62,921 nt of DNA. Source: a bacterium (GTDB taxonomy: Bacteria > SZUA-79 > Acidulodesulfobacterales > Acidulodesulfobacteraceae). The notes beneath the pieces are model-generated. The model worked only from the letters and a program-made list of their open reading frames with translations, ran no database searches and had not been told where the DNA came from. Below, one piece after another: positions 1 through 62,921 of the stretch (position 1 is its first letter; each line of letters starts with the position of its first letter). The stretch is taken from positions 1-62,921 of the forward strand of contig JAJZJX010000007.1 in NCBI GenBank assembly GCA_021850985.1, read 5' to 3'. The position numbers and the translations under genes are program-made.

Positions 1-1543
1 CCACCTCGCAGAGGCCTTTTTTAACCGCATCGAGATATTTCTTTTTTATATCTATATTTCTTATAAATTTCGGCTTCATTACTTTTAATATTTTCCCTTT
101 TTGCGAAACTATTTTTTCAAGTATGTAGGGTCTGTAAAGTTTTCCCCCGTTGGCTATGGCGCTGTAAGCCATAACAAGCTGTATCGGCGTTACGAGGTCG
201 TAACTCTGCCCTATGATCGCCGAAAGCGTAGAACCTTTATACCAGTGCCTGCGGTATCTTTCGTAAACTAAACGCTTTGTCGGAATAAAACCGGGGTTTT
301 CTCCGGGCAGGTCTATTCCCGTTTTCCTTCCCAAGCCGAGTTTAAAAGCATATTTCGCAAGCTGGTCGATGCCTATCCTTACGCCTATAGCATAATAATA
401 AGTATCCACCGATTCGGCTATCGCCTTATATAAGTTTATTTTTGAATTTTGATACGGATTCCAGTTGTAAAATACCGCATTTCCCAATTTAAAAGTCGGC
501 CCTGCATATATTTTTTCTTTGGGCGTAATAAGATGAAGAGAGAGAGCGGCAAGAGAAGCAACCGCTTTAAAAGTCGAACCCGGTGCGATTGCGTTCTGAA
601 TTGCCTTGTTTTGAAGCGGATGTTCGTCGTTGTTAATAATTGAACTCCAGTGTTTTTCGCTGATGCCTTCGGAAAAATAAAATGGATTAAAAGAAGGGGT
701 GGAAACCATAGCGAGAATTTTCCCGTTTTCCGGATTTACGGCTATTACCGCCCCTTCTCTATTTTTCATAAGCTTATAAGCTAATTTTTGCAAAGCAAAA
801 TCAAGGGTAGTATATAAATTTGCGCCCATTTCCGGTTTTTTTACTATAACCTTTCCTATAGGCTCGCCTTTCGAGTTTACGACTATTCTTTTTTCCCCGT
901 CCTTTCCGTGCAGATATTTCTGGTAATAGTATTCGAGTCCGGTTTCTCCGATAATATCCGAAGAATTAAGATAAGAATATTTAGCTTCTTTAAGCTGGAC
1001 GGACGACACCGGGCCTACGTATCCGAAAATTTGAGCTCCCATTTTTACGTACGGATAATGCCTTATAGGAATCTTATCCACAAAAAAACCTTTAAGGAAG
1101 AGTTTGTTTACCTCGAATCTCGACAGCTGTTTAACGGAAATATTCCGCATAATGATAATAGGTTCGTAGGACGGAAGAAACTCTTCTTTTTTTACCTTTT
1201 TTAAAATATGCCGGTAATTTTTATGCATCAGCGCTGCAATAAATTTTAATTCCGACCTTATATTTTTTACTCTCGACAACGTAACCGCTATATTAAAAGA
1301 AGATTCGTCGTCGACGAAGATTTTTCCGTCCGAAGACAATATATTCCCTCTTGGAGCTGCCAGATATATAACTCTCGTAGCATTATCGCGGGCCAGATTA
1401 TAATAGTATCCGCCCATTATAACCTGAAGAAAAAAAAGCCTCGCCAATAAAATAAAGAGCAGGACGGTAACGATAACCGCTATAATATTAATCCTGTTTT
1501 TTTGTTCTTTAAATACCCCGTTTTCATTATATAAAGACGACAT
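1..1543 (-). CDS. mrdA: Penicillin-binding protein 2 (elongasome transpeptidase), C-terminus cut by window edge
   Basis: Transpeptidase that cross-links peptidoglycan during cell elongation, anchored in the inner membrane. Translating the minus strand from the ATG at 1543 gives a cytoplasmic tail, one N-terminal membrane helix, a PBP dimerisation region (motif APRGNI) and a transpeptidase domain with the active-site tetrad in APGSTFK (Ser about residue 323) and a later SVD motif (SxN/SxD box). The frame stays open to base 1, so the KTG box and the C-terminus lie outside the window. About 514 codons are visible. It is the last visible gene of the mreBCD operon, 15 bases after the PpiD-like gene, the usual position of mrdA after mreD. 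PBP2 rather than FtsI is favoured by this neighbourhood; the dcw cluster has its own FtsI. Confidence 0.9.
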   Translation of the reverse strand, partial: MSSLYNENGVFKEQKNRINIIAVIVTVLLFILLARLFFLQVIMGGYYYNLARDNATRVIYLAAPRGNILSSDGKIFVDDESSFNIAVTLSRVKNIRSELKFIAALMHKNYRHILKKVKKEEFLPSYEPIIIMRNISVKQLSRFEVNKLFLKGFFVDKIPIRHYPYVKMGAQIFGYVGPVSSVQLKEAKYSYLNSSDIIGETGLEYYYQKYLHGKDGEKRIVVNSKGEPIGKVIVKKPEMGANLYTTLDFALQKLAYKLMKNREGAVIAVNPENGKILAMVSTPSFNPFYFSEGISEKHWSSIINNDEHPLQNKAIQNAIAPGSTFKAVASLAALSLHLITPKEKIYAGPTFKLGNAVFYNWNPYQNSKINLYKAIAESVDTYYYAIGVRIGIDQLAKYAFKLGLGRKTGIDLPGENPGFIPTKRLVYERYRRHWYKGSTLSAIIGQSYDLVTPIQLVMAYSAIANGGKLYRPYILEKIVSQKGKILKVMKPKFIRNIDIKKKYLDAVKKGLCEV

Positions 1544-1558
1544 ATGACATATTATTTA

Positions 1559-2623
1559 TCAATAAGGATGAAACGACGATAAGGCATTTTTATTTATTTT
1601 AACGTTAGATTTAGATTCTAAATAATTTACGTAATAGTCTAAAAATTCCTGTTCTTTTTGAAAAGCGTACATTTCGCGTTCTTTCGGCATTAAACCGCCG
1701 GAATTTTTATTGCCGGCATTAGCCTTAGAAAGGCCGCCCGAAACATATTTCGGGAAATATACATTCAGTATTTTTATAACGGCATAACCGGATTTAACGG
1801 GAAATGTTTCGTCTATGACGTTATTTTCGCCGGAAGAAAATATCGATTTCAGCATATTTATATTAAAGCGGTATTTTTTGAAATAAAAAGATTTTATTAT
1901 GCCTGCTTCCGTGAAAAGCGGAACGGCAACGGTGCCGCCGCCGTATTTTTTTGCAATGCCGGAAAAATCTTTATTGAATAAAATCTCGCGCTTGAGAAAC
2001 TTATCGGCTTTGTTTTTTGTTTTAAATACGGCGATTTTAAATGAAACAGACTTGTTTTTTATTTTATAATCGTTTATAAATTGGGTATTTACTACGCTGA
2101 AAGATTCTTCTACGACTCTTTTTATATATTCCCTCGTAATTTCGTTTTTAAAATGTTTCTCAAAAGCCGCAGGAGTCATATGGTTATCGAGCATATCGGC
2201 TTTAAAGAGTTTGCCGCTAAACTTTCCGTTTTTTTGAAACGCGGGGGCAGATGCTATGTTTTTCGCTATAAAACCGTTTGAAACTTCGATGCCGAATACG
2301 GGAGCTTTTAACTCTAAAACCTTGTCCGCAATTATGGATGAAAGGGCGGAGCCGGTAAGATTCAGCATGCCCAGCTCTTTTCGCGTTAATTTATTTCCGT
2401 ACAGCCTTTCGTATTCGTTTTCTAATTTTCCGTAATAACGGTTTAGGTCGTTTAAAGAAATGCCTTTCCCCTCCACCGATGCGACGTCGCTCGGAGATGC
2501 TCCGCCGCCCGCGCCTATTATATAAGGAAGAAAGCTGAAGCCGACTATAAATAAAAGCCCGACGAGAATAGTTATAATTTTTCCCGCCGTGTGGGCATAA
2601 AATCTTCTTAAAAAATCAAGCAT
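1559..2623 (-). CDS. PpiD/SurA-N-like membrane-anchored periplasmic chaperone
   Basis: A 354-residue protein with a short cytoplasmic N-terminus, one membrane helix (about residues 14-37) and a periplasmic body. Residues about 45-175 resemble the SurA_N/PpiD N-terminal chaperone domain. Residues about 200-310 look like a diverged parvulin (PpiC) fold, with an FSGIAKKYGGG stretch and an SGYAVIKIL end typical of parvulin domains; I cannot say whether it keeps isomerase activity. It lies between mreD and the PBP2 gene in the elongasome operon. A role in folding or stabilising periplasmic parts of MreC or PBP2 is inference from position. The ATG start at 2623 follows an AGGT-like site. Confidence 0.7.
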   Translation of the reverse strand: MLDFLRRFYAHTAGKIITILVGLLFIVGFSFLPYIIGAGGGASPSDVASVEGKGISLNDLNRYYGKLENEYERLYGNKLTRKELGMLNLTGSALSSIIADKVLELKAPVFGIEVSNGFIAKNIASAPAFQKNGKFSGKLFKADMLDNHMTPAAFEKHFKNEITREYIKRVVEESFSVVNTQFINDYKIKNKSVSFKIAVFKTKNKADKFLKREILFNKDFSGIAKKYGGGTVAVPLFTEAGIIKSFYFKKYRFNINMLKSIFSSGENNVIDETFPVKSGYAVIKILNVYFPKYVSGGLSKANAGNKNSGGLMPKEREMYAFQKEQEFLDYYVNYLESKSNVKINKNALSSFHPY

Positions 2624-2647
2624 ATTCGTTTACCTATTGTTTACGCC

Positions 2648-2666
2648 GCCGGAATTCAAATCCGGC
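2648..2666. repeat. Small GC-armed hairpin, possible degenerate palindrome-family copy
   Basis: GCCGGA and TCCGGC flank a 7-base AATTC-containing loop in the gap between mreD and the PpiD-like gene. It shares the GGAATT core of the more complete palindromes at 23102 and 60001. It could also act as a weak intra-operon hairpin. Confidence 0.4.
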
Positions 2667-2677
2667 AGAGCGGTTAG

Positions 2678-3229
2678 TTAAATCTGTATTAATTTTCTTT
2701 TATTTAAAAAATTGCCTAAGCCGGCTTTTTTAAAAACATAAAATACCGCCGGAGAAACCAAGGCGGTAGTAATAGACACCGGCAAAACATAAGAGAAAAG
2801 AAAATTCCAGTATATAAAATCTATTTTAAGTCCGTAAAAAACCGTTAAAAACAGAATTAAATAAAATATATACGATACGGCAAAGGTTATTGCAATTTCC
2901 GTTATCGCATTTTCATACGGTATTCTGCGCCATATAACATAAGAAGCCGCATAAGACAGCGTTCCCGAAAAACCGAAAACCGCCGGATTTAAAGGCGTCA
3001 TAGAACCGTAAATATAAAATATTATATATGCCGCAATCCAGCCGGAATAAACGTCTAAATAAGCAGATATAAAGACTAATCCCGCTAAAGCAAAATTTGG
3101 AAATACGTAAAAAGAACCTGAATTAAAATTAAAATTATTGCTAAAAATAAGCGGCAGTATTATTAAAAGCAAAAAAAGGAATGCTATATAAAAATACTTA
3201 TAAACGCTGTTATTTTTCGACGAGAACAT
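2678..3229 (-). CDS. mreD: Rod-shape-determining membrane protein MreD
   Basis: An integral inner-membrane component of the MreBCD elongasome. The 183-residue protein is almost entirely hydrophobic, with about five to six predicted membrane helices and the short polar C-terminus common in MreD. Sequence conservation in this family is low, so the call rests on size, topology and gene order mreB-mreC-mreD. Its start (ATG at 3229) lies 20 bases inside the 3' end of mreC, implying translational coupling. Confidence 0.85.
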   Translation of the reverse strand: MFSSKNNSVYKYFYIAFLFLLLIILPLIFSNNFNFNSGSFYVFPNFALAGLVFISAYLDVYSGWIAAYIIFYIYGSMTPLNPAVFGFSGTLSYAASYVIWRRIPYENAITEIAITFAVSYIFYLILFLTVFYGLKIDFIYWNFLFSYVLPVSITTALVSPAVFYVFKKAGLGNFLNKRKLIQI

Positions 3230-4034
3230 ATTTTTCGTTAAATAAATTTTTATAAGGCGCTACGGTAACGCGCTGAAATATATCGTAACTTTTTTTTATT
3301 ACGGAAACTACTTTGCCGACGTAAATTCCCGAAGTAAATACGCCGCCTAATCCCGACGTTAAAATTTTATCGCCTTTATTTATCTTTTTTGAATTAAATA
3401 CAAATCGCATCTGAAGGTAGCCGTTGCCGGCGCCGTTAGCTATGCCCATAGTTCCGGTATTTGCGTCTATAACGGAAAAAACGCACTTAGGATTAGTAAT
3501 GGGAATAACTTTAGACCTGTCACGCCCCGCGTAAACAACGCGGCCTACGACCCCGTCGTAAGAAATAACGCCGTCTCCCGCGGCTATTCCGTTTTTAGCC
3601 CCTTTATTAATGGACAAACCGTAAAACCAGCCTTCTATGCCGTGAAGGACGACCTTTGCGGCAACCGATTTCCTGCTTATAGAATTTTTTAAAAAAAGGA
3701 GCGATTTAAGTTCCCTGTTTTCTATGGCGTAATACCTGTAGCGGTTATATTTAAACTCTACTTTTTTTAATTCTTCTTCAAGCTTTAAATTCTTTCTTTT
3801 AACCGAAATAAGGTTTATATAATTTTTATATATTTTTTCGGAAACCGCTATAGGATAATCGACCGTTTTATAAACTAAATATACTTTATTCCCTATAAAA
3901 TCCGAAAAAGCTCCTCCGAATCCTATTCCTTTAACCGAAAATAAATAAACCGCAGAGGCTATTAATATAACCGTCAGAAGAACAACGGCATCTTTATGTT
4001 TTTTTAATTTTAATTTTTTTGTAAACTTTCCCAC
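3210..4034 (-). CDS. mreC: Rod-shape-determining protein MreC
   Basis: A bitopic periplasmic scaffold linking MreB/MreD to penicillin-binding proteins. The 274-residue product has a basic N-terminus, one membrane helix at about residues 17-35, a coiled coil at about 65-110 and the double beta-barrel MreC domain from about 120 (the VVGRVVYAGRDRSKVIPITN region is typical). It starts with GTG at 4034, five bases after the mreB stop, with no obvious ribosome-binding site, so coupling to mreB is likely. There is no alternative in-frame ATG before the membrane helix. Confidence 0.92.
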   Translation of the reverse strand: MGKFTKKLKLKKHKDAVVLLTVILIASAVYLFSVKGIGFGGAFSDFIGNKVYLVYKTVDYPIAVSEKIYKNYINLISVKRKNLKLEEELKKVEFKYNRYRYYAIENRELKSLLFLKNSISRKSVAAKVVLHGIEGWFYGLSINKGAKNGIAAGDGVISYDGVVGRVVYAGRDRSKVIPITNPKCVFSVIDANTGTMGIANGAGNGYLQMRFVFNSKKINKGDKILTSGLGGVFTSGIYVGKVVSVIKKSYDIFQRVTVAPYKNLFNEKYVLVEK

Positions 4035-4039
4035 GACGG

Positions 4040-5145
<1,106 letters not shown>

Positions 5146-5174
5146 GGTTAATTTGATACCCGTTTGGTAATTTC

Positions 5175-5203
5175 TTGACTTTTTCATATTATTTGTTTAA
5201 TAT
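5175..5203 (+). promoter_or_regulatory. Candidate sigma70-type promoter for the small 5213 gene
   Basis: TTGACT (5175-5180), a 17-base spacer, then TAATAT (5198-5203). The -10 box ends only nine bases before the ATG at 5213, so the predicted transcript would have almost no leader and no ribosome-binding site. Confidence 0.5.
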
Positions 5204-5212
5204 TAATAAATC

Positions 5213-5500
5213 ATGGAAACTATTATTTTCGATACTTTATCATACGCCGAAAAATTGACCGAAGCCGGTATGCCTGAAAAACAGGCGAAAGTTATGGCTG
5301 AAGCCCAGGCCGATATTATGTCGAAAAGTTTATTGGATTTCATAGCTACAAAAGCAGATTTAAAAGAACTGAAAACAGAAATAGATTTAAAGATGAATCA
5401 ACTGGAAATCAGGCTTATTAAATGGTTTGCCGGATTATTCATCGTTCAGATCGGCGTTACGGTAGGCATTATTTTAACCGTAATTAAATTTTTGCATTAA
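5213..5500 (+). CDS. Small coiled-coil membrane protein, DUF1640-like
   Basis: A 95-residue protein: an amphipathic N-terminal half (DTLSYAEKLTEAGMPEKQAK), a charged coiled-coil segment (about residues 45-68, ADLKELKTEIDLKMNQLE) and one C-terminal membrane helix (about 70-92). This plan matches the bacterial DUF1640/CCDC90-like family, whose function is not established. It is the only plus-strand gene between two minus-strand units, overlaps the 3' end of the aldolase gene by 17 bases (convergent), and appears to be transcribed from a promoter directly at its start codon. Homologues are often found as small stand-alone genes. Confidence 0.7.
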   Translation: METIIFDTLSYAEKLTEAGMPEKQAKVMAEAQADIMSKSLLDFIATKADLKELKTEIDLKMNQLEIRLIKWFAGLFIVQIGVTVGIILTVIKFLH

Positions 5501-6191
5501 AAACAAGGCAGGACGCCTTTTCCAATTTTAAAATAATTTCCGACGACGCTTCAAACGTCATTGCCCATCTAAGCGCATCCGTCGGAGTCCGCCCCCATGA
5601 AAAAGAACCGTGGGATTTTACCATAAATATTCCGTTTTCTTTAAATATATCGCCGGCTTTAATATTAAAAGCCGATAATTTGCCGCTTTTTATATCTTCT
5701 ATGAATTTTAAAGGAAAAACGTATATTTCAGGAAAGAAATAGGCGGCTTCAAAATCTAAAGGTTTAATTATTTTTATATCGGGATATAAGGAAAAAAGTT
5801 TTTTTATGGAACCGTCCGCAATTGCACCCGCTATTCCGTCCGCACCCGTTTTATCCGCAAGCAAAGAAAGGGCAATAGCATTGAGGGGATGACAGTGAAA
5901 AACTGACGACGCCGGAAAACTGTCAAGTATGAATCTATGGACTTCTAATTCCGACGATGCGCAATTTTTTTTATTATTTTGATTATTATTATTTTCCGAC
6001 TTCGTTATATTTACTATAATAAAATCGTCCGGTTTAAGATTTATAAGACTTTTGCCCGTCTTAGTAATGAGTATCCCGTCTTCGGTTCCGGCGCTTATAT
6101 TACCGCTGTGCGTATCCACGAGATTTTTGCCGAACGCTATGTTACATACTTTTCTTAATTCGGCAATAAGCTTATGATATTTTTTTTCCAT
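5484..6191 (-). CDS. Class II aldolase/adducin family protein
   Basis: A cytoplasmic zinc-dependent enzyme of the fuculose-phosphate aldolase / methylthioribulose-phosphate dehydratase superfamily. In the 235 residues, metal-site histidines are visible in SVFHCHPLNAIALSL and in MVKSHGSFSWGRTPTDALRW, with a glutamate in SSELEVHRFIL between the family's expected positions. The substrate cannot be told from the sequence. An Asn-rich low-complexity insert (SENNNNQNNKKN, about residues 65-76) is encoded by A+T-rich triplet repeats and probably forms a surface loop. Start ATG at 6191 without a clear ribosome-binding site; convergent with the small gene at 5213. Confidence 0.8.
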   Translation of the reverse strand: MEKKYHKLIAELRKVCNIAFGKNLVDTHSGNISAGTEDGILITKTGKSLINLKPDDFIIVNITKSENNNNQNNKKNCASSELEVHRFILDSFPASSVFHCHPLNAIALSLLADKTGADGIAGAIADGSIKKLFSLYPDIKIIKPLDFEAAYFFPEIYVFPLKFIEDIKSGKLSAFNIKAGDIFKENGIFMVKSHGSFSWGRTPTDALRWAMTFEASSEIILKLEKASCLVFNAKI

Positions 6192-6251
6192 ATAGTGTTT
6201 TGTTTTATAAGACGTTAAAGGATTAAATTTTTATAGGATGTCCGCTGAACG

Positions 6252-7073
6252 CTACCGTCTTAACGCCCTGCCGAACTGTCTCATCCTGTCTAAAGCCGAA
6301 CCGTTTTCTTCCCGTATCTCCCTGCCGACGAGAGATAAAAAAACGTCGGAAAGAGTCGGAATTTCGCCGTGTTTTGACTCGGCTAATTTTTTTAAGGCTT
6401 GGGGGCTGTCTATCGCTACTATTTTTCCATGGTCGATAATAGCTATTTTATCGCAATTTTCGGCTTCTTCTATGTAATGCGTAGTTAAAAATACCGTGGT
6501 TTTCTCTTTTATTCTTAATTTATCGATAAAATCCCACATATTTATTCTTGTTTGAATGTCTAATCCTACCGTAGGCTCGTCGAGAAAAAGAACCGAAGGG
6601 GAATGAAGAAGTCCGCGTCCCACTTCGAGCCGTCTTTTCATTCCCCCTGAAAGCCGCTTGACTGGTTTGTCCCTGTATTCGTATAAATCGATAAAATTTA
6701 ATATATAATCTATCCTTTCTTTAGCCGCTTTTTTTTCCATGCCGTATAATTTCGCATGGAAACTGAGATTTTCATATGCGCTCAGGTCGTTATCGAGCGT
6801 CGGATCCTGAAATACCAAACCTATGGATTTTCTTACGTTTCTCTTGTCCTTCACCGTATCGTAGCCGTTTATATAAGCATTTCCGCTCGTAGGCAGTATA
6901 AGCGTGCATAAAATCTTTATAGTCGTCGTCTTGCCCGCTCCGTTAGGCCCCAGAAACGCAAAAAAATCTCCCCTGTTTACAGTAAATGATATATCGTTTA
7001 CTGCGTTAATATCTTTATATTTCTTAACTAAGTTTTCGACTTTAACCGCGGCAGTTCCGCCGTTTTCCTGCAT
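6252..7073 (-). CDS. ABC transporter ATP-binding protein (DrrA/ABC-2 type)
   Basis: The ATPase subunit of an ABC-2 type exporter, 273 residues. Walker A (GPNGAGKTTTIK), Q-loop (VFQDPTLD), signature (RLSGGMKRRLEVGR), Walker B (VLFLDEPTVGLD) and the switch histidine (LTTHYIEEAE) are all intact. The C-terminal extension resembles the DrrA-type tail. I chose the ATG at 7073, which has AAAGGAG seven bases upstream, over the upstream in-frame TTG at 7097. No permease gene is adjacent, so the partner must be encoded elsewhere. It is divergent from the chelatase gene at 7173. Confidence 0.88.
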   Translation of the reverse strand: MQENGGTAAVKVENLVKKYKDINAVNDISFTVNRGDFFAFLGPNGAGKTTTIKILCTLILPTSGNAYINGYDTVKDKRNVRKSIGLVFQDPTLDNDLSAYENLSFHAKLYGMEKKAAKERIDYILNFIDLYEYRDKPVKRLSGGMKRRLEVGRGLLHSPSVLFLDEPTVGLDIQTRINMWDFIDKLRIKEKTTVFLTTHYIEEAENCDKIAIIDHGKIVAIDSPQALKKLAESKHGEIPTLSDVFLSLVGREIREENGSALDRMRQFGRALRR

Positions 7074-7089
7074 TATTTTGTCTCCTTTA

Positions 7090-7118
7090 TTGCGCAATAT
7101 TTTATAATATTATATAAT
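7090..7118 (+). promoter_or_regulatory. Candidate promoter for the CbiX-type chelatase gene
   Basis: Weak -35 TTGCGC (7090-7095), 17-base spacer, perfect -10 TATAAT (7113-7118). The predicted start falls at about 7125, where the GTGACA arm of the inverted repeat begins. Confidence 0.4.
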
Positions 7119-7124
7119 ACTACG

Positions 7125-7153
7125 GTGACAAAATTCAATTCTGGCAATGTCAC
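7125..7153. repeat. Inverted repeat GTGACA/TGTCAC with AATTCAATTCTGGCA core (family A, degenerate)
   Basis: Six-base perfect arms at 7125-7130 and 7148-7153 enclose a core that, on the minus strand, reads TGCCAGAATTGAATTTTGTC. This is close to the palindrome at 11086-11103. It lies at the predicted 5' end of the chelatase transcript, so an operator role is possible, but its similarity to copies elsewhere favours a repeat element. Confidence 0.5.
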
Positions 7154-7172
7154 AAAATGGAAAAGGTAAAAT

Positions 7173-7550
7173 ATGAAAGAATCTATAGTACTTTTAGGCC
7201 ACGGTTCTAGAAGAAGCGACGCAAACGATATACTCAGAAATATGACGGATATAATAAAGTCTAAATTGCCTATCGGCGATATTCAAGTCGAATGCGCATA
7301 TTTAGAATTTGCGGAACCTAATATATACGATATGATTGAAAAATTAGCCGAAGAAAGTTTCGATTTTATATATATAATACCTTATTTTTTATATTCGGGA
7401 AACCACGTTAGAAGAGATATTCCCGAAATAGTCTCAAAATACAGCAAAAAATATCCTCAAATAAACTTTAAACTCGGCGATTATCTTGGAGTGGACGAAA
7501 GGATCGCCGACCTTGTCGCAGAAAAAATTGCCGCCGTTATCCCTCAATAA
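7173..7550 (+). CDS. cbiX: CbiX/SirB-type sirohydrochlorin chelatase (small form)
   Basis: Inserts Fe or Co into sirohydrochlorin, for siroheme or cobalamin synthesis in the cytoplasm. The 125-residue length matches the single-domain small CbiX type, which works as a dimer. The family start VLLGHGSRR carries the metal-binding histidine, and the second one is in YFLYSGNHVRRDIPE. An AAAAGG site lies six bases before the ATG. Siroheme is needed by dissimilatory sulfite reductase, which fits the dsr genes in this window; cobalt use cannot be excluded. It is followed by a 105-base gap with an imperfect direct repeat and then the radical SAM gene. Confidence 0.85.
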   Translation: MKESIVLLGHGSRRSDANDILRNMTDIIKSKLPIGDIQVECAYLEFAEPNIYDMIEKLAEESFDFIYIIPYFLYSGNHVRRDIPEIVSKYSKKYPQINFKLGDYLGVDERIADLVAEKIAAVIPQ

Positions 7551-7566
7551 ATATCATAACACTTAC

Positions 7567-7588
7567 AAATACGACAGGTTCGGACGAA
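7567..7588 (+). repeat. Imperfect 22-bp direct repeat, copy 1
   Basis: Matches 7633-7654 at 20 of 22 bases (shared core GGTTCGGACGAA). Both copies read NTTGSDE in the same frame, 66 bases apart, though stop codons interrupt the frame. Confidence 0.6.
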
Positions 7589-7632
7589 ATATTTTTTGTT
7601 CATTAAAAAACTTTATAAATAATCGCTCCTGC

Positions 7633-7654
7633 AAATACTACGGGTTCGGACGAA
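7633..7654 (+). repeat. Imperfect 22-bp direct repeat, copy 2
   Basis: Second copy of the 7567-7588 repeat, ending one base before the chosen ATG of the radical SAM gene. It may be the residue of a local tandem duplication or of a decayed reading frame. Confidence 0.6.
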
Positions 7655-7655
7655 G

Positions 7656-9428
7656 ATGCCGCCTTATTTTATGAAAAATTCAAAATTTAATAACTCGGTA
7701 CGGCGAACCCGGTTATACAAAGATATAGGCATAGACGAATTATACGATATCTACATAAAGTCCGAACGGAACAGGCTTGCAAATTTAAACCGCGCAAACG
7801 CTTATTTAAAAGCCGTAATAGTTTTCCCGAATTATTATGGAGTAGCAATGTCTAATCTCGGTTTTTTAAGGGCATACGAACTGATAAACCGTTCCGGCTT
7901 TATGTCCTGCGACAGAGCTTTTATGCAGGACGATTTATCTAAGGGCGTAATATCCCTTGAAACTAGGCAGAGGCTTAAAGATTACGATTTTATTTTTTTT
8001 TCTTTAAGCTACGAAAACGATTTCTCCAATATACTTTCTATTTTATCGGCTGAAAATATACCGTTTTTATCTAAAGACAGAAATACGGATTTTCCGCTTA
8101 TTATGGCAGGCGGAGTAATCGCTTTTTTAAATCCGGAACCGGTTGCGCCGTTTTTCGATATAATGTTCATCGGCGAAGCTGAAGCAATCTTTCCCGATTT
8201 CTTTGAAAAAATTAAATCCCAAAATAAACCGGATAAACATAAAATTATAAATTCGTCTGCCGAAATAAAAGGAATTTACGTTCCTTCGGCATACGATTTT
8301 ATTTTCGATTCAAAAAACCCCTATATTTTAAAGGAAATTAAAAATACGGACGGTTTTCCGCAAAGGGTTGCAAGGCGCTGGACGGCCGAAAACTTTTCGT
8401 TTTCTTCATCGGTTATTACTACGGAATTTTCTGAATTAAGCAATATAAATATGATAGAAATCGAAAGGGGGTGCAAAAGGGGATGCAGATTTTGCAGCGC
8501 CGGCTTCATTTACCTGCCTTTAAGGGAGTCAAAAATAGACGCCGTTAACGATGCCGTATCCGCTACCGGCGAAAACGAAAAAGCAGGGTTCGTAGGGTTC
8601 GGGACTATGGACGGTAAAAATATAGGTAAAATTATGCGCTTTTCTTTGGACTCCGGCAGAAATTTTTCACTGTCGTCAGTCAGATTCGACTGCTTAGACG
8701 AAAACAATCTGGATATGATTAAAGAATCAGGAATAAAAACGGTAACGTTAGGAATAGAAACAGGCTCCGAACGCCTGAAAAAAATGCTCAATAAAGTTCT
8801 GAGCAACGAAAATATAATTACGTCCGCCGGCGATATCGTGAAAAGAGGGATAACCGGAATAAAACTATATTTTATGTTCGGACTGCCTTATGAAGAAATC
8901 GGCGACTTAGACGATACCGTTAGGCTTGTAAAGGACATCCTTAAAGAATTTATATCGGCCTCCAAGTCAAACGGAAGAATAGGAAAACTGACCGCTTCGT
9001 TCAGCCCTTTCGTGCCTAAAGCATGGACGCCGCTTCAGTGGGAAAATTTTGAAGATTTAAAAATTCTAAAGAAAAAAGCGTCTTACATTGCAAACGGACT
9101 AAGAGGTATGCCTAATCTCGACGTAAATATAAACTCTTTAAACGCCGCTTTTATGGAGGCTTTTTTTGCAAGAGGTTCAAGGCTTTCTTCGGATATTTTG
9201 ATATATTCTTTTCTTAATAAAACAAGCATTAAAAAAGCGGCGGAAGACAAAGGCTTCGGTATGGACGGTTTTATCAGGAAAATAGGCACGGACGAACTTC
9301 TTCCGTGGGATATAATAGATCAGGGCGTCACGAAAAAGTACCTGCTGGAAGAATATAAAAGAGCGATAGACCTTAAAACGACGCCTCAGTGTTTCGAAGG
9401 CTGCAAGAGATGCGGGGTTTGCGCGTGA
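7656..9428 (+). CDS. B12-binding-type radical SAM protein (TIGR03960-like), function unknown
   Basis: A 590-residue radical SAM protein. The N-terminal third (about residues 20-200) resembles a cobalamin-binding-like Rossmann region (IVFPNYYGVAMSNLGFLRA, FFSLSYENDF, MAGGVIAFLNPEPVAPFFD). The central radical SAM core carries the 4Fe-4S cluster motif CKRGCRFC at residues 273-280 and a GIETGSERL element. The C-terminus ends in CFEGCKRCGVCA, a possible extra metal site. This architecture is common among uncharacterised methylthiolase-like radical SAM proteins. The start is uncertain: ATG at 7656 is used, and ATG at 7671 is equally possible; neither has a good ribosome-binding site. The 3' end overlaps the convergent ModE-like gene by 43 bases. 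Confidence 0.8.
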   Translation: MPPYFMKNSKFNNSVRRTRLYKDIGIDELYDIYIKSERNRLANLNRANAYLKAVIVFPNYYGVAMSNLGFLRAYELINRSGFMSCDRAFMQDDLSKGVISLETRQRLKDYDFIFFSLSYENDFSNILSILSAENIPFLSKDRNTDFPLIMAGGVIAFLNPEPVAPFFDIMFIGEAEAIFPDFFEKIKSQNKPDKHKIINSSAEIKGIYVPSAYDFIFDSKNPYILKEIKNTDGFPQRVARRWTAENFSFSSSVITTEFSELSNINMIEIERGCKRGCRFCSAGFIYLPLRESKIDAVNDAVSATGENEKAGFVGFGTMDGKNIGKIMRFSLDSGRNFSLSSVRFDCLDENNLDMIKESGIKTVTLGIETGSERLKKMLNKVLSNENIITSAGDIVKRGITGIKLYFMFGLPYEEIGDLDDTVRLVKDILKEFISASKSNGRIGKLTASFSPFVPKAWTPLQWENFEDLKILKKKASYIANGLRGMPNLDVNINSLNAAFMEAFFARGSRLSSDILIYSFLNKTSIKKAAEDKGFGMDGFIRKIGTDELLPWDIIDQGVTKKYLLEEYKRAIDLKTTPQCFEGCKRCGVCA

Positions 9429-9793
9429 TAATCGTCTAAAAACGTTTTTTCCTTTTTAAGCAGTTCTTCGTATAAATCCATCAGTTTTTTTGCCTGCTCC
9501 GTTAAAACCGAACCGCCGCCGTACTTTCCGCCTATTTTTTTATTAACGAGTTCAAAACCGAATCTCTTTTCCATAAGATTTATGAAACTCCATGCTTTTT
9601 TATAAGAATATCCAAGTTCTTTTGCCGCGGAAGATATCGAACCCGAAGTTTCTATTTTTTGTAAAAGCATAAACCTGCCCATTCCGAAGACCGGTTCGCC
9701 GTTTTTTTCAAGCCAGATTTTTGCTTTGATATCGTAATCGGCAAAACCGCCGGATTTACCGCTCTTAGAGTTTGACATATAATTTTGCGGCAC
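9386..9793 (-). CDS. ModE-like winged helix-turn-helix regulator (DNA-binding domain only)
   Basis: A 135-residue protein whose residues about 25-120 match the N-terminal winged-helix domain of ModE/LysR-like molybdate regulators: GRFMLLQKIETSGSISSAAK, then LGYSYKKAWSFINLMEKRFG and the wing KIGGKYGGGSVLTE. The molybdate-binding TOBE domains of full-length ModE are absent, so ligand and targets are unknown. Start: GTG at 9793 with AAGGA four bases upstream; an in-frame ATG at 9778 is the alternative. It overlaps the radical SAM gene tail to tail and sits just downstream of ftsZ. Confidence 0.75.
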   Translation of the reverse strand: MPQNYMSNSKSGKSGGFADYDIKAKIWLEKNGEPVFGMGRFMLLQKIETSGSISSAAKELGYSYKKAWSFINLMEKRFGFELVNKKIGGKYGGGSVLTEQAKKLMDLYEELLKKEKTFLDDYHAQTPHLLQPSKH

Positions 9794-9843
9794 CTTTTCC
9801 TTAAAGACACTTTTTTCTTTCTATGTCCCCGTATATAATGAAA

Positions 9844-11055
9844 TTAATCCGCCTGCTTTCTCATAAAAGTAGGAATATCCCACTGGTCGTCTTCGTAATT
9901 GACTTCCTCTTCCATGTCGGAAAATCTTTCGATATAAGACGGCGTTTCTTTTATGTTTACTACTGTATCCGAAACGGGTTTGACCGGCGGCATATTATCC
10001 TCTTCGGAAAACTGCGGTTTTACAGGCTGCTGATTTAATCCCTGCGGCTGCGGCGAACCGGCTCCTCCCTGAACGGACACTAAAGAAACGGGTTTGGCTT
10101 CGCCGCCTAAACCCGTAGCTATGACCGTAATCATCATCCTGTCTTCGAGTCCGTCGTCTATAACCGCTCCGAATATTATGTTGGCATCCGGATGAGCTTC
10201 GGACTTAATCTTTTCGGCTGCTTCGCTTACCTCGGCGATACCCATGTCTTTTCCGCCCGCAATATTTATGAGGAGTCCCCTTGCGCCTTCTATCTTAATA
10301 TCTTCTAAAAGAGGGCTGGAAACGGCTTTCTGCGCGGCTTCCAAAGCTCTGTTTTCGCCTTGGGCTATGCCCGTTCCCATAAGAGCCATACCCATTTCGG
10401 ACATAATAGTTTTAACGTCCGCAAAATCGACGTTAATAAGACCGTGAACGTTTATTAAATCGGATATGCCCTTAACCGCCTGCAGAAGAACCTCGTCGAC
10501 TTTTTTAAAAGCGTCTATCATGGAAGTATTTTTGCCGGCGACTGCAAGAAGTCTCTGATTTGGAATAGTAATTACGGTATCGACCGTATTTCTTAATTCC
10601 CTCAATCCTTCTTCCGCCTGCTTCATTCTTCTGTTGCCTTCAAAAATAAAAGGTTTGGTAACGACGGCAACGGTCAGCGCCCCTACTTCTTTGGCAATTT
10701 CGGCGATTATCGGCGCGGCGCCCGTTCCGGTTCCTCCTCCGAGTCCCGCAGTAATAAAAACCATGTCGGAGCCTTCGAGAAGTTCTTTAATCTTTTCCCT
10801 GTCTTCCATAGCCGATTTTCTGCCGATTTCGGGATTAGCTCCCGCACCGAGTCCTCTGGTTACCTGTTCTCCAAGCTGAATTTTTATATTGGATAAATTT
10901 GCTTTCAGCGCCTGAGCGTCGGTATTGGCGACTATAAACTCGGCTCCGGAAAGACCCGCCGCAATCATTGTATTAACCGCGTTTCCGCCGCCGCCGCCCA
11001 CTCCTATAACTTTTATTTTTGCCGCCAATTCGTTGTTCTCGATAAATTCTAACAT
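9844..11055 (-). CDS. ftsZ: Cell division GTPase FtsZ
   Basis: Tubulin homologue that forms the division ring. The 403-residue protein has the N-terminal [10 protein letters not shown] glycine loop, the tubulin signature [10 protein letters not shown] at residues 106-115, the T7 loop region ([11 protein letters not shown]), a variable proline/glutamine-rich linker (about 320-385) and a C-terminal peptide DIPTFMRKQ that binds FtsA/ZipA-type partners. The ATG at 11055 is five bases from a perfect GGAGG. It is the last gene of the dcw cluster, and a palindromic repeat separates it from ftsA. Confidence 0.97.
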
Positions 11056-11076
11056 GATATCCTCCGTCGCTATTTT

Positions 11077-11108
11077 GCGGCAGTGCCAGAATTTAATTCT
11101 GTCCCCGC
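11077..11108. repeat. Family A palindrome between ftsA and ftsZ
   Basis: The core CAGAATT-T-AATTCTG (11087-11101) is a perfect palindrome. It is preceded by GCGGCAGTGC and followed by TCCCCGC, arms that recur at 32034, 60001 and 60046. Confidence 0.65.
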
Positions 11109-11156
11109 ATCTATTATATATCGTAAAAAAAATTAATAAAGTTTAATTTAATACAG

Positions 11157-12392
11157 TTAAAAGAAGTAATCAAGTAAATCGGAAAACCATTTTTTTATTT
11201 CGTCTATTAAACTATCTCCTTTTTTATAAGAAAAAGATTTTTTGTTGCGCTTGCCGTTTTTATAAGCATACTTTACGAGACCGACGGCGGTGGAATACAC
11301 AGGGGAGCTTACGGCATCGGTCAAACCGCCGACGTTTAAAGGATAGCCTATCCTCACCGGAGCGTTAAAAATTTCTTCGGCAAGTTCTGCCGAGCCGTCT
11401 ATCAGCGCCGCGCCTCCCGTAATAACGTAGCCGGAAAGAATCTTGCTTTCCAGACCGTTCTTCTCTATATTTTTCCTTATCCACGTAAAAATTTCCGCCA
11501 TTCTCTGCTCGATAATATTGCCGAGCAGCTGCCGCGATATAGGTCTCGGCGGTCTGCCGCCGAAACCGGGAATTTCTATTATTTCGTCTTTTCCGGCAAG
11601 AGACTCTTTTGCTATTCCGAATCTTATCTTTATTTTTTCTGCTTCCTGAGGTATAGTCGTAGTTCCCTTAGATACGTCGCTCGTAACGCTCTGTCCGCCT
11701 TTAGGGATTACGAAAGTATGTATTATATTTCCGCCGTTAAAAATTGCGATATCGGTCGTTCCGCCGCCTATATCGATAAGCGCCACTCCAAGCTCTTTTT
11801 CGTCTTCCGTCAGCACCGCTTCGCTTGACGCTATCTGTTCGAGTACGATTTCGGAAACGTCTATTCCGGCTTTATTGACGCATTTAACTATATTCTGCGC
11901 GGCTATACTCGAAGCGGTAACTATATGAACGGTGGCTTCCAGCCTGAGCCCGCTCATACCTACCGGATTTTTAACGTCGTCCTGATCGTCCACCGAAAAA
12001 CCCTGCGGAATGACGTGTATAACCTCATGGTCGATAGGTATGGATATAGTTTTCGCCGCAGACAAAACCCTTTCTACGTCCTGCTGTCCTACTTCCCTGC
12101 TTTTGACGGCTACGATGCCCCTGCCGCTGAAACCGCGAATATGCGAACCTGCGATGCCGACGGCGGCGGATTGAATTTGATAGCCTGCCATTAATTCTGC
12201 ATCCTCCACGGCTTTGGCTATAGAATCTACAGTATTTTCGATATTTACGACTACTCCGTTTTTTAATCCGGTTGAACTGCTGCTGCCTACGCCTATGATA
12301 TCCAAAGAATCGCCTTTTGCTTCGGCGACTATAGCGCAGACTTTTGTAGTCCCGATATCTAAGCCGGTGAAAATGTTATCGTTCTTTTCCAA
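11157..12392 (-). CDS. ftsA: Cell division protein FtsA
   Basis: Actin-like protein that tethers FtsZ to the membrane. The nucleotide-binding elements GLDIGTTKVCAIV (N-terminus) and ALIDIGGGTTDIAIF (about residue 205), the 1C subdomain and the GGAALIDG motif are present. The C-terminus ends in an amphipathic helix (about KKWFSDLLDYFF), the membrane-targeting sequence. I take the TTG at 12392, six bases after AGAGG; an in-frame TTG at 12398 lies against the ribosome-binding site itself. Length of 411 residues is normal. It stands between ftsQ and ftsZ in the dcw cluster. Confidence 0.95.
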   Translation of the reverse strand: MEKNDNIFTGLDIGTTKVCAIVAEAKGDSLDIIGVGSSSSTGLKNGVVVNIENTVDSIAKAVEDAELMAGYQIQSAAVGIAGSHIRGFSGRGIVAVKSREVGQQDVERVLSAAKTISIPIDHEVIHVIPQGFSVDDQDDVKNPVGMSGLRLEATVHIVTASSIAAQNIVKCVNKAGIDVSEIVLEQIASSEAVLTEDEKELGVALIDIGGGTTDIAIFNGGNIIHTFVIPKGGQSVTSDVSKGTTTIPQEAEKIKIRFGIAKESLAGKDEIIEIPGFGGRPPRPISRQLLGNIIEQRMAEIFTWIRKNIEKNGLESKILSGYVITGGAALIDGSAELAEEIFNAPVRIGYPLNVGGLTDAVSSPVYSTAVGLVKYAYKNGKRNKKSFSYKKGDSLIDEIKKWFSDLLDYFF

Positions 12393-12433
12393 TCTCAACC
12401 TCTGTTATTTATAATATATAGAAACCGGCTTAA

Positions 12434-13315
12434 TTATTTGAATATAGCGCCGCTGACATGTTCGGCTTTATAGCCGGCCGGTAAAACCCTCGAACCCTTA
12501 TTAACTTTAATAACGGCTTCGTTCTTATATTCCAAATTTATATAGTTTTTATATTTAATATGAATCGCGTTAATTTCTAAAAAAAGTTTTTTCAGCGTCT
12601 TAAGTTTATTTTTATAACCGCCTATTCCAAACTTAATGCATAACCCTTTGCGGGTATAAAGCGCTATTCCGTTATCCTTCTCTACGTGGATTTCTCCCGT
12701 AAGTTCCGAAAGGATAGAATGCGACGAAATTCTTAAAAAAGATAAAGCTTTTTTTAATTTTTTGAAATAAACGCCGGAATCGTCCGTATTCAAACCGGTA
12801 ATAACGGGGTATCCGTAACCTGAAAGGACTCCCGCTTTTCCTATTATGTAACCCGTCTTAGAAACATAGTATAAATTATTTTTATATACTACCATGGCAA
12901 AAATTTTCCTTTTTTTTATAACTATTACTATAGCGTCCGGAAACTTCCTGTAAACCGTTACGTTCTTGACCCATCTGTTAGAAGCGGCTAATCTCGACAG
13001 TTTTTTTAAATTTATATTTATTAAATTTTCGTTTTTAAATAATCCGGACTGCGAGATTATTTTATTTTTTTCTTTGCCTGTAATGTTTTTTCCTATAATT
13101 TCTATTTTTTTTAGTTTAAAAACTTTTTTATTTAAAAAAAAATAGTCGTAAGATTTATATCCTGAATATCCTGCCGCAAATATTATTATAAGAGCCGCAA
13201 AAACATAAAGCGATTTAATAAAATATTTTCCAAAGCTGTTTTTATCATTTTTGCTGTTTTTACTTATTAAGTTTCTTTTACGTTTTATAATATTTTTATT
13301 TTTTTGCAAACGCAT
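12434..13315 (-). CDS. ftsQ: Cell division protein FtsQ/DivIB
   Basis: Bitopic divisome protein that recruits FtsB/FtsL and FtsW/FtsI. The 293-residue product has a strongly basic cytoplasmic N-terminus (about 35 residues), one membrane helix at about 33-52, a POTRA domain starting at FKLKKIEIIGKN and the FtsQ/DivIB beta domain (VTVYRKFPDAIVIVIKKRK). Primary-sequence similarity in this family is weak, but position between ddl and ftsA and the topology support the call. It overlaps the ddl 3' end by 20 bases. Confidence 0.9.
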   Translation of the reverse strand: MRLQKNKNIIKRKRNLISKNSKNDKNSFGKYFIKSLYVFAALIIIFAAGYSGYKSYDYFFLNKKVFKLKKIEIIGKNITGKEKNKIISQSGLFKNENLININLKKLSRLAASNRWVKNVTVYRKFPDAIVIVIKKRKIFAMVVYKNNLYYVSKTGYIIGKAGVLSGYGYPVITGLNTDDSGVYFKKLKKALSFLRISSHSILSELTGEIHVEKDNGIALYTRKGLCIKFGIGGYKNKLKTLKKLFLEINAIHIKYKNYINLEYKNEAVIKVNKGSRVLPAGYKAEHVSGAIFK

Positions 13316-14231
13316 CTTCTATTATATTTTCTATTAACTCCGTAAAACTCATGCCTTTGCTTTCCGCTATCATAGGGACCAAGCTGAGTTCCGTCATTCC
13401 GGGAAGCGTATTGAGTTCAAGCATGTATGCCGTGCCGTCGTCCGAAAGAATAATATCCGCCCTCGTAACTCCTCTGCATCCGATAATTTCGTTGGCTTTA
13501 ACGGCGGCAGACTCGCATGTTTTATACTCTTTTTCCGTTAAAGACGGGTTTATTAAATACTCGGTCTTTCCTTTCGTATATTTAGCCGTATATGAATAAA
13601 AACAATCTTTCGGCTTAACCTCGACGCACCCTAAAGCCTTGCCGAAAGCCCATGCAAACTGAATTTCTCTTCCTTTTATATATTTTTCCGCCAATATTTC
13701 ATCGTCATAATTAAAAGCATTATTTAACGCCGTTTTTAAATCATCGATCGACCCGCCGCTTTCGACTATGGAACATCCTATGCTCGAACCGGAAGCGTTA
13801 GGTTTAATGAAATAAGGCGGCTCGAAATTTTTCGATATTTCATTTAACGCATTTTCGACGTTTCCCTTATCTATTACGATTCCGGAAGGCGTTTTCAAGC
13901 CGTAAAAATTAAACAACGCTTTCGATTTAACCTTGTCCATCGCCAGCGCGCTTGCAAGAACGCCCGAGCCGGTATATGGTACGCCGAGTATTTCAAGCGC
14001 TCCCTGGACCCTGCCGTCCTCCCCGTACGTTCCGTGCAGAGCGATAAAACATACGTCTATATTTTTTAAATTGGCCGTAAAATTTTCGTCCAAATCAAAC
14101 AGCAAGGCATTATATCCGCCTGATTTTAAGGCATTGAAGACTGCATTTCCGGTTTTAATAGAGATATCCCTCTCATCCGATTTGCCTCCCGCCAAAACAC
14201 CTATTTTTAAATTTTTTAATTTTTCACGCAT
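13296..14231 (-). CDS. ddl: D-alanine--D-alanine ligase
   Basis: ATP-grasp ligase producing the D-Ala-D-Ala end of the peptidoglycan stem. The 311-residue protein shows the N-terminal substrate motif (GGKSDERDISIKTG), the HGTYGEDG motif, the PYTGSGVLASALAMDK segment, the ATP-grasp KPNASGSSIG strand and the metal-binding ELNTLPGMTE motif. Length is typical. Ribosome-binding site GAGGA lies just before the ATG at 14231; it follows murB by six bases. Confidence 0.96.
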   Translation of the reverse strand: MREKLKNLKIGVLAGGKSDERDISIKTGNAVFNALKSGGYNALLFDLDENFTANLKNIDVCFIALHGTYGEDGRVQGALEILGVPYTGSGVLASALAMDKVKSKALFNFYGLKTPSGIVIDKGNVENALNEISKNFEPPYFIKPNASGSSIGCSIVESGGSIDDLKTALNNAFNYDDEILAEKYIKGREIQFAWAFGKALGCVEVKPKDCFYSYTAKYTKGKTEYLINPSLTEKEYKTCESAAVKANEIIGCRGVTRADIILSDDGTAYMLELNTLPGMTELSLVPMIAESKGMSFTELIENIIEDAFAKK

Positions 14232-14237
14232 GTTTCC

Positions 14238-15209
14238 TCACACTATCTTTATTTCCGTATCTAATTTTACCCCTTTGCTTTTTAAGGCTTTTTCCCTTAT
14301 ATTGTCTATTAAAAATATAATGTCGGAAGGTTTTGCTCCGCCTTTATTGATTATAAAATTTGCATGTTTCCGGGAAACGGAAGCTCCGCCGAAAGAAACG
14401 CCCTTAAATCCTATCTCCTCTATGATTTTTCCGGCTGAAAAACCTTCGGGATTTTTAAAAATACAACCCAGAGAGTATTCTCCAAGCGGCTGCCCCGATT
14501 TTCTTTCTTTAAAAATTTTAATATTTTCGGCTATTTCGGTTTTAGGCGATTCTTTAAGCCTAAGATAAACCGCCATAATAAAATAATTATCCTTAATGCC
14601 GTTAATATTTAAACTACGGTATGAAAAATTCATATCTTTCTTCCCGACTGTATGTTTAGAGCCGTTTGAATCTAATATATCTATAGCCTCTACGATATTT
14701 CCGACCGAACTTTCTTTGGAACCTGCATTCATTTTTACGGCTCCGCCGAGAGTGCCGGGGATTCCGTAAAAAAACTCGCATCCGCTTAAATTATGCCTCA
14801 AAGAGTAGTTTAAAATTTTCGATAAATTAATTCCTGCGCCGAACCTCAAAACTTTTTCGCCGCATTTCTTATTGTCATTGTCATTGTCATTATTTTCGTA
14901 TTCTTCAGATACGTCAGACACCGAGGAATCGAATTTTTTAAAAGATATAACCGGAACGCATATCCTTTCTTCCTTAAAAAGCGTATTCGTCCCTCCGCCT
15001 ACGACGTAACGGAAACATTCGGATATTACGCCTTCGGTCAGTTTTATTATTGAACCGAGTTCTGCTTCATTTTTCGGAAACAGGACTAAATCGGCCTTCC
15101 CTCCGGTTTTAATGGAAGAATAGGACGACATATCCTGATTTTCCATAAAATCGATGCCGCGTTCTTTTAACTTTTTTAATAAATCTTCTTTTGGTTTTGC
15201 GCTCTTCAT
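14238..15209 (-). CDS. murB: UDP-N-acetylenolpyruvoylglucosamine reductase MurB
   Basis: FAD-dependent reductase completing UDP-MurNAc. The PP-type FAD-binding fold starts with YSSIKTGGKADLVLFPK and VVGGGTNTLF; the MurB C-terminal domain contains SYRSLNI and LGCIFKNPEGFSAGKIIEE. The shape matches the shorter (type II) form. An Asn-Asp run (NDNDNDN, about residues 103-109) is encoded by a hexanucleotide repeat at about 14874-14894 and is probably a surface loop; changes in repeat number would not shift the frame. No clear ribosome-binding site precedes the ATG at 15209. A complex repeat element separates it from murC. Confidence 0.95.
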   Translation of the reverse strand: MKSAKPKEDLLKKLKERGIDFMENQDMSSYSSIKTGGKADLVLFPKNEAELGSIIKLTEGVISECFRYVVGGGTNTLFKEERICVPVISFKKFDSSVSDVSEEYENNDNDNDNKKCGEKVLRFGAGINLSKILNYSLRHNLSGCEFFYGIPGTLGGAVKMNAGSKESSVGNIVEAIDILDSNGSKHTVGKKDMNFSYRSLNINGIKDNYFIMAVYLRLKESPKTEIAENIKIFKERKSGQPLGEYSLGCIFKNPEGFSAGKIIEEIGFKGVSFGGASVSRKHANFIINKGGAKPSDIIFLIDNIREKALKSKGVKLDTEIKIV

Positions 15210-15229
15210 ATATTTTTTTTGTAAAAGAC

Positions 15230-15321
15230 GTCAGATTAATTTTCAGTGAACCACCCCGTCGGCCTTTGGCCGACACCACTCCTTTAAAAAGGAGGGGAGC
15301 TAAGGAGAAAATTAATCTGAC
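15230..15321. repeat. Compound inverted-repeat element (family B) with two internal hairpins
   Basis: Perfect 15-bp terminal arms GTCAGATTAATTTTC (15230-15244) and its complement (15307-15321) enclose two further perfect stem-loops: GTCGGCC/GGCCGAC with a TTT loop (15258-15274) and CTCCTTT/AAAGGAG (15279-15294). As RNA or single-stranded DNA this would form a three-way junction of 92 bases. It lies between murB and murC and looks like a MITE/REP-type insertion. Confidence 0.7.
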
Positions 15322-15331
15322 ACATTTTCCT

Positions 15332-15346
15332 GAGAATTGAATTCTC
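15332..15346. repeat. Family A palindrome between murC and murB
   Basis: GAGAATT-G-AATTCTC, a perfect 7-bp-arm palindrome directly next to the compound element at 15230-15321. Confidence 0.55.
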
Positions 15347-15358
15347 TCCCTATATTTA

Positions 15359-16792
15359 TTAATAGTTAATGCGTTCTTTTAAATTGCCGCCGCCTATAGC
15401 AGAAACAGTTTTTAAACTTCTTTTTCTGTTAAGCCTGCTGTGTACGAATTCGTCGCAAGTTTTAGTGATATCGCCGGCTCCGAGGAATATTACCATCTCT
15501 CCGCCTTTCAGCATATTTTTCAAATTAGATTTAATATCTTTTCTGTTCGGAACGTAAAATACGTTTTTATATCCGTTATTCCTCATTTTCTCGGAAAGAG
15601 CCATAGACGAAATACCTTCTATCGCAATCTCCCCCGCTGAATAAACGTCCGTTATTATAACCGAGTCGGCAATTTTTAAAGAATTTACGAAATCGTCCAT
15701 AAGGTCTTTCATTCTGGAATATCTGTGCGGCTGAAAAACGGCGACTATCTGCCTGTTCCAGTTTTTTGCGGCTTTAAGCGTAGCGGCAATTTCTACAGGA
15801 TGATGGGCGTAATCGTCCACGACTATAAGTCTTTCGTTAGATTTTTTTATCTGGAACCTTCTTTCTACTCCGTGAAAGTTTTCAAGCGCCTTCACTATAA
15901 ATTCTGTTTTTATGCCCAGCTCTTTAGTCATGGCTATCGCCGAAAGAGCGTTTAAAACATTATGTATTCCCGGGACCGACAGTTTGAATTTGCCTATCAT
16001 TTTATCGCCGGAATATGCATCGAAAGAAGAGGCGTTCTGCTCTAAAGATATATTTAAAGCATAATAATCCGCTTTCTGTTCTATGCCGTAAGTGAAATAT
16101 TTTTTATTTATAACGGGAAACAAAGAACTTAACAAAGGATTATCGGCGCATAAAACCGCAAATCCGAAAAATGGAATATTGTTTATAAAGTCTGCAAAAG
16201 ACTGCTTTAAATTTTCTATATTTCCGTAATGGCATAAATGCTCGTAATCAATATTAGTAACGACGCAATAATCGGGTTTTAATTTTAAAAACGAACCGTC
16301 GCTTTCATCGGCTTCGACGACCATATATTCGCCTTTGCCCACCTTAGAATGCATACCCAATCCGAAAATTTTGCCTCCGACGACGAAAGTAGGGTCGACT
16401 CCCGCTTCCCCGAGTATCGACGATATCATCGAAGTGGTGGTAGTTTTGCCGTGAGAACCGGCTATCGCGATTCCTTTTTTCAGCGATAGAAGTTCCGAAA
16501 GCATTTCCGCTCTTCTTAAAACCGTCAGCTTTCTGTTTTTAGCTTCGTTAAGCTCAGGATTGGCTTCAGAAATTGCGGTAGAATATACTACCACTTCGGA
16601 ATCTTTTATATTTTCCGGATTATGTCCTATGAAAACTTTGCCGCCTATAGATTCTATTTTTTCTATCGTCTGGCTGTACTCTATATCCGAACCGGTAACG
16701 GAATAACCAAGATTTATAAGAACTTCCGCTATCCCGCTCATGCCGGAACCGCCGATACCGATTAAATGAATCTTTTTGACGCCGTTTTTCAT
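15359..16792 (-). CDS. murC: UDP-N-acetylmuramate--L-alanine ligase MurC
   Basis: First of the four Mur ligases, adding L-Ala to UDP-MurNAc. The 477 residues contain an N-terminal Rossmann motif (HLIGIGGSGMSGIAEVL), the ATP-binding P-loop GSHGKTTTTSM (about 113-123), the carbamylated-Lys and central region (VEADESDGSF), and the C-terminal domain motif VDDYAHHPVEI. Ribosome-binding site GGAGAG precedes the ATG at 16792, which overlaps the murG stop by four bases. Length and motifs are complete. Confidence 0.97.
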   Translation of the reverse strand: MKNGVKKIHLIGIGGSGMSGIAEVLINLGYSVTGSDIEYSQTIEKIESIGGKVFIGHNPENIKDSEVVVYSTAISEANPELNEAKNRKLTVLRRAEMLSELLSLKKGIAIAGSHGKTTTTSMISSILGEAGVDPTFVVGGKIFGLGMHSKVGKGEYMVVEADESDGSFLKLKPDYCVVTNIDYEHLCHYGNIENLKQSFADFINNIPFFGFAVLCADNPLLSSLFPVINKKYFTYGIEQKADYYALNISLEQNASSFDAYSGDKMIGKFKLSVPGIHNVLNALSAIAMTKELGIKTEFIVKALENFHGVERRFQIKKSNERLIVVDDYAHHPVEIAATLKAAKNWNRQIVAVFQPHRYSRMKDLMDDFVNSLKIADSVIITDVYSAGEIAIEGISSMALSEKMRNNGYKNVFYVPNRKDIKSNLKNMLKGGEMVIFLGAGDITKTCDEFVHSRLNRKRSLKTVSAIGGGNLKERINY

Positions 16793-17916
16793 AATTTCTC
16801 TCCTTTATCGTTATCTTTATTTAATATTATGCCTGCTATTTCAGCGGCAGAATCTTTTACTTCTATTTTTTTTAAATTATTATACATAGATTTTAACAAA
16901 TCTCTATTATAAAATATTTTAGAAATTTTTTGTAATAATTCATTAGAAAGATTTTCGTCGTCTTTCGCAATTTCAAAACATCCGCTCTCGGAAAACGCAA
17001 GAGCGTTTTTCTCCTGATGATTGCCTGCGGCATGAGGATAAGGTACTAAAACAGCCGGCTTTCTTAATAAGACCAACTCCGAAATCGTTCCCGCTCCCGC
17101 CCTCGATATGACTATATCGCTTAAGCCGTAATAATCCTCTATATTGTCGGTAAACGGAAATACTTCATAACCGCCTATTTTTATTTTTGAATTATTTTTA
17201 TAAAAATCCTTTACCGTTTCGGCGTCGCGTAAACCCGTCTGATGATATATAGTTATATTGCGGGATAAACTATCGTCCATTTCCGACAGCATCTTTAAAA
17301 CAGCCTTATTCACCGACGAGGCGCCCTGAGAACCGCCGAAAACGAATATTTTTAAATTTTTATCGCCGTAAAAGTTCTTTTCTTTTTCAGATTCGGAAAC
17401 GGCAAACTTAAATATTTTTTCCCTTACCGGATTGCCGGTCGTAATAACCCTGCCGGAGCGAATATGCCGCTTGGTTTCTTCAAAAGAAGCAAATACGGTT
17501 GTCCCAAAAAGCGCAAGAATTTTATTGGAAAGCCCCTGTTCGACGTTCTGCTCCATAACTCCGCAGTTTATTTTCCTTAACCTTGCGACGATTAGGGGAA
17601 CCAACGATATATAACCGCCAAGCCCTAATACGTAATCAGGTTTTAGTCTTTTATAAACGGCGTTCACGTCTTTTGCCGCATAAAGGGCGTTTTTTAAAGA
17701 TTTTAATTTATTCATAAAATTTTTACCCGAAAATCCCGTGACGTTTATCGTCAACAGTCTGAAACCGTAAACGTCTTTAACCTTATTTTCAATTCCTCTC
17801 TCCGTTCCGATAAAATAAACATCCGCTTTTTCGTCTAACGCTTTTAATTTTTCGTAAACCGCAATTCCCGGAAACATATGCCCTCCGGTTCCACCGCCGG
17901 CAATTACTATATTCAT
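16789..17916 (-). CDS. murG: UDP-GlcNAc transferase MurG (lipid II synthase)
   Basis: Peripheral membrane GT-B glycosyltransferase that converts lipid I to lipid II. Visible motifs are the N-terminal glycine loop AGGGTGGHMFPG, GFSGK, the linker GGSQGASSVN and the donor-site signature SRAGAGTISEL with VPYPHAAGNHQ. I use the ATG at 17916, whose first base is the last base of the ftsW TGA (a TGATG junction); a TTG codon directly before it is in frame. Length of 375 residues is normal. Confidence 0.96.
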   Translation of the reverse strand: MNIVIAGGGTGGHMFPGIAVYEKLKALDEKADVYFIGTERGIENKVKDVYGFRLLTINVTGFSGKNFMNKLKSLKNALYAAKDVNAVYKRLKPDYVLGLGGYISLVPLIVARLRKINCGVMEQNVEQGLSNKILALFGTTVFASFEETKRHIRSGRVITTGNPVREKIFKFAVSESEKEKNFYGDKNLKIFVFGGSQGASSVNKAVLKMLSEMDDSLSRNITIYHQTGLRDAETVKDFYKNNSKIKIGGYEVFPFTDNIEDYYGLSDIVISRAGAGTISELVLLRKPAVLVPYPHAAGNHQEKNALAFSESGCFEIAKDDENLSNELLQKISKIFYNRDLLKSMYNNLKKIEVKDSAAEIAGIILNKDNDKGEKL

Positions 17917-19046
17917 CAAATATTTTTCCCCTTAATGCTCTGAGAAGATATATTTAGCAAAATTCCTATGCCGATGCACGTGGCAAACATCGAACTGCCT
18001 CCATAGCTGATAAACGGAAGCGCAAGTCCTTTCGTAGGCAGAGCTCCGAGAACCACGCCGATATTTATAAATGCGCTCAGAGCAATCAGGCACGTAATGC
18101 CGTATGCAAGATAAGTACCGAAAAGGTCGGGTGCGTTTATAGCTACTTTTAATCCCCTGTACGCAAGAATAAGATAAAGTAAAATAAACACGGCTACGCC
18201 TATAAACCCCAGTTCCTCGCCTACCGTAGAAAATATAAAATCGGAATAAGGCGTCGGAAGAAAAAAAAGTTTTTCTTTCCCGTTTCCGAGTCCTACCCCG
18301 TATAGTCCGCCCCGGGCAAAAGCATACATAGACTGTATTATCTGAAAACCTATGCCGGTTTTATCGTGAAAAGGATGGAGAAACGCAAGCACCCTGTCTC
18401 TCCTGTATGCCACGGTAAATATTAAGAAATATGCGGCGACTCCGCCGAGCGCCGCAACCGCCAGCAGATATAATAAAGATACGCCGCCTGCAAAAAGCAT
18501 TATAAAAGTTATAAAAAACATAATCGAACTTGTCCCGAAATCCGGTTCTTTTAACAGAAGCAAATCTAAAAAACCCAAAAATATAAAAGGTCCGATAAAA
18601 ATAAACGAATACGGATTTTTATCGAGCGTATCCTTCCTCTTTTCCAAAAAATTAGCTAAATAAACTATAAAAAAAATTTTTAAAAATTCTGACGGCTGTA
18701 TGCTGAAAAACCTTAAATTTATCCATCTTCTGGAACCTCCGGCGTCTATTCCGATATGCGGAACGAATACTAAAAGCATTAAAACTATTATTACGAATAA
18801 AATAATTTGATAAAAAGATTTAAGCATATGATAGTCGTTGCGCATTAAAAACCATATGGCCAATCCAGACAGGGCAACGTATATCGCCTGCCTTAAAATA
18901 AAGTGATAACTAACGCCGTACTGAACTATAGAAATCATCGCGCTTGTAGAATAAACCATAACCAAGCCGAGCGATATTAACAGTAAAACTGCAAGAAACA
19001 GCGCAGTATCGTATTTTCTCGTAAAAATTTTTCTGTAATTAATCAT
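17916..19046 (-). CDS. ftsW: Lipid II polymerase FtsW (SEDS family)
   Basis: Polytopic SEDS glycosyltransferase that works with FtsI at the septum. The 376 residues form about ten membrane helices. The family signatures LVMVYSTSA near the N-terminus, RRWINL, QPSEFLKI and the C-terminal block GLALPFISYGGSSM are intact. FtsW rather than RodA is favoured by its place between murD and murG. The start ATG at 19046 is nine bases after the murD stop. Confidence 0.95.
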   Translation of the reverse strand: MINYRKIFTRKYDTALFLAVLLLISLGLVMVYSTSAMISIVQYGVSYHFILRQAIYVALSGLAIWFLMRNDYHMLKSFYQIILFVIIVLMLLVFVPHIGIDAGGSRRWINLRFFSIQPSEFLKIFFIVYLANFLEKRKDTLDKNPYSFIFIGPFIFLGFLDLLLLKEPDFGTSSIMFFITFIMLFAGGVSLLYLLAVAALGGVAAYFLIFTVAYRRDRVLAFLHPFHDKTGIGFQIIQSMYAFARGGLYGVGLGNGKEKLFFLPTPYSDFIFSTVGEELGFIGVAVFILLYLILAYRGLKVAINAPDLFGTYLAYGITCLIALSAFINIGVVLGALPTKGLALPFISYGGSSMFATCIGIGILLNISSQSIKGKNI

Positions 19047-19055
19047 TGCAATTAA

Positions 19056-20498
19056 TCATATTTTTTCATAAAAATTATTTTTTAATTTTAATTTCTCGAA
19101 ATATTTTTTGAACGCGTCTCCTCTTTCGCCGTAATCTTTAAACATATCGAAACTCGAAGATGCCGGAGACAGAAGAACCGTGCCGGAACCTCCGCTTTTA
19201 ACGGTATCTTTTAAATAGTTAAAAGATTTAACGACTGCGTCTTCCATGTCGCCGGCAAGCATATATTCTACATGTCCTTTCAGCGTTTTTTCAAGTATCT
19301 CTTTAGTTTCGCCCATCAAAACGCATGCTTTTACGCTCCTTTTTACCGGTTCGACGATGCTCTCGTAATTAAAGCCCTTGTCTTTCCCTCCGAGTATAAG
19401 GACTATATCCGTTTTAACGCCTCCTTCGCTTAAAGCGCCGAATGAATTAAGAGCGCTTACGACCGCGGCAGGGTTGGTAGCCTTTGAATCGTCGTAGAAA
19501 TATACGTTATCTATGCTGCCGATGCATTCAACCCTGTGCCTTAAAAGCCTGTAACCATCAAAGGCTTTTTTAATCACGTCCTGCGGAATTCCGTACAGCG
19601 CCAAAGAACAGGCAGCCGCCATCATGTCTTCTATGACGAATTTTCTTTTATCCGCAACGTCTTTTAACGAAATTTCGGCGTTATATCCGATTAAATCTTT
19701 AAGCCGAAGATTAATAAAACCGTCTTTGTAAAAAACATCGCATTTATTTTCTTCGAATCCGTATAAAACAGCGTTTGAACCGGCAACGCCTTTTAAAACG
19801 GACGAATTATAGTCGCCCTGATTTAATACGGCAACGTCGTTATATTTAAGATTTTTAAACATCTTATATTTTGTAAGCCTATATTCGTCGAAATTAATAT
19901 ATCTGTCCATATGGTCGTCTTCTACGTTAAGAAGCACGGCGATATCCGGTTTAAAATCGTAAACCCATTCAAGCTGGAAGCTGGATATCTCCAAAATAAA
20001 ATCTTCGTAACCGTCTATGCCCGATATAAAAGGAACTCCGAGATTGCCTCCTACGAAAGTTTTTCCGCTTAAACCCGCCGATTCTATCGCGCTTTTGCAG
20101 AGGGTAACCGAAGTAGTTTTCCCGTTGGTTCCCGTAACGGCTATAATTTTAGCTTTTTTCTCTTTTTGAACTTTTTGAAGGTTATTATACGCAAATTCTA
20201 TTTCGCTTAAAACCGGAATATTTGCCTTTTTTAATTTTAAAATAACATCATGGTTTCTCGGTATTCCCGGGCTTACGACGCATCTTTCTATATCCCTAAA
20301 ATATCTGCCGAAAAGTATTTCTTCGTTCCGCTTATTAAAGAACACGGCGTTTTCGTCCCGAACATCCAGTCCGGCAGCGTTTTCGGCGGTATCGTCGTAT
20401 ATTAAGAGCTTTCCGTTTTTTGCATAATCGTTTTTGCCCTTAATATATTCGTAAACGGCAGAACCTGTTTTACCGAAACCCAAAATTAAATCCGACAT
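19056..20498 (-). CDS. murD: UDP-MurNAc-L-alanine--D-glutamate ligase MurD
   Basis: Cytoplasmic Mur ligase that adds D-Glu. The 480-residue protein has a Rossmann-like N-terminal domain (LILGFGKTGSAVYEYIK), the ATP loop GTNGKTTSVTLCKS, the central VLLNVEDDHMDRY motif and the C-terminal block ending LLSPASSSFDMFKDYGERG. It directly follows mraY (one base between the frames) and precedes ftsW, the canonical order. Confidence 0.96.
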   Translation of the reverse strand: MSDLILGFGKTGSAVYEYIKGKNDYAKNGKLLIYDDTAENAAGLDVRDENAVFFNKRNEEILFGRYFRDIERCVVSPGIPRNHDVILKLKKANIPVLSEIEFAYNNLQKVQKEKKAKIIAVTGTNGKTTSVTLCKSAIESAGLSGKTFVGGNLGVPFISGIDGYEDFILEISSFQLEWVYDFKPDIAVLLNVEDDHMDRYINFDEYRLTKYKMFKNLKYNDVAVLNQGDYNSSVLKGVAGSNAVLYGFEENKCDVFYKDGFINLRLKDLIGYNAEISLKDVADKRKFVIEDMMAAACSLALYGIPQDVIKKAFDGYRLLRHRVECIGSIDNVYFYDDSKATNPAAVVSALNSFGALSEGGVKTDIVLILGGKDKGFNYESIVEPVKRSVKACVLMGETKEILEKTLKGHVEYMLAGDMEDAVVKSFNYLKDTVKSGGSGTVLLSPASSSFDMFKDYGERGDAFKKYFEKLKLKNNFYEKI

Positions 20499-21554
20499 TT
20501 AAAAAATCCTCAGTTTAAGAGTCGACAGAGCAAATATCGTCAATATCAGAGAAATTATCCAAAGCCTTATGACTATTTTTGATTCGGGAACGCCTTCGAT
20601 TTCAAAATGATGATGTATCGGCGCCATTTTGAATATCCTTTTTTTTCTCAGTTTGTAAGAACCCACCTGAAATATAACGCTTAATGCCTCGATTACGAAT
20701 ACAAACCCTATTATAATAAGGAGAATCTCCTGCCTTGAAACTATTGCGACGTAGCCGAGTATAGCACCCAAAGGTATCGAACCGGTATCTCCCATAAAAA
20801 CCGAAGCCGGATAAGAGTTGAACCATAAAAAACCTATGGAAGCACCGAATAAAGAAGCGCATAATATTACGACTTCTCCTATGTTTTTTATATAAGGTAT
20901 GTGCAGATAATCCGCAAATTTGTAATTAGACGCCGCATAGGAAAATATAAGGTATCCCGCTATGGCTATAGCAAAAACCCCTATAGCCAAACCGTCGAGA
21001 CCGTCGGTTAAATTAACGGCGTTGGAAGAACCGACTATTATAAATGCCGAAAAAATTATAAAATAAATGCCGAAATTTAAATAATAGTTCTTAACAAAAG
21101 GAATTATTACCCTTCCGAGAGATTCGTCGTGAAAATAAAGAGCGGCCGAAACGCATACCGCTATTAAAGTTTGAATAGAAAATTTATATTTGCCTCTGAG
21201 CCCTTTTGAAGAATGACCCCTGATTTTTAAAAAATCGTCCGTAAATCCTATCAAAGCAAAAGATAAAAGCGTTAAAATGCCCATGTAAATATAAAAGTTG
21301 TTAAGTTTGGCAAGCAATAAAACCGGAACGACGACGCTGAATAAAATTAAAAGTCCGCCCATGGTCGGAACGTCTTTTTTGTCGTTAATGTGCGATTTTG
21401 GACCGTCTTCCCTGACGACCTGCCCTATCTTCATTTTTTTTAATCCTTTAATAAATATTTTGCCGAACGCTATCGATAATATCAGCGACAGTATAATGGC
21501 GTAAGAAGACCTGAACGTAATATATTTTAAAAAATTTGCATTTAAATTCAGCAT
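20499..21554 (-). CDS. mraY: Phospho-MurNAc-pentapeptide transferase MraY
   Basis: Integral membrane enzyme making lipid I from UDP-MurNAc-pentapeptide and undecaprenyl phosphate. The 351 residues contain about ten membrane helices, PTMGGLLIL, the DDFLK Asp-rich loop, the NLTDGLDGLA motif, the VFMGDTGSIPLG catalytic region and the C-terminal APIHHHFE histidine cluster. All key family motifs are intact. It sits between murF and murD. Confidence 0.97.
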   Translation of the reverse strand: MLNLNANFLKYITFRSSYAIILSLILSIAFGKIFIKGLKKMKIGQVVREDGPKSHINDKKDVPTMGGLLILFSVVVPVLLLAKLNNFYIYMGILTLLSFALIGFTDDFLKIRGHSSKGLRGKYKFSIQTLIAVCVSAALYFHDESLGRVIIPFVKNYYLNFGIYFIIFSAFIIVGSSNAVNLTDGLDGLAIGVFAIAIAGYLIFSYAASNYKFADYLHIPYIKNIGEVVILCASLFGASIGFLWFNSYPASVFMGDTGSIPLGAILGYVAIVSRQEILLIIIGFVFVIEALSVIFQVGSYKLRKKRIFKMAPIHHHFEIEGVPESKIVIRLWIISLILTIFALSTLKLRIF

Positions 21555-21560
21555 ATAGAT

Positions 21561-23090
21561 TTATATTTTATATATAGATTTATCAATTTTACTTTTACCA
21601 GTTTCTTCTTTGAAATAATCTTCGAGTTTCATGCCTCTGGAGCCTTTAAGAAGTACTACGGCGTTATTTTTGTCTAATTTTTTAAAATCGTTTTTGAAAG
21701 TTTCGTCGTCTTTTATTAAAAAAAATTTTCCGGAAAATTTTTTTTCTTCCAAGCCTTTCGTTACAAAATCGGAATAATCTCCTTTGTAAAAAATATAATC
21801 GGCTAAGCAGCTAATTTCGCGCCCTGCTTTTACATGCTCTTCCGGAGCGGAACCGCCGAGCTCCAGCATATCTCCGAGAACAAATATTTTTTTGTTTTCG
21901 GAATAATCTGCCCTTATAAAATCCAGCGCGGCTTTAAGGGAATCCGGGTTAGAATTATATGCATCGTTAATTAATGTCCATTCTCCGGTATTATCGGCTA
22001 TATGAATTATCTCCATTCTTCCGCGCGGAATATTAAAATTTTTAAAAGCATCCGAATTAATGTAGGCTTCGGGTGCGATACCGCATGCCGAAGCAATGGA
22101 AAAAGCGCATAAAAAATCGTAAATTAAATGCTTTCCGCCGAAATTAACTTCTATAAAGTATTTTTTTTCGTTAAATAAAACGTTTAAATCCGTTTTTCCG
22201 GTTTTTTCGTTTAAAACAGCGCTTTCGCATAAAACATCCGGAATGCCGCCGTTTTGAAAATCTATGTTATTTTGAGTGTTTTTGGCGTTTATTTTTCCAA
22301 AACCGAAAGAAACGATATTTACTCCTTCTTTTATTTTATCTATATATCTTACCGGCGAAACTGAATCGTCTGCGTTTAAAACGAGGAATCCTCCATCCTT
22401 GAGGCTGCGGGCAAGTTCGGATTTTTCCGTGAATACGCCTTCGGTATCTTTAAACTCTTCAAGGTGCGCTTTTCCTATATTAGTAATAGCTCCGACGTCG
22501 GGCGATATAATTTCGGAAAGCCTTTTTATCTCCCCTTTTTTGTTGGTGCCTATTTCAAGAATAAGATATTCGACCCTGCCGCCAAGCCGGAAAATAGTCT
22601 TTGGAACTCCTATTAAGTTATTATAGTTATAATCATTTTTAAGAATTTTTTCTGCGCCGAAAACCGTAGAAAAAATCGCATAAACCATCTCTTTCGTAGT
22701 AGTTTTTCCGCAGGAACCCGTTAAGGCGATTTTTTTATTTAAATTAAATTTACTTAAATATAATTTTGCAATATCTCCCAATGAAGACACGGGGTCTGCG
22801 GCTGCGATAATAATTTTATCGCCGTATTTAGATATGTCGTTGTTTTCTAAAAAATCCCAGGAAACCAAAGCGCAATAGCCGCCTTTTTTAAAAACGGCTT
22901 CGACGAAGTCTTCTCCGTTGAAATTTTTGCCCTTTAACGCTATAAAAATTGCGTTTCTGCCGAAATCTTCCCTCGAATCCGTAAAAATTTCGTTAAAAAC
23001 CAGCGGACCCGTCCCGTCGCCGGCAATGATTAATCTGCCGTCCGTTGCGTTTAAAATTTCGTCTAAAGTTAAGTTGTAATTTATTTTCAT
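21561..23090 (-). CDS. murF: UDP-MurNAc-tripeptide--D-Ala-D-Ala ligase MurF
   Basis: Adds the D-Ala-D-Ala dipeptide to the stem. The P-loop reads TGSCGKTTTKEM, followed by the central TNIGKAHLEEF motif and C-terminal INDAYNSNPDS and LGDMLELG motifs; these identify MurF among Mur ligases. I use the ATG at 23090 (MKINYNL), three codons inside an upstream TTG; neither has a clear ribosome-binding site. The start lies 11 bases from the 29-base palindrome that separates it from murE. About 509 residues. Confidence 0.95.
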   Translation of the reverse strand: MKINYNLTLDEILNATDGRLIIAGDGTGPLVFNEIFTDSREDFGRNAIFIALKGKNFNGEDFVEAVFKKGGYCALVSWDFLENNDISKYGDKIIIAAADPVSSLGDIAKLYLSKFNLNKKIALTGSCGKTTTKEMVYAIFSTVFGAEKILKNDYNYNNLIGVPKTIFRLGGRVEYLILEIGTNKKGEIKRLSEIISPDVGAITNIGKAHLEEFKDTEGVFTEKSELARSLKDGGFLVLNADDSVSPVRYIDKIKEGVNIVSFGFGKINAKNTQNNIDFQNGGIPDVLCESAVLNEKTGKTDLNVLFNEKKYFIEVNFGGKHLIYDFLCAFSIASACGIAPEAYINSDAFKNFNIPRGRMEIIHIADNTGEWTLINDAYNSNPDSLKAALDFIRADYSENKKIFVLGDMLELGGSAPEEHVKAGREISCLADYIFYKGDYSDFVTKGLEEKKFSGKFFLIKDDETFKNDFKKLDKNNAVVLLKGSRGMKLEDYFKEETGKSKIDKSIYKI

Positions 23091-23101
23091 ATTTTTCAAA
23101 T

Positions 23102-23130
23102 ACGGGGATGGAATTCAATTCCGTCCCCGT
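23102..23130. repeat. 29-base family A palindrome at the murE/murF junction
   Basis: Outer arms ACGGGGA and TCCCCGT and inner arms GGAATT and AATTCC match perfectly around a single central base, with one T/G mismatch between them. The right end overlaps the murE stop codon (TGA at 23132-23130), so it sits inside the transcribed dcw operon. Confidence 0.7.
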
Positions 23131-24764
23131 CACAAATTATAATATTTCAATACTTCCTCTTTGTCGCTGAAATGAAACTTGACGTCTTTTACTATCATAT
23201 AATCTTCGTGTCCTTTGCCGGCAATAACTACCGTGTCATCCGCTCCTGCTATCGAAAGCGCTAATTTTATCGCTTCCGCCCTGTCTTCTTCTGCCGTATA
23301 AACATGCGCCCCTGTTTCGGCAGACTTTTTGAGATTAATTAATACGTCTCCTTTTTTTCCGTCGATATGCAATGCATTCTTGACGCCGGATATTATTTCT
23401 TCGATAATAGCCGACGGCTCTTCGCTTCTTGGATTGTCCGACGTTATTATGCTTATATCGGCGATATCAGTCGAATGTCTGCCCATAAGAGGCCTTTTTC
23501 CTTTGTCTCTGTCGCCGCCGCATCCAAAAACGCTTATAAGCTTTCCTTTGGATATGGCTTTCAAAGCGGAAAGAACTCTTTTTAAGGCGTCGTCGGTATG
23601 CGCATAGTCTATGCATACCAAAGGAGAAGACGGAACGCCGGTATCTACCTTTTCTACCCTTCCCGGAACGTTTGAAAGCGATTCTATGCCGGAAATTATA
23701 AATTCGTCCGGTACGGAAAGAGCATAACCGACGGAAATAGAAGCTAATATATTATAAAGATTATAAGATCCTATCAGGGATGAACGAATATTTTTTAGAA
23801 CTTTTTCGCTTCCGCTGCGGCGGTTATTATCTGCAATATCGTATTTTATAACGGCGTCAAATTTCAATCCGTCCCTTAAGTAATTTATGTTCACGGCGGA
23901 AATGTCCGACCCTTTATTTAAGCCGTATGTAATAATACCGGCATCGTTTAAGGTTTTATTTGCGGATTTTAAGGCAGACTGCGCCTTAAGCTCTTCGATG
24001 AGTTTTTTACCGTAAGGATCGTCGCCGTTTATAACGGCATATTTTTTAGTTTTGGAACTCTCCGCCAATACTTCGGAAAACAGTTTCTTTTTTGCTTCGT
24101 AATATGATTCCATGTCTTTATGGTAATCTAAATGATCCCGCGTCAAATTAGTAAAAACGGCGGCGTCGAACGGTATTCCGTAAACCCTTCCCTGGTCTAA
24201 ACTGTGGGAAGAAACTTCCATAACGCATGCAGAGCCGCCCGACCGAACGGTTTCGGCAAACATTCCGTTAAGTTCGTAAACATCGGGGGTAGTATTTTTA
24301 GATTCTTTTTTGCCTTCTCCGATTTCATAATCTATAGTGCCTATCAAACCGGTTTTGTTTCCGGCTGCGTTTAAAATAGATTTTATAAGAAACGTCGTCG
24401 TGGTTTTTCCGTTTGTTCCCGTAACCCCTATAAGTTTTAGTTTATCGCCTGAATTGCCGAAAAAATTTTTAGACATTACCGCATATGCTTTCAGTGCATC
24501 TTTAGCAAAAATTACCGTAATATTTTTTTCGTTTTTAAGTTTTTCCGCCGTTTCCGCATCGTCGGTCAATACCGCCGCGGCGCCTTTAGATAACGCTTCT
24601 TTTACGAAGGCGTTTGAATTAACGCTAACGCCTTTTCTTGCGGCAAAAAGACATCCGTTCTTAATTTTTCTGGAATCGTTGGATATGCATAAAATATCCG
24701 TATCGGTTCTGCCGGATGTATATTCTATAAAATCGTTATTTTTAATAATATTTTCGATATTCAT
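23130..24764 (-). CDS. murE: UDP-MurNAc-L-Ala-D-Glu--meso-diaminopimelate ligase MurE
   Basis: Adds the third stem residue. The ATP loop GTNGKTTTTFLI, the TPDVYEL segment, the TNLTRDHLDYHKDM motif and the IDYAHTDDAL region are intact. The specificity motif is DNPR (in TSDNPRSEEP), which marks meso-diaminopimelate rather than lysine use and so a Gram-negative-type wall. Length of 544 residues is slightly longer than usual. It begins six bases after the ftsI stop, and its stop codon lies within a palindromic repeat. Confidence 0.97.
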   Translation of the reverse strand: MNIENIIKNNDFIEYTSGRTDTDILCISNDSRKIKNGCLFAARKGVSVNSNAFVKEALSKGAAAVLTDDAETAEKLKNEKNITVIFAKDALKAYAVMSKNFFGNSGDKLKLIGVTGTNGKTTTTFLIKSILNAAGNKTGLIGTIDYEIGEGKKESKNTTPDVYELNGMFAETVRSGGSACVMEVSSHSLDQGRVYGIPFDAAVFTNLTRDHLDYHKDMESYYEAKKKLFSEVLAESSKTKKYAVINGDDPYGKKLIEELKAQSALKSANKTLNDAGIITYGLNKGSDISAVNINYLRDGLKFDAVIKYDIADNNRRSGSEKVLKNIRSSLIGSYNLYNILASISVGYALSVPDEFIISGIESLSNVPGRVEKVDTGVPSSPLVCIDYAHTDDALKRVLSALKAISKGKLISVFGCGGDRDKGKRPLMGRHSTDIADISIITSDNPRSEEPSAIIEEIISGVKNALHIDGKKGDVLINLKKSAETGAHVYTAEEDRAEAIKLALSIAGADDTVVIAGKGHEDYMIVKDVKFHFSDKEEVLKYYNL

Positions 24765-24769
24765 AAAAT

Positions 24770-26938
24770 TTATTTTTTAACTTTTTCGTTTCCTTTTAAA
24801 ACCGGAACTGCCGTTAATTTTTTATTTTTCGATTTTGGAGCGGATTTAGATCCGCTTTTTATATTGGAGTTAGACTTTGACTTTTTACTTTTTTTCTCCG
24901 TTTTTTGCAAAGAGGCATTGCCGTAATAGCCTTCAGGCTTGAATTTTAAAGTTACAGAGTTTGCTCCGCCGCTTTCGGCTACATATGTTCCCGGTTTAAT
25001 GCTCTGATAATATAAATATCCGCTTCCCCATATTTTTATAGAAAGTCTCCCGAACCTGCTTAAAGCATTTAAGGCTTGGTAAATCGTATCGCCTTTTAAA
25101 TCGGGCATTTTTCCGGAATAGCTTCCGGAATGCCTTGCCGGATACTTTTCGTGTTTAAAACTTTTATTTTTAAAATTTTCCGTTAATTTATTTTCGTTAT
25201 TAGATAGGTTTCCGGCTCTTAACTGGGTTTTATATGCTTTATCCCCCGGATAAACGTTCAATATATTTAATGCCGTTTTAAATACGTCGCGAACTACAGG
25301 CGCGCTGACCGCTCCTCCGTAATAACTTATTTTAGATGGTTCCTGCTGTACCACGAGCATTGCAAGAACAGGGTGTTTATAGGGAACGAAAGCCATAAAA
25401 GAAGCGGTGTATTTGTTTTTAAAATACGTTCCGGTTTTAGGGTTATCAATCTGCCCCGTTCCGGTTTTTCCGCAAACCTTAAAATCAATTAATTTTGCAT
25501 ACTGTCCGGTTCCGCCTTTTACTACCAAACGCATCATATATTTAATTTCTTTATCTGTTTTAGAATTTATAACTCTTCTTATTTCTTTGGGTTTTGCCCT
25601 AAATATAACTTTGCCGTATGGATTAACGATTTTTTTAATAATATAAGGCTTCAATAAATAACCGCCGTTTGCTATTCCTGAAAGAGCAGTTATTTCCTGA
25701 AGTCCGTTTATTGCCGCTCCCTGCCCGAAAGCCTCTTCGCACGGACCGACTTCAGACCAGTTGCTTACGTTCCTGTCTATTCCGGCGTTTTCTCCAAGCA
25801 ATCCGGCATGAGGCGTAGATAATAGCCCCCATTTTTTCAACCAGTGCCAAACTCTAAGTTTGCCCATCTTCATGCCGACCTGGCATGCGCACACGTTGCA
25901 GGAATATTCTATTAACTGATTTATAGTAAGCTTGCCGAACCAGCTTTCGACGTCGTGAACCGTGATGCCGTCAATATAATATGAACCGTGATGCCCGTTT
26001 ATTATAGTATCGGGTTTTATTATTCCGTCCTGCATGGCTCCAGATATTATAAAAGGCTTCATCGTGGAACCGGGCTCAAAGTCGTCGGTAACCGCCCTGT
26101 TCCTCCAGTACCTTGCGGAATATTTCCAGTAATAATTAGGGTTAAACGAAGGATAATCCGCCATAGCAAGAATAGCTCCCGTATTTGGATCCATTAATAT
26201 AGCAAAAGCTCCTTTTGAATCGGCGGCTTTTGCCTCCTTATCTAAATAGTACTGCGTAATAAACTGAAGCTGTTTATTAATAGTTAAATAAATATTATCT
26301 CCGTGCGTAGCCTTTTTAAGCCCGAAACCCCTTATAAATATATACTGCCCTAAACCGTCCTGAAGAACCTTTAAAGCCCGCTTATTGCCTTTTAAATACT
26401 TATTATATTTATACTCTATGCCGGATAAACCGTTATCGTTTATTCCTACAAATCCAAGCGTATGTGCAAGAAGCGTTCCGTTAGGATAATACCTGACAGG
26501 CTGTTTAACTATAATTACGCCTTCTATTCCGAGCTTCTCGACTTTTTTTGCCGTTTCGGCGGAAACCCTCCTTTTTATCCATGCAAATTGAAGATTCTTA
26601 GTTAATATTTTAATTATTTTTTCATATTTTAAACCTGTTGCCTTAGAAAGTCTCTCTGCGCTTTTAAGTTTATCTTTCACCATTAAAGGATCGACGGCGA
26701 CCCCGGGAATATTTACGCTTGCGGCAAGTATGCTTCCGTCTGCCGAATAAATATTGCCCCGTTCAGGCATAAAATATACGCTTGCCTGAAATTGCGCATC
26801 TGCAAGTTTGCTTAATCTCCCCCCCTCTATTATCTGGATGTCGAACGCCCTAAATATAAGCAATACCGCAAAAATTAATATTACCATAAAACCGATAATC
26901 ATTCTCAGTTTTAAAGTAGTTTTCCATACTCTAATCAT
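24770..26938 (-). CDS. ftsI: Septal penicillin-binding protein FtsI (PBP3) with PASTA domain
   Basis: Divisome transpeptidase. The 722-residue protein has a short basic N-terminus, one membrane helix (about residues 13-33), a dimerisation domain (RGNIYSADG) and a transpeptidase domain with catalytic EPGSTMKPF (Ser291, Lys294), SCN at 346-348 and KTG at 491-493. A C-terminal PASTA-like domain (about 610-675) precedes a Lys/Ser-rich low-complexity tail. The local sequence CNVCACQVG after the SxN motif is cysteine-rich. The gene overlaps ftsL by 8 bases. Confidence 0.96.
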   Translation of the reverse strand: MIRVWKTTLKLRMIIGFMVILIFAVLLIFRAFDIQIIEGGRLSKLADAQFQASVYFMPERGNIYSADGSILAASVNIPGVAVDPLMVKDKLKSAERLSKATGLKYEKIIKILTKNLQFAWIKRRVSAETAKKVEKLGIEGVIIVKQPVRYYPNGTLLAHTLGFVGINDNGLSGIEYKYNKYLKGNKRALKVLQDGLGQYIFIRGFGLKKATHGDNIYLTINKQLQFITQYYLDKEAKAADSKGAFAILMDPNTGAILAMADYPSFNPNYYWKYSARYWRNRAVTDDFEPGSTMKPFIISGAMQDGIIKPDTIINGHHGSYYIDGITVHDVESWFGKLTINQLIEYSCNVCACQVGMKMGKLRVWHWLKKWGLLSTPHAGLLGENAGIDRNVSNWSEVGPCEEAFGQGAAINGLQEITALSGIANGGYLLKPYIIKKIVNPYGKVIFRAKPKEIRRVINSKTDKEIKYMMRLVVKGGTGQYAKLIDFKVCGKTGTGQIDNPKTGTYFKNKYTASFMAFVPYKHPVLAMLVVQQEPSKISYYGGAVSAPVVRDVFKTALNILNVYPGDKAYKTQLRAGNLSNNENKLTENFKNKSFKHEKYPARHSGSYSGKMPDLKGDTIYQALNALSRFGRLSIKIWGSGYLYYQSIKPGTYVAESGGANSVTLKFKPEGYYGNASLQKTEKKSKKSKSNSNIKSGSKSAPKSKNKKLTAVPVLKGNEKVKK

Positions 26939-27197
26939 GCACCATTATAATTTCGCCCTCTTTCGGATAAATAAAACCCATTTTTTTTGCAATTCCGTAA
27001 ATCCTTGACGGGGAACTTAAAGCCGTTTTTTTAATTAACAGTTTTTTATTTTTATGCTCCAATTTTGATTTAATATCGTTCAGCTTGGTAATATCGTAAC
27101 CGAGTTTAACGCTTTCCATAGCCGTCCATACGTAAAAAATTCCAAGTATAGTAAGTATTATAACTAAAACTATAAAATAAGGTTTTATCTTAGTCAC
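26931..27197 (-). CDS. ftsL: Cell division protein FtsL
   Basis: Small bitopic divisome protein that bridges FtsQ and FtsW/FtsI. The 88 residues show one N-terminal membrane helix (about 8-27) followed by a coiled-coil stretch (LNDIKSKLEHKNKKLLIKK) and the short hydrophobic end IYPKEGEIIMV typical of FtsL. The start is GTG at 27197, overlapping the rsmH 3' end by 8 bases, so translational coupling is likely. The call depends mainly on position between rsmH and ftsI plus topology. Confidence 0.9.
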   Translation of the reverse strand: MTKIKPYFIVLVIILTILGIFYVWTAMESVKLGYDITKLNDIKSKLEHKNKKLLIKKTALSSPSRIYGIAKKMGFIYPKEGEIIMVHD

Positions 27198-28200
27198 GAT
27201 AAAATGCCCTCAATTTAGCGCTCCTCGATCTGGGATTATTTTCTATTTCTTCTTCGGTCGGAACTATCGGTTTTTTATTTAAAGGTTTAAAATTTAAGTT
27301 ATTTTTTAAAAAATTTTTAACGATTCTGTCTTCGCCGGAGTGAAACGAAATTATGACGGCTCTTCCGTCTTTCTTCAAAACGCCTTCGAGTTTGCTCAAA
27401 AACAGGGAAAGAGAATCGTATTCTTCGTTTACGAAAATTCTCAAAGCCATGAACGTTTTTGTAGCAGGATCGGTTTTGAATCTTTTAAATTTTCCGTATC
27501 CTCCGTAAACCGCCCTCCTAACTATGCCGGCTAATTCGGAAGGAGTATCTATCGATTTATTTTTTTTTCTGTATTCTACTATACTTTTAGCAATTCTTCT
27601 TGAAAATTTTTCGTCTCCGTATTTATATATGATATCTGCTATCTCCCGCTCCTGATAGCCGTTTACTACGTCGTAAGCCGTCAATCCGTTTTCACCGCCG
27701 GCATCCATACGCATATCCAAGATTGCTTCGGCAGCTGTATTTTCTATATTTTCTTTTCCTTCTGCGGAGGATTCATTATTAAAAGTAAAACTGAAACCCC
27801 TGCCGCTTTCAAGCTGTATCGAGCTAATCCCAAGATCGAGTACTACTCCGTCTATGTTTGCAAAACCTGCAGTTTTTATCGCTTCGTCTATCTTGCTAAA
27901 ATTTGAGTGAAAAAGTTTAAAATTTTTAACATTAAATTCCGTTTCAAATTTAGCCGAAACGGTTTTAACCGCAGAATAATCCCTGTCTATTCCTATAAGA
28001 AAACCTTCGCCGTCAAGTTTTTTCAGTATCGCTTCCGAAAATCCCCCGCCGCCTAAAGTTCCGTCCGCATAAACATTGCCGCGCCGTACGTTTAAAGCAT
28101 CCATTGCTTCTTTTAAAAGCACCGGTATATGGACGGGTGCGACAGCGGCAGAGCCGGACCGAGCTTGCGTTTTAACGGATGAAGGAAAAAATATTTCCAT
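27190..28200 (-). CDS. rsmH: 16S rRNA (cytosine1402-N4)-methyltransferase RsmH (MraW)
   Basis: Uses S-adenosylmethionine to methylate C1402 of 16S rRNA. Family motifs visible in the 336 residues: HIPVLLKEAMDAL, YADGTLGGGGFSE (SAM loop), LIGIDRD, LDLGISSIQL, and near the C-terminus FKTDPATKTFMALRI, ISFHSGEDRIVK and NPRSRSAKLRA. A longer hydrophilic N-terminus (about 22 residues) precedes the conserved part. It follows mraZ after an 84-base gap. Confidence 0.96.
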   Translation of the reverse strand: MEIFFPSSVKTQARSGSAAVAPVHIPVLLKEAMDALNVRRGNVYADGTLGGGGFSEAILKKLDGEGFLIGIDRDYSAVKTVSAKFETEFNVKNFKLFHSNFSKIDEAIKTAGFANIDGVVLDLGISSIQLESGRGFSFTFNNESSAEGKENIENTAAEAILDMRMDAGGENGLTAYDVVNGYQEREIADIIYKYGDEKFSRRIAKSIVEYRKKNKSIDTPSELAGIVRRAVYGGYGKFKRFKTDPATKTFMALRIFVNEEYDSLSLFLSKLEGVLKKDGRAVIISFHSGEDRIVKNFLKNNLNFKPLNKKPIVPTEEEIENNPRSRSAKLRAFYRD

Positions 28201-28284
28201 AATAATATCTTTATTAATTATTTTTATTTATCATTTATATTATCAGCATATCATATGTTACCCTTAAATATATTTCTAATATTA

Positions 28285-28728
28285 TCAAAATCCAATCTGC
28301 GCCATAGTAGCGGCAATAGATTCAAAATTTGATTTGGCGCCTTGAAAATTAACATCCCATAACTCTCTGTCCCATATTTCAAATCTGTTTATTATTCCTA
28401 CTATCACCGCTTCTTTATTTAAATTTCCGCCGAGTTTTAGCGACTGGGGAATGTGTATCCTGTCCATTTTATCAAGTTCTACTTCCTCCGCCCCCGAAAA
28501 AAAATACCTCAAAAATTCCAGTACGTCTTTTTGCATTGACGGAAGTTTAAGCGCCTTTTCCTCTAGTTTGCGCCATTCTTCAAGCGGATACGCGACAAGG
28601 CATTTATCCAAATTGGTAATTACCACGGACGTATCGTCGTAAACCGAAACTAACGAGTCTTTTATCTTTTGAGGCACCTTGATCCTGCCTTTATCGTCTA
28701 TCGCATGGTTATATCTGCCGCTAAACAT
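28285..28728 (-). CDS. mraZ: Transcriptional regulator MraZ
   Basis: SpoVT/AbrB-like regulator at the head of dcw clusters, known to bind its own promoter region as a ring oligomer. The 147 residues contain two tandem AbrB-like halves with DXXXR signatures: DDKGRIKVPQKIK near the N-terminus and DKMDRIHIPQSLK at about 88-100. Directly upstream are a sigma70-type promoter and three 10-bp-spaced boxes, consistent with autoregulation. Length is typical. Confidence 0.96.
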   Translation of the reverse strand: MFSGRYNHAIDDKGRIKVPQKIKDSLVSVYDDTSVVITNLDKCLVAYPLEEWRKLEEKALKLPSMQKDVLEFLRYFFSGAEEVELDKMDRIHIPQSLKLGGNLNKEAVIVGIINRFEIWDRELWDVNFQGAKSNFESIAATMAQIGF

Positions 28729-28775
28729 AATAAGAATAATTATTTATAATGATAAATTTAATATATTTAATCTCT

Positions 28776-28802
28776 TACCACTTTTTACCACTTTTTACCA
28801 CA
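28776..28802 (-). promoter_or_regulatory. Probable MraZ operator: three direct boxes with 10-bp period
   Basis: On the minus strand GTGGTAA occurs three times at 28802-28796, 28792-28786 and 28782-28776, exactly 10 bases apart and separated by AAA. The spacing and sequence resemble MraZ-binding direct repeats (AAAGTG[G/T]-type boxes in mycoplasmas, TGGGA boxes in enterobacteria). They begin right after the -10 box, overlapping the predicted transcription start of mraZ. Confidence 0.75.
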
Positions 28803-28807
28803 CTTAA

Positions 28808-28836
28808 ATAATATTATTCATTTAATCAAAAGTCAA
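28808..28836 (-). promoter_or_regulatory. Sigma70-type promoter of the dcw cluster (mraZ)
   Basis: Minus strand: TTGACT (28836-28831), 17-base spacer, TATTAT (28813-28808). Predicted start near 28801, about 70 bases before the mraZ ATG. Confidence 0.65.
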
Positions 28837-28934
28837 GTAAATTTAAAAATATTTTTTTATTTGTAAAAAAATAGATAAAAAGGGGGAAACAGATGGAGCG
28901 TAGATAATAGAATAAGAGAGCGAATAAATCTGAT

Positions 28935-29852
28935 TTAGGCGAGATACGACGTCAGCCAATCCTTTAAGTGCGTTCTTTTTAATCCTAAAATTTCGTCGTT
29001 TTTTTGCGATTCTTCGTCTGTTTCGCAGATGTTGTCGTGTTTCAGCATCCTAATTTGGTCGGAAGTTACGGGGGCGTTTTTGGATAAAGACGGAAATAAT
29101 TTTTCAATAAAACCAAGGGATTTTTCCGCTATAAACGAAGGCGTATGAATTTTTAATTTCTTAGGCGGGGAAATTTCCATAATTAAATCTATAATTTCTT
29201 CAAAAGTATATATATCGGGACCGCATAAGCGGAAAACCTCGTTTACGGTTTTTTCGTTATACAAGGCATTATTATAAGCTTCGGCTACTGAAAAAACGTC
29301 GATAGGCGCAAATTTGTTTTCGCCGGTTCCTATTATCGGAACAAATGCCCTTGTTTTTACTAAATCGATTATATCGTCGAAAAAACCTGCGTTGTCTCCG
29401 AAAATCAAAGAGGGCTGGAAAACAGTCCATTTCAAACCGGAATTTTTGACGAGCGATTCGCCTTCGTATTTTGTCGAAAAATACTCTGAATCGCCGTGTT
29501 CGGATGCGCCCAGAGCGCTCATATGGATAAACCTGCCTATGCCGTTTTTCTTTGCCAAATCTAATAAAATATTTACATAATCTACGTGAACTTTTTGAAA
29601 GGAAAAACCGTAGGTGCTTCTTATTATGCCTATAAGATTTATTAAGGCGTCGAATTTATTTGCGGATAAAAAAACGTTAACTGCTTCTTCGTCTTCAAGC
29701 GTGCCTTCAAAAACTTCGTATCCTTGTTCCTTTAAGGTAGAAATCTTATTTTTATTGCGCTCTAAAAGCGTTACCGAAGCGCCTGACGACTTAATTTTTT
29801 GAGATACGACGGAACCTACAAAACCCGTGCCGCCTGCAATAAAAACTTTCAT
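28935..29852 (-). CDS. NAD(P)-dependent epimerase/dehydratase, NDUFA9-like atypical SDR
   Basis: Extended short-chain dehydrogenase fold with a Rossmann motif at the N-terminus (FIAGGTGFVGSVVSQKI) and the SDR segments LINLIGIIRSTYG and HMSALGASEHGDSEYFSTKYEGE, where the YxxxK catalytic pair is YFSTK. This pattern matches the complex-I NDUFA9-like atypical SDR group, often described as NAD(P)H-binding proteins of unclear substrate. I use the ATG at 29852, eight bases after AAAAGGAG, rather than the upstream in-frame start at 29885. About 305 residues. Confidence 0.8.
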   Translation of the reverse strand: MKVFIAGGTGFVGSVVSQKIKSSGASVTLLERNKNKISTLKEQGYEVFEGTLEDEEAVNVFLSANKFDALINLIGIIRSTYGFSFQKVHVDYVNILLDLAKKNGIGRFIHMSALGASEHGDSEYFSTKYEGESLVKNSGLKWTVFQPSLIFGDNAGFFDDIIDLVKTRAFVPIIGTGENKFAPIDVFSVAEAYNNALYNEKTVNEVFRLCGPDIYTFEEIIDLIMEISPPKKLKIHTPSFIAEKSLGFIEKLFPSLSKNAPVTSDQIRMLKHDNICETDEESQKNDEILGLKRTHLKDWLTSYLA

Positions 29853-29955
29853 ACTATATACTCCTTTTACGATATAAACCCGCAAATAATAAATAAATAA
29901 ATTATATGATTTAATTATACCATTAATTTTATTTGCGGTATATGTAAAAGTAGTT

Positions 29956-30912
29956 TTATTTTATTTCTTTATAATTGAAATAGTGGTTAGCTTCTATATA
30001 TCTAATAGTTCCGGTTTTAGACCTCATAACTACGGAATGTGTTTTTGCGCCGCCGTGAAAAAATTCCACGCCGTTCAAATAATCGCCGTTAGTTACGCCG
30101 GTTGCGACGAATATCACGTCTCCGGCGGCAAGCTCCTGTATATCGTAAACTTTATTTAAATCTTTTATTCCCATTTTGCGTGCGCGCTCTTTTTCGCCTT
30201 CATTCCTGAAAGCAAGCCTGCCCTGCATATCTCCTCCGACGCATCTTAAAGCGGCAGCGCCGAGAACTCCTTCAGGCGCGCCTCCGGTGCCCATAAGCAC
30301 GTCTATTCCGGAGTCTTCTTTAGCGGTAGCGATAGCTCCGGCAACGTCGCCGTCCTGAATCAGGCGGATTCTTGCTCCGGCTTTTCTGACTTCTTCTATT
30401 AATTCTTTATGTCTTTCACGGTTAAGGATTATAACTGTTAAATCTTCAACATATCTATTCATGGCATCTGCTATCCTGTGAAGATTTTCCGTAGGCGAAA
30501 GATTTATGTCTATTACGCCTTTTGCTTTAGGTCCTACTGCAATTTTCTGCATATAGGTATCAGGCGCGTGAAGAAAGTTTCCGTGGTCACCTATAGCCAT
30601 TACGGCGATAGCGTTTGGCGCGCTTGTAGCCGCCAAAGTAGTTCCTTCTAAAGGATCGACGGCTATATCTACCTTCTGTCCTTTCCCGTTGCCGACTTTT
30701 TCCCCTATATAAAGCATAGGAGCTTCGTCTCTTTCGCCTTCGCCGATAACGATAGTGCCGTCTATATCGATATAATTAAGGGAGTCCCTCATGGATTCGA
30801 CGGCAGCCCTGTCCGCCGCTTTTTCGTCGCCTCTGCCTATAAATCTTGCAACGGATATTGCGGCATGTTCAGTAACCCTGACGAATTCGATAGTCAAAGC
30901 TTTATCGTCCAT
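29956..30912 (-). CDS. glpX: Class II fructose-1,6-bisphosphatase GlpX
   Basis: Irreversible gluconeogenic step converting fructose-1,6-bisphosphate to fructose-6-phosphate. The 318 residues carry the metal and phosphate motifs of the GlpX family: GTIVIGEGERDEAPMLYIGE and AVDPLEGTTLAA, then a VLMGTGGAPEGVLGAAAL motif. A strong GGGGGAGGAG site precedes the ATG, and a good promoter lies at 31015-31043. Next to the carboxylation genes it could direct fixed carbon into sugars. Confidence 0.95.
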   Translation of the reverse strand: MDDKALTIEFVRVTEHAAISVARFIGRGDEKAADRAAVESMRDSLNYIDIDGTIVIGEGERDEAPMLYIGEKVGNGKGQKVDIAVDPLEGTTLAATSAPNAIAVMAIGDHGNFLHAPDTYMQKIAVGPKAKGVIDINLSPTENLHRIADAMNRYVEDLTVIILNRERHKELIEEVRKAGARIRLIQDGDVAGAIATAKEDSGIDVLMGTGGAPEGVLGAAALRCVGGDMQGRLAFRNEGEKERARKMGIKDLNKVYDIQELAAGDVIFVATGVTNGDYLNGVEFFHGGAKTHSVVMRSKTGTIRYIEANHYFNYKEIK

Positions 30913-31014
30913 TATTTCTCCTCCCCCACTATAAGTTATCTATTAGATTTTGTAATGTTTTAAAATGAAGCAGCGCCTTCTTAAAGGTCTATTTGCCTCA
31001 CGTAACCCTAATGA

Positions 31015-31043
31015 ATTATACTACGTTTATCAATATATTTCAA
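31015..31043 (-). promoter_or_regulatory. Sigma70-type promoter of glpX
   Basis: Minus strand: TTGAAA (31043-31038), 17-base spacer, perfect TATAAT (31020-31015). The predicted leader is about 95 bases before the glpX ATG. Confidence 0.6.
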
Positions 31044-31051
31044 TTTAGAAC

Positions 31052-31083
31052 AAGGTGCCTCGGAAAATAAAATCTGACGCCTT
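31052..31083. repeat. Family B hairpin, degenerate, between citryl-CoA lyase gene and glpX
   Basis: AAGGTG (31052-31057) pairs with CGCCTT (31078-31083) with one wobble, enclosing AAAATCTGA, the family B core without the full arm. It lies just after the stop of the citryl-CoA lyase-like gene and could act as its terminator. Confidence 0.45.
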
Positions 31084-31093
31084 TTTCTTTTTA

Positions 31094-31894
31094 TTATTTT
31101 TTAATTTCGCGTTCCGGAACTCCGTCGTATTCGTGAAGATTTGCAGCCAATCTTCGGAAAGGTTTTTCCCTCATCCATTCCTCGAAAACCTGTCCGACGA
31201 GTCCGGCGGAACGGGCGATAATAAAGAAACCCTTGCCGAGCCTGTAATCGAAGCCCATATCCGAAATTATTGCGGCTATACAGCCATCCACGTTAAGCGG
31301 AAGTTTCTGTTCGGGTTTTTTAATTTTAAAATCGTCGGCTATATAAACGGCTAACTTAATAAAATCTCCGCCGAAATTTAAATCTTTGGCTACTTCTAAA
31401 AGCCTTTTAGTTCTCGGATCTACCGTATGAAGTTTATGTCCGTAGCCTGCAAGCCTCTTTTTGTTTTTGAGCGCGTCATCGACTATGTTTGCCGCCATAT
31501 CCTTTATTTCGGATTCTGTAAGTCCGTCCTTACCTTTTAAATAGTCCTGAAACATTTTGGCGGATTTTTCTATTGCGCCTCCGTGAGCATCGCCCAGAGT
31601 CAAAACTCCGGCGGCTACTGCGGCATTAAGCGAATTTCCGCCGGAAAATACCGTTCTTGCGGCAACGGACGAAGGGGCTGCTATGCCGGCATCTATACAG
31701 GAAACGAAAATTGCGTCGAGCATTTTAGCTTCGTTTTGGTTTGGAAGTTCGCCTTTTAAAAGCAGAAAACAGACTTCCGCATAAGATTTATTACCTATTA
31801 GACTATCGAGATTATAACCCCTTATAAGAATTTTGCCGTCCTGATTGGACGTTATAGCGGTTCTCCACTCTTTTTGAGAAACGGTTTCTGGCAT
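31094..31894 (-). CDS. ccl: Citryl-CoA lyase-like protein (citrate-synthase fold, short form)
   Basis: The product is only 266 residues, against about 430 for ordinary citrate synthase, and corresponds to its catalytic part. The citrate-synthase catalytic triad is present: His104 in GDAHGGA, His153 in GYGHKLH and Asp203 in LNVDG. This size and domain content match citryl-CoA lyase (CCL) of Hydrogenobacter-type reductive TCA cycles, which splits citryl-CoA to acetyl-CoA and oxaloacetate. Immediately upstream lie genes similar to both citryl-CoA synthetase subunits, which supports CCL over a truncated citrate synthase. AAGGAG lies ten bases before the ATG. Direction in vivo is inferred. Confidence 0.8.
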   Translation of the reverse strand: MPETVSQKEWRTAITSNQDGKILIRGYNLDSLIGNKSYAEVCFLLLKGELPNQNEAKMLDAIFVSCIDAGIAAPSSVAARTVFSGGNSLNAAVAAGVLTLGDAHGGAIEKSAKMFQDYLKGKDGLTESEIKDMAANIVDDALKNKKRLAGYGHKLHTVDPRTKRLLEVAKDLNFGGDFIKLAVYIADDFKIKKPEQKLPLNVDGCIAAIISDMGFDYRLGKGFFIIARSAGLVGQVFEEWMREKPFRRLAANLHEYDGVPEREIKK

Positions 31895-31949
31895 AAAATC
31901 ATTGCTCCTTATTTTAAAAATTATTTTTAATATTTAAATTTTATTTAAT

Positions 31950-32034
31950 CCGCCTTTATTATAAAATTAAATTTCCCTTAGCTTCGACAAATACATTGAA
32001 GAAACTAAGGGGATATATCAATTTATGAAGGCGG
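31950..32034. repeat. Nested stem-loop element upstream of the citryl-CoA lyase gene
   Basis: CCGCCTT (31950-31956) pairs with AAGGCGG (32028-32034), and inside it CCCTTAG (31975-31981) pairs with CTAAGGG (32005-32011). The outer arm runs straight into the palindrome at 32034-32050. It may be a compound repeat like 15230-15321 or a leader structure of the downstream gene. Confidence 0.5.
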
Positions 32035-32050
32035 CAGAATTGAATTCTGC
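32034..32050. repeat. Family A palindrome between the ccsB-like and ccl genes
   Basis: GCAGAATT-G-AATTCTGC, a perfect palindrome with 8-bp arms, flanked by GCG and GGCAGT as in the copies at 11077 and 60001. Confidence 0.65.
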
Positions 32051-32081
32051 GGCAGTATTAAATATATAAATTCGATAAAAT

Positions 32082-33080
32082 TTATTTTAAAGTACTATAA
32101 AGCGGCTTAACGTCGTCGGAAGAACCGTCTTCAAAGTCTCTTTTGACTCCGAGCGAAATAATCGAGTTTACTAATTCGTGATAAAATTTAGCGACTTTAA
32201 TAGTTCCGGTTTTTTTGCCGACTTCTTCAAGTATCTTTATTTTATTCGTCGCTTTGCCCATACCCCTTTCGACTATAGCTCCCGCATGGCCGAAAGAAAC
32301 GCCTTCGGGCATCATCTCCTGAAAAACGCCGGCTACGAATACTGCAAGCGGCTTAGTATATCCGCCTTTGTCCACAAGCTCTGCGACCTGTTCTTCGTAA
32401 ACGCCGCCCGGTTCTCCCATTATAACGCATGCCTGAACTTTTTTGTCCTTTTCCAATTCGGGAAGAACGTCGGCAAAAGTAGTGCAGGCAATAACGTCTC
32501 CGCCTACGGCAAGAGCCATATAAATTCCAAAGCCTCTTCTTTTAAACATCTCGGAAGTCGTAACGGTAAGCCCGCCGCTTTTTGATAGTACTACTATAGA
32601 GCCGTCCTTAAATGCGATGCTAGGGTCTTTTCCGCCGATAGCTCCGATTCTGCCTACCGAAGGAACGTAGCATCCAAGAGAAGTTCCTCCTACTATCGTA
32701 ACGCCTTTTTCTTTAGCAAATTCGTAAATTATTATAGAATCCCTGATAGGCACGTGTTCGGTAATTATATATATAAGTTTAATGCCGTTGTCTATGAGTT
32801 CATAGACGGCATCCAAAACGGACGTCGGCGGAACGTAAACAAGTCCGGTATTTACGGACTGCTTTAGTTCTTTAACCTTAAGGGCTTCTTTTACTGTATC
32901 GAAAACCGGTACCGGACAGTCGTCCGTAAGTACGGTTCCGCCTTTACCGGGAGTTACTCCGCATTTTACTATGCCCGGAAATAATTTTTCAGATTCGATA
33001 ACGACCTGGGAAGCCTCTCTTCCGGTAATACCTATGACGATAACTCCGGTGCCGTCGTTTAAAAATTTAGTGCCTTTCAT
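32082..33080 (-). CDS. ccsB: Citryl-CoA synthetase small subunit-like / succinyl-CoA ligase alpha-like
   Basis: CoA-ligase alpha subunit with the CoA-binding Rossmann fold (VIVIGITGREASQ) and a ligase domain. The phosphorylated histidine is His265 in GVSFGHAGAI. At 332 residues it is longer than typical SucD (about 290) and matches the Hydrogenobacter CcsB size class. Start ATG at 33080 with GGAG nine bases upstream, chosen over a TTG at 33095. With the beta-like gene upstream and the citryl-CoA lyase-like gene downstream, the likely role is ATP-dependent citrate + CoA to citryl-CoA. Succinyl-CoA synthetase remains the alternative, and conventional annotation would probably say sucD. Confidence 0.72.
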   Translation of the reverse strand: MKGTKFLNDGTGVIVIGITGREASQVVIESEKLFPGIVKCGVTPGKGGTVLTDDCPVPVFDTVKEALKVKELKQSVNTGLVYVPPTSVLDAVYELIDNGIKLIYIITEHVPIRDSIIIYEFAKEKGVTIVGGTSLGCYVPSVGRIGAIGGKDPSIAFKDGSIVVLSKSGGLTVTTSEMFKRRGFGIYMALAVGGDVIACTTFADVLPELEKDKKVQACVIMGEPGGVYEEQVAELVDKGGYTKPLAVFVAGVFQEMMPEGVSFGHAGAIVERGMGKATNKIKILEEVGKKTGTIKVAKFYHELVNSIISLGVKRDFEDGSSDDVKPLYSTLK

Positions 33081-33109
33081 ATAAATAATCTCCAATCAAT
33101 TATTTTAAA

Positions 33110-33140
33110 GGAAAAAGTGTCAGATTAATTTTCCGCAATT
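33110..33140. repeat. Family B hairpin with adjacent family A half-site
   Basis: GGAAAA (33110-33115) and TTTTCC (33129-33134) flank GTGTCAGATTA. It is followed directly by GCAATTCTGTCC, a family A half. It lies between the ccsA-like and ccsB-like genes. Confidence 0.5.
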
Positions 33141-33157
33141 CTGTCCACGTAACAAAT

Positions 33158-34399
33158 TTATATTAAATTTTTAGATTTTAAAATCTCGTGTAATTTTTCA
33201 GGCGCTTCGGTAAGCGGAAGCTCTGAATCGTATATAACGCCTTCTATATCATTTTTTTGGAAGCATTCATAAAGCATTTTTAAACCTTTCTGGTATTCGG
33301 GGCCGCTTCTTCTTACTACCCATATTAAACCTTCCGGAAAAGTTCCTTCTTTTTTCATTTCCTCTATAGCAGATACCAATCCTTCGCCTATCGTTACGTC
33401 TATCCTTGTATTGCTTGCCGTTCCGCCGCATACAAGAACTGCTTTTAAACCGGGCTTGGAAAGTATTATTTTTGAAATTTTATTCATTTTTTCCGCCGGA
33501 GGATTTCCGCCTATATCAGTCAAATTAGCCGGTTTCATTCCCAGCGCGAAAACGGTTTCAGCCGTAATGGTAGAACCGCCGCCTCCGAAAGTCATCATTC
33601 CTATATTTCCGTCTAATTCAACGTAAGAGCCGGCTTTCCCCCTGTGGTCGTCCCTATCTATTAAGTGAGCGGCTTTTTCTCTTTCGGTCAGAGGTCTTCC
33701 CATTGCGCCTCTCGCTGTATATATTTTTGAAGGGGCTATTCTGGCATCGTCGTCTATCATGGTTACGGCGTCGATGGCAAAAACTTTCTGCTTATCGGGA
33801 TTCGCCTTGTCTCCAGCTATTATTAAAGGATTAACTTCTATCAACCTTGCTTCCGAGTTCCAGAATCCTTTATACATGTTTGCTATTACTTCCGACATCT
33901 GCCTCAATACCGGCCTGTCTTCAAGTCCTATTTCAATAAGATATTCCCTGACTTTGTAGGGAAACAGACCTTCGAGCGGATTTATCTCGAAAGTAAATAT
34001 TTTAGAAGGATCCTGCGCCTCGACGTCCATTCCGCCTTCAAGAGAAACTACGAATACCGGACGCCTCGGTTTTGAGGAATATGTAAAACTAACATATAAT
34101 TCCTTGATTATAGAGGCTTTTTCCTGAAGGATTACGCTTACGGGTTTTTCTCCGTAAACCTCGGCTTCCATTAATGCCTGCACATATTCGTTTGCTTCGT
34201 CGCCGTTCTTTGCAAACTTTACTGCGCCCGCTTTGCCTCTTTTGCCTACCAAAACCTGTGATTTTATAACGACTTCGCCGTACTGTTCCACAAAATCTTC
34301 AACGTTCTGTCCCGGATGCTGGACTACTAAATATTTCGGCGTAGGCACGCCGTATTTTTTAAATATGGTATCATAAGTTTCGTATTCGTAAAGCTTCAT
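33158..34399 (-). CDS. ccsA: Citryl-CoA synthetase large subunit-like / succinyl-CoA ligase beta-like
   Basis: ATP-grasp CoA-ligase beta subunit of 413 residues. The N-terminal ATP-grasp part begins YEYETYDTIFKKYGVPTP, with EARLIEVNPLI as the metal-binding region; the C-terminal ligase part has GNIGMMTFGGGGSTIT and TDIGGNPPAEK. It is longer than ordinary SucC (about 388), and the glycine-rich GGGGS and GNPP stretches resemble ATP-citrate lyase / CcsA proteins. Ribosome-binding site GAGG lies six bases before the ATG. The grouping with ccsB-like, ccl-like and isocitrate dehydrogenase genes supports a citrate-cleaving function. Confidence 0.72.
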   Translation of the reverse strand: MKLYEYETYDTIFKKYGVPTPKYLVVQHPGQNVEDFVEQYGEVVIKSQVLVGKRGKAGAVKFAKNGDEANEYVQALMEAEVYGEKPVSVILQEKASIIKELYVSFTYSSKPRRPVFVVSLEGGMDVEAQDPSKIFTFEINPLEGLFPYKVREYLIEIGLEDRPVLRQMSEVIANMYKGFWNSEARLIEVNPLIIAGDKANPDKQKVFAIDAVTMIDDDARIAPSKIYTARGAMGRPLTEREKAAHLIDRDDHRGKAGSYVELDGNIGMMTFGGGGSTITAETVFALGMKPANLTDIGGNPPAEKMNKISKIILSKPGLKAVLVCGGTASNTRIDVTIGEGLVSAIEEMKKEGTFPEGLIWVVRRSGPEYQKGLKMLYECFQKNDIEGVIYDSELPLTEAPEKLHEILKSKNLI

Positions 34400-34442
34400 G
34401 TAAAACCTCGATAAATTAATTAAAAATTGTTTTTTATAACTG

Positions 34443-36356
34443 TTATCCTATGTTCAACAGCGGGTCGTCAGGCGTAATACTATCGCCCACTTTAACATAA
34501 ACCGCTTTAACCGTACCGTCTGCAGCCGCATGTATTTCGTTTTCCATTTTCATAGCTTCGACCATGGCGACCGTCTGCCCTTTCGTTACTTTATCGCCTT
34601 CTTTTACTAGCATTTTGGCGACTTTGCCCGGCATAGGAGCCGTAACGTCTCCGGTTTCGATCCTTCTTTTACCGTTAGACGCGCTTCCCGCAGAGGTTTT
34701 GGAGCCGCCGGCTTTTCCGCCGATTACCGCTTCTACTTTTGGAAAGAGTTGTATTTCTTCTAATTTGCCGCCTACCCTTACATAATATTTTCTCGGTTTG
34801 CCTTCTTCCTGATTCGGCGTTACGCCTTCAATTTTTACGTTAAATTTATCGCCGTGATATGTAACGTCAAACTCAACGGGCGCCGTATTTTCGATAACTC
34901 CTGCGCGTGTTTCTATCATATCTTCGGTGCCCGGCGTAACTTCCGGCGTTTCCAACTGCCCGCTTTCCCTTGCCTTTAAAAATTCCATAGCCTGCAGCGG
35001 GAACAAGACGTAAAGAAGAATATCCTCTTCGGATTTTGCAAGCGAACCGAGTTCTTTAACGGCTTTATCCCATTCGTTTACGTCTGCGCTGTCGCTTGGA
35101 CGCTTTGAGTAATCAGGTTTACCGCCGGGGACCATAATTTTTTCGATAAGCTCTTTTGATACCGGTCCGGGAGGCGTACCGTATTTGCCTTCTATATAAT
35201 CTCTGACTTCTTTTGTTATCATTTTATATCTTTCGCCGGATATAACGTTTAATACGGCCTGAACGCCGACTATTTGAGACGACGGCGTTAAAAGCGGAGG
35301 ATAGCCGAGGTCTCTTTCGACGCTGGGGGTTTCTTTAAGAACGTCTTCCATTTTGTCGATAGCGTTAGCCTCTTTTAACTGGGCGGTCATATTAGAAATC
35401 ATTCCGCCGGGTATTTTATGGATAAGGACTTTAGCGTTAACTCCGCCGTATTCGGTTTCGTATTTTTTATAATTTTTTCTGATAATTCCGGTTAAAGCGG
35501 CTGCCTCTTCCAAGATTTTTAAATCTACGCCGGTATCGTAAGGCGTGCCTTGAAGCGCCGCCACTACACTTTCCGTAGCAGGATGCGAAGAACCGAAAGC
35601 AAGCGGCGACAAAACCGTATCGAGCATATCAACGCCGGCATATATTGCCATCATATGATTCATAATTGCCGTTCCGCTCATATCATGATTATGAAATAAA
35701 ATTTTTATTTTATCCCCTACCTTTTCTTTCATGCCTTTTATTATATTATATGTGTCTAAAGGCATGATAATTCCTGTGGCATCTTTAAATGAAATCCAAT
35801 CCGGTCCTATTTCTAAAAGTTCATCTGCATACTGCATCCATTTCTCATATGTATGAACAGGGCTTTTAGTGTAACTTATTTCGGCATGGCATTCTCCGCC
35901 AAGCTCTTTAATTACCTTACATGCAACTTCAATATTGCGGTTATCGTTTAAAGAATCGAATACCCTGAAAACCGTAATACCGTTTTTAAGAGCTTTTTCT
36001 ACAAACTTGTAAACTACCTTGTCGGCTCTCGGTCTATAACCTACTATACTTTGTCCTCTAAACAGCATCTGAATTTTTGTATTAGGCATAACAGCTTTAA
36101 TTCTTCTAAGTCTTTCCCACGGATCTTCTTTGAGATACCTTAAGCATACATCGTAAGTTGCGCCGCCCCACGCTTCAAAGGCATAAACACCAGCTTTATC
36201 CATTTTTTCGCATAAAGGAAGCAGATCGTCCGTCGTAACCCTCGTAGCTAATTTGCACTGCTGTCCGTCCCTTGCGGTTAAATCGGTAATTAAAATCTTT
36301 TTAGGCTTCGCAATTTCTATCGAGCCTTCCTGCAACATAGTTTCGATATTTTTCAT
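34443..36356 (-). CDS. Biotin-dependent carboxyltransferase/biotin-carrier subunit (CfiA/PycB type)
   Basis: A 637-residue large subunit: TIM-barrel carboxyltransferase domain (about 20-290), conserved PycB-type region (about 300-470) and a C-terminal biotinyl domain with the biotin Lys in VEAMKMENEIHA. The carboxyltransferase start reads DLTARDGQQC, unlike the usual TTLRDAHQS of pyruvate carboxylase. Candidates are 2-oxoglutarate carboxylase CfiA (2-oxoglutarate to oxalosuccinate), pyruvate carboxylase subunit B, or an oxaloacetate decarboxylase alpha chain. No decarboxylase membrane subunit is nearby, and the neighbourhood (isocitrate dehydrogenase, citryl-CoA genes, carbonic anhydrase) favours CfiA, but substrate is not proven by sequence. 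Confidence 0.75.
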   Translation of the reverse strand: MKNIETMLQEGSIEIAKPKKILITDLTARDGQQCKLATRVTTDDLLPLCEKMDKAGVYAFEAWGGATYDVCLRYLKEDPWERLRRIKAVMPNTKIQMLFRGQSIVGYRPRADKVVYKFVEKALKNGITVFRVFDSLNDNRNIEVACKVIKELGGECHAEISYTKSPVHTYEKWMQYADELLEIGPDWISFKDATGIIMPLDTYNIIKGMKEKVGDKIKILFHNHDMSGTAIMNHMMAIYAGVDMLDTVLSPLAFGSSHPATESVVAALQGTPYDTGVDLKILEEAAALTGIIRKNYKKYETEYGGVNAKVLIHKIPGGMISNMTAQLKEANAIDKMEDVLKETPSVERDLGYPPLLTPSSQIVGVQAVLNVISGERYKMITKEVRDYIEGKYGTPPGPVSKELIEKIMVPGGKPDYSKRPSDSADVNEWDKAVKELGSLAKSEEDILLYVLFPLQAMEFLKARESGQLETPEVTPGTEDMIETRAGVIENTAPVEFDVTYHGDKFNVKIEGVTPNQEEGKPRKYYVRVGGKLEEIQLFPKVEAVIGGKAGGSKTSAGSASNGKRRIETGDVTAPMPGKVAKMLVKEGDKVTKGQTVAMVEAMKMENEIHAAADGTVKAVYVKVGDSITPDDPLLNIG

Positions 36357-36380
36357 TTATTTTTATTCCTCCGTTATAAA

Positions 36381-37799
36381 CTATAAACCGTGATATGCCG
36401 ACAAGGCGGCGCTTATAAAAGCTACATAATCTTCTTTATCTCTCTGCACTTCATATTCAAAAACGTCTGGATTTTCTTTTAAATAGCTCGTAGAAAAAAG
36501 TCCGGTTTTAAAATTATCTTTTTTAATTATCTTTTTTATAATAGGTATAGTGGTTTTAATGCCTTTGATCTCGTAAGTTTCGAGAGCTTCATAAGTTCTG
36601 CCGATAGCTTCTTCAAACGTATTGCCCCAGCAGATTAATTTGCCAATCATGGAATCGTAATAAGGAGTTACTTCAAAGCCGACCGAAGCCGCGCTTTCTA
36701 TCCTTATGCCGTTGCCTCCGGGAACGTAATAGCGTTCTATAGTGCCGATGCTCGGACGGAAGTCGTGTTTCGGGTCTTCCGCATTTATTCTGCATTCTAT
36801 GGCAAATCCTTTCAGCTTGACATCTTCCTGTTTAATGGATAGTTTGTTGCCCGCCGCGATTTTAATCTGTTCTTTCACTATGTCGAATCCGGTAATGCTT
36901 TCGGTAACGGGATGTTCTACCTGAACCCTCGTATTCATTTCTATAAAGTATATATTGCCCGATAAATCGGAAACGAATTCCATAGTGCCTGCGCTGTAAT
37001 ATCCTATATCCCTGCATGCCTTAACCGCGGCATCGCCGTAAAATTTGCGTTTTTCTTCGGTTAAAACCATAGAAGGCGCTATTTCAATCATTTTTTGATT
37101 TTTTCTCTGAATGGAACAGTCTCTTTCTCCAAGATGAATTACGTTGCCGAATTTATCGCCGAGAATTTGGAACTCGATATGCTTCGGATTTTCGATAAAT
37201 TTTTCTAAAAGCAGATCTCCGTTGCCAAATGCTTTAAGAGCTTCCGCATAGGCGTTTTCATAATTAGTTTTTACTTCATCCGCATTACGGCACAGCCTTA
37301 TTCCTCTTCCGCCGCCGCCGGCCGTAGCCTTAAGAAGAACGGGATAACCTATTTTTTCGGCTATTGCTACCCCTTCTTCAGCCGATTTTAATATGCCGTC
37401 GCTGCCGGGGACGGTAATAACGCCGGCTTTTTTCATAATTTCTTTCGACCTTGCTTTATCGCCCATAAGCCTTATAACTTCGGAAGAAGGTCCGATAAAA
37501 TTAATATTGTTGTCTTCGGCGGCTTTTGCGAAATCTTCGTTTTCGGCAAGGAATCCGTAACCCGGATGAATTGCATCCGCTCCTATGGATTTTGCAAGGT
37601 CTATTATCAGTTGATAGTTAAGATAAGTATCAAGAGGGTTTGCGCCTATCATATATGCTTCGTCGGCCATTTTAACGTGCCTTGCCGTCGGTTCTACGTC
37701 GGAAAAAATAGCCGCAGTAGGTATGCCGAGCTCTTTAGACGCCCTTATTATCCTGCAGGCTATCTCACCTCTGTTAGCTACTAAAATTTTATTAAACAT
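36381..37799 (-). CDS. Biotin carboxylase subunit (CfiB/PycA type)
   Basis: ATP- and bicarbonate-dependent carboxylation of biotin on the partner subunit. The 472-residue protein has the three biotin-carboxylase domains: N-terminal NKILVANRGEIACRII, the ATP-grasp KATAGGGGRGIRL and EMNTRVQVEHPVTE, and the C-terminal GFAIECRINAEDP. I use the ATG at 37799 rather than a TTG at 37808; GGAGGAG lies ten bases before the ATG. The two-subunit form with the following CfiA/PycB gene matches 2-oxoglutarate carboxylase or two-subunit pyruvate carboxylase; AccC is less likely because accB is absent. Confidence 0.85.
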   Translation of the reverse strand: MFNKILVANRGEIACRIIRASKELGIPTAAIFSDVEPTARHVKMADEAYMIGANPLDTYLNYQLIIDLAKSIGADAIHPGYGFLAENEDFAKAAEDNNINFIGPSSEVIRLMGDKARSKEIMKKAGVITVPGSDGILKSAEEGVAIAEKIGYPVLLKATAGGGGRGIRLCRNADEVKTNYENAYAEALKAFGNGDLLLEKFIENPKHIEFQILGDKFGNVIHLGERDCSIQRKNQKMIEIAPSMVLTEEKRKFYGDAAVKACRDIGYYSAGTMEFVSDLSGNIYFIEMNTRVQVEHPVTESITGFDIVKEQIKIAAGNKLSIKQEDVKLKGFAIECRINAEDPKHDFRPSIGTIERYYVPGGNGIRIESAASVGFEVTPYYDSMIGKLICWGNTFEEAIGRTYEALETYEIKGIKTTIPIIKKIIKKDNFKTGLFSTSYLKENPDVFEYEVQRDKEDYVAFISAALSAYHGL

Positions 37800-37815
37800 T
37801 ATTTTCAAACTCCTC

Positions 37816-37828
37816 CGTCAGATTAATT
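37816..37828 (-). repeat. Family B half-site upstream of the biotin carboxylase gene
   Basis: CGTCAGATTAATT with no paired arm nearby; it matches one arm of the elements at 15230 and 42919. Probably a decayed copy. Confidence 0.4.
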
Positions 37829-37877
37829 CGTAATTCGGTTCATTTCGTTGCGGTTAATAAATTGTATCTTTAATTTA

Positions 37878-38285
37878 TTAACCAAGTTTAATACTGTAAG
37901 TTATCGGGCAAGCTTTGTTTACTAAATATGCTATGCTGCAGGAACTTGTAAGAGCTTCTTCGACTGCTTTTTTGACGTCTTCTTCCGTTATTCCTTTGCC
38001 TTTTACCGTAAAACTTAACATTATTTTCGTGAATACCTTCGGTTTTTCTTCTCTTCTTTCGCTGTCGGTATCGACTATTACGTCCTCTACGTGCCTGCCC
38101 ATTTTATGAAGCGCCTCGTATGCATGTATTCCCATACATCCTGCTATGGAATACAAAAATAGTTCAGGAGGTCTTATTCCTCTGCCTTTGCCGCCGACGT
38201 AGCCTGCCGCGTCTATATTAATTTCGCCGGATTCGCTCTTTCCGACAAAATGAAAATCTTCTTTTTGCTTAACGGTTAATTTCAT
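37878..38285 (-). CDS. OsmC/Ohr family protein
   Basis: A 135-residue OsmC-fold protein. The family uses two cysteines to reduce hydroperoxides; here they are probably Cys in SIAGCMGIHAYEAL (about 50) and in SSCSIAYLVNKAC (near the C-terminus). This is the YhfA-like OsmC branch rather than Ohr. A perfect GGAGG precedes the ATG by four bases. It lies between icd and the biotin carboxylase genes with no obvious link to carbon metabolism beyond possible oxidant protection. Confidence 0.85.
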   Translation of the reverse strand: MKLTVKQKEDFHFVGKSESGEINIDAAGYVGGKGRGIRPPELFLYSIAGCMGIHAYEALHKMGRHVEDVIVDTDSERREEKPKVFTKIMLSFTVKGKGITEEDVKKAVEEALTSSCSIAYLVNKACPITYSIKLG

Positions 38286-38341
38286 AGAACCTCCGGAATT
38301 GATTTTAAATCTTATTTTAAATTATATTTATTTTTTTATTT

Positions 38342-39604
38342 TTAAATCTCTTTTATTATATGTTTTCCGAACTCTACGGTACTTAACTCTACCGCTTTTT
38401 TGTCCAATTTTTCAAAACCCGTGTAAATATCCCTTGTGCCGTTGCCCTGATAAATTGTCCTTTTTACGGCATCGTAAACTAGTTTTGCCGCTTCGTTAAA
38501 ACCTATATATTCAAGCATCATAGCACCGGATAGCGTTATGGAAAGAGGATTTGCTATTCCCTTGCCCGCAATATCCATGCCTACGCCGTGGGTGCTTTCA
38601 AAAAGAGCGTAACCGTCGCCTATATTGCCGCTCGGCACGAAACCTGGTCCTCCGACTAATGCCGAAGCAAGATCGGAAATATAATCGCCGTTTAAATTTT
38701 GGGTAATTATAACGTCGTATGCATTCGGATTTAAAACCAACTGCATAAGCATCTGGTCGGTGATAACTTTCGATAATTTTATTCTTCCGGAAGAAGCGCC
38801 TGCTTCCGTTGAAATTTTATCTTTGAACTCGTCTTCTTTAGCTACTTCGAAAGCCCAGTTTAGAAATGCGCCTTCGGTAGCTTTCATTATGTTGCCTTTA
38901 CCTGCAACGGCGATAGATTTTTTACCGTTATCTACGGCATACCTGAAAGCCTTCCTGACGTGCCTTTTAGTTTTAAATTCGCTCATAGGTTTTATAGTTA
39001 TTCCGGCGTCTTCCGGAATGGCGGCATCCTTGACGCCCATCTCGTTCAAGAAGAAATTGCGCACTTTTTTTGCGCCTTCGGAACCTGCCATATATTCTAT
39101 AGCCATATAAACGTCGTCGGAATTTTCCCTGAAAATCGTAACGTCCACTCTTTCCGGATCGGGAATAGGCGTAGGCTGGCCGAGATAATAAACCGGCCTT
39201 ATCGCAGAATAAAAATCCATAGACTGCCTTAATATAGAATTTAACGATTTTCCGGGTCTGCCGACGGGAGTTCCGAGCGGTCCTTTTATGGAAACCACGC
39301 TGCGTTTAAGCAGTTCAAGGGTTTCCGCAGGCATTCTTTCCAGACCGTTAGATTCCGCTTTATCTCCGGCTACGGCTTCCGTCCAGTATATTTTTTTTTC
39401 GTCTCCGTAAGCTTTTTCCATTGCGGCATTAACTACGTTAAGCATTACGGGGGTAATCTCCGGTCCTATGCCGTCTCCGCTAATAAAAGGTATGATAGGA
39501 TTATTCGGCACTTCTATGCTGTGGTCGTTTTTTAAATTAATAAATTCGCCGTCCTTAGGTATATTTATTTTACCGTCCCATAAAAAAACGTTTTCGTTTT
39601 TCAT
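38342..39604 (-). CDS. icd: Isocitrate dehydrogenase, NAD-type signature
   Basis: Beta-decarboxylating dehydrogenase interconverting isocitrate/oxalosuccinate and 2-oxoglutarate. The 420 residues contain the substrate serine loop GRPGKSLNSILRQ, metal-binding Asp residues in NLNGDYISDLASAL and the cofactor loop FESTHGVGMDIAGKG. In E. coli NADP enzymes the cofactor residues are Lys344-Tyr345; here the aligned pair is Asp344-Ile345, the pattern of NAD-dependent homologues. Next to CfiAB-like genes it may act reductively, reducing oxalosuccinate to isocitrate. It has its own promoter (39678-39706), which is nearly identical to that of the carbonic anhydrase gene. Confidence 0.92.
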   Translation of the reverse strand: MKNENVFLWDGKINIPKDGEFINLKNDHSIEVPNNPIIPFISGDGIGPEITPVMLNVVNAAMEKAYGDEKKIYWTEAVAGDKAESNGLERMPAETLELLKRSVVSIKGPLGTPVGRPGKSLNSILRQSMDFYSAIRPVYYLGQPTPIPDPERVDVTIFRENSDDVYMAIEYMAGSEGAKKVRNFFLNEMGVKDAAIPEDAGITIKPMSEFKTKRHVRKAFRYAVDNGKKSIAVAGKGNIMKATEGAFLNWAFEVAKEDEFKDKISTEAGASSGRIKLSKVITDQMLMQLVLNPNAYDVIITQNLNGDYISDLASALVGGPGFVPSGNIGDGYALFESTHGVGMDIAGKGIANPLSITLSGAMMLEYIGFNEAAKLVYDAVKRTIYQGNGTRDIYTGFEKLDKKAVELSTVEFGKHIIKEI

Positions 39605-39677
39605 TATTTATATTCCTTTTAAAATTTATCTGCTATTAATTATTAAATTAACGGGATCAAAAAATACGATGGAATTG

Positions 39678-39706
39678 ATTATAATAAAACATTTTTTTAA
39701 AATCAA
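39678..39706 (-). promoter_or_regulatory. Sigma70-type promoter of icd, within a duplicated ~39-bp segment
   Basis: Minus strand: TTGATT (39706-39701), 17-base spacer, perfect TATAAT (39683-39678). The segment 39677-39716 is repeated almost exactly at 40409-40447. Confidence 0.7.
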
Positions 39707-39723
39707 GCAAAAAATAAAAAAAA

Positions 39724-40359
39724 TTAATCGATTTTTTCAAAAATATCTCTGTCGAACGAATAGTTATAAACGTCTCCGGTTTCTATGTCGTAATGCCATC
39801 CGTATATATTTATGTCTTTATTTTCTTTGATATAAGGATAAGAAGCAAGGTGCTTAAGCTGTTCCTTTATGTTCTCTCTTTCCGTAAGCGCCGCTATCTG
39901 CTTTTCGGTCAATTTTTCGCCTTTTTCGCCGGCTTCCTTCAAATAATCGGTTACTGTTTTTTTTGCTCCGTATGCAAGCTCAAGCCATTTTTTTGTATGC
40001 GGAATATGTTTTAAATCTTCGTCCGGCATATATAGAGCCCTGCATCCTCCGCAGTTAGAATGTCCGCATACTACGATATTTTCTACTTTTAGAATGTTTA
40101 TAGCATATTCTATAGCCGATGTGGTTGCAAGATATTCGGCTACGTTTCTATATGGAGGCACTAAATTTGCGATATTTCTGACGACGAAAAGTTCGCCGGG
40201 GAGCGATTTCGTTATAAGGGTGGGGACAACTCTGGAATCGGAACATCCGATGAAAAGCGTGTGCGGACTCTGTCCTTCCGCTATTTTCTTAAATAATTCG
40301 CTGTATTTTTTATACTCGTTGTTATTGAAATCGATAACGCCGTCAAATAAACTTGCCAT
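39724..40359 (-). CDS. can: Beta-class carbonic anhydrase
   Basis: Zinc enzyme interconverting CO2 and bicarbonate. The 211 residues show the full beta-class site: Cys39-x-Asp41-x-Arg43 in GCSDSRVVPT and His100-x-x-Cys103 in VVCGHSNCGGC. Length is typical of bacterial Can-type enzymes. It could supply bicarbonate to the adjacent biotin carboxylase. Its promoter (40410-40438) is a near copy of the icd promoter, suggesting similar expression. Confidence 0.95.
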   Translation of the reverse strand: MASLFDGVIDFNNNEYKKYSELFKKIAEGQSPHTLFIGCSDSRVVPTLITKSLPGELFVVRNIANLVPPYRNVAEYLATTSAIEYAINILKVENIVVCGHSNCGGCRALYMPDEDLKHIPHTKKWLELAYGAKKTVTDYLKEAGEKGEKLTEKQIAALTERENIKEQLKHLASYPYIKENKDINIYGWHYDIETGDVYNYSFDRDIFEKID

Positions 40360-40409
40360 GATTCCGACCTATTATTGATTTTAAGTTAAATTATTATAAG
40401 TTATATTTG

Positions 40410-40438
40410 ATTATAATAAAACAATTTTTTAAAATCAA
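40410..40438 (-). promoter_or_regulatory. Sigma70-type promoter of the carbonic anhydrase gene, copy of the icd promoter
   Basis: Minus strand: TTGATT (40438-40433), 17-base spacer, perfect TATAAT (40415-40410). The whole 39-bp segment differs from the icd copy by one substitution and one indel. Confidence 0.7.
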
Positions 40439-40527
40439 GCAAAAATATCGAAATGCTTATTTTTTACATTTGTAAATTGTTATAAATTATGAAATCGGTA
40501 AAAATTAAAAGCTGTTTTTATTTTATT

Positions 40528-41766
40528 TTATTGCATATTGAAATTGTTTAAAAAATATTTAAACAATTTAGAACCTGAGTCGAAAAATAAACCGCTGTTT
40601 TGAGCTAATGTTTCGGAATAATGGACGGCAGAGTATTTATCGGATGCCTGTTTTTCGGTTGCAGTAGAAAAACCGCAGAACGGAACCGGTTCGGGAGTAT
40701 GCTTTTTTAATTTAACCTGATTGTAATGATCCGGCAGAATCATTACCGTCCAATCGGCGAATTTTTTAAGTCCTTCAAGCACGCCGCCCGCGATAAATTT
40801 GTCGAAATCTTCTATAGCTTTAAGTTTTAAATCTATTTTTCCTTCATGGGATGCTTCGTCCGTCGCTTCTACGTGTATATAAACAAAATCGCCGCCGTTT
40901 AAAGATTTTATTCCGTATTCGACTTTGCCGGCATAATTTGTATCTAAATATCCGGTAGCGCCCGGAACGTCGATAACTTTAAGTCCGGCATATTTTCCGA
41001 TTCCTTTTACCAAATCTACTGCGGAGATAACCGAACCTTCGAGTCCGTAAGCTTCTTTCATAGTCGGCATGGAAGGTTTATAGCCCTGACCCCAGAGCCA
41101 AATAGAATTTGCCGGCAGTTTGCCTGCGGCAATTCTTTTTTTGTTTACTTCATGACTTTCCAATATTTTTTCCGCTTTTTTCATTATTTCGACTATTTCG
41201 GAACTTGAAGCCGTGCCGTGCGGAATATATTCGTCTATCTGCAAATCTGGAATATCGTGCGGAGCGACTGTTTGAAGTCCGTCTATGTCTATATTTTTAA
41301 CGACGAGAAGATGTCTGTAGCTGACTCCCGAATAGAAACGGAACCTGTCGCTGCCGAGCTCTTTTGCAAACGATTCTATAATCTGCCCTGCCTCTTCGGT
41401 CGTAATATGCCCGCCGGAATAGTCGTGCATATATTTCTTGCCGCTTTTTTCAAGTATATTTACGAGATTAAGCCTGAAAGCAACGTCGTCTTTGCCGAGT
41501 TCCACGCCCATGCTTGCTGCTTCGAGAGGCGACCTTCCGGTATAATAATTTAATGGATCGTAGCCGAGTATCGACATAGAACCTATATCGCTGCCGGGAA
41601 GGCATCCATCGGGAATAGTTTTAATTAAACCGGTAACTCCTCTTGCCGCTACGGAATCCATATTAGGCGTTTTGGCATATTCAAGGGGCGTCTTACCGCC
41701 AAGCTCCGATAACGGCGTATCCGCCATGCCGTCGGGACATAAAATAACGTACTTATGTTTATTCAT
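40528..41766 (-). CDS. ApgM-like phosphoglycerate mutase family protein, probable homoserine kinase
   Basis: Alkaline-phosphatase-superfamily protein of 412 residues. Metal-site motifs are ILCPDGMADTP at the N-terminus, PGSDIGSMSILGYDP (nucleophile region) and the C-terminal ILPDHYNQ and HTPEPVPF. This is the archaeal-type cofactor-independent phosphoglycerate mutase (ApgM) family. In many bacteria members located with thr genes are proposed to be homoserine kinases (the family modelled as a proposed homoserine kinase). Here it follows hom and thrC in one run, and no classical thrB is present, so homoserine phosphorylation is the likelier role. ATG at 41766. Confidence 0.8.
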   Translation of the reverse strand: MNKHKYVILCPDGMADTPLSELGGKTPLEYAKTPNMDSVAARGVTGLIKTIPDGCLPGSDIGSMSILGYDPLNYYTGRSPLEAASMGVELGKDDVAFRLNLVNILEKSGKKYMHDYSGGHITTEEAGQIIESFAKELGSDRFRFYSGVSYRHLLVVKNIDIDGLQTVAPHDIPDLQIDEYIPHGTASSSEIVEIMKKAEKILESHEVNKKRIAAGKLPANSIWLWGQGYKPSMPTMKEAYGLEGSVISAVDLVKGIGKYAGLKVIDVPGATGYLDTNYAGKVEYGIKSLNGGDFVYIHVEATDEASHEGKIDLKLKAIEDFDKFIAGGVLEGLKKFADWTVMILPDHYNQVKLKKHTPEPVPFCGFSTATEKQASDKYSAVHYSETLAQNSGLFFDSGSKLFKYFLNNFNMQ

Positions 41767-41794
41767 CTAATTAAATAAATCCTCCTGATTTTGT

Positions 41795-42862
41795 CTATAT
41801 TATACCCATAGCTTTTAGAACCGAATTTTTATCGCACGGCACTACGACGGGTTCTTTTGAAACCTTTATGGCGTTGCCGGGATCTTTAAGTCCGTGACCC
41901 GTAAGAGTTAAAACGCAGACAGAACCTTTTTCAAAAAAACCGCGTCCGCTGAGTTTAATTAATCCGGCAAGAGTAATAGCCGAAGCAGGTTCGCAAAAAA
42001 CTCCTTCGTTTGCCGCCAGCAAAGCATAAGCCTTTAATATATCTTCGTCGCTTACCGCTTCTATTAATCCGCCCGACTCTTCTTTTGCCTCGACGGCTTT
42101 CTGCCAGCTTGCGGGATTGCCTATTCTTATAGCCGTAGCTACGGTATGCGGCTCTTTTACTATATGGTTTAAAACTATAGGAGCGGCGCCTTCTGCCTGA
42201 AAACCTATCATTTTAGGAAGTTTTTTTATTTTGCCTGCGGCGAGGTATTCTTTATAGCCTTTCCAGTATGCAGTTATATTTCCGGCGTTTCCTACCGGCA
42301 GGATATGGTAATCAGGCGCAGAACCGAGTTCGTCGGCTATTTCAAAACTTGCCGTCTTCTGCCCTTCAAGCCTAAAAGGATTTACGGAATTAACTAAAGT
42401 AACGTCGTAATCTTTTGCTATTTCGCGGGTAATTACCAAAGCGTCGTCGAAATTTCCCTGAATCTGCATGACTAAAGCTCCGTGGACTAAAGCCTGAGAC
42501 AGCTTGCCGGCAGCTATTTTGCCTTCCGGTATTAAAACGAAAGATTTTATTCCCGCTCTTGCCGCGTAAGCGGAGGCTGAAGCCGAAGTATTTCCGGTAG
42601 AAGCGCATATTACGGCTTTGGAGCCGTCAGACACGGCTTTGGATACCGCCATCGTCATTCCTCTGTCTTTAAAAGAACCTGTTGGATTTAAGCCTTCGTA
42701 CTTAAAATATATTTCTATGTCGGGATTTATTATCCTGCCTAAGTTGCGGGCTTTTATCAGCGGAGTGTTTCCTTCGTTTATAGTGATTATACATTTTTCG
42801 TCTATTTCCGGTAAAAATTCACGGTATCTTTTTATTACTCCTTCGTATCCTTTAAAGACCAA
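41795..42862 (-). CDS. thrC: Threonine synthase
   Basis: PLP enzyme converting O-phosphohomoserine to threonine. The PLP lysine is in NPTGSFKDRGMTMA (about Lys65) and the cofactor phosphate loop is LPVGNAGNI (about 185-195). The 355-residue length matches the short class of bacterial threonine synthases. The start is TTG at 42862, five bases after a good GGAGG site. It lies between hom and the ApgM-like gene. Confidence 0.93.
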   Translation of the reverse strand: MVFKGYEGVIKRYREFLPEIDEKCIITINEGNTPLIKARNLGRIINPDIEIYFKYEGLNPTGSFKDRGMTMAVSKAVSDGSKAVICASTGNTSASASAYAARAGIKSFVLIPEGKIAAGKLSQALVHGALVMQIQGNFDDALVITREIAKDYDVTLVNSVNPFRLEGQKTASFEIADELGSAPDYHILPVGNAGNITAYWKGYKEYLAAGKIKKLPKMIGFQAEGAAPIVLNHIVKEPHTVATAIRIGNPASWQKAVEAKEESGGLIEAVSDEDILKAYALLAANEGVFCEPASAITLAGLIKLSGRGFFEKGSVCVLTLTGHGLKDPGNAIKVSKEPVVVPCDKNSVLKAMGII

Positions 42863-42918
42863 ACTTCCCTCCGTCAGCTTTTTATGAGTTAGTTTTTAAA
42901 CTTCCTATACTTTACTCC

Positions 42919-42985
42919 GGAAAAGGCGTCAGATTAATTTTTTTTACAAATAACATTCTTGGTTAATTAATTTGACGCCTTTTCC
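42919..42985. repeat. Long family B inverted repeat between hom and thrC
   Basis: GGAAAAGGCGTCA (42919-42931) pairs perfectly with TGACGCCTTTTCC (42973-42985), and after one wobble the stem continues ATTAATT/AATTAAT, a 21-bp stem with a 25-base loop. It is the longest-stem copy of the GTCAGATTAATT family in the window and would be a strong hairpin between the two genes. Confidence 0.75.
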
Positions 42986-43005
42986 CTGATTGATTAACGT
43001 TTATT

Positions 43006-44307
43006 TCACTCTATTTTGTCTTCTATCCTTAAAACCATAGTCTTAGCGGTAATAACGTCTAATTTGTCGCATTTCTCTATGCTCTTAAACAATTCGGCTT
43101 CGTTTGCCTCGTGAGTAGTGATTACTATAGGAACGGAGCCTTCGACTTTTCTGCCTTTTTGAATCATCGAGCTGATGCTTATAGAATTTTCACCCAGAAT
43201 ACCGGATATTTTAGAGAGCACGCCCGGCCTGTCCACAGCCGAAAACCTTAAATAATACCTTGAAATTATATCTTTTTTTGTTTTTATATTAAGTTTGTTT
43301 TTAATTTTAGACATAATAAAATCGCGTCTGTTTTCGCCGTTTACTATTCCTGAAACGGTTTCTACAAGATCTCCCATAACTGCGCTGGCCGTAGGATTTC
43401 CTCCTGCTCCGTAACCGGTAAGGCTTAATGGTCCGGCAAACTTAGTATTGACGAGAAAAGCGTTAAATACGCCGTCAACCTTAGATATAATGCTTGAAGA
43501 CGGAATTAAAGTCGGATGTACTCTTATTTCAATTTTAGAATCTTCGTTTTTAAGAATTCCTAAAAGTTTTATAACGTAGCCGAGTTCTTTTGCAAAACCG
43601 ATGTCTAACTGCGTTATATTTTCAATGCCTTCTATAATAATATCTTCCATAGACAAACTTGTCGAAAATGCGAGCCTGCCCAGAATAGCAAGTTTATGGG
43701 CGCTGTCAGTGCCGTTTATGTCTAAAGACGGGTCGGCTTCGGCATATCCTTTTTCCTGCGCTTTTTTAAGAACGTCTTCAAATTTTCCGCCTTCTTTAGT
43801 CATTTTAGACAGTATGAAATTAGACGTTCCGTTTATTATGGAATAGACCGATTTAATTTCGTCTCCGGCAAGTCCGTTTTTTATAGAACGCAATACGGGA
43901 ATACCGCCGCCTACGGCGGCTTCAAATCCTATATGCACTTTTTTTGCAGCGGATTTTTTAAATATCTCTTCTCCGTGTTCGGCAAGAAGAGCTTTATTTG
44001 CGGTAATTATATTTTTTCCGCCTTCTATAGCTTGCAAGATAAAATTTTTTGCAGGTTCGATTCCTCCTATAAGCTCTATAACGACGTCGATATCTTCGTC
44101 TTTTATTATATCGGCGGCGCTTTTAACGAGAAGTTTTTTTATATTTTCGGGAACCGGATGGCTGCCTCCGCGGGTAAATATTTTTTTTATATTAACGGGA
44201 ACCGAAAATACTTCATCGATTTCATTTTTCTGTTCCGAAAAAATGTGGTAAAAACTTGAAGCGACGGTACCGAATCCGAGAAGCCCTATATTGATAGATT
44301 TTTTCAT
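43006..44307 (-). CDS. hom: Homoserine dehydrogenase
   Basis: NAD(P)-dependent reduction of aspartate semialdehyde to homoserine. The 433 residues contain the N-terminal nucleotide-binding motif GLLGFGTVASSF, the catalytic region GFEAAVGGGIPVLRSIKNGLAGDEI, the signature GYAEADPSLDINGTDSAHKLAIL and a C-terminal ACT domain (about 350-425) for likely feedback control by threonine. Gene order aminotransferase-hom-thrC-ApgM-like suggests a threonine operon, though a long hairpin lies after hom. Confidence 0.95.
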   Translation of the reverse strand: MKKSINIGLLGFGTVASSFYHIFSEQKNEIDEVFSVPVNIKKIFTRGGSHPVPENIKKLLVKSAADIIKDEDIDVVIELIGGIEPAKNFILQAIEGGKNIITANKALLAEHGEEIFKKSAAKKVHIGFEAAVGGGIPVLRSIKNGLAGDEIKSVYSIINGTSNFILSKMTKEGGKFEDVLKKAQEKGYAEADPSLDINGTDSAHKLAILGRLAFSTSLSMEDIIIEGIENITQLDIGFAKELGYVIKLLGILKNEDSKIEIRVHPTLIPSSSIISKVDGVFNAFLVNTKFAGPLSLTGYGAGGNPTASAVMGDLVETVSGIVNGENRRDFIMSKIKNKLNIKTKKDIISRYYLRFSAVDRPGVLSKISGILGENSISISSMIQKGRKVEGSVPIVITTHEANEAELFKSIEKCDKLDVITAKTMVLRIEDKIE

Positions 44308-44342
44308 ATTTTTTATTATTTTATTATTTTATACTGCTTGTT

Positions 44343-45554
44343 TTATACGGCTTTGCGTATGAATTCATCGTTATTTATGAAATGCTTTACTCCTTTAGAC
44401 GCCTGCCTTATCCTCATCTCGTTTTCGACTAAAGCAAACCGGACGTATTCGTCGCCGTATTCCCCGAATCCTATTCCTGGAGAAACCGCAACCTTGGCAT
44501 TATCCAGTAATAATTTAGAAAATTCGAGCGATTTAATTCCCGCATCGAGAAACTGGGCAGGTATTTTACCCCATACAAACATGGTAGCTTTCGGTTTTTC
44601 TATGTGCCAGCCCGCAAACCTGAAACTTTCTATCAGTACGTCCCTTCTTTTTTTATAGTGCAAAACCATGTCGTTTATAGCATTATGTTCCATTTCCTCG
44701 TTAAGGGCTATTATAGAAGCTATCTGTATGGGCTGAAACATTCCGTAATCCAGATAGCTTTTTATCCTTGACAGCGCATTTATAAGCGTCGGATTGCCGA
44801 GCGCGTAACCGACCCTAAACCCCGCCATACTGTAGCTTTTCGACATAGAAAAAAATTCTATTCCTACGTCTTTTGCTCCTTTTGCCTGCAAAAAACTGGG
44901 GGCTTTGTATCCGTCGAAAGTCAAATCGGCGTATGCATTGTCGTGTATTATATATATATTGTTTTCTTTGGCAAAATCGACTAATTTTTCAAAAAAATCA
45001 AGCTCTACGGTGACGGTAGTGGGATTATGCGGAAAACTTAAAACGATAACCTTAGGTTTAGGCCAAGTCTGCTTAAGCGCCGTCATAAGATGTTCGAAAA
45101 AATCTTCGCCGGGAATTAAAGGTATGCTCCTTACGTCTCCTCCCGCAATAATAACGCTGTATGCATGTATCGGGTAAGTCGGGTTAGGCACGAATGCTAC
45201 GTCGCCTTTATTTATAATCGCCAGCATAAGATGGCTCAATCCTTCTTTTATGCCCATAGTGACTATTGCCTCGGAGTCGGGATCGAGTTCGACGCCGTAA
45301 TTTCTTTTATACATATTTACTATGGCGAGCCTCAGTTTATAAATTCCGCGGGATACCGAATATCTGTGATTTTTAGGATGCCTCGACGCCTCTATTAACT
45401 TTTCTATTATATAATCCGGAGTAGGAGAATCGGGATTGCCCATTCCAAGGTCTATAATGTCGTCGCCTCTTTTTCTGGCTTCCATTTTTATTTTATTTAC
45501 CTCCGCAAAAACATAGGGCGGAAGCCTTTTGATAGTCTCAAAATCTTCTGTCAT
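44343..45554 (-). CDS. PLP-dependent class I/II aminotransferase (AlaC/DapL-like)
   Basis: Fold-type I aminotransferase of 403 residues. The PLP lysine is in [17 protein letters not shown]; other family motifs are [31 protein letters not shown] and the carboxylate-binding Arg near the C-terminus (EYVRFALVE). It resembles the AlaC / LL-diaminopimelate aminotransferase-like group, so the substrate could be alanine/glutamate or another pair. I use the ATG at 45554 (GGAG nine bases upstream) rather than a TTG at 45569. It precedes hom by 35 bases and likely shares its transcript. Confidence 0.88.
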
Positions 45555-45595
45555 GATAAATTTCTCCAAAATTATATAAAGAAAGAAATTATATA

Positions 45596-45625
45596 AATAA
45601 TATAATAGCTTTATATTATATTATT
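45596..45625. terminator. A+T-only 12-bp inverted repeat downstream of lipA
   Basis: AATAATATAATA (45596-45607) and TATTATATTATT (45614-45625) form a perfect stem with a 6-base GCTTTA loop, about 90 bases after the lipA stop and upstream of the aminotransferase gene. It contains no GC pairs, so it is a weak terminator at best and could instead be an operator-like site. Confidence 0.3.
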
Positions 45626-45715
45626 TTGTCCAGATAAAATAAATAATAAAATTAAAATTTGAAAATAAAAATGAATATAAAAAAAGAATAAATGCAAAAG
45701 CAAAATAAGATTAAA

Positions 45716-46651
45716 TTAAGATGAGTGCTTAAAAAACTTTTCGGCGCCGAAAGAGCTTCTTACGAGCGGAGCGGCAAACACCTGTTTTACGCCTTTTCTG
45801 TTTGCATAATTTTTATATTCTATAAATTTATTTAAAGGAACGTACCTATGAACGGGAATGTTTTCCAATGAAGGACGTAAATACTGCCCTATAGTAATAA
45901 ATTCCACTCCGTTATCTATCATATCGTCGATAGTTTGAAAAACTTCGCCGTCGTCTTCTCCGAGCCCGACCATAATACCGGATTTCGTAATAATATCAGG
46001 CTTTTGTTCTTTCACGGTTTTAAGCAGATTCAAAGACCTTTTATATGAGGTTGAAGGCCTGACGTCTGCGTAAAGCCTTTCGACGGTTTCAATGTTGTGG
46101 CCGAAAATATCTATGCCGCTTTCTGCTACGTATAGCGCAGACTGCATGTTTCCGTTAAAATCGGACGTTAAAACTTCTACGACTTTACAGTCTGTAGTTT
46201 TTCTTATTTCCTTTACCGTTTTAACCAAAATATCTGCGCCTCCGTCGTCTATATCGTCTCTTGTAACCATCGTAATTACGGCATGCCTTAAACCCAGCGT
46301 TTTTACGGCATGTGCTACTTTTTGAGGTTCGTCTTCATCTACCTCGGCATATGTTCTTAAAGGAGCGGCGGATTTGGATGATGCAGACGTTTCATTGCTT
46401 TTATCGTTTTTAAAATCAGCATCCAAATGCTCTATATTACAGAATGGGCATTTTCTCGTACATTTGTCGCCGAGAAGCAGAAAAGTCGCAGTTTTATTTG
46501 AAAAACAAAGGTGTAAATTCGGACATCTCGACGAAGAGCATACGGTATTAAGCTCTTTTTCTCTTATAATTTTAGAAGTCTCAAAAATATCTTTTCTTGA
46601 CTTAATTTTTAGAATCTCTTTTTTTAAAAAATCGGGAAGTCTTTCGTTCAT
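45716..46651 (-). CDS. lipA: Lipoyl synthase
   Basis: Radical SAM enzyme inserting two sulfurs into octanoyl-carrier proteins. Both 4Fe-4S motifs are present: the auxiliary CX4CX5C at Cys38, Cys43 and Cys49, and the radical SAM CX3CX2C at Cys64, Cys68 and Cys71; the C-terminal RSS motif (LVRSSFGAEKFF) that ligates the auxiliary cluster is intact. A hydrophilic Ser/Lys/Asn-rich insert (about residues 78-96) is unusual and probably a loop. No lipB or other lipoylation gene is adjacent. Confidence 0.95.
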   Translation of the reverse strand: MNERLPDFLKKEILKIKSRKDIFETSKIIREKELNTVCSSSRCPNLHLCFSNKTATFLLLGDKCTRKCPFCNIEHLDADFKNDKSNETSASSKSAAPLRTYAEVDEDEPQKVAHAVKTLGLRHAVITMVTRDDIDDGGADILVKTVKEIRKTTDCKVVEVLTSDFNGNMQSALYVAESGIDIFGHNIETVERLYADVRPSTSYKRSLNLLKTVKEQKPDIITKSGIMVGLGEDDGEVFQTIDDMIDNGVEFITIGQYLRPSLENIPVHRYVPLNKFIEYKNYANRKGVKQVFAAPLVRSSFGAEKFFKHSS

Positions 46652-46719
46652 CTATATAATAATACATAAAACATATATAAATTTCAATTTATTTCGTACA
46701 CAAAAATTTGCCGATAGGA

Positions 46720-46825
46720 AAAGGTGTCGGATCTTATTTTTTTGCATACGAAATAGTTCAATTAAAAAAATAAAATAATTGCAAATGCAGTAAAGAGTAA
46801 GAGAATAAATAAATCTGACACCTTT
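46720..46825. repeat. Family B inverted repeat in the lipA/tadA divergent gap
   Basis: AAAGGTGTCGGAT (46720-46732) pairs with its complement at 46813-46825 over 13 bp with one wobble, around an 80-base A+T-rich middle. The 233-base gap between lipA and tadA also must contain both promoters; I see no convincing boxes outside the repeat. Confidence 0.6.
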
Positions 46826-46884
46826 CTCTCTTTTTTCTCTCCTTTTTCTTTTTAAAATTTTAATAAATTTATATAATATTAAGA

Positions 46885-47355
46885 ATGGATAAATTAGACG
46901 ATAAATATTTTATCAATTTAGCTTTAAAAGAAGCAGAAAAGGCGCTGAACGGGGACGAAGTCCCGGTTGGAGCGGTTATAGCAAGCGACGGAGGAGAGGT
47001 AATTTCTTCGGCTTTCAATACTGTAGAAAGCGATGTTTCCTGTATTATGCACGCCGAAATCAACTCTATTTTAGCGGCGCAGAAAAAACTTCGTAACTGG
47101 CGCTTAGACGAATGTTCGCTTTACGTTACCCTTGAGCCTTGCATAATGTGCTGCGGGGCTATTCTTTTATCGAGAATCGGCAGGGTGGTTTACGGGGCAT
47201 CCGACCCGAAAGGCGGCGTTTCAAGTTCTATTTTGGGCGGGAAAATCGAACTTATCGGGGGCGTAATGGCTGAAGAATCGTCAATGCTGTTAAAGTCGTT
47301 TTTTAAATCGAAACGCGAAAACATAAGATATGATAAATCTGCAAACGCCGAATAA
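46885..47355 (+). CDS. tadA: tRNA-specific adenosine deaminase TadA-like
   Basis: Zinc-dependent deaminase that converts A34 to inosine in tRNA-Arg. The 156 residues show the cytidine-deaminase-type site: His56-Ala-Glu58 in MHAEIN and Pro85-Cys86-x-x-Cys89 in LEPCIMCCGA. Length and the TLEPCIMC context fit TadA rather than a free-nucleoside deaminase. It is one of few plus-strand genes and is convergent with the small gene at 47395. Confidence 0.9.
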   Translation: MDKLDDKYFINLALKEAEKALNGDEVPVGAVIASDGGEVISSAFNTVESDVSCIMHAEINSILAAQKKLRNWRLDECSLYVTLEPCIMCCGAILLSRIGRVVYGASDPKGGVSSSILGGKIELIGGVMAEESSMLLKSFFKSKRENIRYDKSANAE

Positions 47356-47385
47356 TGTTAGTTCAAGTGCGGATATGAAAAATGC

Positions 47386-47404
47386 ATCGGAAAATTAATC
47401 CGAT
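47386..47404. repeat. Family B hairpin between convergent tadA and the small membrane protein gene
   Basis: ATCGGA (47386-47391) and TCCGAT (47399-47404) around AAATTAA; the minus strand reads TATCGGATTAATTTTCC. It overlaps the last codons of the small gene and could terminate both. Confidence 0.5.
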
Positions 47405-47598
47405 ACCTTTTCCTTGTCTCTTTTCCTACTGTTATCCATATAATCAAAAATATATTTTCTGATTTCCCTATTATCTTCCTTAATTTCATTTCGCATTGTA
47501 TCAATTTTCCTGTCTATATGAGCCGTAAGCGCTATTATTGAGCCTGCGACGCTTATAATAATAACAATAATTTCTATAACAAATTTTAAATCGTTCAT
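47395..47598 (-). CDS. Small membrane protein with charged tail, unknown function
   Basis: A 67-residue hypothetical protein: one membrane helix (about residues 5-27, FVIEIIVIIISVAGSIIALT), then a highly charged, probably coiled-coil tail (RNEIKEDNREIRKYIFDYMD). AAAGG lies six bases before the ATG at 47598, supporting translation. The C-terminal codons run into a family B palindrome, so the true C-terminus may have been altered by it. No function can be assigned. It differs from the coiled-coil-plus-helix protein at 5213, which has the opposite order. Confidence 0.55.
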   Translation of the reverse strand: MNDLKFVIEIIVIIISVAGSIIALTAHIDRKIDTMRNEIKEDNREIRKYIFDYMDNSRKRDKEKVSD

Positions 47599-47674
47599 TT
47601 TATACCTTTATACCATATTTTAAATTATATTTCATTTTAAAATATTGTCAATTTTTTTTGCAAATGTTCTATAA

Positions 47675-47713
47675 AAAAAGGGACAGATTTATTAAATAAA
47701 TCTGTCCCTTTTT
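47675..47713. terminator. Strong palindrome downstream of hppA (terminator-like; GGGACAGATTTATT core)
   Basis: Arms 47675-47693 and 47695-47713 match over 19 bases around a single central base: an A run, GGGACAGATTTATT, the complement, and a T run. The A and T tracts on both sides make it a plausible bidirectional rho-independent terminator for hppA. Its core also matches the family B repeat. Confidence 0.75.
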
Positions 47714-47751
47714 CGCTTTTTTCTTTTTCGCGGCACTGCCGCTAATTTATA

Positions 47752-49863
47752 TTAATGCGCCCAAAGCAGTAAGACAATCGGGATGATTAAGATAGTAAAG
47801 ATGTTTACGACTTTAATCATCGGGTTGATTGCCGGACCGGCGGTATCTTTGTATGGATCGCCGACGGTGTCGCCGGTAACTGCGGCTTTGTGAGCTTCGC
47901 TGCCTTTGCGGTACGTCTGTCCGTTGTATTCAAATCCTTTTTCTATAAGTTTTTTTGCGTTATCCCATGCCGCTCCGCCGCTTGTCATAGATATTGCGAC
48001 GAAAAGACCCGATATAATAGTTCCCAGTAATATTCCGCCGAGAACCTGAGGTCCCATAGTAAGACCGAAAACAATAGGACCGGCGATAGGAATAAACGCT
48101 GGAAGTATCATTTCCCTTAAGGAAGATTTCGTGACTATATCGACGCATTTTCCGTATTCCGGTTTGCCGGTGCCGTCCATTATTCCGGGAATTTCTTTAA
48201 ACTGCCTCCTGACTTCGACGACTATATCTCCCGCCGCCTTTCCGACGGATTTCATTGCAAGGGAAGCAAATATATAAGGAAGCATTGCGCCGAGGAAAAG
48301 TCCTATTAATACCATAGGCTGATGTATAGAAAACGATATTTTTTCTAGTCCTGCATGCACGTATCCTTTTTGGATCAAATTAGAGTATTCTCCGAAAAGA
48401 ACTATTGCCGCAAGAGCTGCGGAGCCTATAGCATATCCTTTCGTTACCGCTTTTGTAGTGTTTCCGACTGCATCGAGTGCGTCGGTGGTTTCCCTTACGT
48501 CTTCCGGAAGTTCGCTCATTTCAGCTATGCCGCCCGCGTTATCCGTTATTGGCCCGAACGAATCGACCGCTATTACCATTCCCGCCATAGAGAGCATGCT
48601 GGAAGCCGCAACGGCTACGCCGTAAAAACCTGCAAAATGATAAGAAATCAAAATGCCGAATACTATCGCTATAACAGGCAGAGCCGTGGACATTTGTCCT
48701 ACCGCCAAACCGGCGATAATGTTAGTTCCGTGACCTGTAGTAGATGCTTCCGCTATGGATTTAACCGGCGAAAATTCGGTAGATGTAAAATAATCGGTTA
48801 TTACTATAATTAATCCGGTCAAAACAAGTCCGGTCAAAGCAGCATAGTAATAATCCATTGACGAATATTTGCCTATGTTTTGCATAAAAGCTTCGGTAAA
48901 GAAATAATATGCAACCGCGGAAACTATTCCAGTTACAAACAATCCTTTGTAAAGACCCTGCATAATTTTTTCTTTAGTAGGAGCGCTTACGAAAAATACG
49001 CCGATTATAGAGGTAAAAACTGCAATGCCGCCCAAAAGCAGCGGATAGAGTATGCCGTGCATTAGACTGCCGCTGCCGCCGTTTAATCCCGCTTTAAAAG
49101 TGGAGTATGCCAGCAATATTGATGCTATTATAGTAACCGCAAAGGTTTCAAATACGTCTGCCGCCATACCTGCGCAGTCTCCGACGTTGTCTCCAACCTG
49201 GTCTGCAATAACCGCGGGGTTTCTTGGGTCGTCTTCCGGTATTCCGGCTTCTACTTTTCCGACTAGGTCGGCGCCTACGTCTGCCGCTTTAGTGTATATT
49301 CCGCCTCCAAGTCTGGCAAAAACCGAAATAAGACTGCATCCGAAAGCAAAACCTATTAATGAATTTATAACGCCGTCTAATCCGCTCGTATGTTTACCTA
49401 TTAGCATAAACACCGATATGCCTAAAACGCCGAGACCTAAAACCATTAAGCCCGTAACGGAACCGCCTTTAAATGCAAACTTTAATGCAGGTTTGACGCC
49501 TTTATGCGCAATCTGGGCAGTTCTTATATTTGCCCTTACTGCGTTAAACATTCCAAGGTAACCGGCTAATGCCGATAAAAACGCGCCTAACGCAAATCCG
49601 CATGCCGTCAGCAGTCCGAACTGATGCACCCATATTCCGCCGATAAGTATCAGTGCGAAAATAACGACGCCTACTATGGCTACGGTTCTGTACTGCCTGT
49701 TAAGAAATGCGGTGGCGCCTTCCTGGATAGCCTTAGCTATCTGTTTCATTCTGTCGGAACCTTCATCCTGCTTCATAGCCCATATCGTAACCGCTATACT
49801 GTAGATAACAGCGATAAGACCCGCAATAATTCCGAAAATCATTGCTTTGTCAAATAGACTCAT
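47752..49863 (-). CDS. hppA: Membrane-bound proton-translocating pyrophosphatase
   Basis: Hydrolyses pyrophosphate and pumps protons across the inner membrane. The 703 residues form about 16 membrane helices. The substrate site [19 protein letters not shown] lies at residues 211-229. The segment [20 protein letters not shown] has Lys at 471, the position known from mutagenesis to decide K+ dependence (Ala in K+-dependent, Lys in K+-independent enzymes), so this one is predicted K+-independent and H+-pumping. It follows qmoC after 70 bases and would recover energy from the PPi made by Sat in sulfate activation. Confidence 0.95.
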
Positions 49864-49933
49864 AACCTAAAACCCCCTAAATTAAATTTTTAATTATTAT
49901 TAAAATTCCTTTAGCATTACGCATGTTCAAAGA

Positions 49934-51097
49934 TTAATTATTGCTTAGGTTTTTAGCTTTTTCTTTTAAGTTTGCAAAATACACGGCAACAGGTCTGTAA
50001 GCAAGATGAGACCATTTAGAAAAAGGAACTTCTATTACAAGCATCGGAAATAATATCATTAAATGAATCAGGTATATATAAAAAATAGCTGAAACCGAAT
50101 AGCTATAAACTATAGACGCCCTGAGCAAAACTCCGCTGACTGCGGTTAAGAACAGCAGTATTACGAACATCCAGTCTGTATGATGCGAAAACTTGCTTCT
50201 TTCTATTTTTTTAGAAAATCTTTTAATTATAAAATATATTGTTCCAAAAATTAACCCTATGCTTGCAAAATAATCGAATAGAACTATATGAAGAATCGGC
50301 ATGCTGTTTTCGCTTTGAAACCAGTCTAAGAAAAACACTATGGCTACAAAAAGGGATACATAGCTTATCATTAAAAAAAGATGGGCAAGCCAGAAATTAT
50401 ATTTGCCGGAGGTAAGTTTCTTAGCCGCCGACTCTTCGGAATCGTCGCATTTAGCATACCTGTACTGCGTAAAAAAATTAAATATTAGCGACCATGCTTC
50501 CGTAACGTAAAGGCTTAGCGGAATTTTCACGCTTTTGTCGCTCAATACCGTCTTCCGGTACATATTGTAAATGAAAGACGTCAGCATAATTGCAAGAAAA
50601 GCCGATATCGGCCAGTCGAAGAAATAGTCCACTTTTTCCGGAGATACGGCTTGGGACAGCGTTGCTCCAGCGGCCGGATGCAGTCCGAAAAGAACCGCCC
50701 ATTCTATTAAAACCCCGAGCGCGACTATTAATATAGCGATATACTCCGCATATTTAGACTTATATAAAAGTTTTGAAATTCCGGTCCAGTCGTATGCGCT
50801 TATTAAAAAACGGCGCAGCGACATCATCAGTTCGCCTGGCTCGGCTTTCCTGGGGCAGTTCTTGGAACATTCTCCGCAATAATAGCATAACCACGGGTCT
50901 AAATCAGCCGTCAGCTCTTCTTTCATTCCCCATCCGGCCATTATCATTTCTTTTCTAGGAAACGGCCTGTCTTCGGTTGACAGAGGACATACCGCAGAAC
51001 ACGTGCCGCACTGAAAACATTTTTTAAAATTGCTTTCGCCTACTTCTTTTATATATTTAACCAACTCGTTGTCGGTCTTAATAACGGTATTATTCAA
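49934..51097 (-). CDS. qmoC: QmoC: quinone-interacting oxidoreductase membrane subunit
   Basis: Membrane subunit of the Qmo complex passing electrons between quinones and AprBA. The 387-residue protein is an HdrC-HdrE fusion: N-terminal iron-sulfur part with CFQCGTCSAVCPLS and CYYCGECSKNCPRKAEPGELMM (residues about 22-95), then a cytochrome b-like domain of about six helices (from about 115) with histidines for heme ligation. The start is TTG at 51097 with GGGGG about six bases upstream. It follows qmoB by 15 bases. Confidence 0.93.
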   Translation of the reverse strand: MNNTVIKTDNELVKYIKEVGESNFKKCFQCGTCSAVCPLSTEDRPFPRKEMIMAGWGMKEELTADLDPWLCYYCGECSKNCPRKAEPGELMMSLRRFLISAYDWTGISKLLYKSKYAEYIAILIVALGVLIEWAVLFGLHPAAGATLSQAVSPEKVDYFFDWPISAFLAIMLTSFIYNMYRKTVLSDKSVKIPLSLYVTEAWSLIFNFFTQYRYAKCDDSEESAAKKLTSGKYNFWLAHLFLMISYVSLFVAIVFFLDWFQSENSMPILHIVLFDYFASIGLIFGTIYFIIKRFSKKIERSKFSHHTDWMFVILLFLTAVSGVLLRASIVYSYSVSAIFYIYLIHLMILFPMLVIEVPFSKWSHLAYRPVAVYFANLKEKAKNLSNN

Positions 51098-51112
51098 AAT
51101 ATCCCCCTTTTC

Positions 51113-53419
51113 TTAAAAGCCTTTATATGGATTAGGTCCAAGAGATTTAACTTTATTAACGAAATCTTCGACTATTTCCGGCAGTTTCATATAGTCGGTA
51201 TATTCGAGCTGAACCTGCCTGACTCTTTCTTCTTCGAGAACAAGCCTTGTAAGGGTTTCCTTGAGGTTTCCCATTCTGTAAGAAGCCAGTTCCGAACCTT
51301 TCGTAAAATGGCACTGATAATCGTCGCCGTATTTGCATCCCAGCAAAAGAATGCCGTCTATGCCTTTTGATAGAGCGTCGGCATACCATACGTTATTTAT
51401 AGAACCGAGACACCTTACCGGAATAACTCTTATATTAGAGGACAAGTTTAATTTATTCAATCCGAGTATGTCGAGAGCCGGATAGGCGTCGTTTTCGCAT
51501 GCAAATACTAATATCCTGTAATTTTCGTCGGTCGGGTCTTCCGGAACGTATATGCTTTTAATCATAGAACCGATAATATCAGGCGAATAATTTTTAAACG
51601 ATATGATTCTTACCGGACATGCGCCCATGCATATGCCGCATCTTCTGCATCTTTCGGGATTATACTGCGGCGTTCCTTTTTCGTCTTCGTCTATGGCGCC
51701 GAAAGGACATTCTTCGGTGCATCTTTTACACTGAGTACACCTTGGAAGATCAAAAAACGGGTAGGTAGTATCGTTTGAACGCGGGTGAACCGCCCTGCCT
51801 TTAGAAGTCTGCTCTATACACTGTATAGCCTTTAAAACCGCTCCTTTCGCATCATCGACGGAAAAAACGGTATCTAAAGGCATCCTGACGGAACCGGCGG
51901 GATATATTCCCGTCCTTCTTGATTCGTAAGGAAAGCATATAAAATTTGAATCCGGAAATCCGTAAACAAGATCGGGCATTTCTTTACCCTGCCTGTAGGA
52001 AAGATTCAGCAGTCCGCTCTTAGGAACCTGAGCCGTTGAAACAGGCACGGACGGCGGGCATGATGCGCCGCTTGCAGACTTTACTTCTCCTATGTTCAGC
52101 GTTGCAGTATTATCTTTTAATTCTATTTCTCCTGAATTAGGAACCATACCGGTAGCAAGAACGACCATTTCGGTATTTATATCGATATCTCCCCCGAAAA
52201 GGGTATCTTTTACCTTAACGCCTATAGTATTTCCGTTCTTGTCGTACGATACGCCGGATACGACGCCTTTAACCATAAAAATGCCTTCGTCGTCCTGCAT
52301 TTTTCTGTAAAAGTTTTCGTATTCGCCCATAGTTCTCATATCTTTGTATATAATGTAAACATTTGCATCGGGATTGTTTTTTCTTATTAAAGCGGCTTCT
52401 TTTAAGGAAGACATACAGCATACCGTCGAACAGTACGGAAGATGATTTTCGTCCCTTGAACCTGCACACTGAATAAACAATACCGATTTAACGGGATTGC
52501 CGTCCGATTTTCTTTTTAATGTAAAATTCTCCGACTTTCCACCGTCGGAAAGTTGCGAATAAAGTTCTTCCAATTCTACGTTTGTTAAAATATCAGGCGT
52601 TAAACCGTATCCGAGATTATTCAATTTTTTAGCGTCGTATGGCTTCCAGCCGGTTGCTACTACTATAGAACCGACAATTTCTTTAACGGGCTCGGCACCG
52701 GAATTTCCTGCCGAAGATTCTATTTCTGCGTTGAATTTTCCCGGCGCTCCGGATATAGACTTAATTTTATAATTTTTATATATTTTTATTTTATTGGATT
52801 TTTCCGCTTCGCTTATAAGTTCGTCTAATCCTTCCCTTATCCATGTATTTTTATCGAAAGGCGGTTTGGTTTCCCATTTTTTATATTTTGAAAACGGAAA
52901 TCCGCCGAGGTTCGGTTTTTTTTCTACAAGCACGACGTCATAACCCGCTTTCGCTGCATTAATAGAAGCATTAAGCCCTGTTACGCCGCCGCCGACTACA
53001 AGAACCGTTTTATTAAGATCCTGAACTAAAGGTTCGGGAAATGCGGCTTTTTTTGCTCTCGAAGCGCCCATATTTATATAATCTTCTGCAAGAAGCTGCG
53101 TATTATTGTCATTAGGCGGGCTTATCCATATAACGTGCTCCCTTAAGTTTACCCTTTCGGTATGAATAGTAAACTGGTCGAAATTAAAAACATCCTGTTT
53201 GGCGCGCATAGAACAGGCGGCTATAACTACTTTATTTATCTTTTTTTCGGAAATATCGTTTTTTATGAGATTTATGCCTTCCGGTCCGCAAAGAAACTCA
53301 TGGCTTACGCATACTAAAGGCTTATTTGAATCTTTAGCAGTATTTATTAATCTTTCGACGTTTAAGCTTTTTCCTATATCGCAGCCGGAACATATATAAA
53401 TCCCCAAATTATTATCCAT
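51113..53419 (-). CDS. qmoB: QmoB: HdrA-like flavoprotein fused to MvhD-like domain
   Basis: Soluble Qmo subunit of 768 residues. The N-terminal region has ICSGCDIGKS, then an FAD-binding Rossmann motif VVGGGVTGLNASINAAKAGYD at about 140-160 as in HdrA. Two ferredoxin-like clusters follow (CTQCKRCTEECPFGAI and CRRCGICMGACPVRII), and the last about 140 residues match the MvhD delta-subunit fold with its own cysteines (VFACEND, RCLGSI, GCKYGDDYQCH). AAGGAG lies five bases before the ATG. It forms qmoABC with its neighbours. Confidence 0.94.
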   Translation of the reverse strand: MDNNLGIYICSGCDIGKSLNVERLINTAKDSNKPLVCVSHEFLCGPEGINLIKNDISEKKINKVVIAACSMRAKQDVFNFDQFTIHTERVNLREHVIWISPPNDNNTQLLAEDYINMGASRAKKAAFPEPLVQDLNKTVLVVGGGVTGLNASINAAKAGYDVVLVEKKPNLGGFPFSKYKKWETKPPFDKNTWIREGLDELISEAEKSNKIKIYKNYKIKSISGAPGKFNAEIESSAGNSGAEPVKEIVGSIVVATGWKPYDAKKLNNLGYGLTPDILTNVELEELYSQLSDGGKSENFTLKRKSDGNPVKSVLFIQCAGSRDENHLPYCSTVCCMSSLKEAALIRKNNPDANVYIIYKDMRTMGEYENFYRKMQDDEGIFMVKGVVSGVSYDKNGNTIGVKVKDTLFGGDIDINTEMVVLATGMVPNSGEIELKDNTATLNIGEVKSASGASCPPSVPVSTAQVPKSGLLNLSYRQGKEMPDLVYGFPDSNFICFPYESRRTGIYPAGSVRMPLDTVFSVDDAKGAVLKAIQCIEQTSKGRAVHPRSNDTTYPFFDLPRCTQCKRCTEECPFGAIDEDEKGTPQYNPERCRRCGICMGACPVRIISFKNYSPDIIGSMIKSIYVPEDPTDENYRILVFACENDAYPALDILGLNKLNLSSNIRVIPVRCLGSINNVWYADALSKGIDGILLLGCKYGDDYQCHFTKGSELASYRMGNLKETLTRLVLEEERVRQVQLEYTDYMKLPEIVEDFVNKVKSLGPNPYKGF

Positions 53420-53445
53420 TTTAACTCCTTCCTAAATAATATCTT

Positions 53446-54744
53446 TTATAGTTTCGCGTTATGCTGAATTACCGACAATGCAGCTGAAGTCGCAGATTGT
53501 CCCGACATATATACGTCCAAAGGAAACCTTGCTACGCCTGCCGAAAATATCCCTTCTTTAAAATTATCGTTAAATATAAATCCGTTTTCGTCGATATCTA
53601 TTTTAATTTCTTCGTCTATTTTAATTTCTTTAAGGTCGTCTTTAATGTTTGACGCCATTCCTGCTGCGAGAACAACCATTTCAGACCTCACCTTATTTTT
53701 TTTGCCGGAAAGCATATCTTCGACGTCTAAAAGCAGATCTCCCGTTTCATGGTCTTCGGATATTTTGCCGACTATTCCTTTATTGAATTTTATTTTTTCG
53801 TCGCTTTGAGCTTTATTTAAAAAATTTTCATATCTGCCCGGCGTTCTTAAATCTATATAAAATATGACCGGCGAGGATTCGGGGTTTTTTTCCCTCAAAT
53901 ACATTGCCTGTTTCAAGGATGCCATACAGCAAATAGCTGAACAGTACGGCAGATGGTTTTCGTTTCTGGAACCTGCGCACTGAATAAACGCGACGTTTTT
54001 AACTTCTTTACCGTCGGACGGCCTTAAAATTTTTCCGCCCGTAGGACCGTTTTCTGCGGCAAGCCTCTCCATTTTTACGTTTGTAATAACATTTTTATAT
54101 TTGCCATATCCCAAGTTTTCTAATTTTTCTACTTCATATGGCTTCCAGCCCGTAGCAAATATGATATCGGATACGGTTAACTCGATAATATTCTCTTTTG
54201 CATCCAAGTTTATTGCACTATATCTGCATGCTTCTTCGCATTTTTTACATGCCGAAAATTTACAGTATTTATCATCTACGCTGTATTTAAGCGGGAACGA
54301 AGATATCGCAGGCATAAATATCGCTTTTGTATTATCCATGCCGTAATTGAAATCGTTAGGTCTTTCTTCGGGACAAACCTTGGCGCATTCACCGCATACC
54401 GTGCAGTTATCGTTGATATATTGCGGTTTTTGTTTTATTTTTACTTTATATCCTGATCCGTCTTTCGCTTTATTTATTTCTTCGACGCTTGAAGAAACTA
54501 AAAAATTTATATTTCCTTCGGCAGACGACTTTATTCTTTTCGTATTGATTTCAAAGCCGCAGTATGGGGGACATAATTTTGGAAAATACTTATACATCTG
54601 GAGAACTCTGCCGCCGATATATGATTTTTTTTCTACTATATATACTTTTTTATCGACCGCCTCGGTAATTTCTAATGCGGCAGATACGCCGCTATGCCCG
54701 CCGCCGATTATTAGCACGGCATTTTCATTATTTAGCTCGCTCAA
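53446..54744 (-). CDS. qmoA: QmoA: HdrA-like flavoprotein subunit
   Basis: Soluble FAD subunit of the Qmo complex, 432 residues. The N-terminal dinucleotide motif is IIGGGHSGVSAALEITE; an iron-sulfur insertion follows with CTVCGECAKVCPEERP (about 116-131) and CKFSACKKCEEACRYSAI. The C-terminal HdrA-like part has FIQCAGSRNENHLPYCSAICC. It starts with TTG at 54744 (GGAG eight bases upstream). It lies after aprBA, separated by a perfect 13-bp hairpin, the usual location of qmo genes. Confidence 0.92.
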   Translation of the reverse strand: MSELNNENAVLIIGGGHSGVSAALEITEAVDKKVYIVEKKSYIGGRVLQMYKYFPKLCPPYCGFEINTKRIKSSAEGNINFLVSSSVEEINKAKDGSGYKVKIKQKPQYINDNCTVCGECAKVCPEERPNDFNYGMDNTKAIFMPAISSFPLKYSVDDKYCKFSACKKCEEACRYSAINLDAKENIIELTVSDIIFATGWKPYEVEKLENLGYGKYKNVITNVKMERLAAENGPTGGKILRPSDGKEVKNVAFIQCAGSRNENHLPYCSAICCMASLKQAMYLREKNPESSPVIFYIDLRTPGRYENFLNKAQSDEKIKFNKGIVGKISEDHETGDLLLDVEDMLSGKKNKVRSEMVVLAAGMASNIKDDLKEIKIDEEIKIDIDENGFIFNDNFKEGIFSAGVARFPLDVYMSGQSATSAALSVIQHNAKL

Positions 54745-54821
54745 CTTTAAATCTCCATTGCTAAGTTTTTATTTATTTGAATATAATATAAAAAATATAT
54801 AAAGACTTTATACATATTAAA

Positions 54822-54849
54822 ATCCCCTTCTCTATTTAGAGAAGGGGAT
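54822..54849. terminator. Perfect 13-bp hairpin between aprA and qmoA
   Basis: ATCCCCTTCTCTA (54822-54834) and its complement (54837-54849) enclose a 2-base loop. It lies 47 bases after the aprA stop. It could be a partial terminator or a 3'-end stabiliser giving more aprBA than qmoABC transcript. Confidence 0.65.
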
Positions 54850-54895
54850 AGACTTAATTTTATAAATTATTTTTACAATATATTAAGTTTATTTA

Positions 54896-56821
54896 CTAAT
54901 TTTTCGGGACGATTTCAATATAAGGCTTTTTAAACAATTCCGGCTGTCCCGTAGTTTTATTTAATTTAGAATTCACAAAAACCTTCCAGTTCTGCTCGTC
55001 GAGTTTAGGATGGTCGGTTCTGTAATAGAAGCCCGGATATCTTGTTTCTTCTCTGAACAGTACATGCCTTAAATGAAGTTCGCCGACTATAGACCTGTGA
55101 TAATTTTCCCATGCTCTCATAAGTTCATGGAGATTGGCGGCCGCAAGTTTAGGCGCATCCTCTTTCAACCTGTTTAAAAGGTCTAATCCTCTTAAAAGGC
55201 TTGCTTCGCTTGTTCTGTAGAAAGTCGAAGTTCCGGCAACATATTCGTCCATAAGTTTATTCAGCCTGAACAAATAGAGCCTCGGTTTAATATAGTTCGG
55301 GTTTACGTTAGACTCTGTAGAATAGTCTTTGAATTTTTCAAAGGTTATCATAGGTCCGTATACTTTTTCGGCAAGCGTTTTATTATCTGTATGAACGGTA
55401 GGCGTAAAACCGGAATCGTCAAGAATAAACCTGACGGCAGATTTTGCGGCTATTCTTCCTTCAACATAAGAGCCTGAAGAAAATTTATGTCCTGAAGCGC
55501 CGACGCCGTCGCCGCCCGTGAAAAGACCGTTAACTGTCGTCATACGGTTATAACCCCACTGATATTCTTTCGGAGCTAAATCTTCCGGTCCTGATACCCA
55601 CATTCCGCAAGCCCCTGAATGGGAACCTAAGAAATAAGGTTCGGTCGGCATAACTTCAGAATTGGTTTCGGCAGGATCTATGTCCATAGATGCCCATAAT
55701 CCGGCTTGCGCAACGGTCATGTCAAGGAAATCTTCCCAAGCATCGGCCTCAAGAGATTTCTTTCTCTTTTCAGGAAGGGTTTCGAATAACGTTTTTATTG
55801 CTCCGGACGTATTCATATAGAACGGTCCGTTTCCTTCCATCCAGTCTTTAAGCATAACGTGGTTCCATAAGCACGTGGCGGGAACTTTCGCAAGTCCGTA
55901 AGGAGCATAATCCTGAAGCATGTGTCCCCATTTCTGCATATAATCTTCGCCGTGAGCGTTTAAAACTCTGGATTTGAAGAGAGTAAACCATGCGCCTACC
56001 GGTCCGTATCCGTCTTTGAATCTGTTCGGAACGAATCTGTTTTCCATGGTCGTCATTTCGGCTCCGGCCTGATAGCCCATAGCATAGGTTGAACCGGCAT
56101 TCCATATTGCATACCATGTTCTTCCCATACCTTCAGCCTGAGATCTCGGCCTGAAAACGTTGACAGTTCCGCCGCAAGCCATGATTACTGCTTTTGCTTT
56201 AATGATATATATTTTTGCTTCTCTTAAGCTGAAACCGATTGCTCCTGCAACTCTGTTTTCGTGCTTTTCGTCCATAAGAAGTTCGGTAATAAATACCCTT
56301 TCCTTGATGTTTTCTTCGCCGAGAGCTTTTCTTGCCGCTTCGGCTACAAGTACTTTATAGGACTCGCCGTGAATCATTATCTGCCATCTTCCGGCTCTTA
56401 ACGGTCTTGCTCCCTCGGCAATCGTTCTTGAATCGTCTTCGTCTTCTTTAAAAATAGGAAGTCCGAATTTTTCAAAAAGTCTTACGGTAGAATCGACGTG
56501 TCTTCCCGTATCGTATATAAGGTCTTCCCTAACTATACCCATAAGGTCGTTAGCGACGTGTTTAACGTAATCTTCCGGAGTATTATCTCCAAGATACGTA
56601 TTAATAGCGGATAAGCCCATTGCTACCGCGCCGCTTCTTTCTATGGAAGCTTTTTCTACCATCGTTATTTTCATATCTTTCGGCGCCCATTTTTTAATTT
56701 CGAATGCGGCTCCGCAACCTACCATACCTCCGCCGACGATTAAGACGTCAGTGCTGATTTCTTCTATGGTATAGTTGTTCAAAACTTCGGTGCTAGTCAT
56801 TGAACCTTTCATTTCAGCCAT
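54896..56821 (-). CDS. aprA: Adenylylsulfate reductase alpha subunit
   Basis: FAD subunit of APS reductase, which interconverts APS and sulfite + AMP. The 641 residues contain the FAD Rossmann motif VLIVGGGMVGCGAAFEIKKW, the ERSGAVAMGLSAIN segment, the PLRAGRWQIMIHGESYK region and the ACGGTVNVFRPRS and GGDGVGASGHKFSSGSYVEG motifs conserved in AprA. Length is normal. It follows aprB after 71 bases. Sequence alone does not show the direction of the reaction; Qmo linkage is typical of sulfate reducers but also occurs in oxidisers. Confidence 0.97.
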   Translation of the reverse strand: MAEMKGSMTSTEVLNNYTIEEISTDVLIVGGGMVGCGAAFEIKKWAPKDMKITMVEKASIERSGAVAMGLSAINTYLGDNTPEDYVKHVANDLMGIVREDLIYDTGRHVDSTVRLFEKFGLPIFKEDEDDSRTIAEGARPLRAGRWQIMIHGESYKVLVAEAARKALGEENIKERVFITELLMDEKHENRVAGAIGFSLREAKIYIIKAKAVIMACGGTVNVFRPRSQAEGMGRTWYAIWNAGSTYAMGYQAGAEMTTMENRFVPNRFKDGYGPVGAWFTLFKSRVLNAHGEDYMQKWGHMLQDYAPYGLAKVPATCLWNHVMLKDWMEGNGPFYMNTSGAIKTLFETLPEKRKKSLEADAWEDFLDMTVAQAGLWASMDIDPAETNSEVMPTEPYFLGSHSGACGMWVSGPEDLAPKEYQWGYNRMTTVNGLFTGGDGVGASGHKFSSGSYVEGRIAAKSAVRFILDDSGFTPTVHTDNKTLAEKVYGPMITFEKFKDYSTESNVNPNYIKPRLYLFRLNKLMDEYVAGTSTFYRTSEASLLRGLDLLNRLKEDAPKLAAANLHELMRAWENYHRSIVGELHLRHVLFREETRYPGFYYRTDHPKLDEQNWKVFVNSKLNKTTGQPELFKKPYIEIVPKN

Positions 56822-56892
56822 ATCAATTTATCCTCGCAAATTATAAATTATTATTAATTAAAATAAGTAAAAATAAAATTCTTTTTGTTTCT

Positions 56893-57327
56893 TTAATGCT
56901 TTGGAACTACAAGTTCAACTCCGAGTTCGTCGCACAGACGCTCGTCTTTCAAACTGCCCTGGTTTACCTCGGCTATTCCCTGATATGGGTCGATACCGCC
57001 TTCCGGAGTAGTTCTTATCGGGAATTTAAACCTTTTAATTTTTCCGTTTCTGAATTTTACCGTCCACATAATTGAATCGGAGCCTCTCATAGGAATAACC
57101 GATGCGCCCAGCGGTGCAAAATCCTGATAAGCTCTTACTTCGATAGCAGACTGAGGACAAATTTTAACGCAGCTGTAGCACTCCCAGCATTGATCCGGCT
57201 CCTGATTATAAGCCTTCATAATGTCCTTATTTAATACCATAAGGTCATTCGGACAAATATACTGGCAGGCCGTCTTATCTCTGCCTTTACATCCGTCGCA
57301 CTTTTCCGTGATTACAAAACTTGGCAT
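56893..57327 (-). CDS. aprB: Adenylylsulfate reductase beta subunit
   Basis: Iron-sulfur subunit of APS reductase carrying two 4Fe-4S clusters. The 144 residues contain the family's special cluster motif CDGCKGRDKTACQYICPNDL near the N-terminus and CWECYSCVKICPQSAI at about 48-63; the C-terminal tail that wraps AprA begins at about 100. The ATG follows a strong GGAGG. The order aprB-aprA is standard. Confidence 0.97.
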   Translation of the reverse strand: MPSFVITEKCDGCKGRDKTACQYICPNDLMVLNKDIMKAYNQEPDQCWECYSCVKICPQSAIEVRAYQDFAPLGASVIPMRGSDSIMWTVKFRNGKIKRFKFPIRTTPEGGIDPYQGIAEVNQGSLKDERLCDELGVELVVPKH

Positions 57328-57417
57328 TTCCTTACCTCCTTAAATTTATATTTTGTTTTTTATAAGAATATATATTGCCGCTTTTTATTGAGCCGGTAAT
57401 ATAAAATTATAACTGAA

Positions 57418-58641
57418 TTAAATTTCTCCTTTTGCAGCTTTGTGAAGCTTTATTTCTACCTTATCTTCTTTTGCGAGCGATGCATAATAATCTTTCAATA
57501 TAGATAAAACTTCCGGTCTGGAAAAATGGTCGGGGACTTCCTGTCCTTCGGATAATAATTTTCTTAGCATAGTTCCGCTAAGCGTAAGCCTGTCTTCCTT
57601 GGGGTGCGGACACGTTCTCGTAGAAGCCATACCGTCGCATTTATGACAATAAAACGTAAGGTCCATTTTTAACGGTTTTAGCTCAAGCGCATTTTTGGGA
57701 ATTTCGTCGAATATCTTGTGCGCATCGAACGGACCGTAATAATCGCCGACTCCGGCGTGATCTCTTCCTACGATAAGATGGGAACATCCGTAATTCTGCC
57801 TGAATACGGCATGAAGCAGGGCTTCCCTCGGTCCGGCATATCTCATTTCCATTGGATAACCGGCTTGAACTACGGTGTTTTTAACGAAATATTTGTCTAT
57901 TAACGTATTGATGGCAACAGCCCTGACGTTTGCAGGAATATCTCCGGGTTTCAACTTTCCGACTAACTGATGTATAAGGACGCCGTCGGTGGTTTCAACC
58001 GCAACTTTTGCAAGATATTCGTGCGAGCGGTGCATAGGGTTTCTCGTCTGAAATGCCGCTACGGTATTCCATCCTTTTTCCTCAAACAATTTCCTGACTT
58101 CCGCAGGACGCATATATATGTCTTTGAATTCAACGGGATAATAGCTTTCGCTTATAACTTTGACTTTTCCGGCTATATTTACGTCTCCCTGAGCCATAAC
58201 CTTTTGAACTCCGGGGTGTTCCATATCCGTCGTTTTAAAGACTTTCTGGCATTCATGGGCTTTGTCGATAGTATATTTTTCAGAAACGTTAATAATGCCT
58301 ATAATTTCCGAAGTTTCGGAATCTACGAGCGCCGCTTCTTCGCCGATATTTATTCCGTCTGCAGTCTCTTTTGAGGCGGAAAGTGTAATAGGAATAGGCC
58401 AGAACGTTCCGTCTTCCATAGTATAATTGTCAACTACGCCCTGCCAGTCTTTCTTTCCCATAAAGCCTTCAAGAGGCGTAAATGCTCCTATGCCCATCAT
58501 TATAAGGTCGGATGTTTCTCTTGAAGTCATAGGTATTTTTTTAAGATTTTTTGCTTTTTCTTTTGCGGAGCTCAATTCGCTTCCAGACAAAAGGAGAGGT
58601 TTTAACTTTTTTTCTTTACCGTGCGGATTTACCAAAGCCAT
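57418..58641 (-). CDS. sat: Sulfate adenylyltransferase (ATP sulfurylase)
   Basis: Homo-oligomeric enzyme making APS and PPi from ATP and sulfate (reversible). The 407 residues contain the PUA-like N-terminal domain, the active-site [11 protein letters not shown] at 198-208 and GRDHAG at 292-297, and a zinc-ribbon-like [16 protein letters not shown] segment. No APS-kinase fusion is present. CGGAG precedes the ATG at 58641. It likely has its own promoter (58679-58707), just downstream of a repeat element after dsrH. Confidence 0.96.
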
Positions 58642-58678
58642 ATTTCACTCCGTATATATTTTTAAAATTAATTCTATA

Positions 58679-58707
58679 TATTTAATATTATTTGCTTAAA
58701 AAGTCAA
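58679..58707 (-). promoter_or_regulatory. Candidate promoter of the sat-aprBA unit
   Basis: Minus strand: TTGACT (58707-58702), 17-base spacer, TAAATA (58684-58679). The -10 box is weak. Confidence 0.35.
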
Positions 58708-58721
58708 CAGTTATTTTTATC

Positions 58722-58822
58722 CCAAAATTGCCGGCAGAAAATCATAAAGCAAGATTGCCTCGCTTCGCTCGCAATAACTTACTATTACTTCTTTATCTAA
58801 CAATCTCTATCGGCAATTTTGG
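58722..58822. repeat. 101-bp MITE-like element with 12-bp terminal inverted repeats
   Basis: CCAAAATTGCCG (58722-58733) and CGGCAATTTTGG (58811-58822) are perfect inverted termini. The interior contains GATTGCCTCGCTTCGCTCGC, a motif I recognise from interspersed repeats of other bacteria. It separates dsrH from the sat promoter. No clear target-site duplication was found. Confidence 0.65.
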
Positions 58823-58838
58823 ATTTATATTTTAAAAT

Positions 58839-59138
58839 TTACGACCAGGTCATCGGATTTTGTTCAACTACTTTTTCCACAAAGCCTTTATAGTCTATTA
58901 CTTTTACGTTTTCTATTATTTCATTCTCCTGAATGCCTCTTGCTTTTATGTCCGCTATAAGACAGTAAACTGCATTTTTTTGCATAAGGCTTTTTAATGC
59001 TCCTTCAAATTTTCCGCCTTTTTTTGCGGCATATATTCCGTCTTCGGTTAAAAGCATTATATCGTTTTGTTCGATATAATTTATTGCATCGCTGAATGCG
59101 GAAGATTCGTATGGAGATTTTTTTACTATGTGCAGCAC
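58839..59138 (-). CDS. dsrH: DsrH/TusB-like sulfur relay subunit
   Basis: Smallest subunit of the DsrE2F2H2 / TusBCD-type persulfide relay. The 99 residues follow the family plan: MLHIVKKSPYES at the start, LLTEDGIYAA, then IADIKARGI and the end VDYKGFVEKV-like block. No cysteine exists near residue 20, where some DsrH have a reactive one; the only cysteine is Cys59. The start is GTG at 59138, nine bases after GGAGG. Genes dsrE-dsrF-dsrH run together upstream of sat. Confidence 0.88.
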   Translation of the reverse strand: MLHIVKKSPYESSAFSDAINYIEQNDIMLLTEDGIYAAKKGGKFEGALKSLMQKNAVYCLIADIKARGIQENEIIENVKVIDYKGFVEKVVEQNPMTWS

Positions 59139-59202
59139 TTTTGTATTCCTCCTTAATTCTTAATATTTATTCCTTTTATTTATAAATTTAGGTTCTCATT
59201 GT

Positions 59203-59577
59203 TTAAAAAGGCAGTAACGCTTTCATTTCCTTCATCTTTTGCTTCAATCCGTTTCTATCTATTATTTCTACTTCGGTCGCTAAATCGTCTTCCGTCATCC
59301 CTCTTTCTTCGAGAGACTCTTTTTCTACGTATATATGTGAAATCTCAAAGTCGTCTATTAATATAGGGTAAGTCATGGAAAAATTTTTCTTTCCGAGCAA
59401 AGAAGTATCCTGCCCTTTTTTTAATGAAAATACTCCGTCTCCGGTAAATGTGACGCTGATATCCTGCTCGTATGCGCCGAACATAACCATAGCTTCTATA
59501 GCTTCCTGTTCGTATATAGTTCCGTAGGGAGCGGTTCTGCATACAAACATAACTTTTGTTTTTTCTTGTTCAGACAT
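59203..59577 (-). CDS. dsrF: DsrF/TusC-like sulfur relay subunit
   Basis: Middle subunit of the DsrEFH complex. The 124-residue protein contains TAPYGTIYEQEAIEAMVMFG, TFTGDGVFSLKKGQDTS and KNFSMTY, all characteristic of DsrF, and ends in KEMKALLPF. Family members lack a required catalytic cysteine and play a structural role. It lies between the dsrE-like and dsrH-like genes. Confidence 0.92.
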   Translation of the reverse strand: MSEQEKTKVMFVCRTAPYGTIYEQEAIEAMVMFGAYEQDISVTFTGDGVFSLKKGQDTSLLGKKNFSMTYPILIDDFEISHIYVEKESLEERGMTEDDLATEVEIIDRNGLKQKMKEMKALLPF

Positions 59578-59616
59578 CTTATGACTCCTTTATTAAGTAT
59601 ATTTTTTTATATTTTA

Positions 59617-59967
59617 TTAAAAAGTTATAGTTCTGTCGGATGTTATGCAGAGTTCAAGCAACTGTCCGAGTCCCGATATTTCTTCTACCTTGCATACCGT
59701 CTGATTTACTATACCCCTTCTTTTTCCCGCCGCAACGCAGACTATAAGCCTTACTCCCTTAAGTTCGAGTTCAGAAAGCAGTTTCATGATATTTCTTTCG
59801 TCTCTTGGAGGTTCAAGCGTCGCACATCTGTTATAAACTCCGTCGTTATAAAAAAATATGCCCGTTATTTCATGTCCGCTTTCCATAGCCGCTAATATAA
59901 AATTATAGGCCGTGTCCATAGCCTGATGCATATACGGGCCTTCTTTAATAAGAATGCCGAATTTCAT
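59617..59967 (-). CDS. dsrE: DsrE/TusD-like sulfur carrier subunit
   Basis: Catalytic subunit of the DsrEFH relay. The 116 residues show the family start KFGILIKEGPYMHQAMDTAY, GIFFYNDGVYN and LIVCVAAGKRRGIVNQ, where Cys77 matches the persulfide-carrying cysteine (Cys78 in characterised DsrE/TusD). In sulfur oxidisers this complex passes sulfane sulfur to DsrC; in E. coli TusBCD serves tRNA 2-thiouridine through TusE. Here it lies after dsrK, within a sat-apr-qmo cluster. Confidence 0.92.
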   Translation of the reverse strand: MKFGILIKEGPYMHQAMDTAYNFILAAMESGHEITGIFFYNDGVYNRCATLEPPRDERNIMKLLSELELKGVRLIVCVAAGKRRGIVNQTVCKVEEISGLGQLLELCITSDRTITF

Positions 59968-60000
59968 TAATTAATCCTCCTGATAATTTATTTTATATTG

Positions 60001-60027
60001 CAGTGCCGGAATTAAATTTCCGCACTG
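60001..60027. repeat. Family A palindrome 1 between dsrK and dsrE
   Basis: A 27-base palindrome: CAGTGC arms, then GGAATT/AATTTCC around a central base, with one mismatch and one wobble. Followed by CCGCACTG, which repeats the right arm. Confidence 0.65.
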
Positions 60028-60045
60028 CCGCACTGTTATATTGCA

Positions 60046-60070
60046 GGGGACAGAATTGAATTCCGTCCCC
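60046..60070. repeat. Family A palindrome 2 between dsrK and dsrE
   Basis: A 25-base palindrome: GGGGAC/GTCCCC outer arms and GAATT/AATTC inner arms around a central G, one mismatch. It has the most complete GTCCCC version in the window and lies 18 bases from palindrome 1. Confidence 0.7.
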
Positions 60071-60094
60071 GACCACACCTTTATCAAATCTGAT

Positions 60095-61582
60095 TTACAT
60101 TATTATAGCATTGCTGACTAACTGATGAATGCCGCCGACCATTTCCGCATCCAGCCCATATAAAGGAAAGACTTTAGAAAACTGGGTTTTGCATATTGCG
60201 CAAATCAAGGCGTAAAAATTTACTCCGTGATTATCGACTGCTTCCTTAACCGTCTGCATTCTCGGCATAGAGCCTGCAAGTCTCACGTTCATAACTTCTT
60301 CGGTCAGCAGTCCGCCGCCTGCGCCGCAGCAAAAAGTGCTTTCTTTCGTAGTTCCTTCCCTTAATTCTACAAATTTATTTGCGGCGGCTTTTATCAATTC
60401 TCTCGGTATTGTAAATTGGCCGCCTACGACGTCGCCTATTCTGGAGCCTCTCGCTACGTTGCAGGAATCGTGGAACGTAACGACTTTATCATCGTTTGCG
60501 GTAGGATCGAGCTTGATAACTCCGTCTTTTATAAGACCCAATGTGAATTCGCATATGTGGGTAGGCTGTTTATATTTTGAATCGAGAAAATCGAAAGGTC
60601 CGTTCATAGTATTAGAGTACATATAAGCTGCTCTCCATGCATGTCCGCATTCGCCTATAATGACCCTCTTTACTTTAAGCCTTCTTGCTTCGTCCCATAT
60701 TCTTTTATTTATTTCCTTGGTGTTTTGATAACTTCCTATAAACTTTCCAAAATTGCCCGCTTCCGACGCATATGAAGAAACGGTATAGCTTATGCCTGAT
60801 TTATGAAACACTTTTGCATATCCTTTCAGAGATTCCATATGCGGCATAGCAAAAAAATCTGCTGAAGGAGGAACAAGCAAGACTTCCGCTCCCTCTACGT
60901 CCATTGGAATTTTTACGCCCTTTCCGCCTTCTTCTTCTATTTCTTCTTCTAGGTCGTTCAGGGTATTTCTAAGCGCTGCTGCGTTTATTCCGATATTGTT
61001 TCCCGTAGTATAGACTTTATGGATGACTTCCGTCGTGTATTTTTGACCTAAACCTATTGAATCCATAATCTGCCTTGCAGCCATGGTTATTTCCGCAGTA
61101 TCTATACCATAAGGACAAAATACCGAGCATCTCCTGCATTCGGAACACTGCCAAAAGTAAGTGTACCATTCCTTTAATACTTCTTCAGTCAATTCTTGAG
61201 CATTGGAAAGGCTTTTAAAAAAACCGGACGGAGTAAAATAATATCTGTAAACCTTTCTCATCAATTCCTGTCTCTGAACCGGCATATTATTAGGATCTGC
61301 GGTTCCCAGAAAAAACTGGCATTTGTCCGTGCAAGCTCCGCACCTTACGCATATATCCATATAATCCCTTACTGCTTTATTATGGTCTAAAATCTGCTTA
61401 AATACTCCAAGCGCTTTGTCTTTCCATCCGTCTTGAAGTTTAGTAGGAAATCCCAGAGCCTCCATATCTTCTTTCTGAGCTTCTATCATATGTTCGTATG
61501 CAGATGCTCCGGGGACTATCTTCGGTATTGAAATATTTCCGTCCAATACCGGTATTTTATATTTACTTTTCGGCTTAGCCAT
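60095..61582 (-). CDS. dsrK: DsrK: HdrD-like iron-sulfur subunit of DsrMK complex
   Basis: Catalytic subunit of the membrane-bound DsrMK(JOP) complex that exchanges electrons between quinol/heme b and the DsrC cysteines. The 495 residues contain two 4Fe-4S motifs (CVRCGACTDKC and CSECRRCSVFCPYGID) and CCG-domain cysteines in GECGHAW, FHDSCNVARG, FCCGAGGG and ICAICK that bind the noncubane-type cluster. It follows dsrM after a 142-base gap and precedes dsrE. No dsrJOP genes follow in this window. Confidence 0.95.
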   Translation of the reverse strand: MAKPKSKYKIPVLDGNISIPKIVPGASAYEHMIEAQKEDMEALGFPTKLQDGWKDKALGVFKQILDHNKAVRDYMDICVRCGACTDKCQFFLGTADPNNMPVQRQELMRKVYRYYFTPSGFFKSLSNAQELTEEVLKEWYTYFWQCSECRRCSVFCPYGIDTAEITMAARQIMDSIGLGQKYTTEVIHKVYTTGNNIGINAAALRNTLNDLEEEIEEEGGKGVKIPMDVEGAEVLLVPPSADFFAMPHMESLKGYAKVFHKSGISYTVSSYASEAGNFGKFIGSYQNTKEINKRIWDEARRLKVKRVIIGECGHAWRAAYMYSNTMNGPFDFLDSKYKQPTHICEFTLGLIKDGVIKLDPTANDDKVVTFHDSCNVARGSRIGDVVGGQFTIPRELIKAAANKFVELREGTTKESTFCCGAGGGLLTEEVMNVRLAGSMPRMQTVKEAVDNHGVNFYALICAICKTQFSKVFPLYGLDAEMVGGIHQLVSNAIIM

Positions 61583-61724
61583 ACTGTATATACCTCCGAT
61601 TAATTCCTATAAAGAATCAAAATTGCAGGTTATTTTACTAATTTTTAAATTTTTTTATATATTTTTATTTAGTTCGTTTTATTTATAAATTTAAATCAAA
61701 TTTCTATGCTTATTATTATAAAAC

Positions 61725-62486
61725 CTATATTGAAAGATCCTTTGCATTCGGACGGTAGTATCTTTCTTCTATTGGATTATCCGCCATATTTCTTGTCGGG
61801 GAAAAGAATATTCCAACGAAATGCATCACTTTACTAAAAGGTATATAAAGAATAAGAAGCATTACAAGAGTATAGTGCATCAAAAATAAAGGATTAGACG
61901 GTATATTCGTGAATTGAAACGTCAAAAGACCGTTCATATACGGATCCAACTGTTTATCGACTACGGTCAGAGCGGCAGGCGTTAATACAAAATTTAACGA
62001 TAAACCGGCTATACCGATAAGCATTAATAAAATTAATATTAAATAGTCTTGAAACAGAGATATAAATTTGACTCTTTCTACTATCACCCTTCTCATAAGC
62101 AGTAAAAAAAGGGATAAAACCATAATTATTCCGCATACTATGCCTGCCCATACAAAATAGTTATACCAGTAAGGCAGAGGATTCGTGTAAACGAAATGGC
62201 GCGCAAAATGCATGGCTATTAAAAGAAAAAACGAAATATGAAACAGGTATCCGAATACCCAAGTAGGCTTATTGGATTTAAAGAGGCTTTTAAAGAAAAA
62301 TACCTCCCCGAGAACTCTCGCGAATGCGCCGCTTTTCGTAAGCGGTGCGGGAGTCAGCATTATTTTAATAGGCTGCGGCGTAGTTGCGTATTGATATATT
62401 CTCCAAATAACGCCTATGGCAAATACTAATCCGACTGAATATGTAATTAATAAATATATATAAGTTGTAACGGTAAGAGGTTCCAT
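61725..62486 (-). CDS. dsrM: DsrM: heme b membrane subunit of DsrMK
   Basis: Integral membrane subunit related to nitrate reductase gamma and HdrE, carrying heme b and the quinone site. The 253-residue protein has about six membrane helices; histidines suited to heme ligation occur in HISFFLLIAMHFARH and MHYTLVMLL/KVMHFVG. It lies directly after dsrC and upstream of dsrK. A purine-rich GGGGGGAG site lies five bases before the ATG. Confidence 0.92.
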   Translation of the reverse strand: MEPLTVTTYIYLLITYSVGLVFAIGVIWRIYQYATTPQPIKIMLTPAPLTKSGAFARVLGEVFFFKSLFKSNKPTWVFGYLFHISFFLLIAMHFARHFVYTNPLPYWYNYFVWAGIVCGIIMVLSLFLLLMRRVIVERVKFISLFQDYLILILLMLIGIAGLSLNFVLTPAALTVVDKQLDPYMNGLLTFQFTNIPSNPLFLMHYTLVMLLILYIPFSKVMHFVGIFFSPTRNMADNPIEERYYRPNAKDLSI

Positions 62487-62541
62487 TTTTACTCCCCCCT
62501 GAATAAATAATTTTATTTTTGTTTTTACATTATGTTCATAT

Positions 62542-62576
62542 AATAATCAAGCGGCTTAAAAAGCCGCTTGATTATT
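62542..62576. terminator. Perfect 16-bp hairpin between dsrC and dsrM
   Basis: AATAATCAAGCGGCTT (62542-62557) and its complement (62561-62576) with an AAA loop. It begins 20 bases after the dsrC stop. No U tract follows in the direction of transcription, so stabilisation of the dsrC mRNA 3' end or partial attenuation is likelier than full termination. Confidence 0.65.
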
Positions 62577-62595
62577 TACATATTTCTTTTTTATA

Positions 62596-62921
62596 TTAAA
62601 CGCAGCCTGTCGGTTTTGGAAGACCGGATATTTTTGCAAGCTGTTTTGCGGGACCTTCCGGAAATAATTCATAAATGAATTTATTAGCTTCTTTTTTGTC
62701 CGGTAAATTTTCAAGGGTCATAACTTCTTTCGTAAGCGATTTAATAGCAGGTGCAACCTGAAATTTCTGGAAATAATCCCTGATCCATTCAATCAATTTC
62801 CAGTGCTTTTCGGTTAATTCGACATTTTCCTGCTTCGCAAGAACTTCAGCAAGACCTTTATCCCAGTCTCCAAGATTCTGAAGGTAACCTTCGTCATCCG
62901 TTTCTATCGTTTTTCCGTTAT
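62596..62921 (-). CDS. dsrC: DsrC-family protein lacking the second C-terminal cysteine (N-terminus cut by window edge)
   Basis: Sulfur-carrier protein of the DsrC/TusE/DsvC family. 107 codons are visible (from NGKTIETDDEGY), so only a few N-terminal residues are missing. It aligns along its length with DsrC, including a DsrC-type insertion before FIYELFPEG, and ends GLPKPTGCV with CysA (penultimate residue). In canonical DsrC a second cysteine, CysB, lies 11 residues before CysA; here that position is Ala (AKQLAKISGLPKPTGCV). CysA-only members usually act as TusE-type sulfur relay proteins, which makes its placement next to dsrMK notable. It is the first gene of the leftward dsr run. Confidence 0.9.
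   Translation of the reverse strand, partial: NGKTIETDDEGYLQNLGDWDKGLAEVLAKQENVELTEKHWKLIEWIRDYFQKFQVAPAIKSLTKEVMTLENLPDKKEANKFIYELFPEGPAKQLAKISGLPKPTGCV

Follow-up and report, generated by a model that had tools for sequence, protein, structure and literature searches.

The reductive tricarboxylic acid (rTCA) cycle of Hydrogenobacter and other Aquificaceae is a two-step, or 'symmetric', variant that uses a citryl-CoA synthetase (CCS), a citryl-CoA lyase (CCL), a 2-oxoglutarate carboxylase and an oxalosuccinate reductase, enzyme types that are all common to the locus described here. It has been proposed that the rTCA cycle began in this two-step form and that its pair of carboxylase and isocitrate dehydrogenase (ICDH) later gave way to an ICDH acting alone (PMC3917532, PMC5441870). 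The rTCA cycle described for Leptospirillum ferriphilum combines CCS and CCL with an E. coli-like ICDH, resembling the NADP-type cassettes of the sister species discussed below; its ICDH lies at another locus, and the available part of that report does not mention a 2-oxoglutarate carboxylase (PMC2607301). Closer still, a 2019 study described an rTCA cycle with ccsAB for Ca. Acidulodesulfobacterales AP1-AP4 (PMC6776010). The genome from which our window derives (the whole stretch of 62,921 nucleotides that was analysed) belongs to a same-family relative of AP1, so that the core claim of an rTCA cycle is not new. The carbon-fixation passage of that paper names ccsAB only, and its main text, as far as available, contains no words beginning with oxoglutarate, isocitrate or biotin, although '2-oxoglutarate' might escape such a word-start match.

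We consider it probable (about 0.75) that the cluster encodes an arc of the two-step rTCA cycle in which the citrate-cleaving half is native and an icd-osmC-cfiB-cfiA block is exchangeable, the latter most likely derived from a Hydrogenobaculum-like lineage. The genes are transcribed from the minus strand in the order thrC-apgM-CA-icd-osmC-cfiB-cfiA-ccsA-ccsB-ccl-glpX, where CA is carbonic anhydrase. All genes named in a preliminary description of this DNA are present where it placed them, on the minus strand, and its list is extended here by an osmC-family gene between cfiB and icd. The upstream flank of the block, apgM (phosphoglycerate mutase, 40528–41766; NF003242, 538 bits), is found beside both of the cassette types described below. 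On the downstream side glpX (29956–30912) follows ccl and, as expected of a class II fructose-bisphosphatase, passes TIGR00330 (396 bits, cut-off 259).

The ccl product (31094–31894) is a short protein of 266 residues, already recognised as CCL-like from its citrate-synthase fold. It passes two NCBIfam citryl-CoA lyase subfamily models (NF004869, 306 bits, cut-off 212; NF004866, 275 bits, cut-off 245) and lies under the cut-offs of all three equivalog models (best NF004864, 201 against 261). Its top PDB match is the citryl-CoA lyase 6hxp, at 237.7 bits, followed by a citrate synthase at only 70.8. His104, His153 and Asp203 are present where the citrate-synthase triad is expected, and we take them to fill its catalytic roles. 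The small and large citryl-CoA synthetase subunits, CcsB (32082–33095) and CcsA (33158–34399), are indeed longer than ordinary Suc proteins, with 337 residues against 286–297 and 413 against 385–397, respectively, in full-length bacterial and archaeal PDB subunits (250-residue fragments and mitochondrial chains were left out). CcsB scores 432 bits with 6hxq_A and 182 with the best SucD, and CcsA 549 with 6hxq_B, 146 with SucC and 128 with ATP-citrate lyase; both score far under the Suc model cut-offs. A GHAGA motif in CcsB contains His270, presumably the phospho-histidine.

In a quick tree, 23 CcsA sequences from the phylum and 30 from Aquificota form one clade outside SucC (SH-aLRT 100), so that the large subunit does not fall within ordinary SucC; that tree was made without ATP-citrate lyase, from which CcsA is separated by bit score, and our trees were made without Leptospirillum and other CCS lineages. 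Together the bit scores and the CcsA tree rule out an ordinary SucCD with a citrate synthase. Judged by sequence, CcsA, CcsB and CCL match the solved citryl-CoA enzymes far better than they do Suc proteins or citrate synthases. CcsAB would convert citrate to citryl-CoA with use of ATP, and CCL would cleave this to acetyl-CoA and oxaloacetate. CcsA is found in 28 of the 30 phylum genomes, making CCS/CCL near-universal in the phylum.

The other half of the arc comprises icd (38342–39604, 420 residues), cfiB (36381–37808, 475 residues) and cfiA (34443–36356, 637 residues). Fourteen of 18 Aquificota genomes encode an enzyme 64–74% identical to this ICDH, which forms one clade with 14 Aquificota sequences (support 100); its identity to the NADP-type enzymes of sister species is ∼47%. 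It has Asp344 and Ile345 where the other ICDH type has Lys and Tyr, a difference that we take to mark it as NAD-type. Against TIGR00183 (cut-off 567), one scanned NADP-type ICDH scores 661, the block enzyme 434 and that of Hydrogenobaculum 438. CfiA, the predicted large, biotin-bearing subunit of a 2-oxoglutarate carboxylase, has the biotin site AMKME with Lys603, and CfiB, the predicted biotin-carboxylase subunit, is 78% identical to its counterpart in the Hydrogenobaculum block. In a tree that includes Hydrogenobacter sp. (G032) and not H. thermophilus TK-6, CfiA and 13 of its Aquificota counterparts form a single clade, apart from the genome's own PycB, in agreement with the earlier view of a two-subunit, CfiAB-like biotin carboxylase. 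CfiAB would carboxylate 2-oxoglutarate to oxalosuccinate with use of ATP, and the ICDH, as predicted oxalosuccinate reductase, would yield isocitrate.

Identification of the CfiAB substrate is complicated by the fact that a characterised 2-oxoglutarate carboxylase of another bacterium also carboxylated pyruvate (PMC12183294), so that the substrate is not readable from sequence. CfiA also scores 803 bits with NF006761, a general model of the PycB domain (cut-off 402), and of the PDB entries it matches a subunit of pyruvate carboxylase best, all of which would suit a second pyruvate carboxylase. However, a separate PycAB is encoded on contig C78, CfiA occurs in the phylum only where the NAD-type ICDH does, and its membership of the Aquificota CfiA clade is accompanied by fixed differences from PycB in 14 columns (27 and 29 sequences), from which we draw no conclusion about the substrate, given how variable that region is among PDB relatives. 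We therefore regard a second pyruvate carboxylase as very improbable, and the presence of PycAB excludes CfiAB as the cell's sole one. A cfiBA pair on contig C57 (3,566 bases) was rejected as a genuine second copy; C57 shares 90.6% identity with the window and 97.1%, over 2,610 bases, with contig C46 of the sibling genome G022, and therefore probably entered the bin from a sibling species.

The osmC-family gene (37878–38285, 135 residues; PF02566) lies between icd and cfiB in all 14 block-bearing phylum genomes, and next to or near one of these genes in all seven Aquificota genomes whose stretches were compared; this conserved protein may be an accessory of 2-oxoglutarate carboxylation. The beta-carbonic anhydrase gene that adjoins the block (39724–40359) is confirmed by PF00484, and is found beside icd in 4 of the 14 block-bearing genomes, with one more case undecidable at a contig edge.

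Further cycle genes are recognisable elsewhere in the genome, which is 81% complete. Genes for 2-oxoglutarate:acceptor oxidoreductase (Kor), on whose presence the proposed cycle depended, follow sucCD on contig C44, and pyruvate synthase-like Por genes, likewise sought, occur on C73. The Kor alpha subunit exceeds the NF006412 cut-off; KorB (344 against 364, NF007207), PorA (503 against 550) and PorB (383 against 405) score slightly below their equivalog cut-offs. Besides SucCD and a fumarase, a fumarate reductase-type enzyme is encoded on C37 (SdhA/FrdA, an iron-sulfur subunit and an HdrB-like anchor), its sequence being silent on direction. Searches of this 81% complete genome found no citrate synthase, CCL being the sole protein found with PF00285, and no ATP-citrate lyase, PF00549 finding only SucC, SucD and CcsB. 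The ATP-citrate lyase route was accordingly dropped, and citrate would be cleaved without that enzyme, as first described.

In Desulfobacter, ATP-citrate lyase operates oxidatively, making citrate during acetate oxidation with sulfate reduction. The window also carries Apr, Sat, Qmo/Hdr-like and DsrK genes, and since no citrate synthase was found, citrate derived from acetyl-CoA would need CCL and CCS, which could then make citrate with a yield of ATP while acetate is oxidised at the expense of sulfate. A biotin-dependent, ATP-consuming 2-oxoglutarate carboxylase beside an ICDH fits the reductive direction only, however, and the genome also encodes FBPase, PycAB and pyruvate synthase-like proteins. 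Oxidative operation thus seems quite unlikely, and we infer autotrophy by the two-step rTCA variant.

Distinct differences between the two halves are seen across the phylum. The preliminary description treated the genes as a Hydrogenobacter-type set; all four enzyme types are present, but the set is composite, with CcsA in 28 of 30 genomes and the block in 14. These 14 have the NAD-type icd-osmC-cfiB-cfiA arrangement, CfiA and the NAD-type ICDH occurring in identical genomes; 13 have an NADP-type icd only, at the same site and without CfiA; three have neither CfiA nor either ICDH type, and none has both types. In NADP-icd genomes ∼1.5 kb with one icd gene occupies the site, and there the ICDH alone would have to perform the carboxylation step. 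DNA similarity between the window and six loci of the other type ends at 40547–40558 and restarts at 34399/34400 (pieces over 150 bases), placing one boundary at the ccsA start codon and defining a block, with carbonic anhydrase, of 34400–40546. The loci L048 and L051 are of opposite cassette types, yet their CcsA and CCL proteins are 96% and 98% identical. Genomes without cfiAB are compatible with either cycle direction. The genes behind this mutual exclusivity are linked, and the independent switches are few, three on the best tree and at least two forced. Among the matches listed in our literature search, as far as their text was available, we found no description of such an exchange or transfer, and the exchange of the block and the NADP-type icd is apparently new to print.

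Comparisons with Aquificota suggest where the block came from. Among 18 genomes it is closest to that of Hydrogenobaculum, which has the identical order icd-osmC-cfiB-cfiA. For the three genes compared (the 12 of 18 genomes with CcsA, CfiA and ICDH), the window is 62% identical to Hydrogenobaculum in CcsA, 76% in CfiA and 74% in ICDH, whereas Hydrogenobaculum is 76–82%, 75–77% and 63–78% identical, respectively, to ten other Aquificota; CfiA is thus as near to Hydrogenobaculum as other Aquificota are, and CcsA is not. A tree of CfiA, CfiB and ICDH groups the phylum with Hydrogenobaculum (support 98/97), and constraining Aquificota to one clade gives p-AU 0.03; with CfiA alone this constraint is not quite rejected (p-AU 0.051). 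The CcsA tree does not reject a grouping of Hydrogenobaculum with the phylum (p 0.24), its Aquificota clade having a support of only 43/77. Pairing of ICDH and CfiA in the 18 Aquificota genomes is imperfect, with 12 having both, two ICDH only, one CfiA only and three neither. G+C content is uninformative on import (block 40.1%, window 39.4%, Hydrogenobaculum block 40.4%). A CfiA search at E up to 1e-230 in 386 genomes (30 from the phylum, 356 others; at most three candidates scored per genome) gave matches only in the 14 phylum genomes; as it gave no Aquificota match either, sampling outside the phylum is thin.

The block could instead be ancestral to the phylum, lost in some species and replaced by the NADP-type ICDH, its likeness to Hydrogenobaculum reflecting unequal rates. 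All seven genomes examined of genus g2 carry it, and CfiA and ICDH of AP1, a g2 member, are 82% and 79% identical to those of the window, a divergence similar to that of CcsA (79%), from which we conclude that the block has resided in the phylum for a long time. Its nested position beside Hydrogenobaculum, the identical gene order and the discrepancy between CfiA and CcsA argue against an origin without import, which we consider unlikely; both sets of facts are accommodated if the block was imported early and some species later replaced it. The ccsAB-ccl half appears native to the phylum and the block was probably imported, so that the two-step cycle would have been assembled here and not inherited whole. 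On balance we lean towards the wider view that the two arcs are independent modules, that the block was imported and is swapped as a unit, that the symmetric cycle is secondary in this phylum, and that OsmC is perhaps an accessory.

If this is correct, this phylum came secondarily to a fully symmetric cycle, a form often regarded as ancestral. The near relatives represented by L048 and L051 differ by just the exchange of a carboxylase pair and a single ICDH, and the evidence for lateral transfer points to gain of the pair; block-bearing and NADP-icd species also offer a natural comparison for which ICDHs need a carboxylase. According to a published suggestion, carboxylase loss suits less alkaline settings, which we read in terms of bicarbonate versus CO2. 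Members of this group are found in acid mine drainage (PMC6776010), yet 14 of the 30 genomes keep the block, four with an adjoining carbonic anhydrase, an observation that bears on the suggestion.

In contrast to Aquificota, the window has all two-step genes in one cluster. Around 30 Aquificota ccsA loci (tblastn, 1e-10; flanks of up to 10 kb, some with hardly any), ccsB is near ccsA in seven, and neither cfi nor ccl nor a close icd was found. The 2-oxoglutarate oxidoreductase is encoded here by separate alpha, beta and gamma genes, whereas Hydrogenobaculum has a 609-residue gene product with both POR domains. The AP1 locus has the same gene order as the window, apart from the carbonic anhydrase.

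The window is a complete contig (C68, 62,921 bases) of a host genome of 1.907 Mb in 84 contigs that is 81% complete. Its minus strand carries, in order of transcription, thrC, apgM, a β-carbonic anhydrase gene, icd, osmC, cfiB, cfiA, ccsA, ccsB, ccl and glpX. The preliminary description, which placed a Hydrogenobacter-type reductive TCA (rTCA) cassette at 31094–40359, had the gene set that it named right but overlooked osmC. Also on this contig are sat, aprBA, Qmo/Hdr-like genes, dsrK and a membrane pyrophosphatase gene; at 47752–58641 the membrane pyrophosphatase, Qmo/Hdr-like genes, aprA, aprB and sat form a single run, which could couple sulfate activation to pyrophosphate removal.

Comparisons with PDB sequences bear out the proposed identities of the citrate-cleaving enzymes. 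CcsA scores 549 bits against the large subunit of citryl-CoA synthetase (6hxq_B), compared with 146 for the best SucC and 128 for ATP-citrate lyase; CcsB scores 432 against 6hxq_A (best SucD 182) and CCL 238 against 6hxp (best citrate synthase 71). Among the NCBIfam citryl-CoA lyase models, CCL passed two subfamily models and failed three equivalog models. A quick tree built from 80 sequences puts CcsA from the phylum (23 rows) and from Aquificota (30 rows) in one fully supported clade, separated by a long branch from SucC-like proteins, and a careful tree of 36 rows gives the same grouping, both trees being built from sets free of ATP-citrate lyase sequences. Eleven archaeal loci (L113–L120 and L122–L124; nine Heimdallarchaeota, one labelled Euryarchaeota and one Thermoplasmatota) carry a ccsA-ccsB-ccl-like trio of 25–34% identity, with an icd-like gene ∼5 kb upstream in nine of the 11. 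Their CcsA-like proteins form a clade of their own in the quick tree, apart from SucC and the bacterial synthetases, and from sequence the trio may encode, in three genes, an ATP-citrate lyase or a citryl-CoA system.

Two cassette types are seen among the 30 genomes of the phylum. CcsA is present in 28 (once as a contig-end fragment and once in two pieces), CfiA (≥80% identity) in 14, and the NAD-type isocitrate dehydrogenase (ICDH; ≥78% identity) in the same 14. A further 13 genomes have instead an ICDH of 47–48% identity, with Lys/Tyr where the block enzyme has Asp344/Ile345, and CfiA was found in none of these 13; one such NADP-type ICDH, scanned with NCBIfam, scored above the TIGR00183 cut-off. 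The remaining three genomes have neither type. In G015 ccsA is truncated by a contig end, and G024 and G027 are 59% and 99% complete, respectively. In G027, from genus g4, CcsA, CfiA and both ICDH types were not found, an apparent loss of the pathway. The 22 phylum loci in genome contigs comprise 11 of each type. All 14 block genomes have osmC between icd and cfiB, and 12 have apgM upstream of the block, the other two stretches reaching a contig edge; in the NADP-icd type, apgM, icd and ccsA are consecutive in 12 of 13 stretches, the 13th showing icd and ccsA. Aligned with six NADP-icd loci (pieces >150 bases), the window loses DNA similarity at 40547–40558 and regains it at 34399/34400, the ccsA start codon. 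The β-carbonic anhydrase gene (39724–40359) adjoins the block in just four of the 14 block genomes, with one more undecidable, and so seems to be a passenger, not part of the core block.

Because the block genes are linked, the 14-to-13 pattern represents few events, not 27. On a tree of the flanking genes (ccsA, ccsB, ccl and glpX; 19 rows) cassette type requires three changes, at least two of them forced by well-supported branches. Two species of genus g1 (L048 and L051) have CcsA 96% and CCL 98% identical, yet differ in cassette type.

The steps proposed for the pathway follow Hydrogenobacter thermophilus enzymology as cited in the available text of PMC5441870, PMC2607301 and PMC3917532. 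CfiAB would carboxylate 2-oxoglutarate to oxalosuccinate with ATP, the block ICDH would reduce oxalosuccinate, and cleavage of citrate by CcsAB and CCL would consume a second ATP. The putative assignment of 2-oxoglutarate to CfiAB draws on its clade, gene neighbours and exclusivity, since a 2-oxoglutarate carboxylase from elsewhere also took pyruvate, according to the part of PMC12183294 available. The adjoining of an ATP-using carboxylase to ICDH favours the reductive direction in the window's genome. Acetate oxidation is a possible use of the citrate enzymes in genomes that lack the carboxylase, where the absence of cfiAB leaves either direction compatible.

Elsewhere in the host genome, contig C44 carries in one run two fumarase genes, sucC, sucD, a ferredoxin-like frame (called from cysteine motifs alone) and genes for the α, β and γ subunits of a 2-oxoacid oxidoreductase. 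Its α subunit passes NF006412 (567 bits, cut-off 411) and falls short of NF007206, a model for 2-oxoglutarate synthase (468 of 579), with the β subunit slightly under NF007207 (344 of 364). Contig C73 carries pyruvate synthase-like genes, whose PorA and PorB products score slightly below their cut-offs (503 of 550 and 383 of 405, respectively). The 2-oxoglutarate and pyruvate oxidoreductases that the preliminary description proposed seeking are represented, several with scores below equivalog cut-offs. C37 encodes SdhA/FrdA with an iron-sulfur subunit and an HdrB-like anchor, and C78 PycAB; CCL is the only citrate-synthase-family protein found in this 81% complete genome. Contig C57 (L251; 3.6 kb, osmC-cfiB-cfiA) is 97% identical over 2.6 kb to a contig of the sibling genome G022, and is likely a sibling-species contig binned into this genome.

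The nearest CcsA matches include isolate SZUA-79 and Ca. Acididesulfobacter diazotrophicus AP1, the latter placed in Ca. Acidulodesulfobacteriota by NCBI taxonomy. According to the available text of Tan et al. 2019 (PMC6776010), each of the four genomes in that study has the rTCA cycle, and ccsAB is expressed, so the basic rTCA claim is already published: the variant first read from the window is real and was correctly interpreted, but was previously known for this lineage. What is new is that the 2-oxoglutarate half acts as a single exchangeable unit, probably of Aquificota origin.

The CfiA and ICDH trees place the phylum as sister to Hydrogenobaculum, inside Aquificota (SH-aLRT 100 and 99), and careful trees support this pairing at 100/100 for CfiA and 100/99 for ICDH. 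Aquificota as one clade gives p-AU values of 0.025 for ICDH and 0.051 for CfiA; with ICDH, CfiB and CfiA combined the value is 0.03, and the pairing is supported at 98/97. The CcsA tree groups differently from the block genes, and forcing Hydrogenobaculum and the phylum together is not rejected (p 0.24). Among 18 Aquificota genomes of unstated completeness, block-type ICDH occurs in 14 and CfiA in 13 (both in 12, ICDH alone in two, CfiA alone in one, neither in three). A Hydrogenothermaceae bacterium (L089, genome G041) has adjacent ccsA and ccsB, with Aquificota-type ICDH and CfiA not found; the one-step variant is assigned to this family in the available text of PMC5441870. We infer a single early import of the block into the phylum, followed by replacement or exchange among species.

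Sequence distance is the plainest evidence on the origin of the block. Identities between the window and Hydrogenobaculum are 62% for CcsA, 76% for CfiA and 74% for ICDH, and those between Hydrogenobaculum and ten other Aquificota are 76–82%, 75–77% and 63–78%, respectively. Hydrogenobaculum also has the order icd-osmC-cfiB-cfiA, as in the block, followed there by 2-oxoacid oxidoreductase genes.
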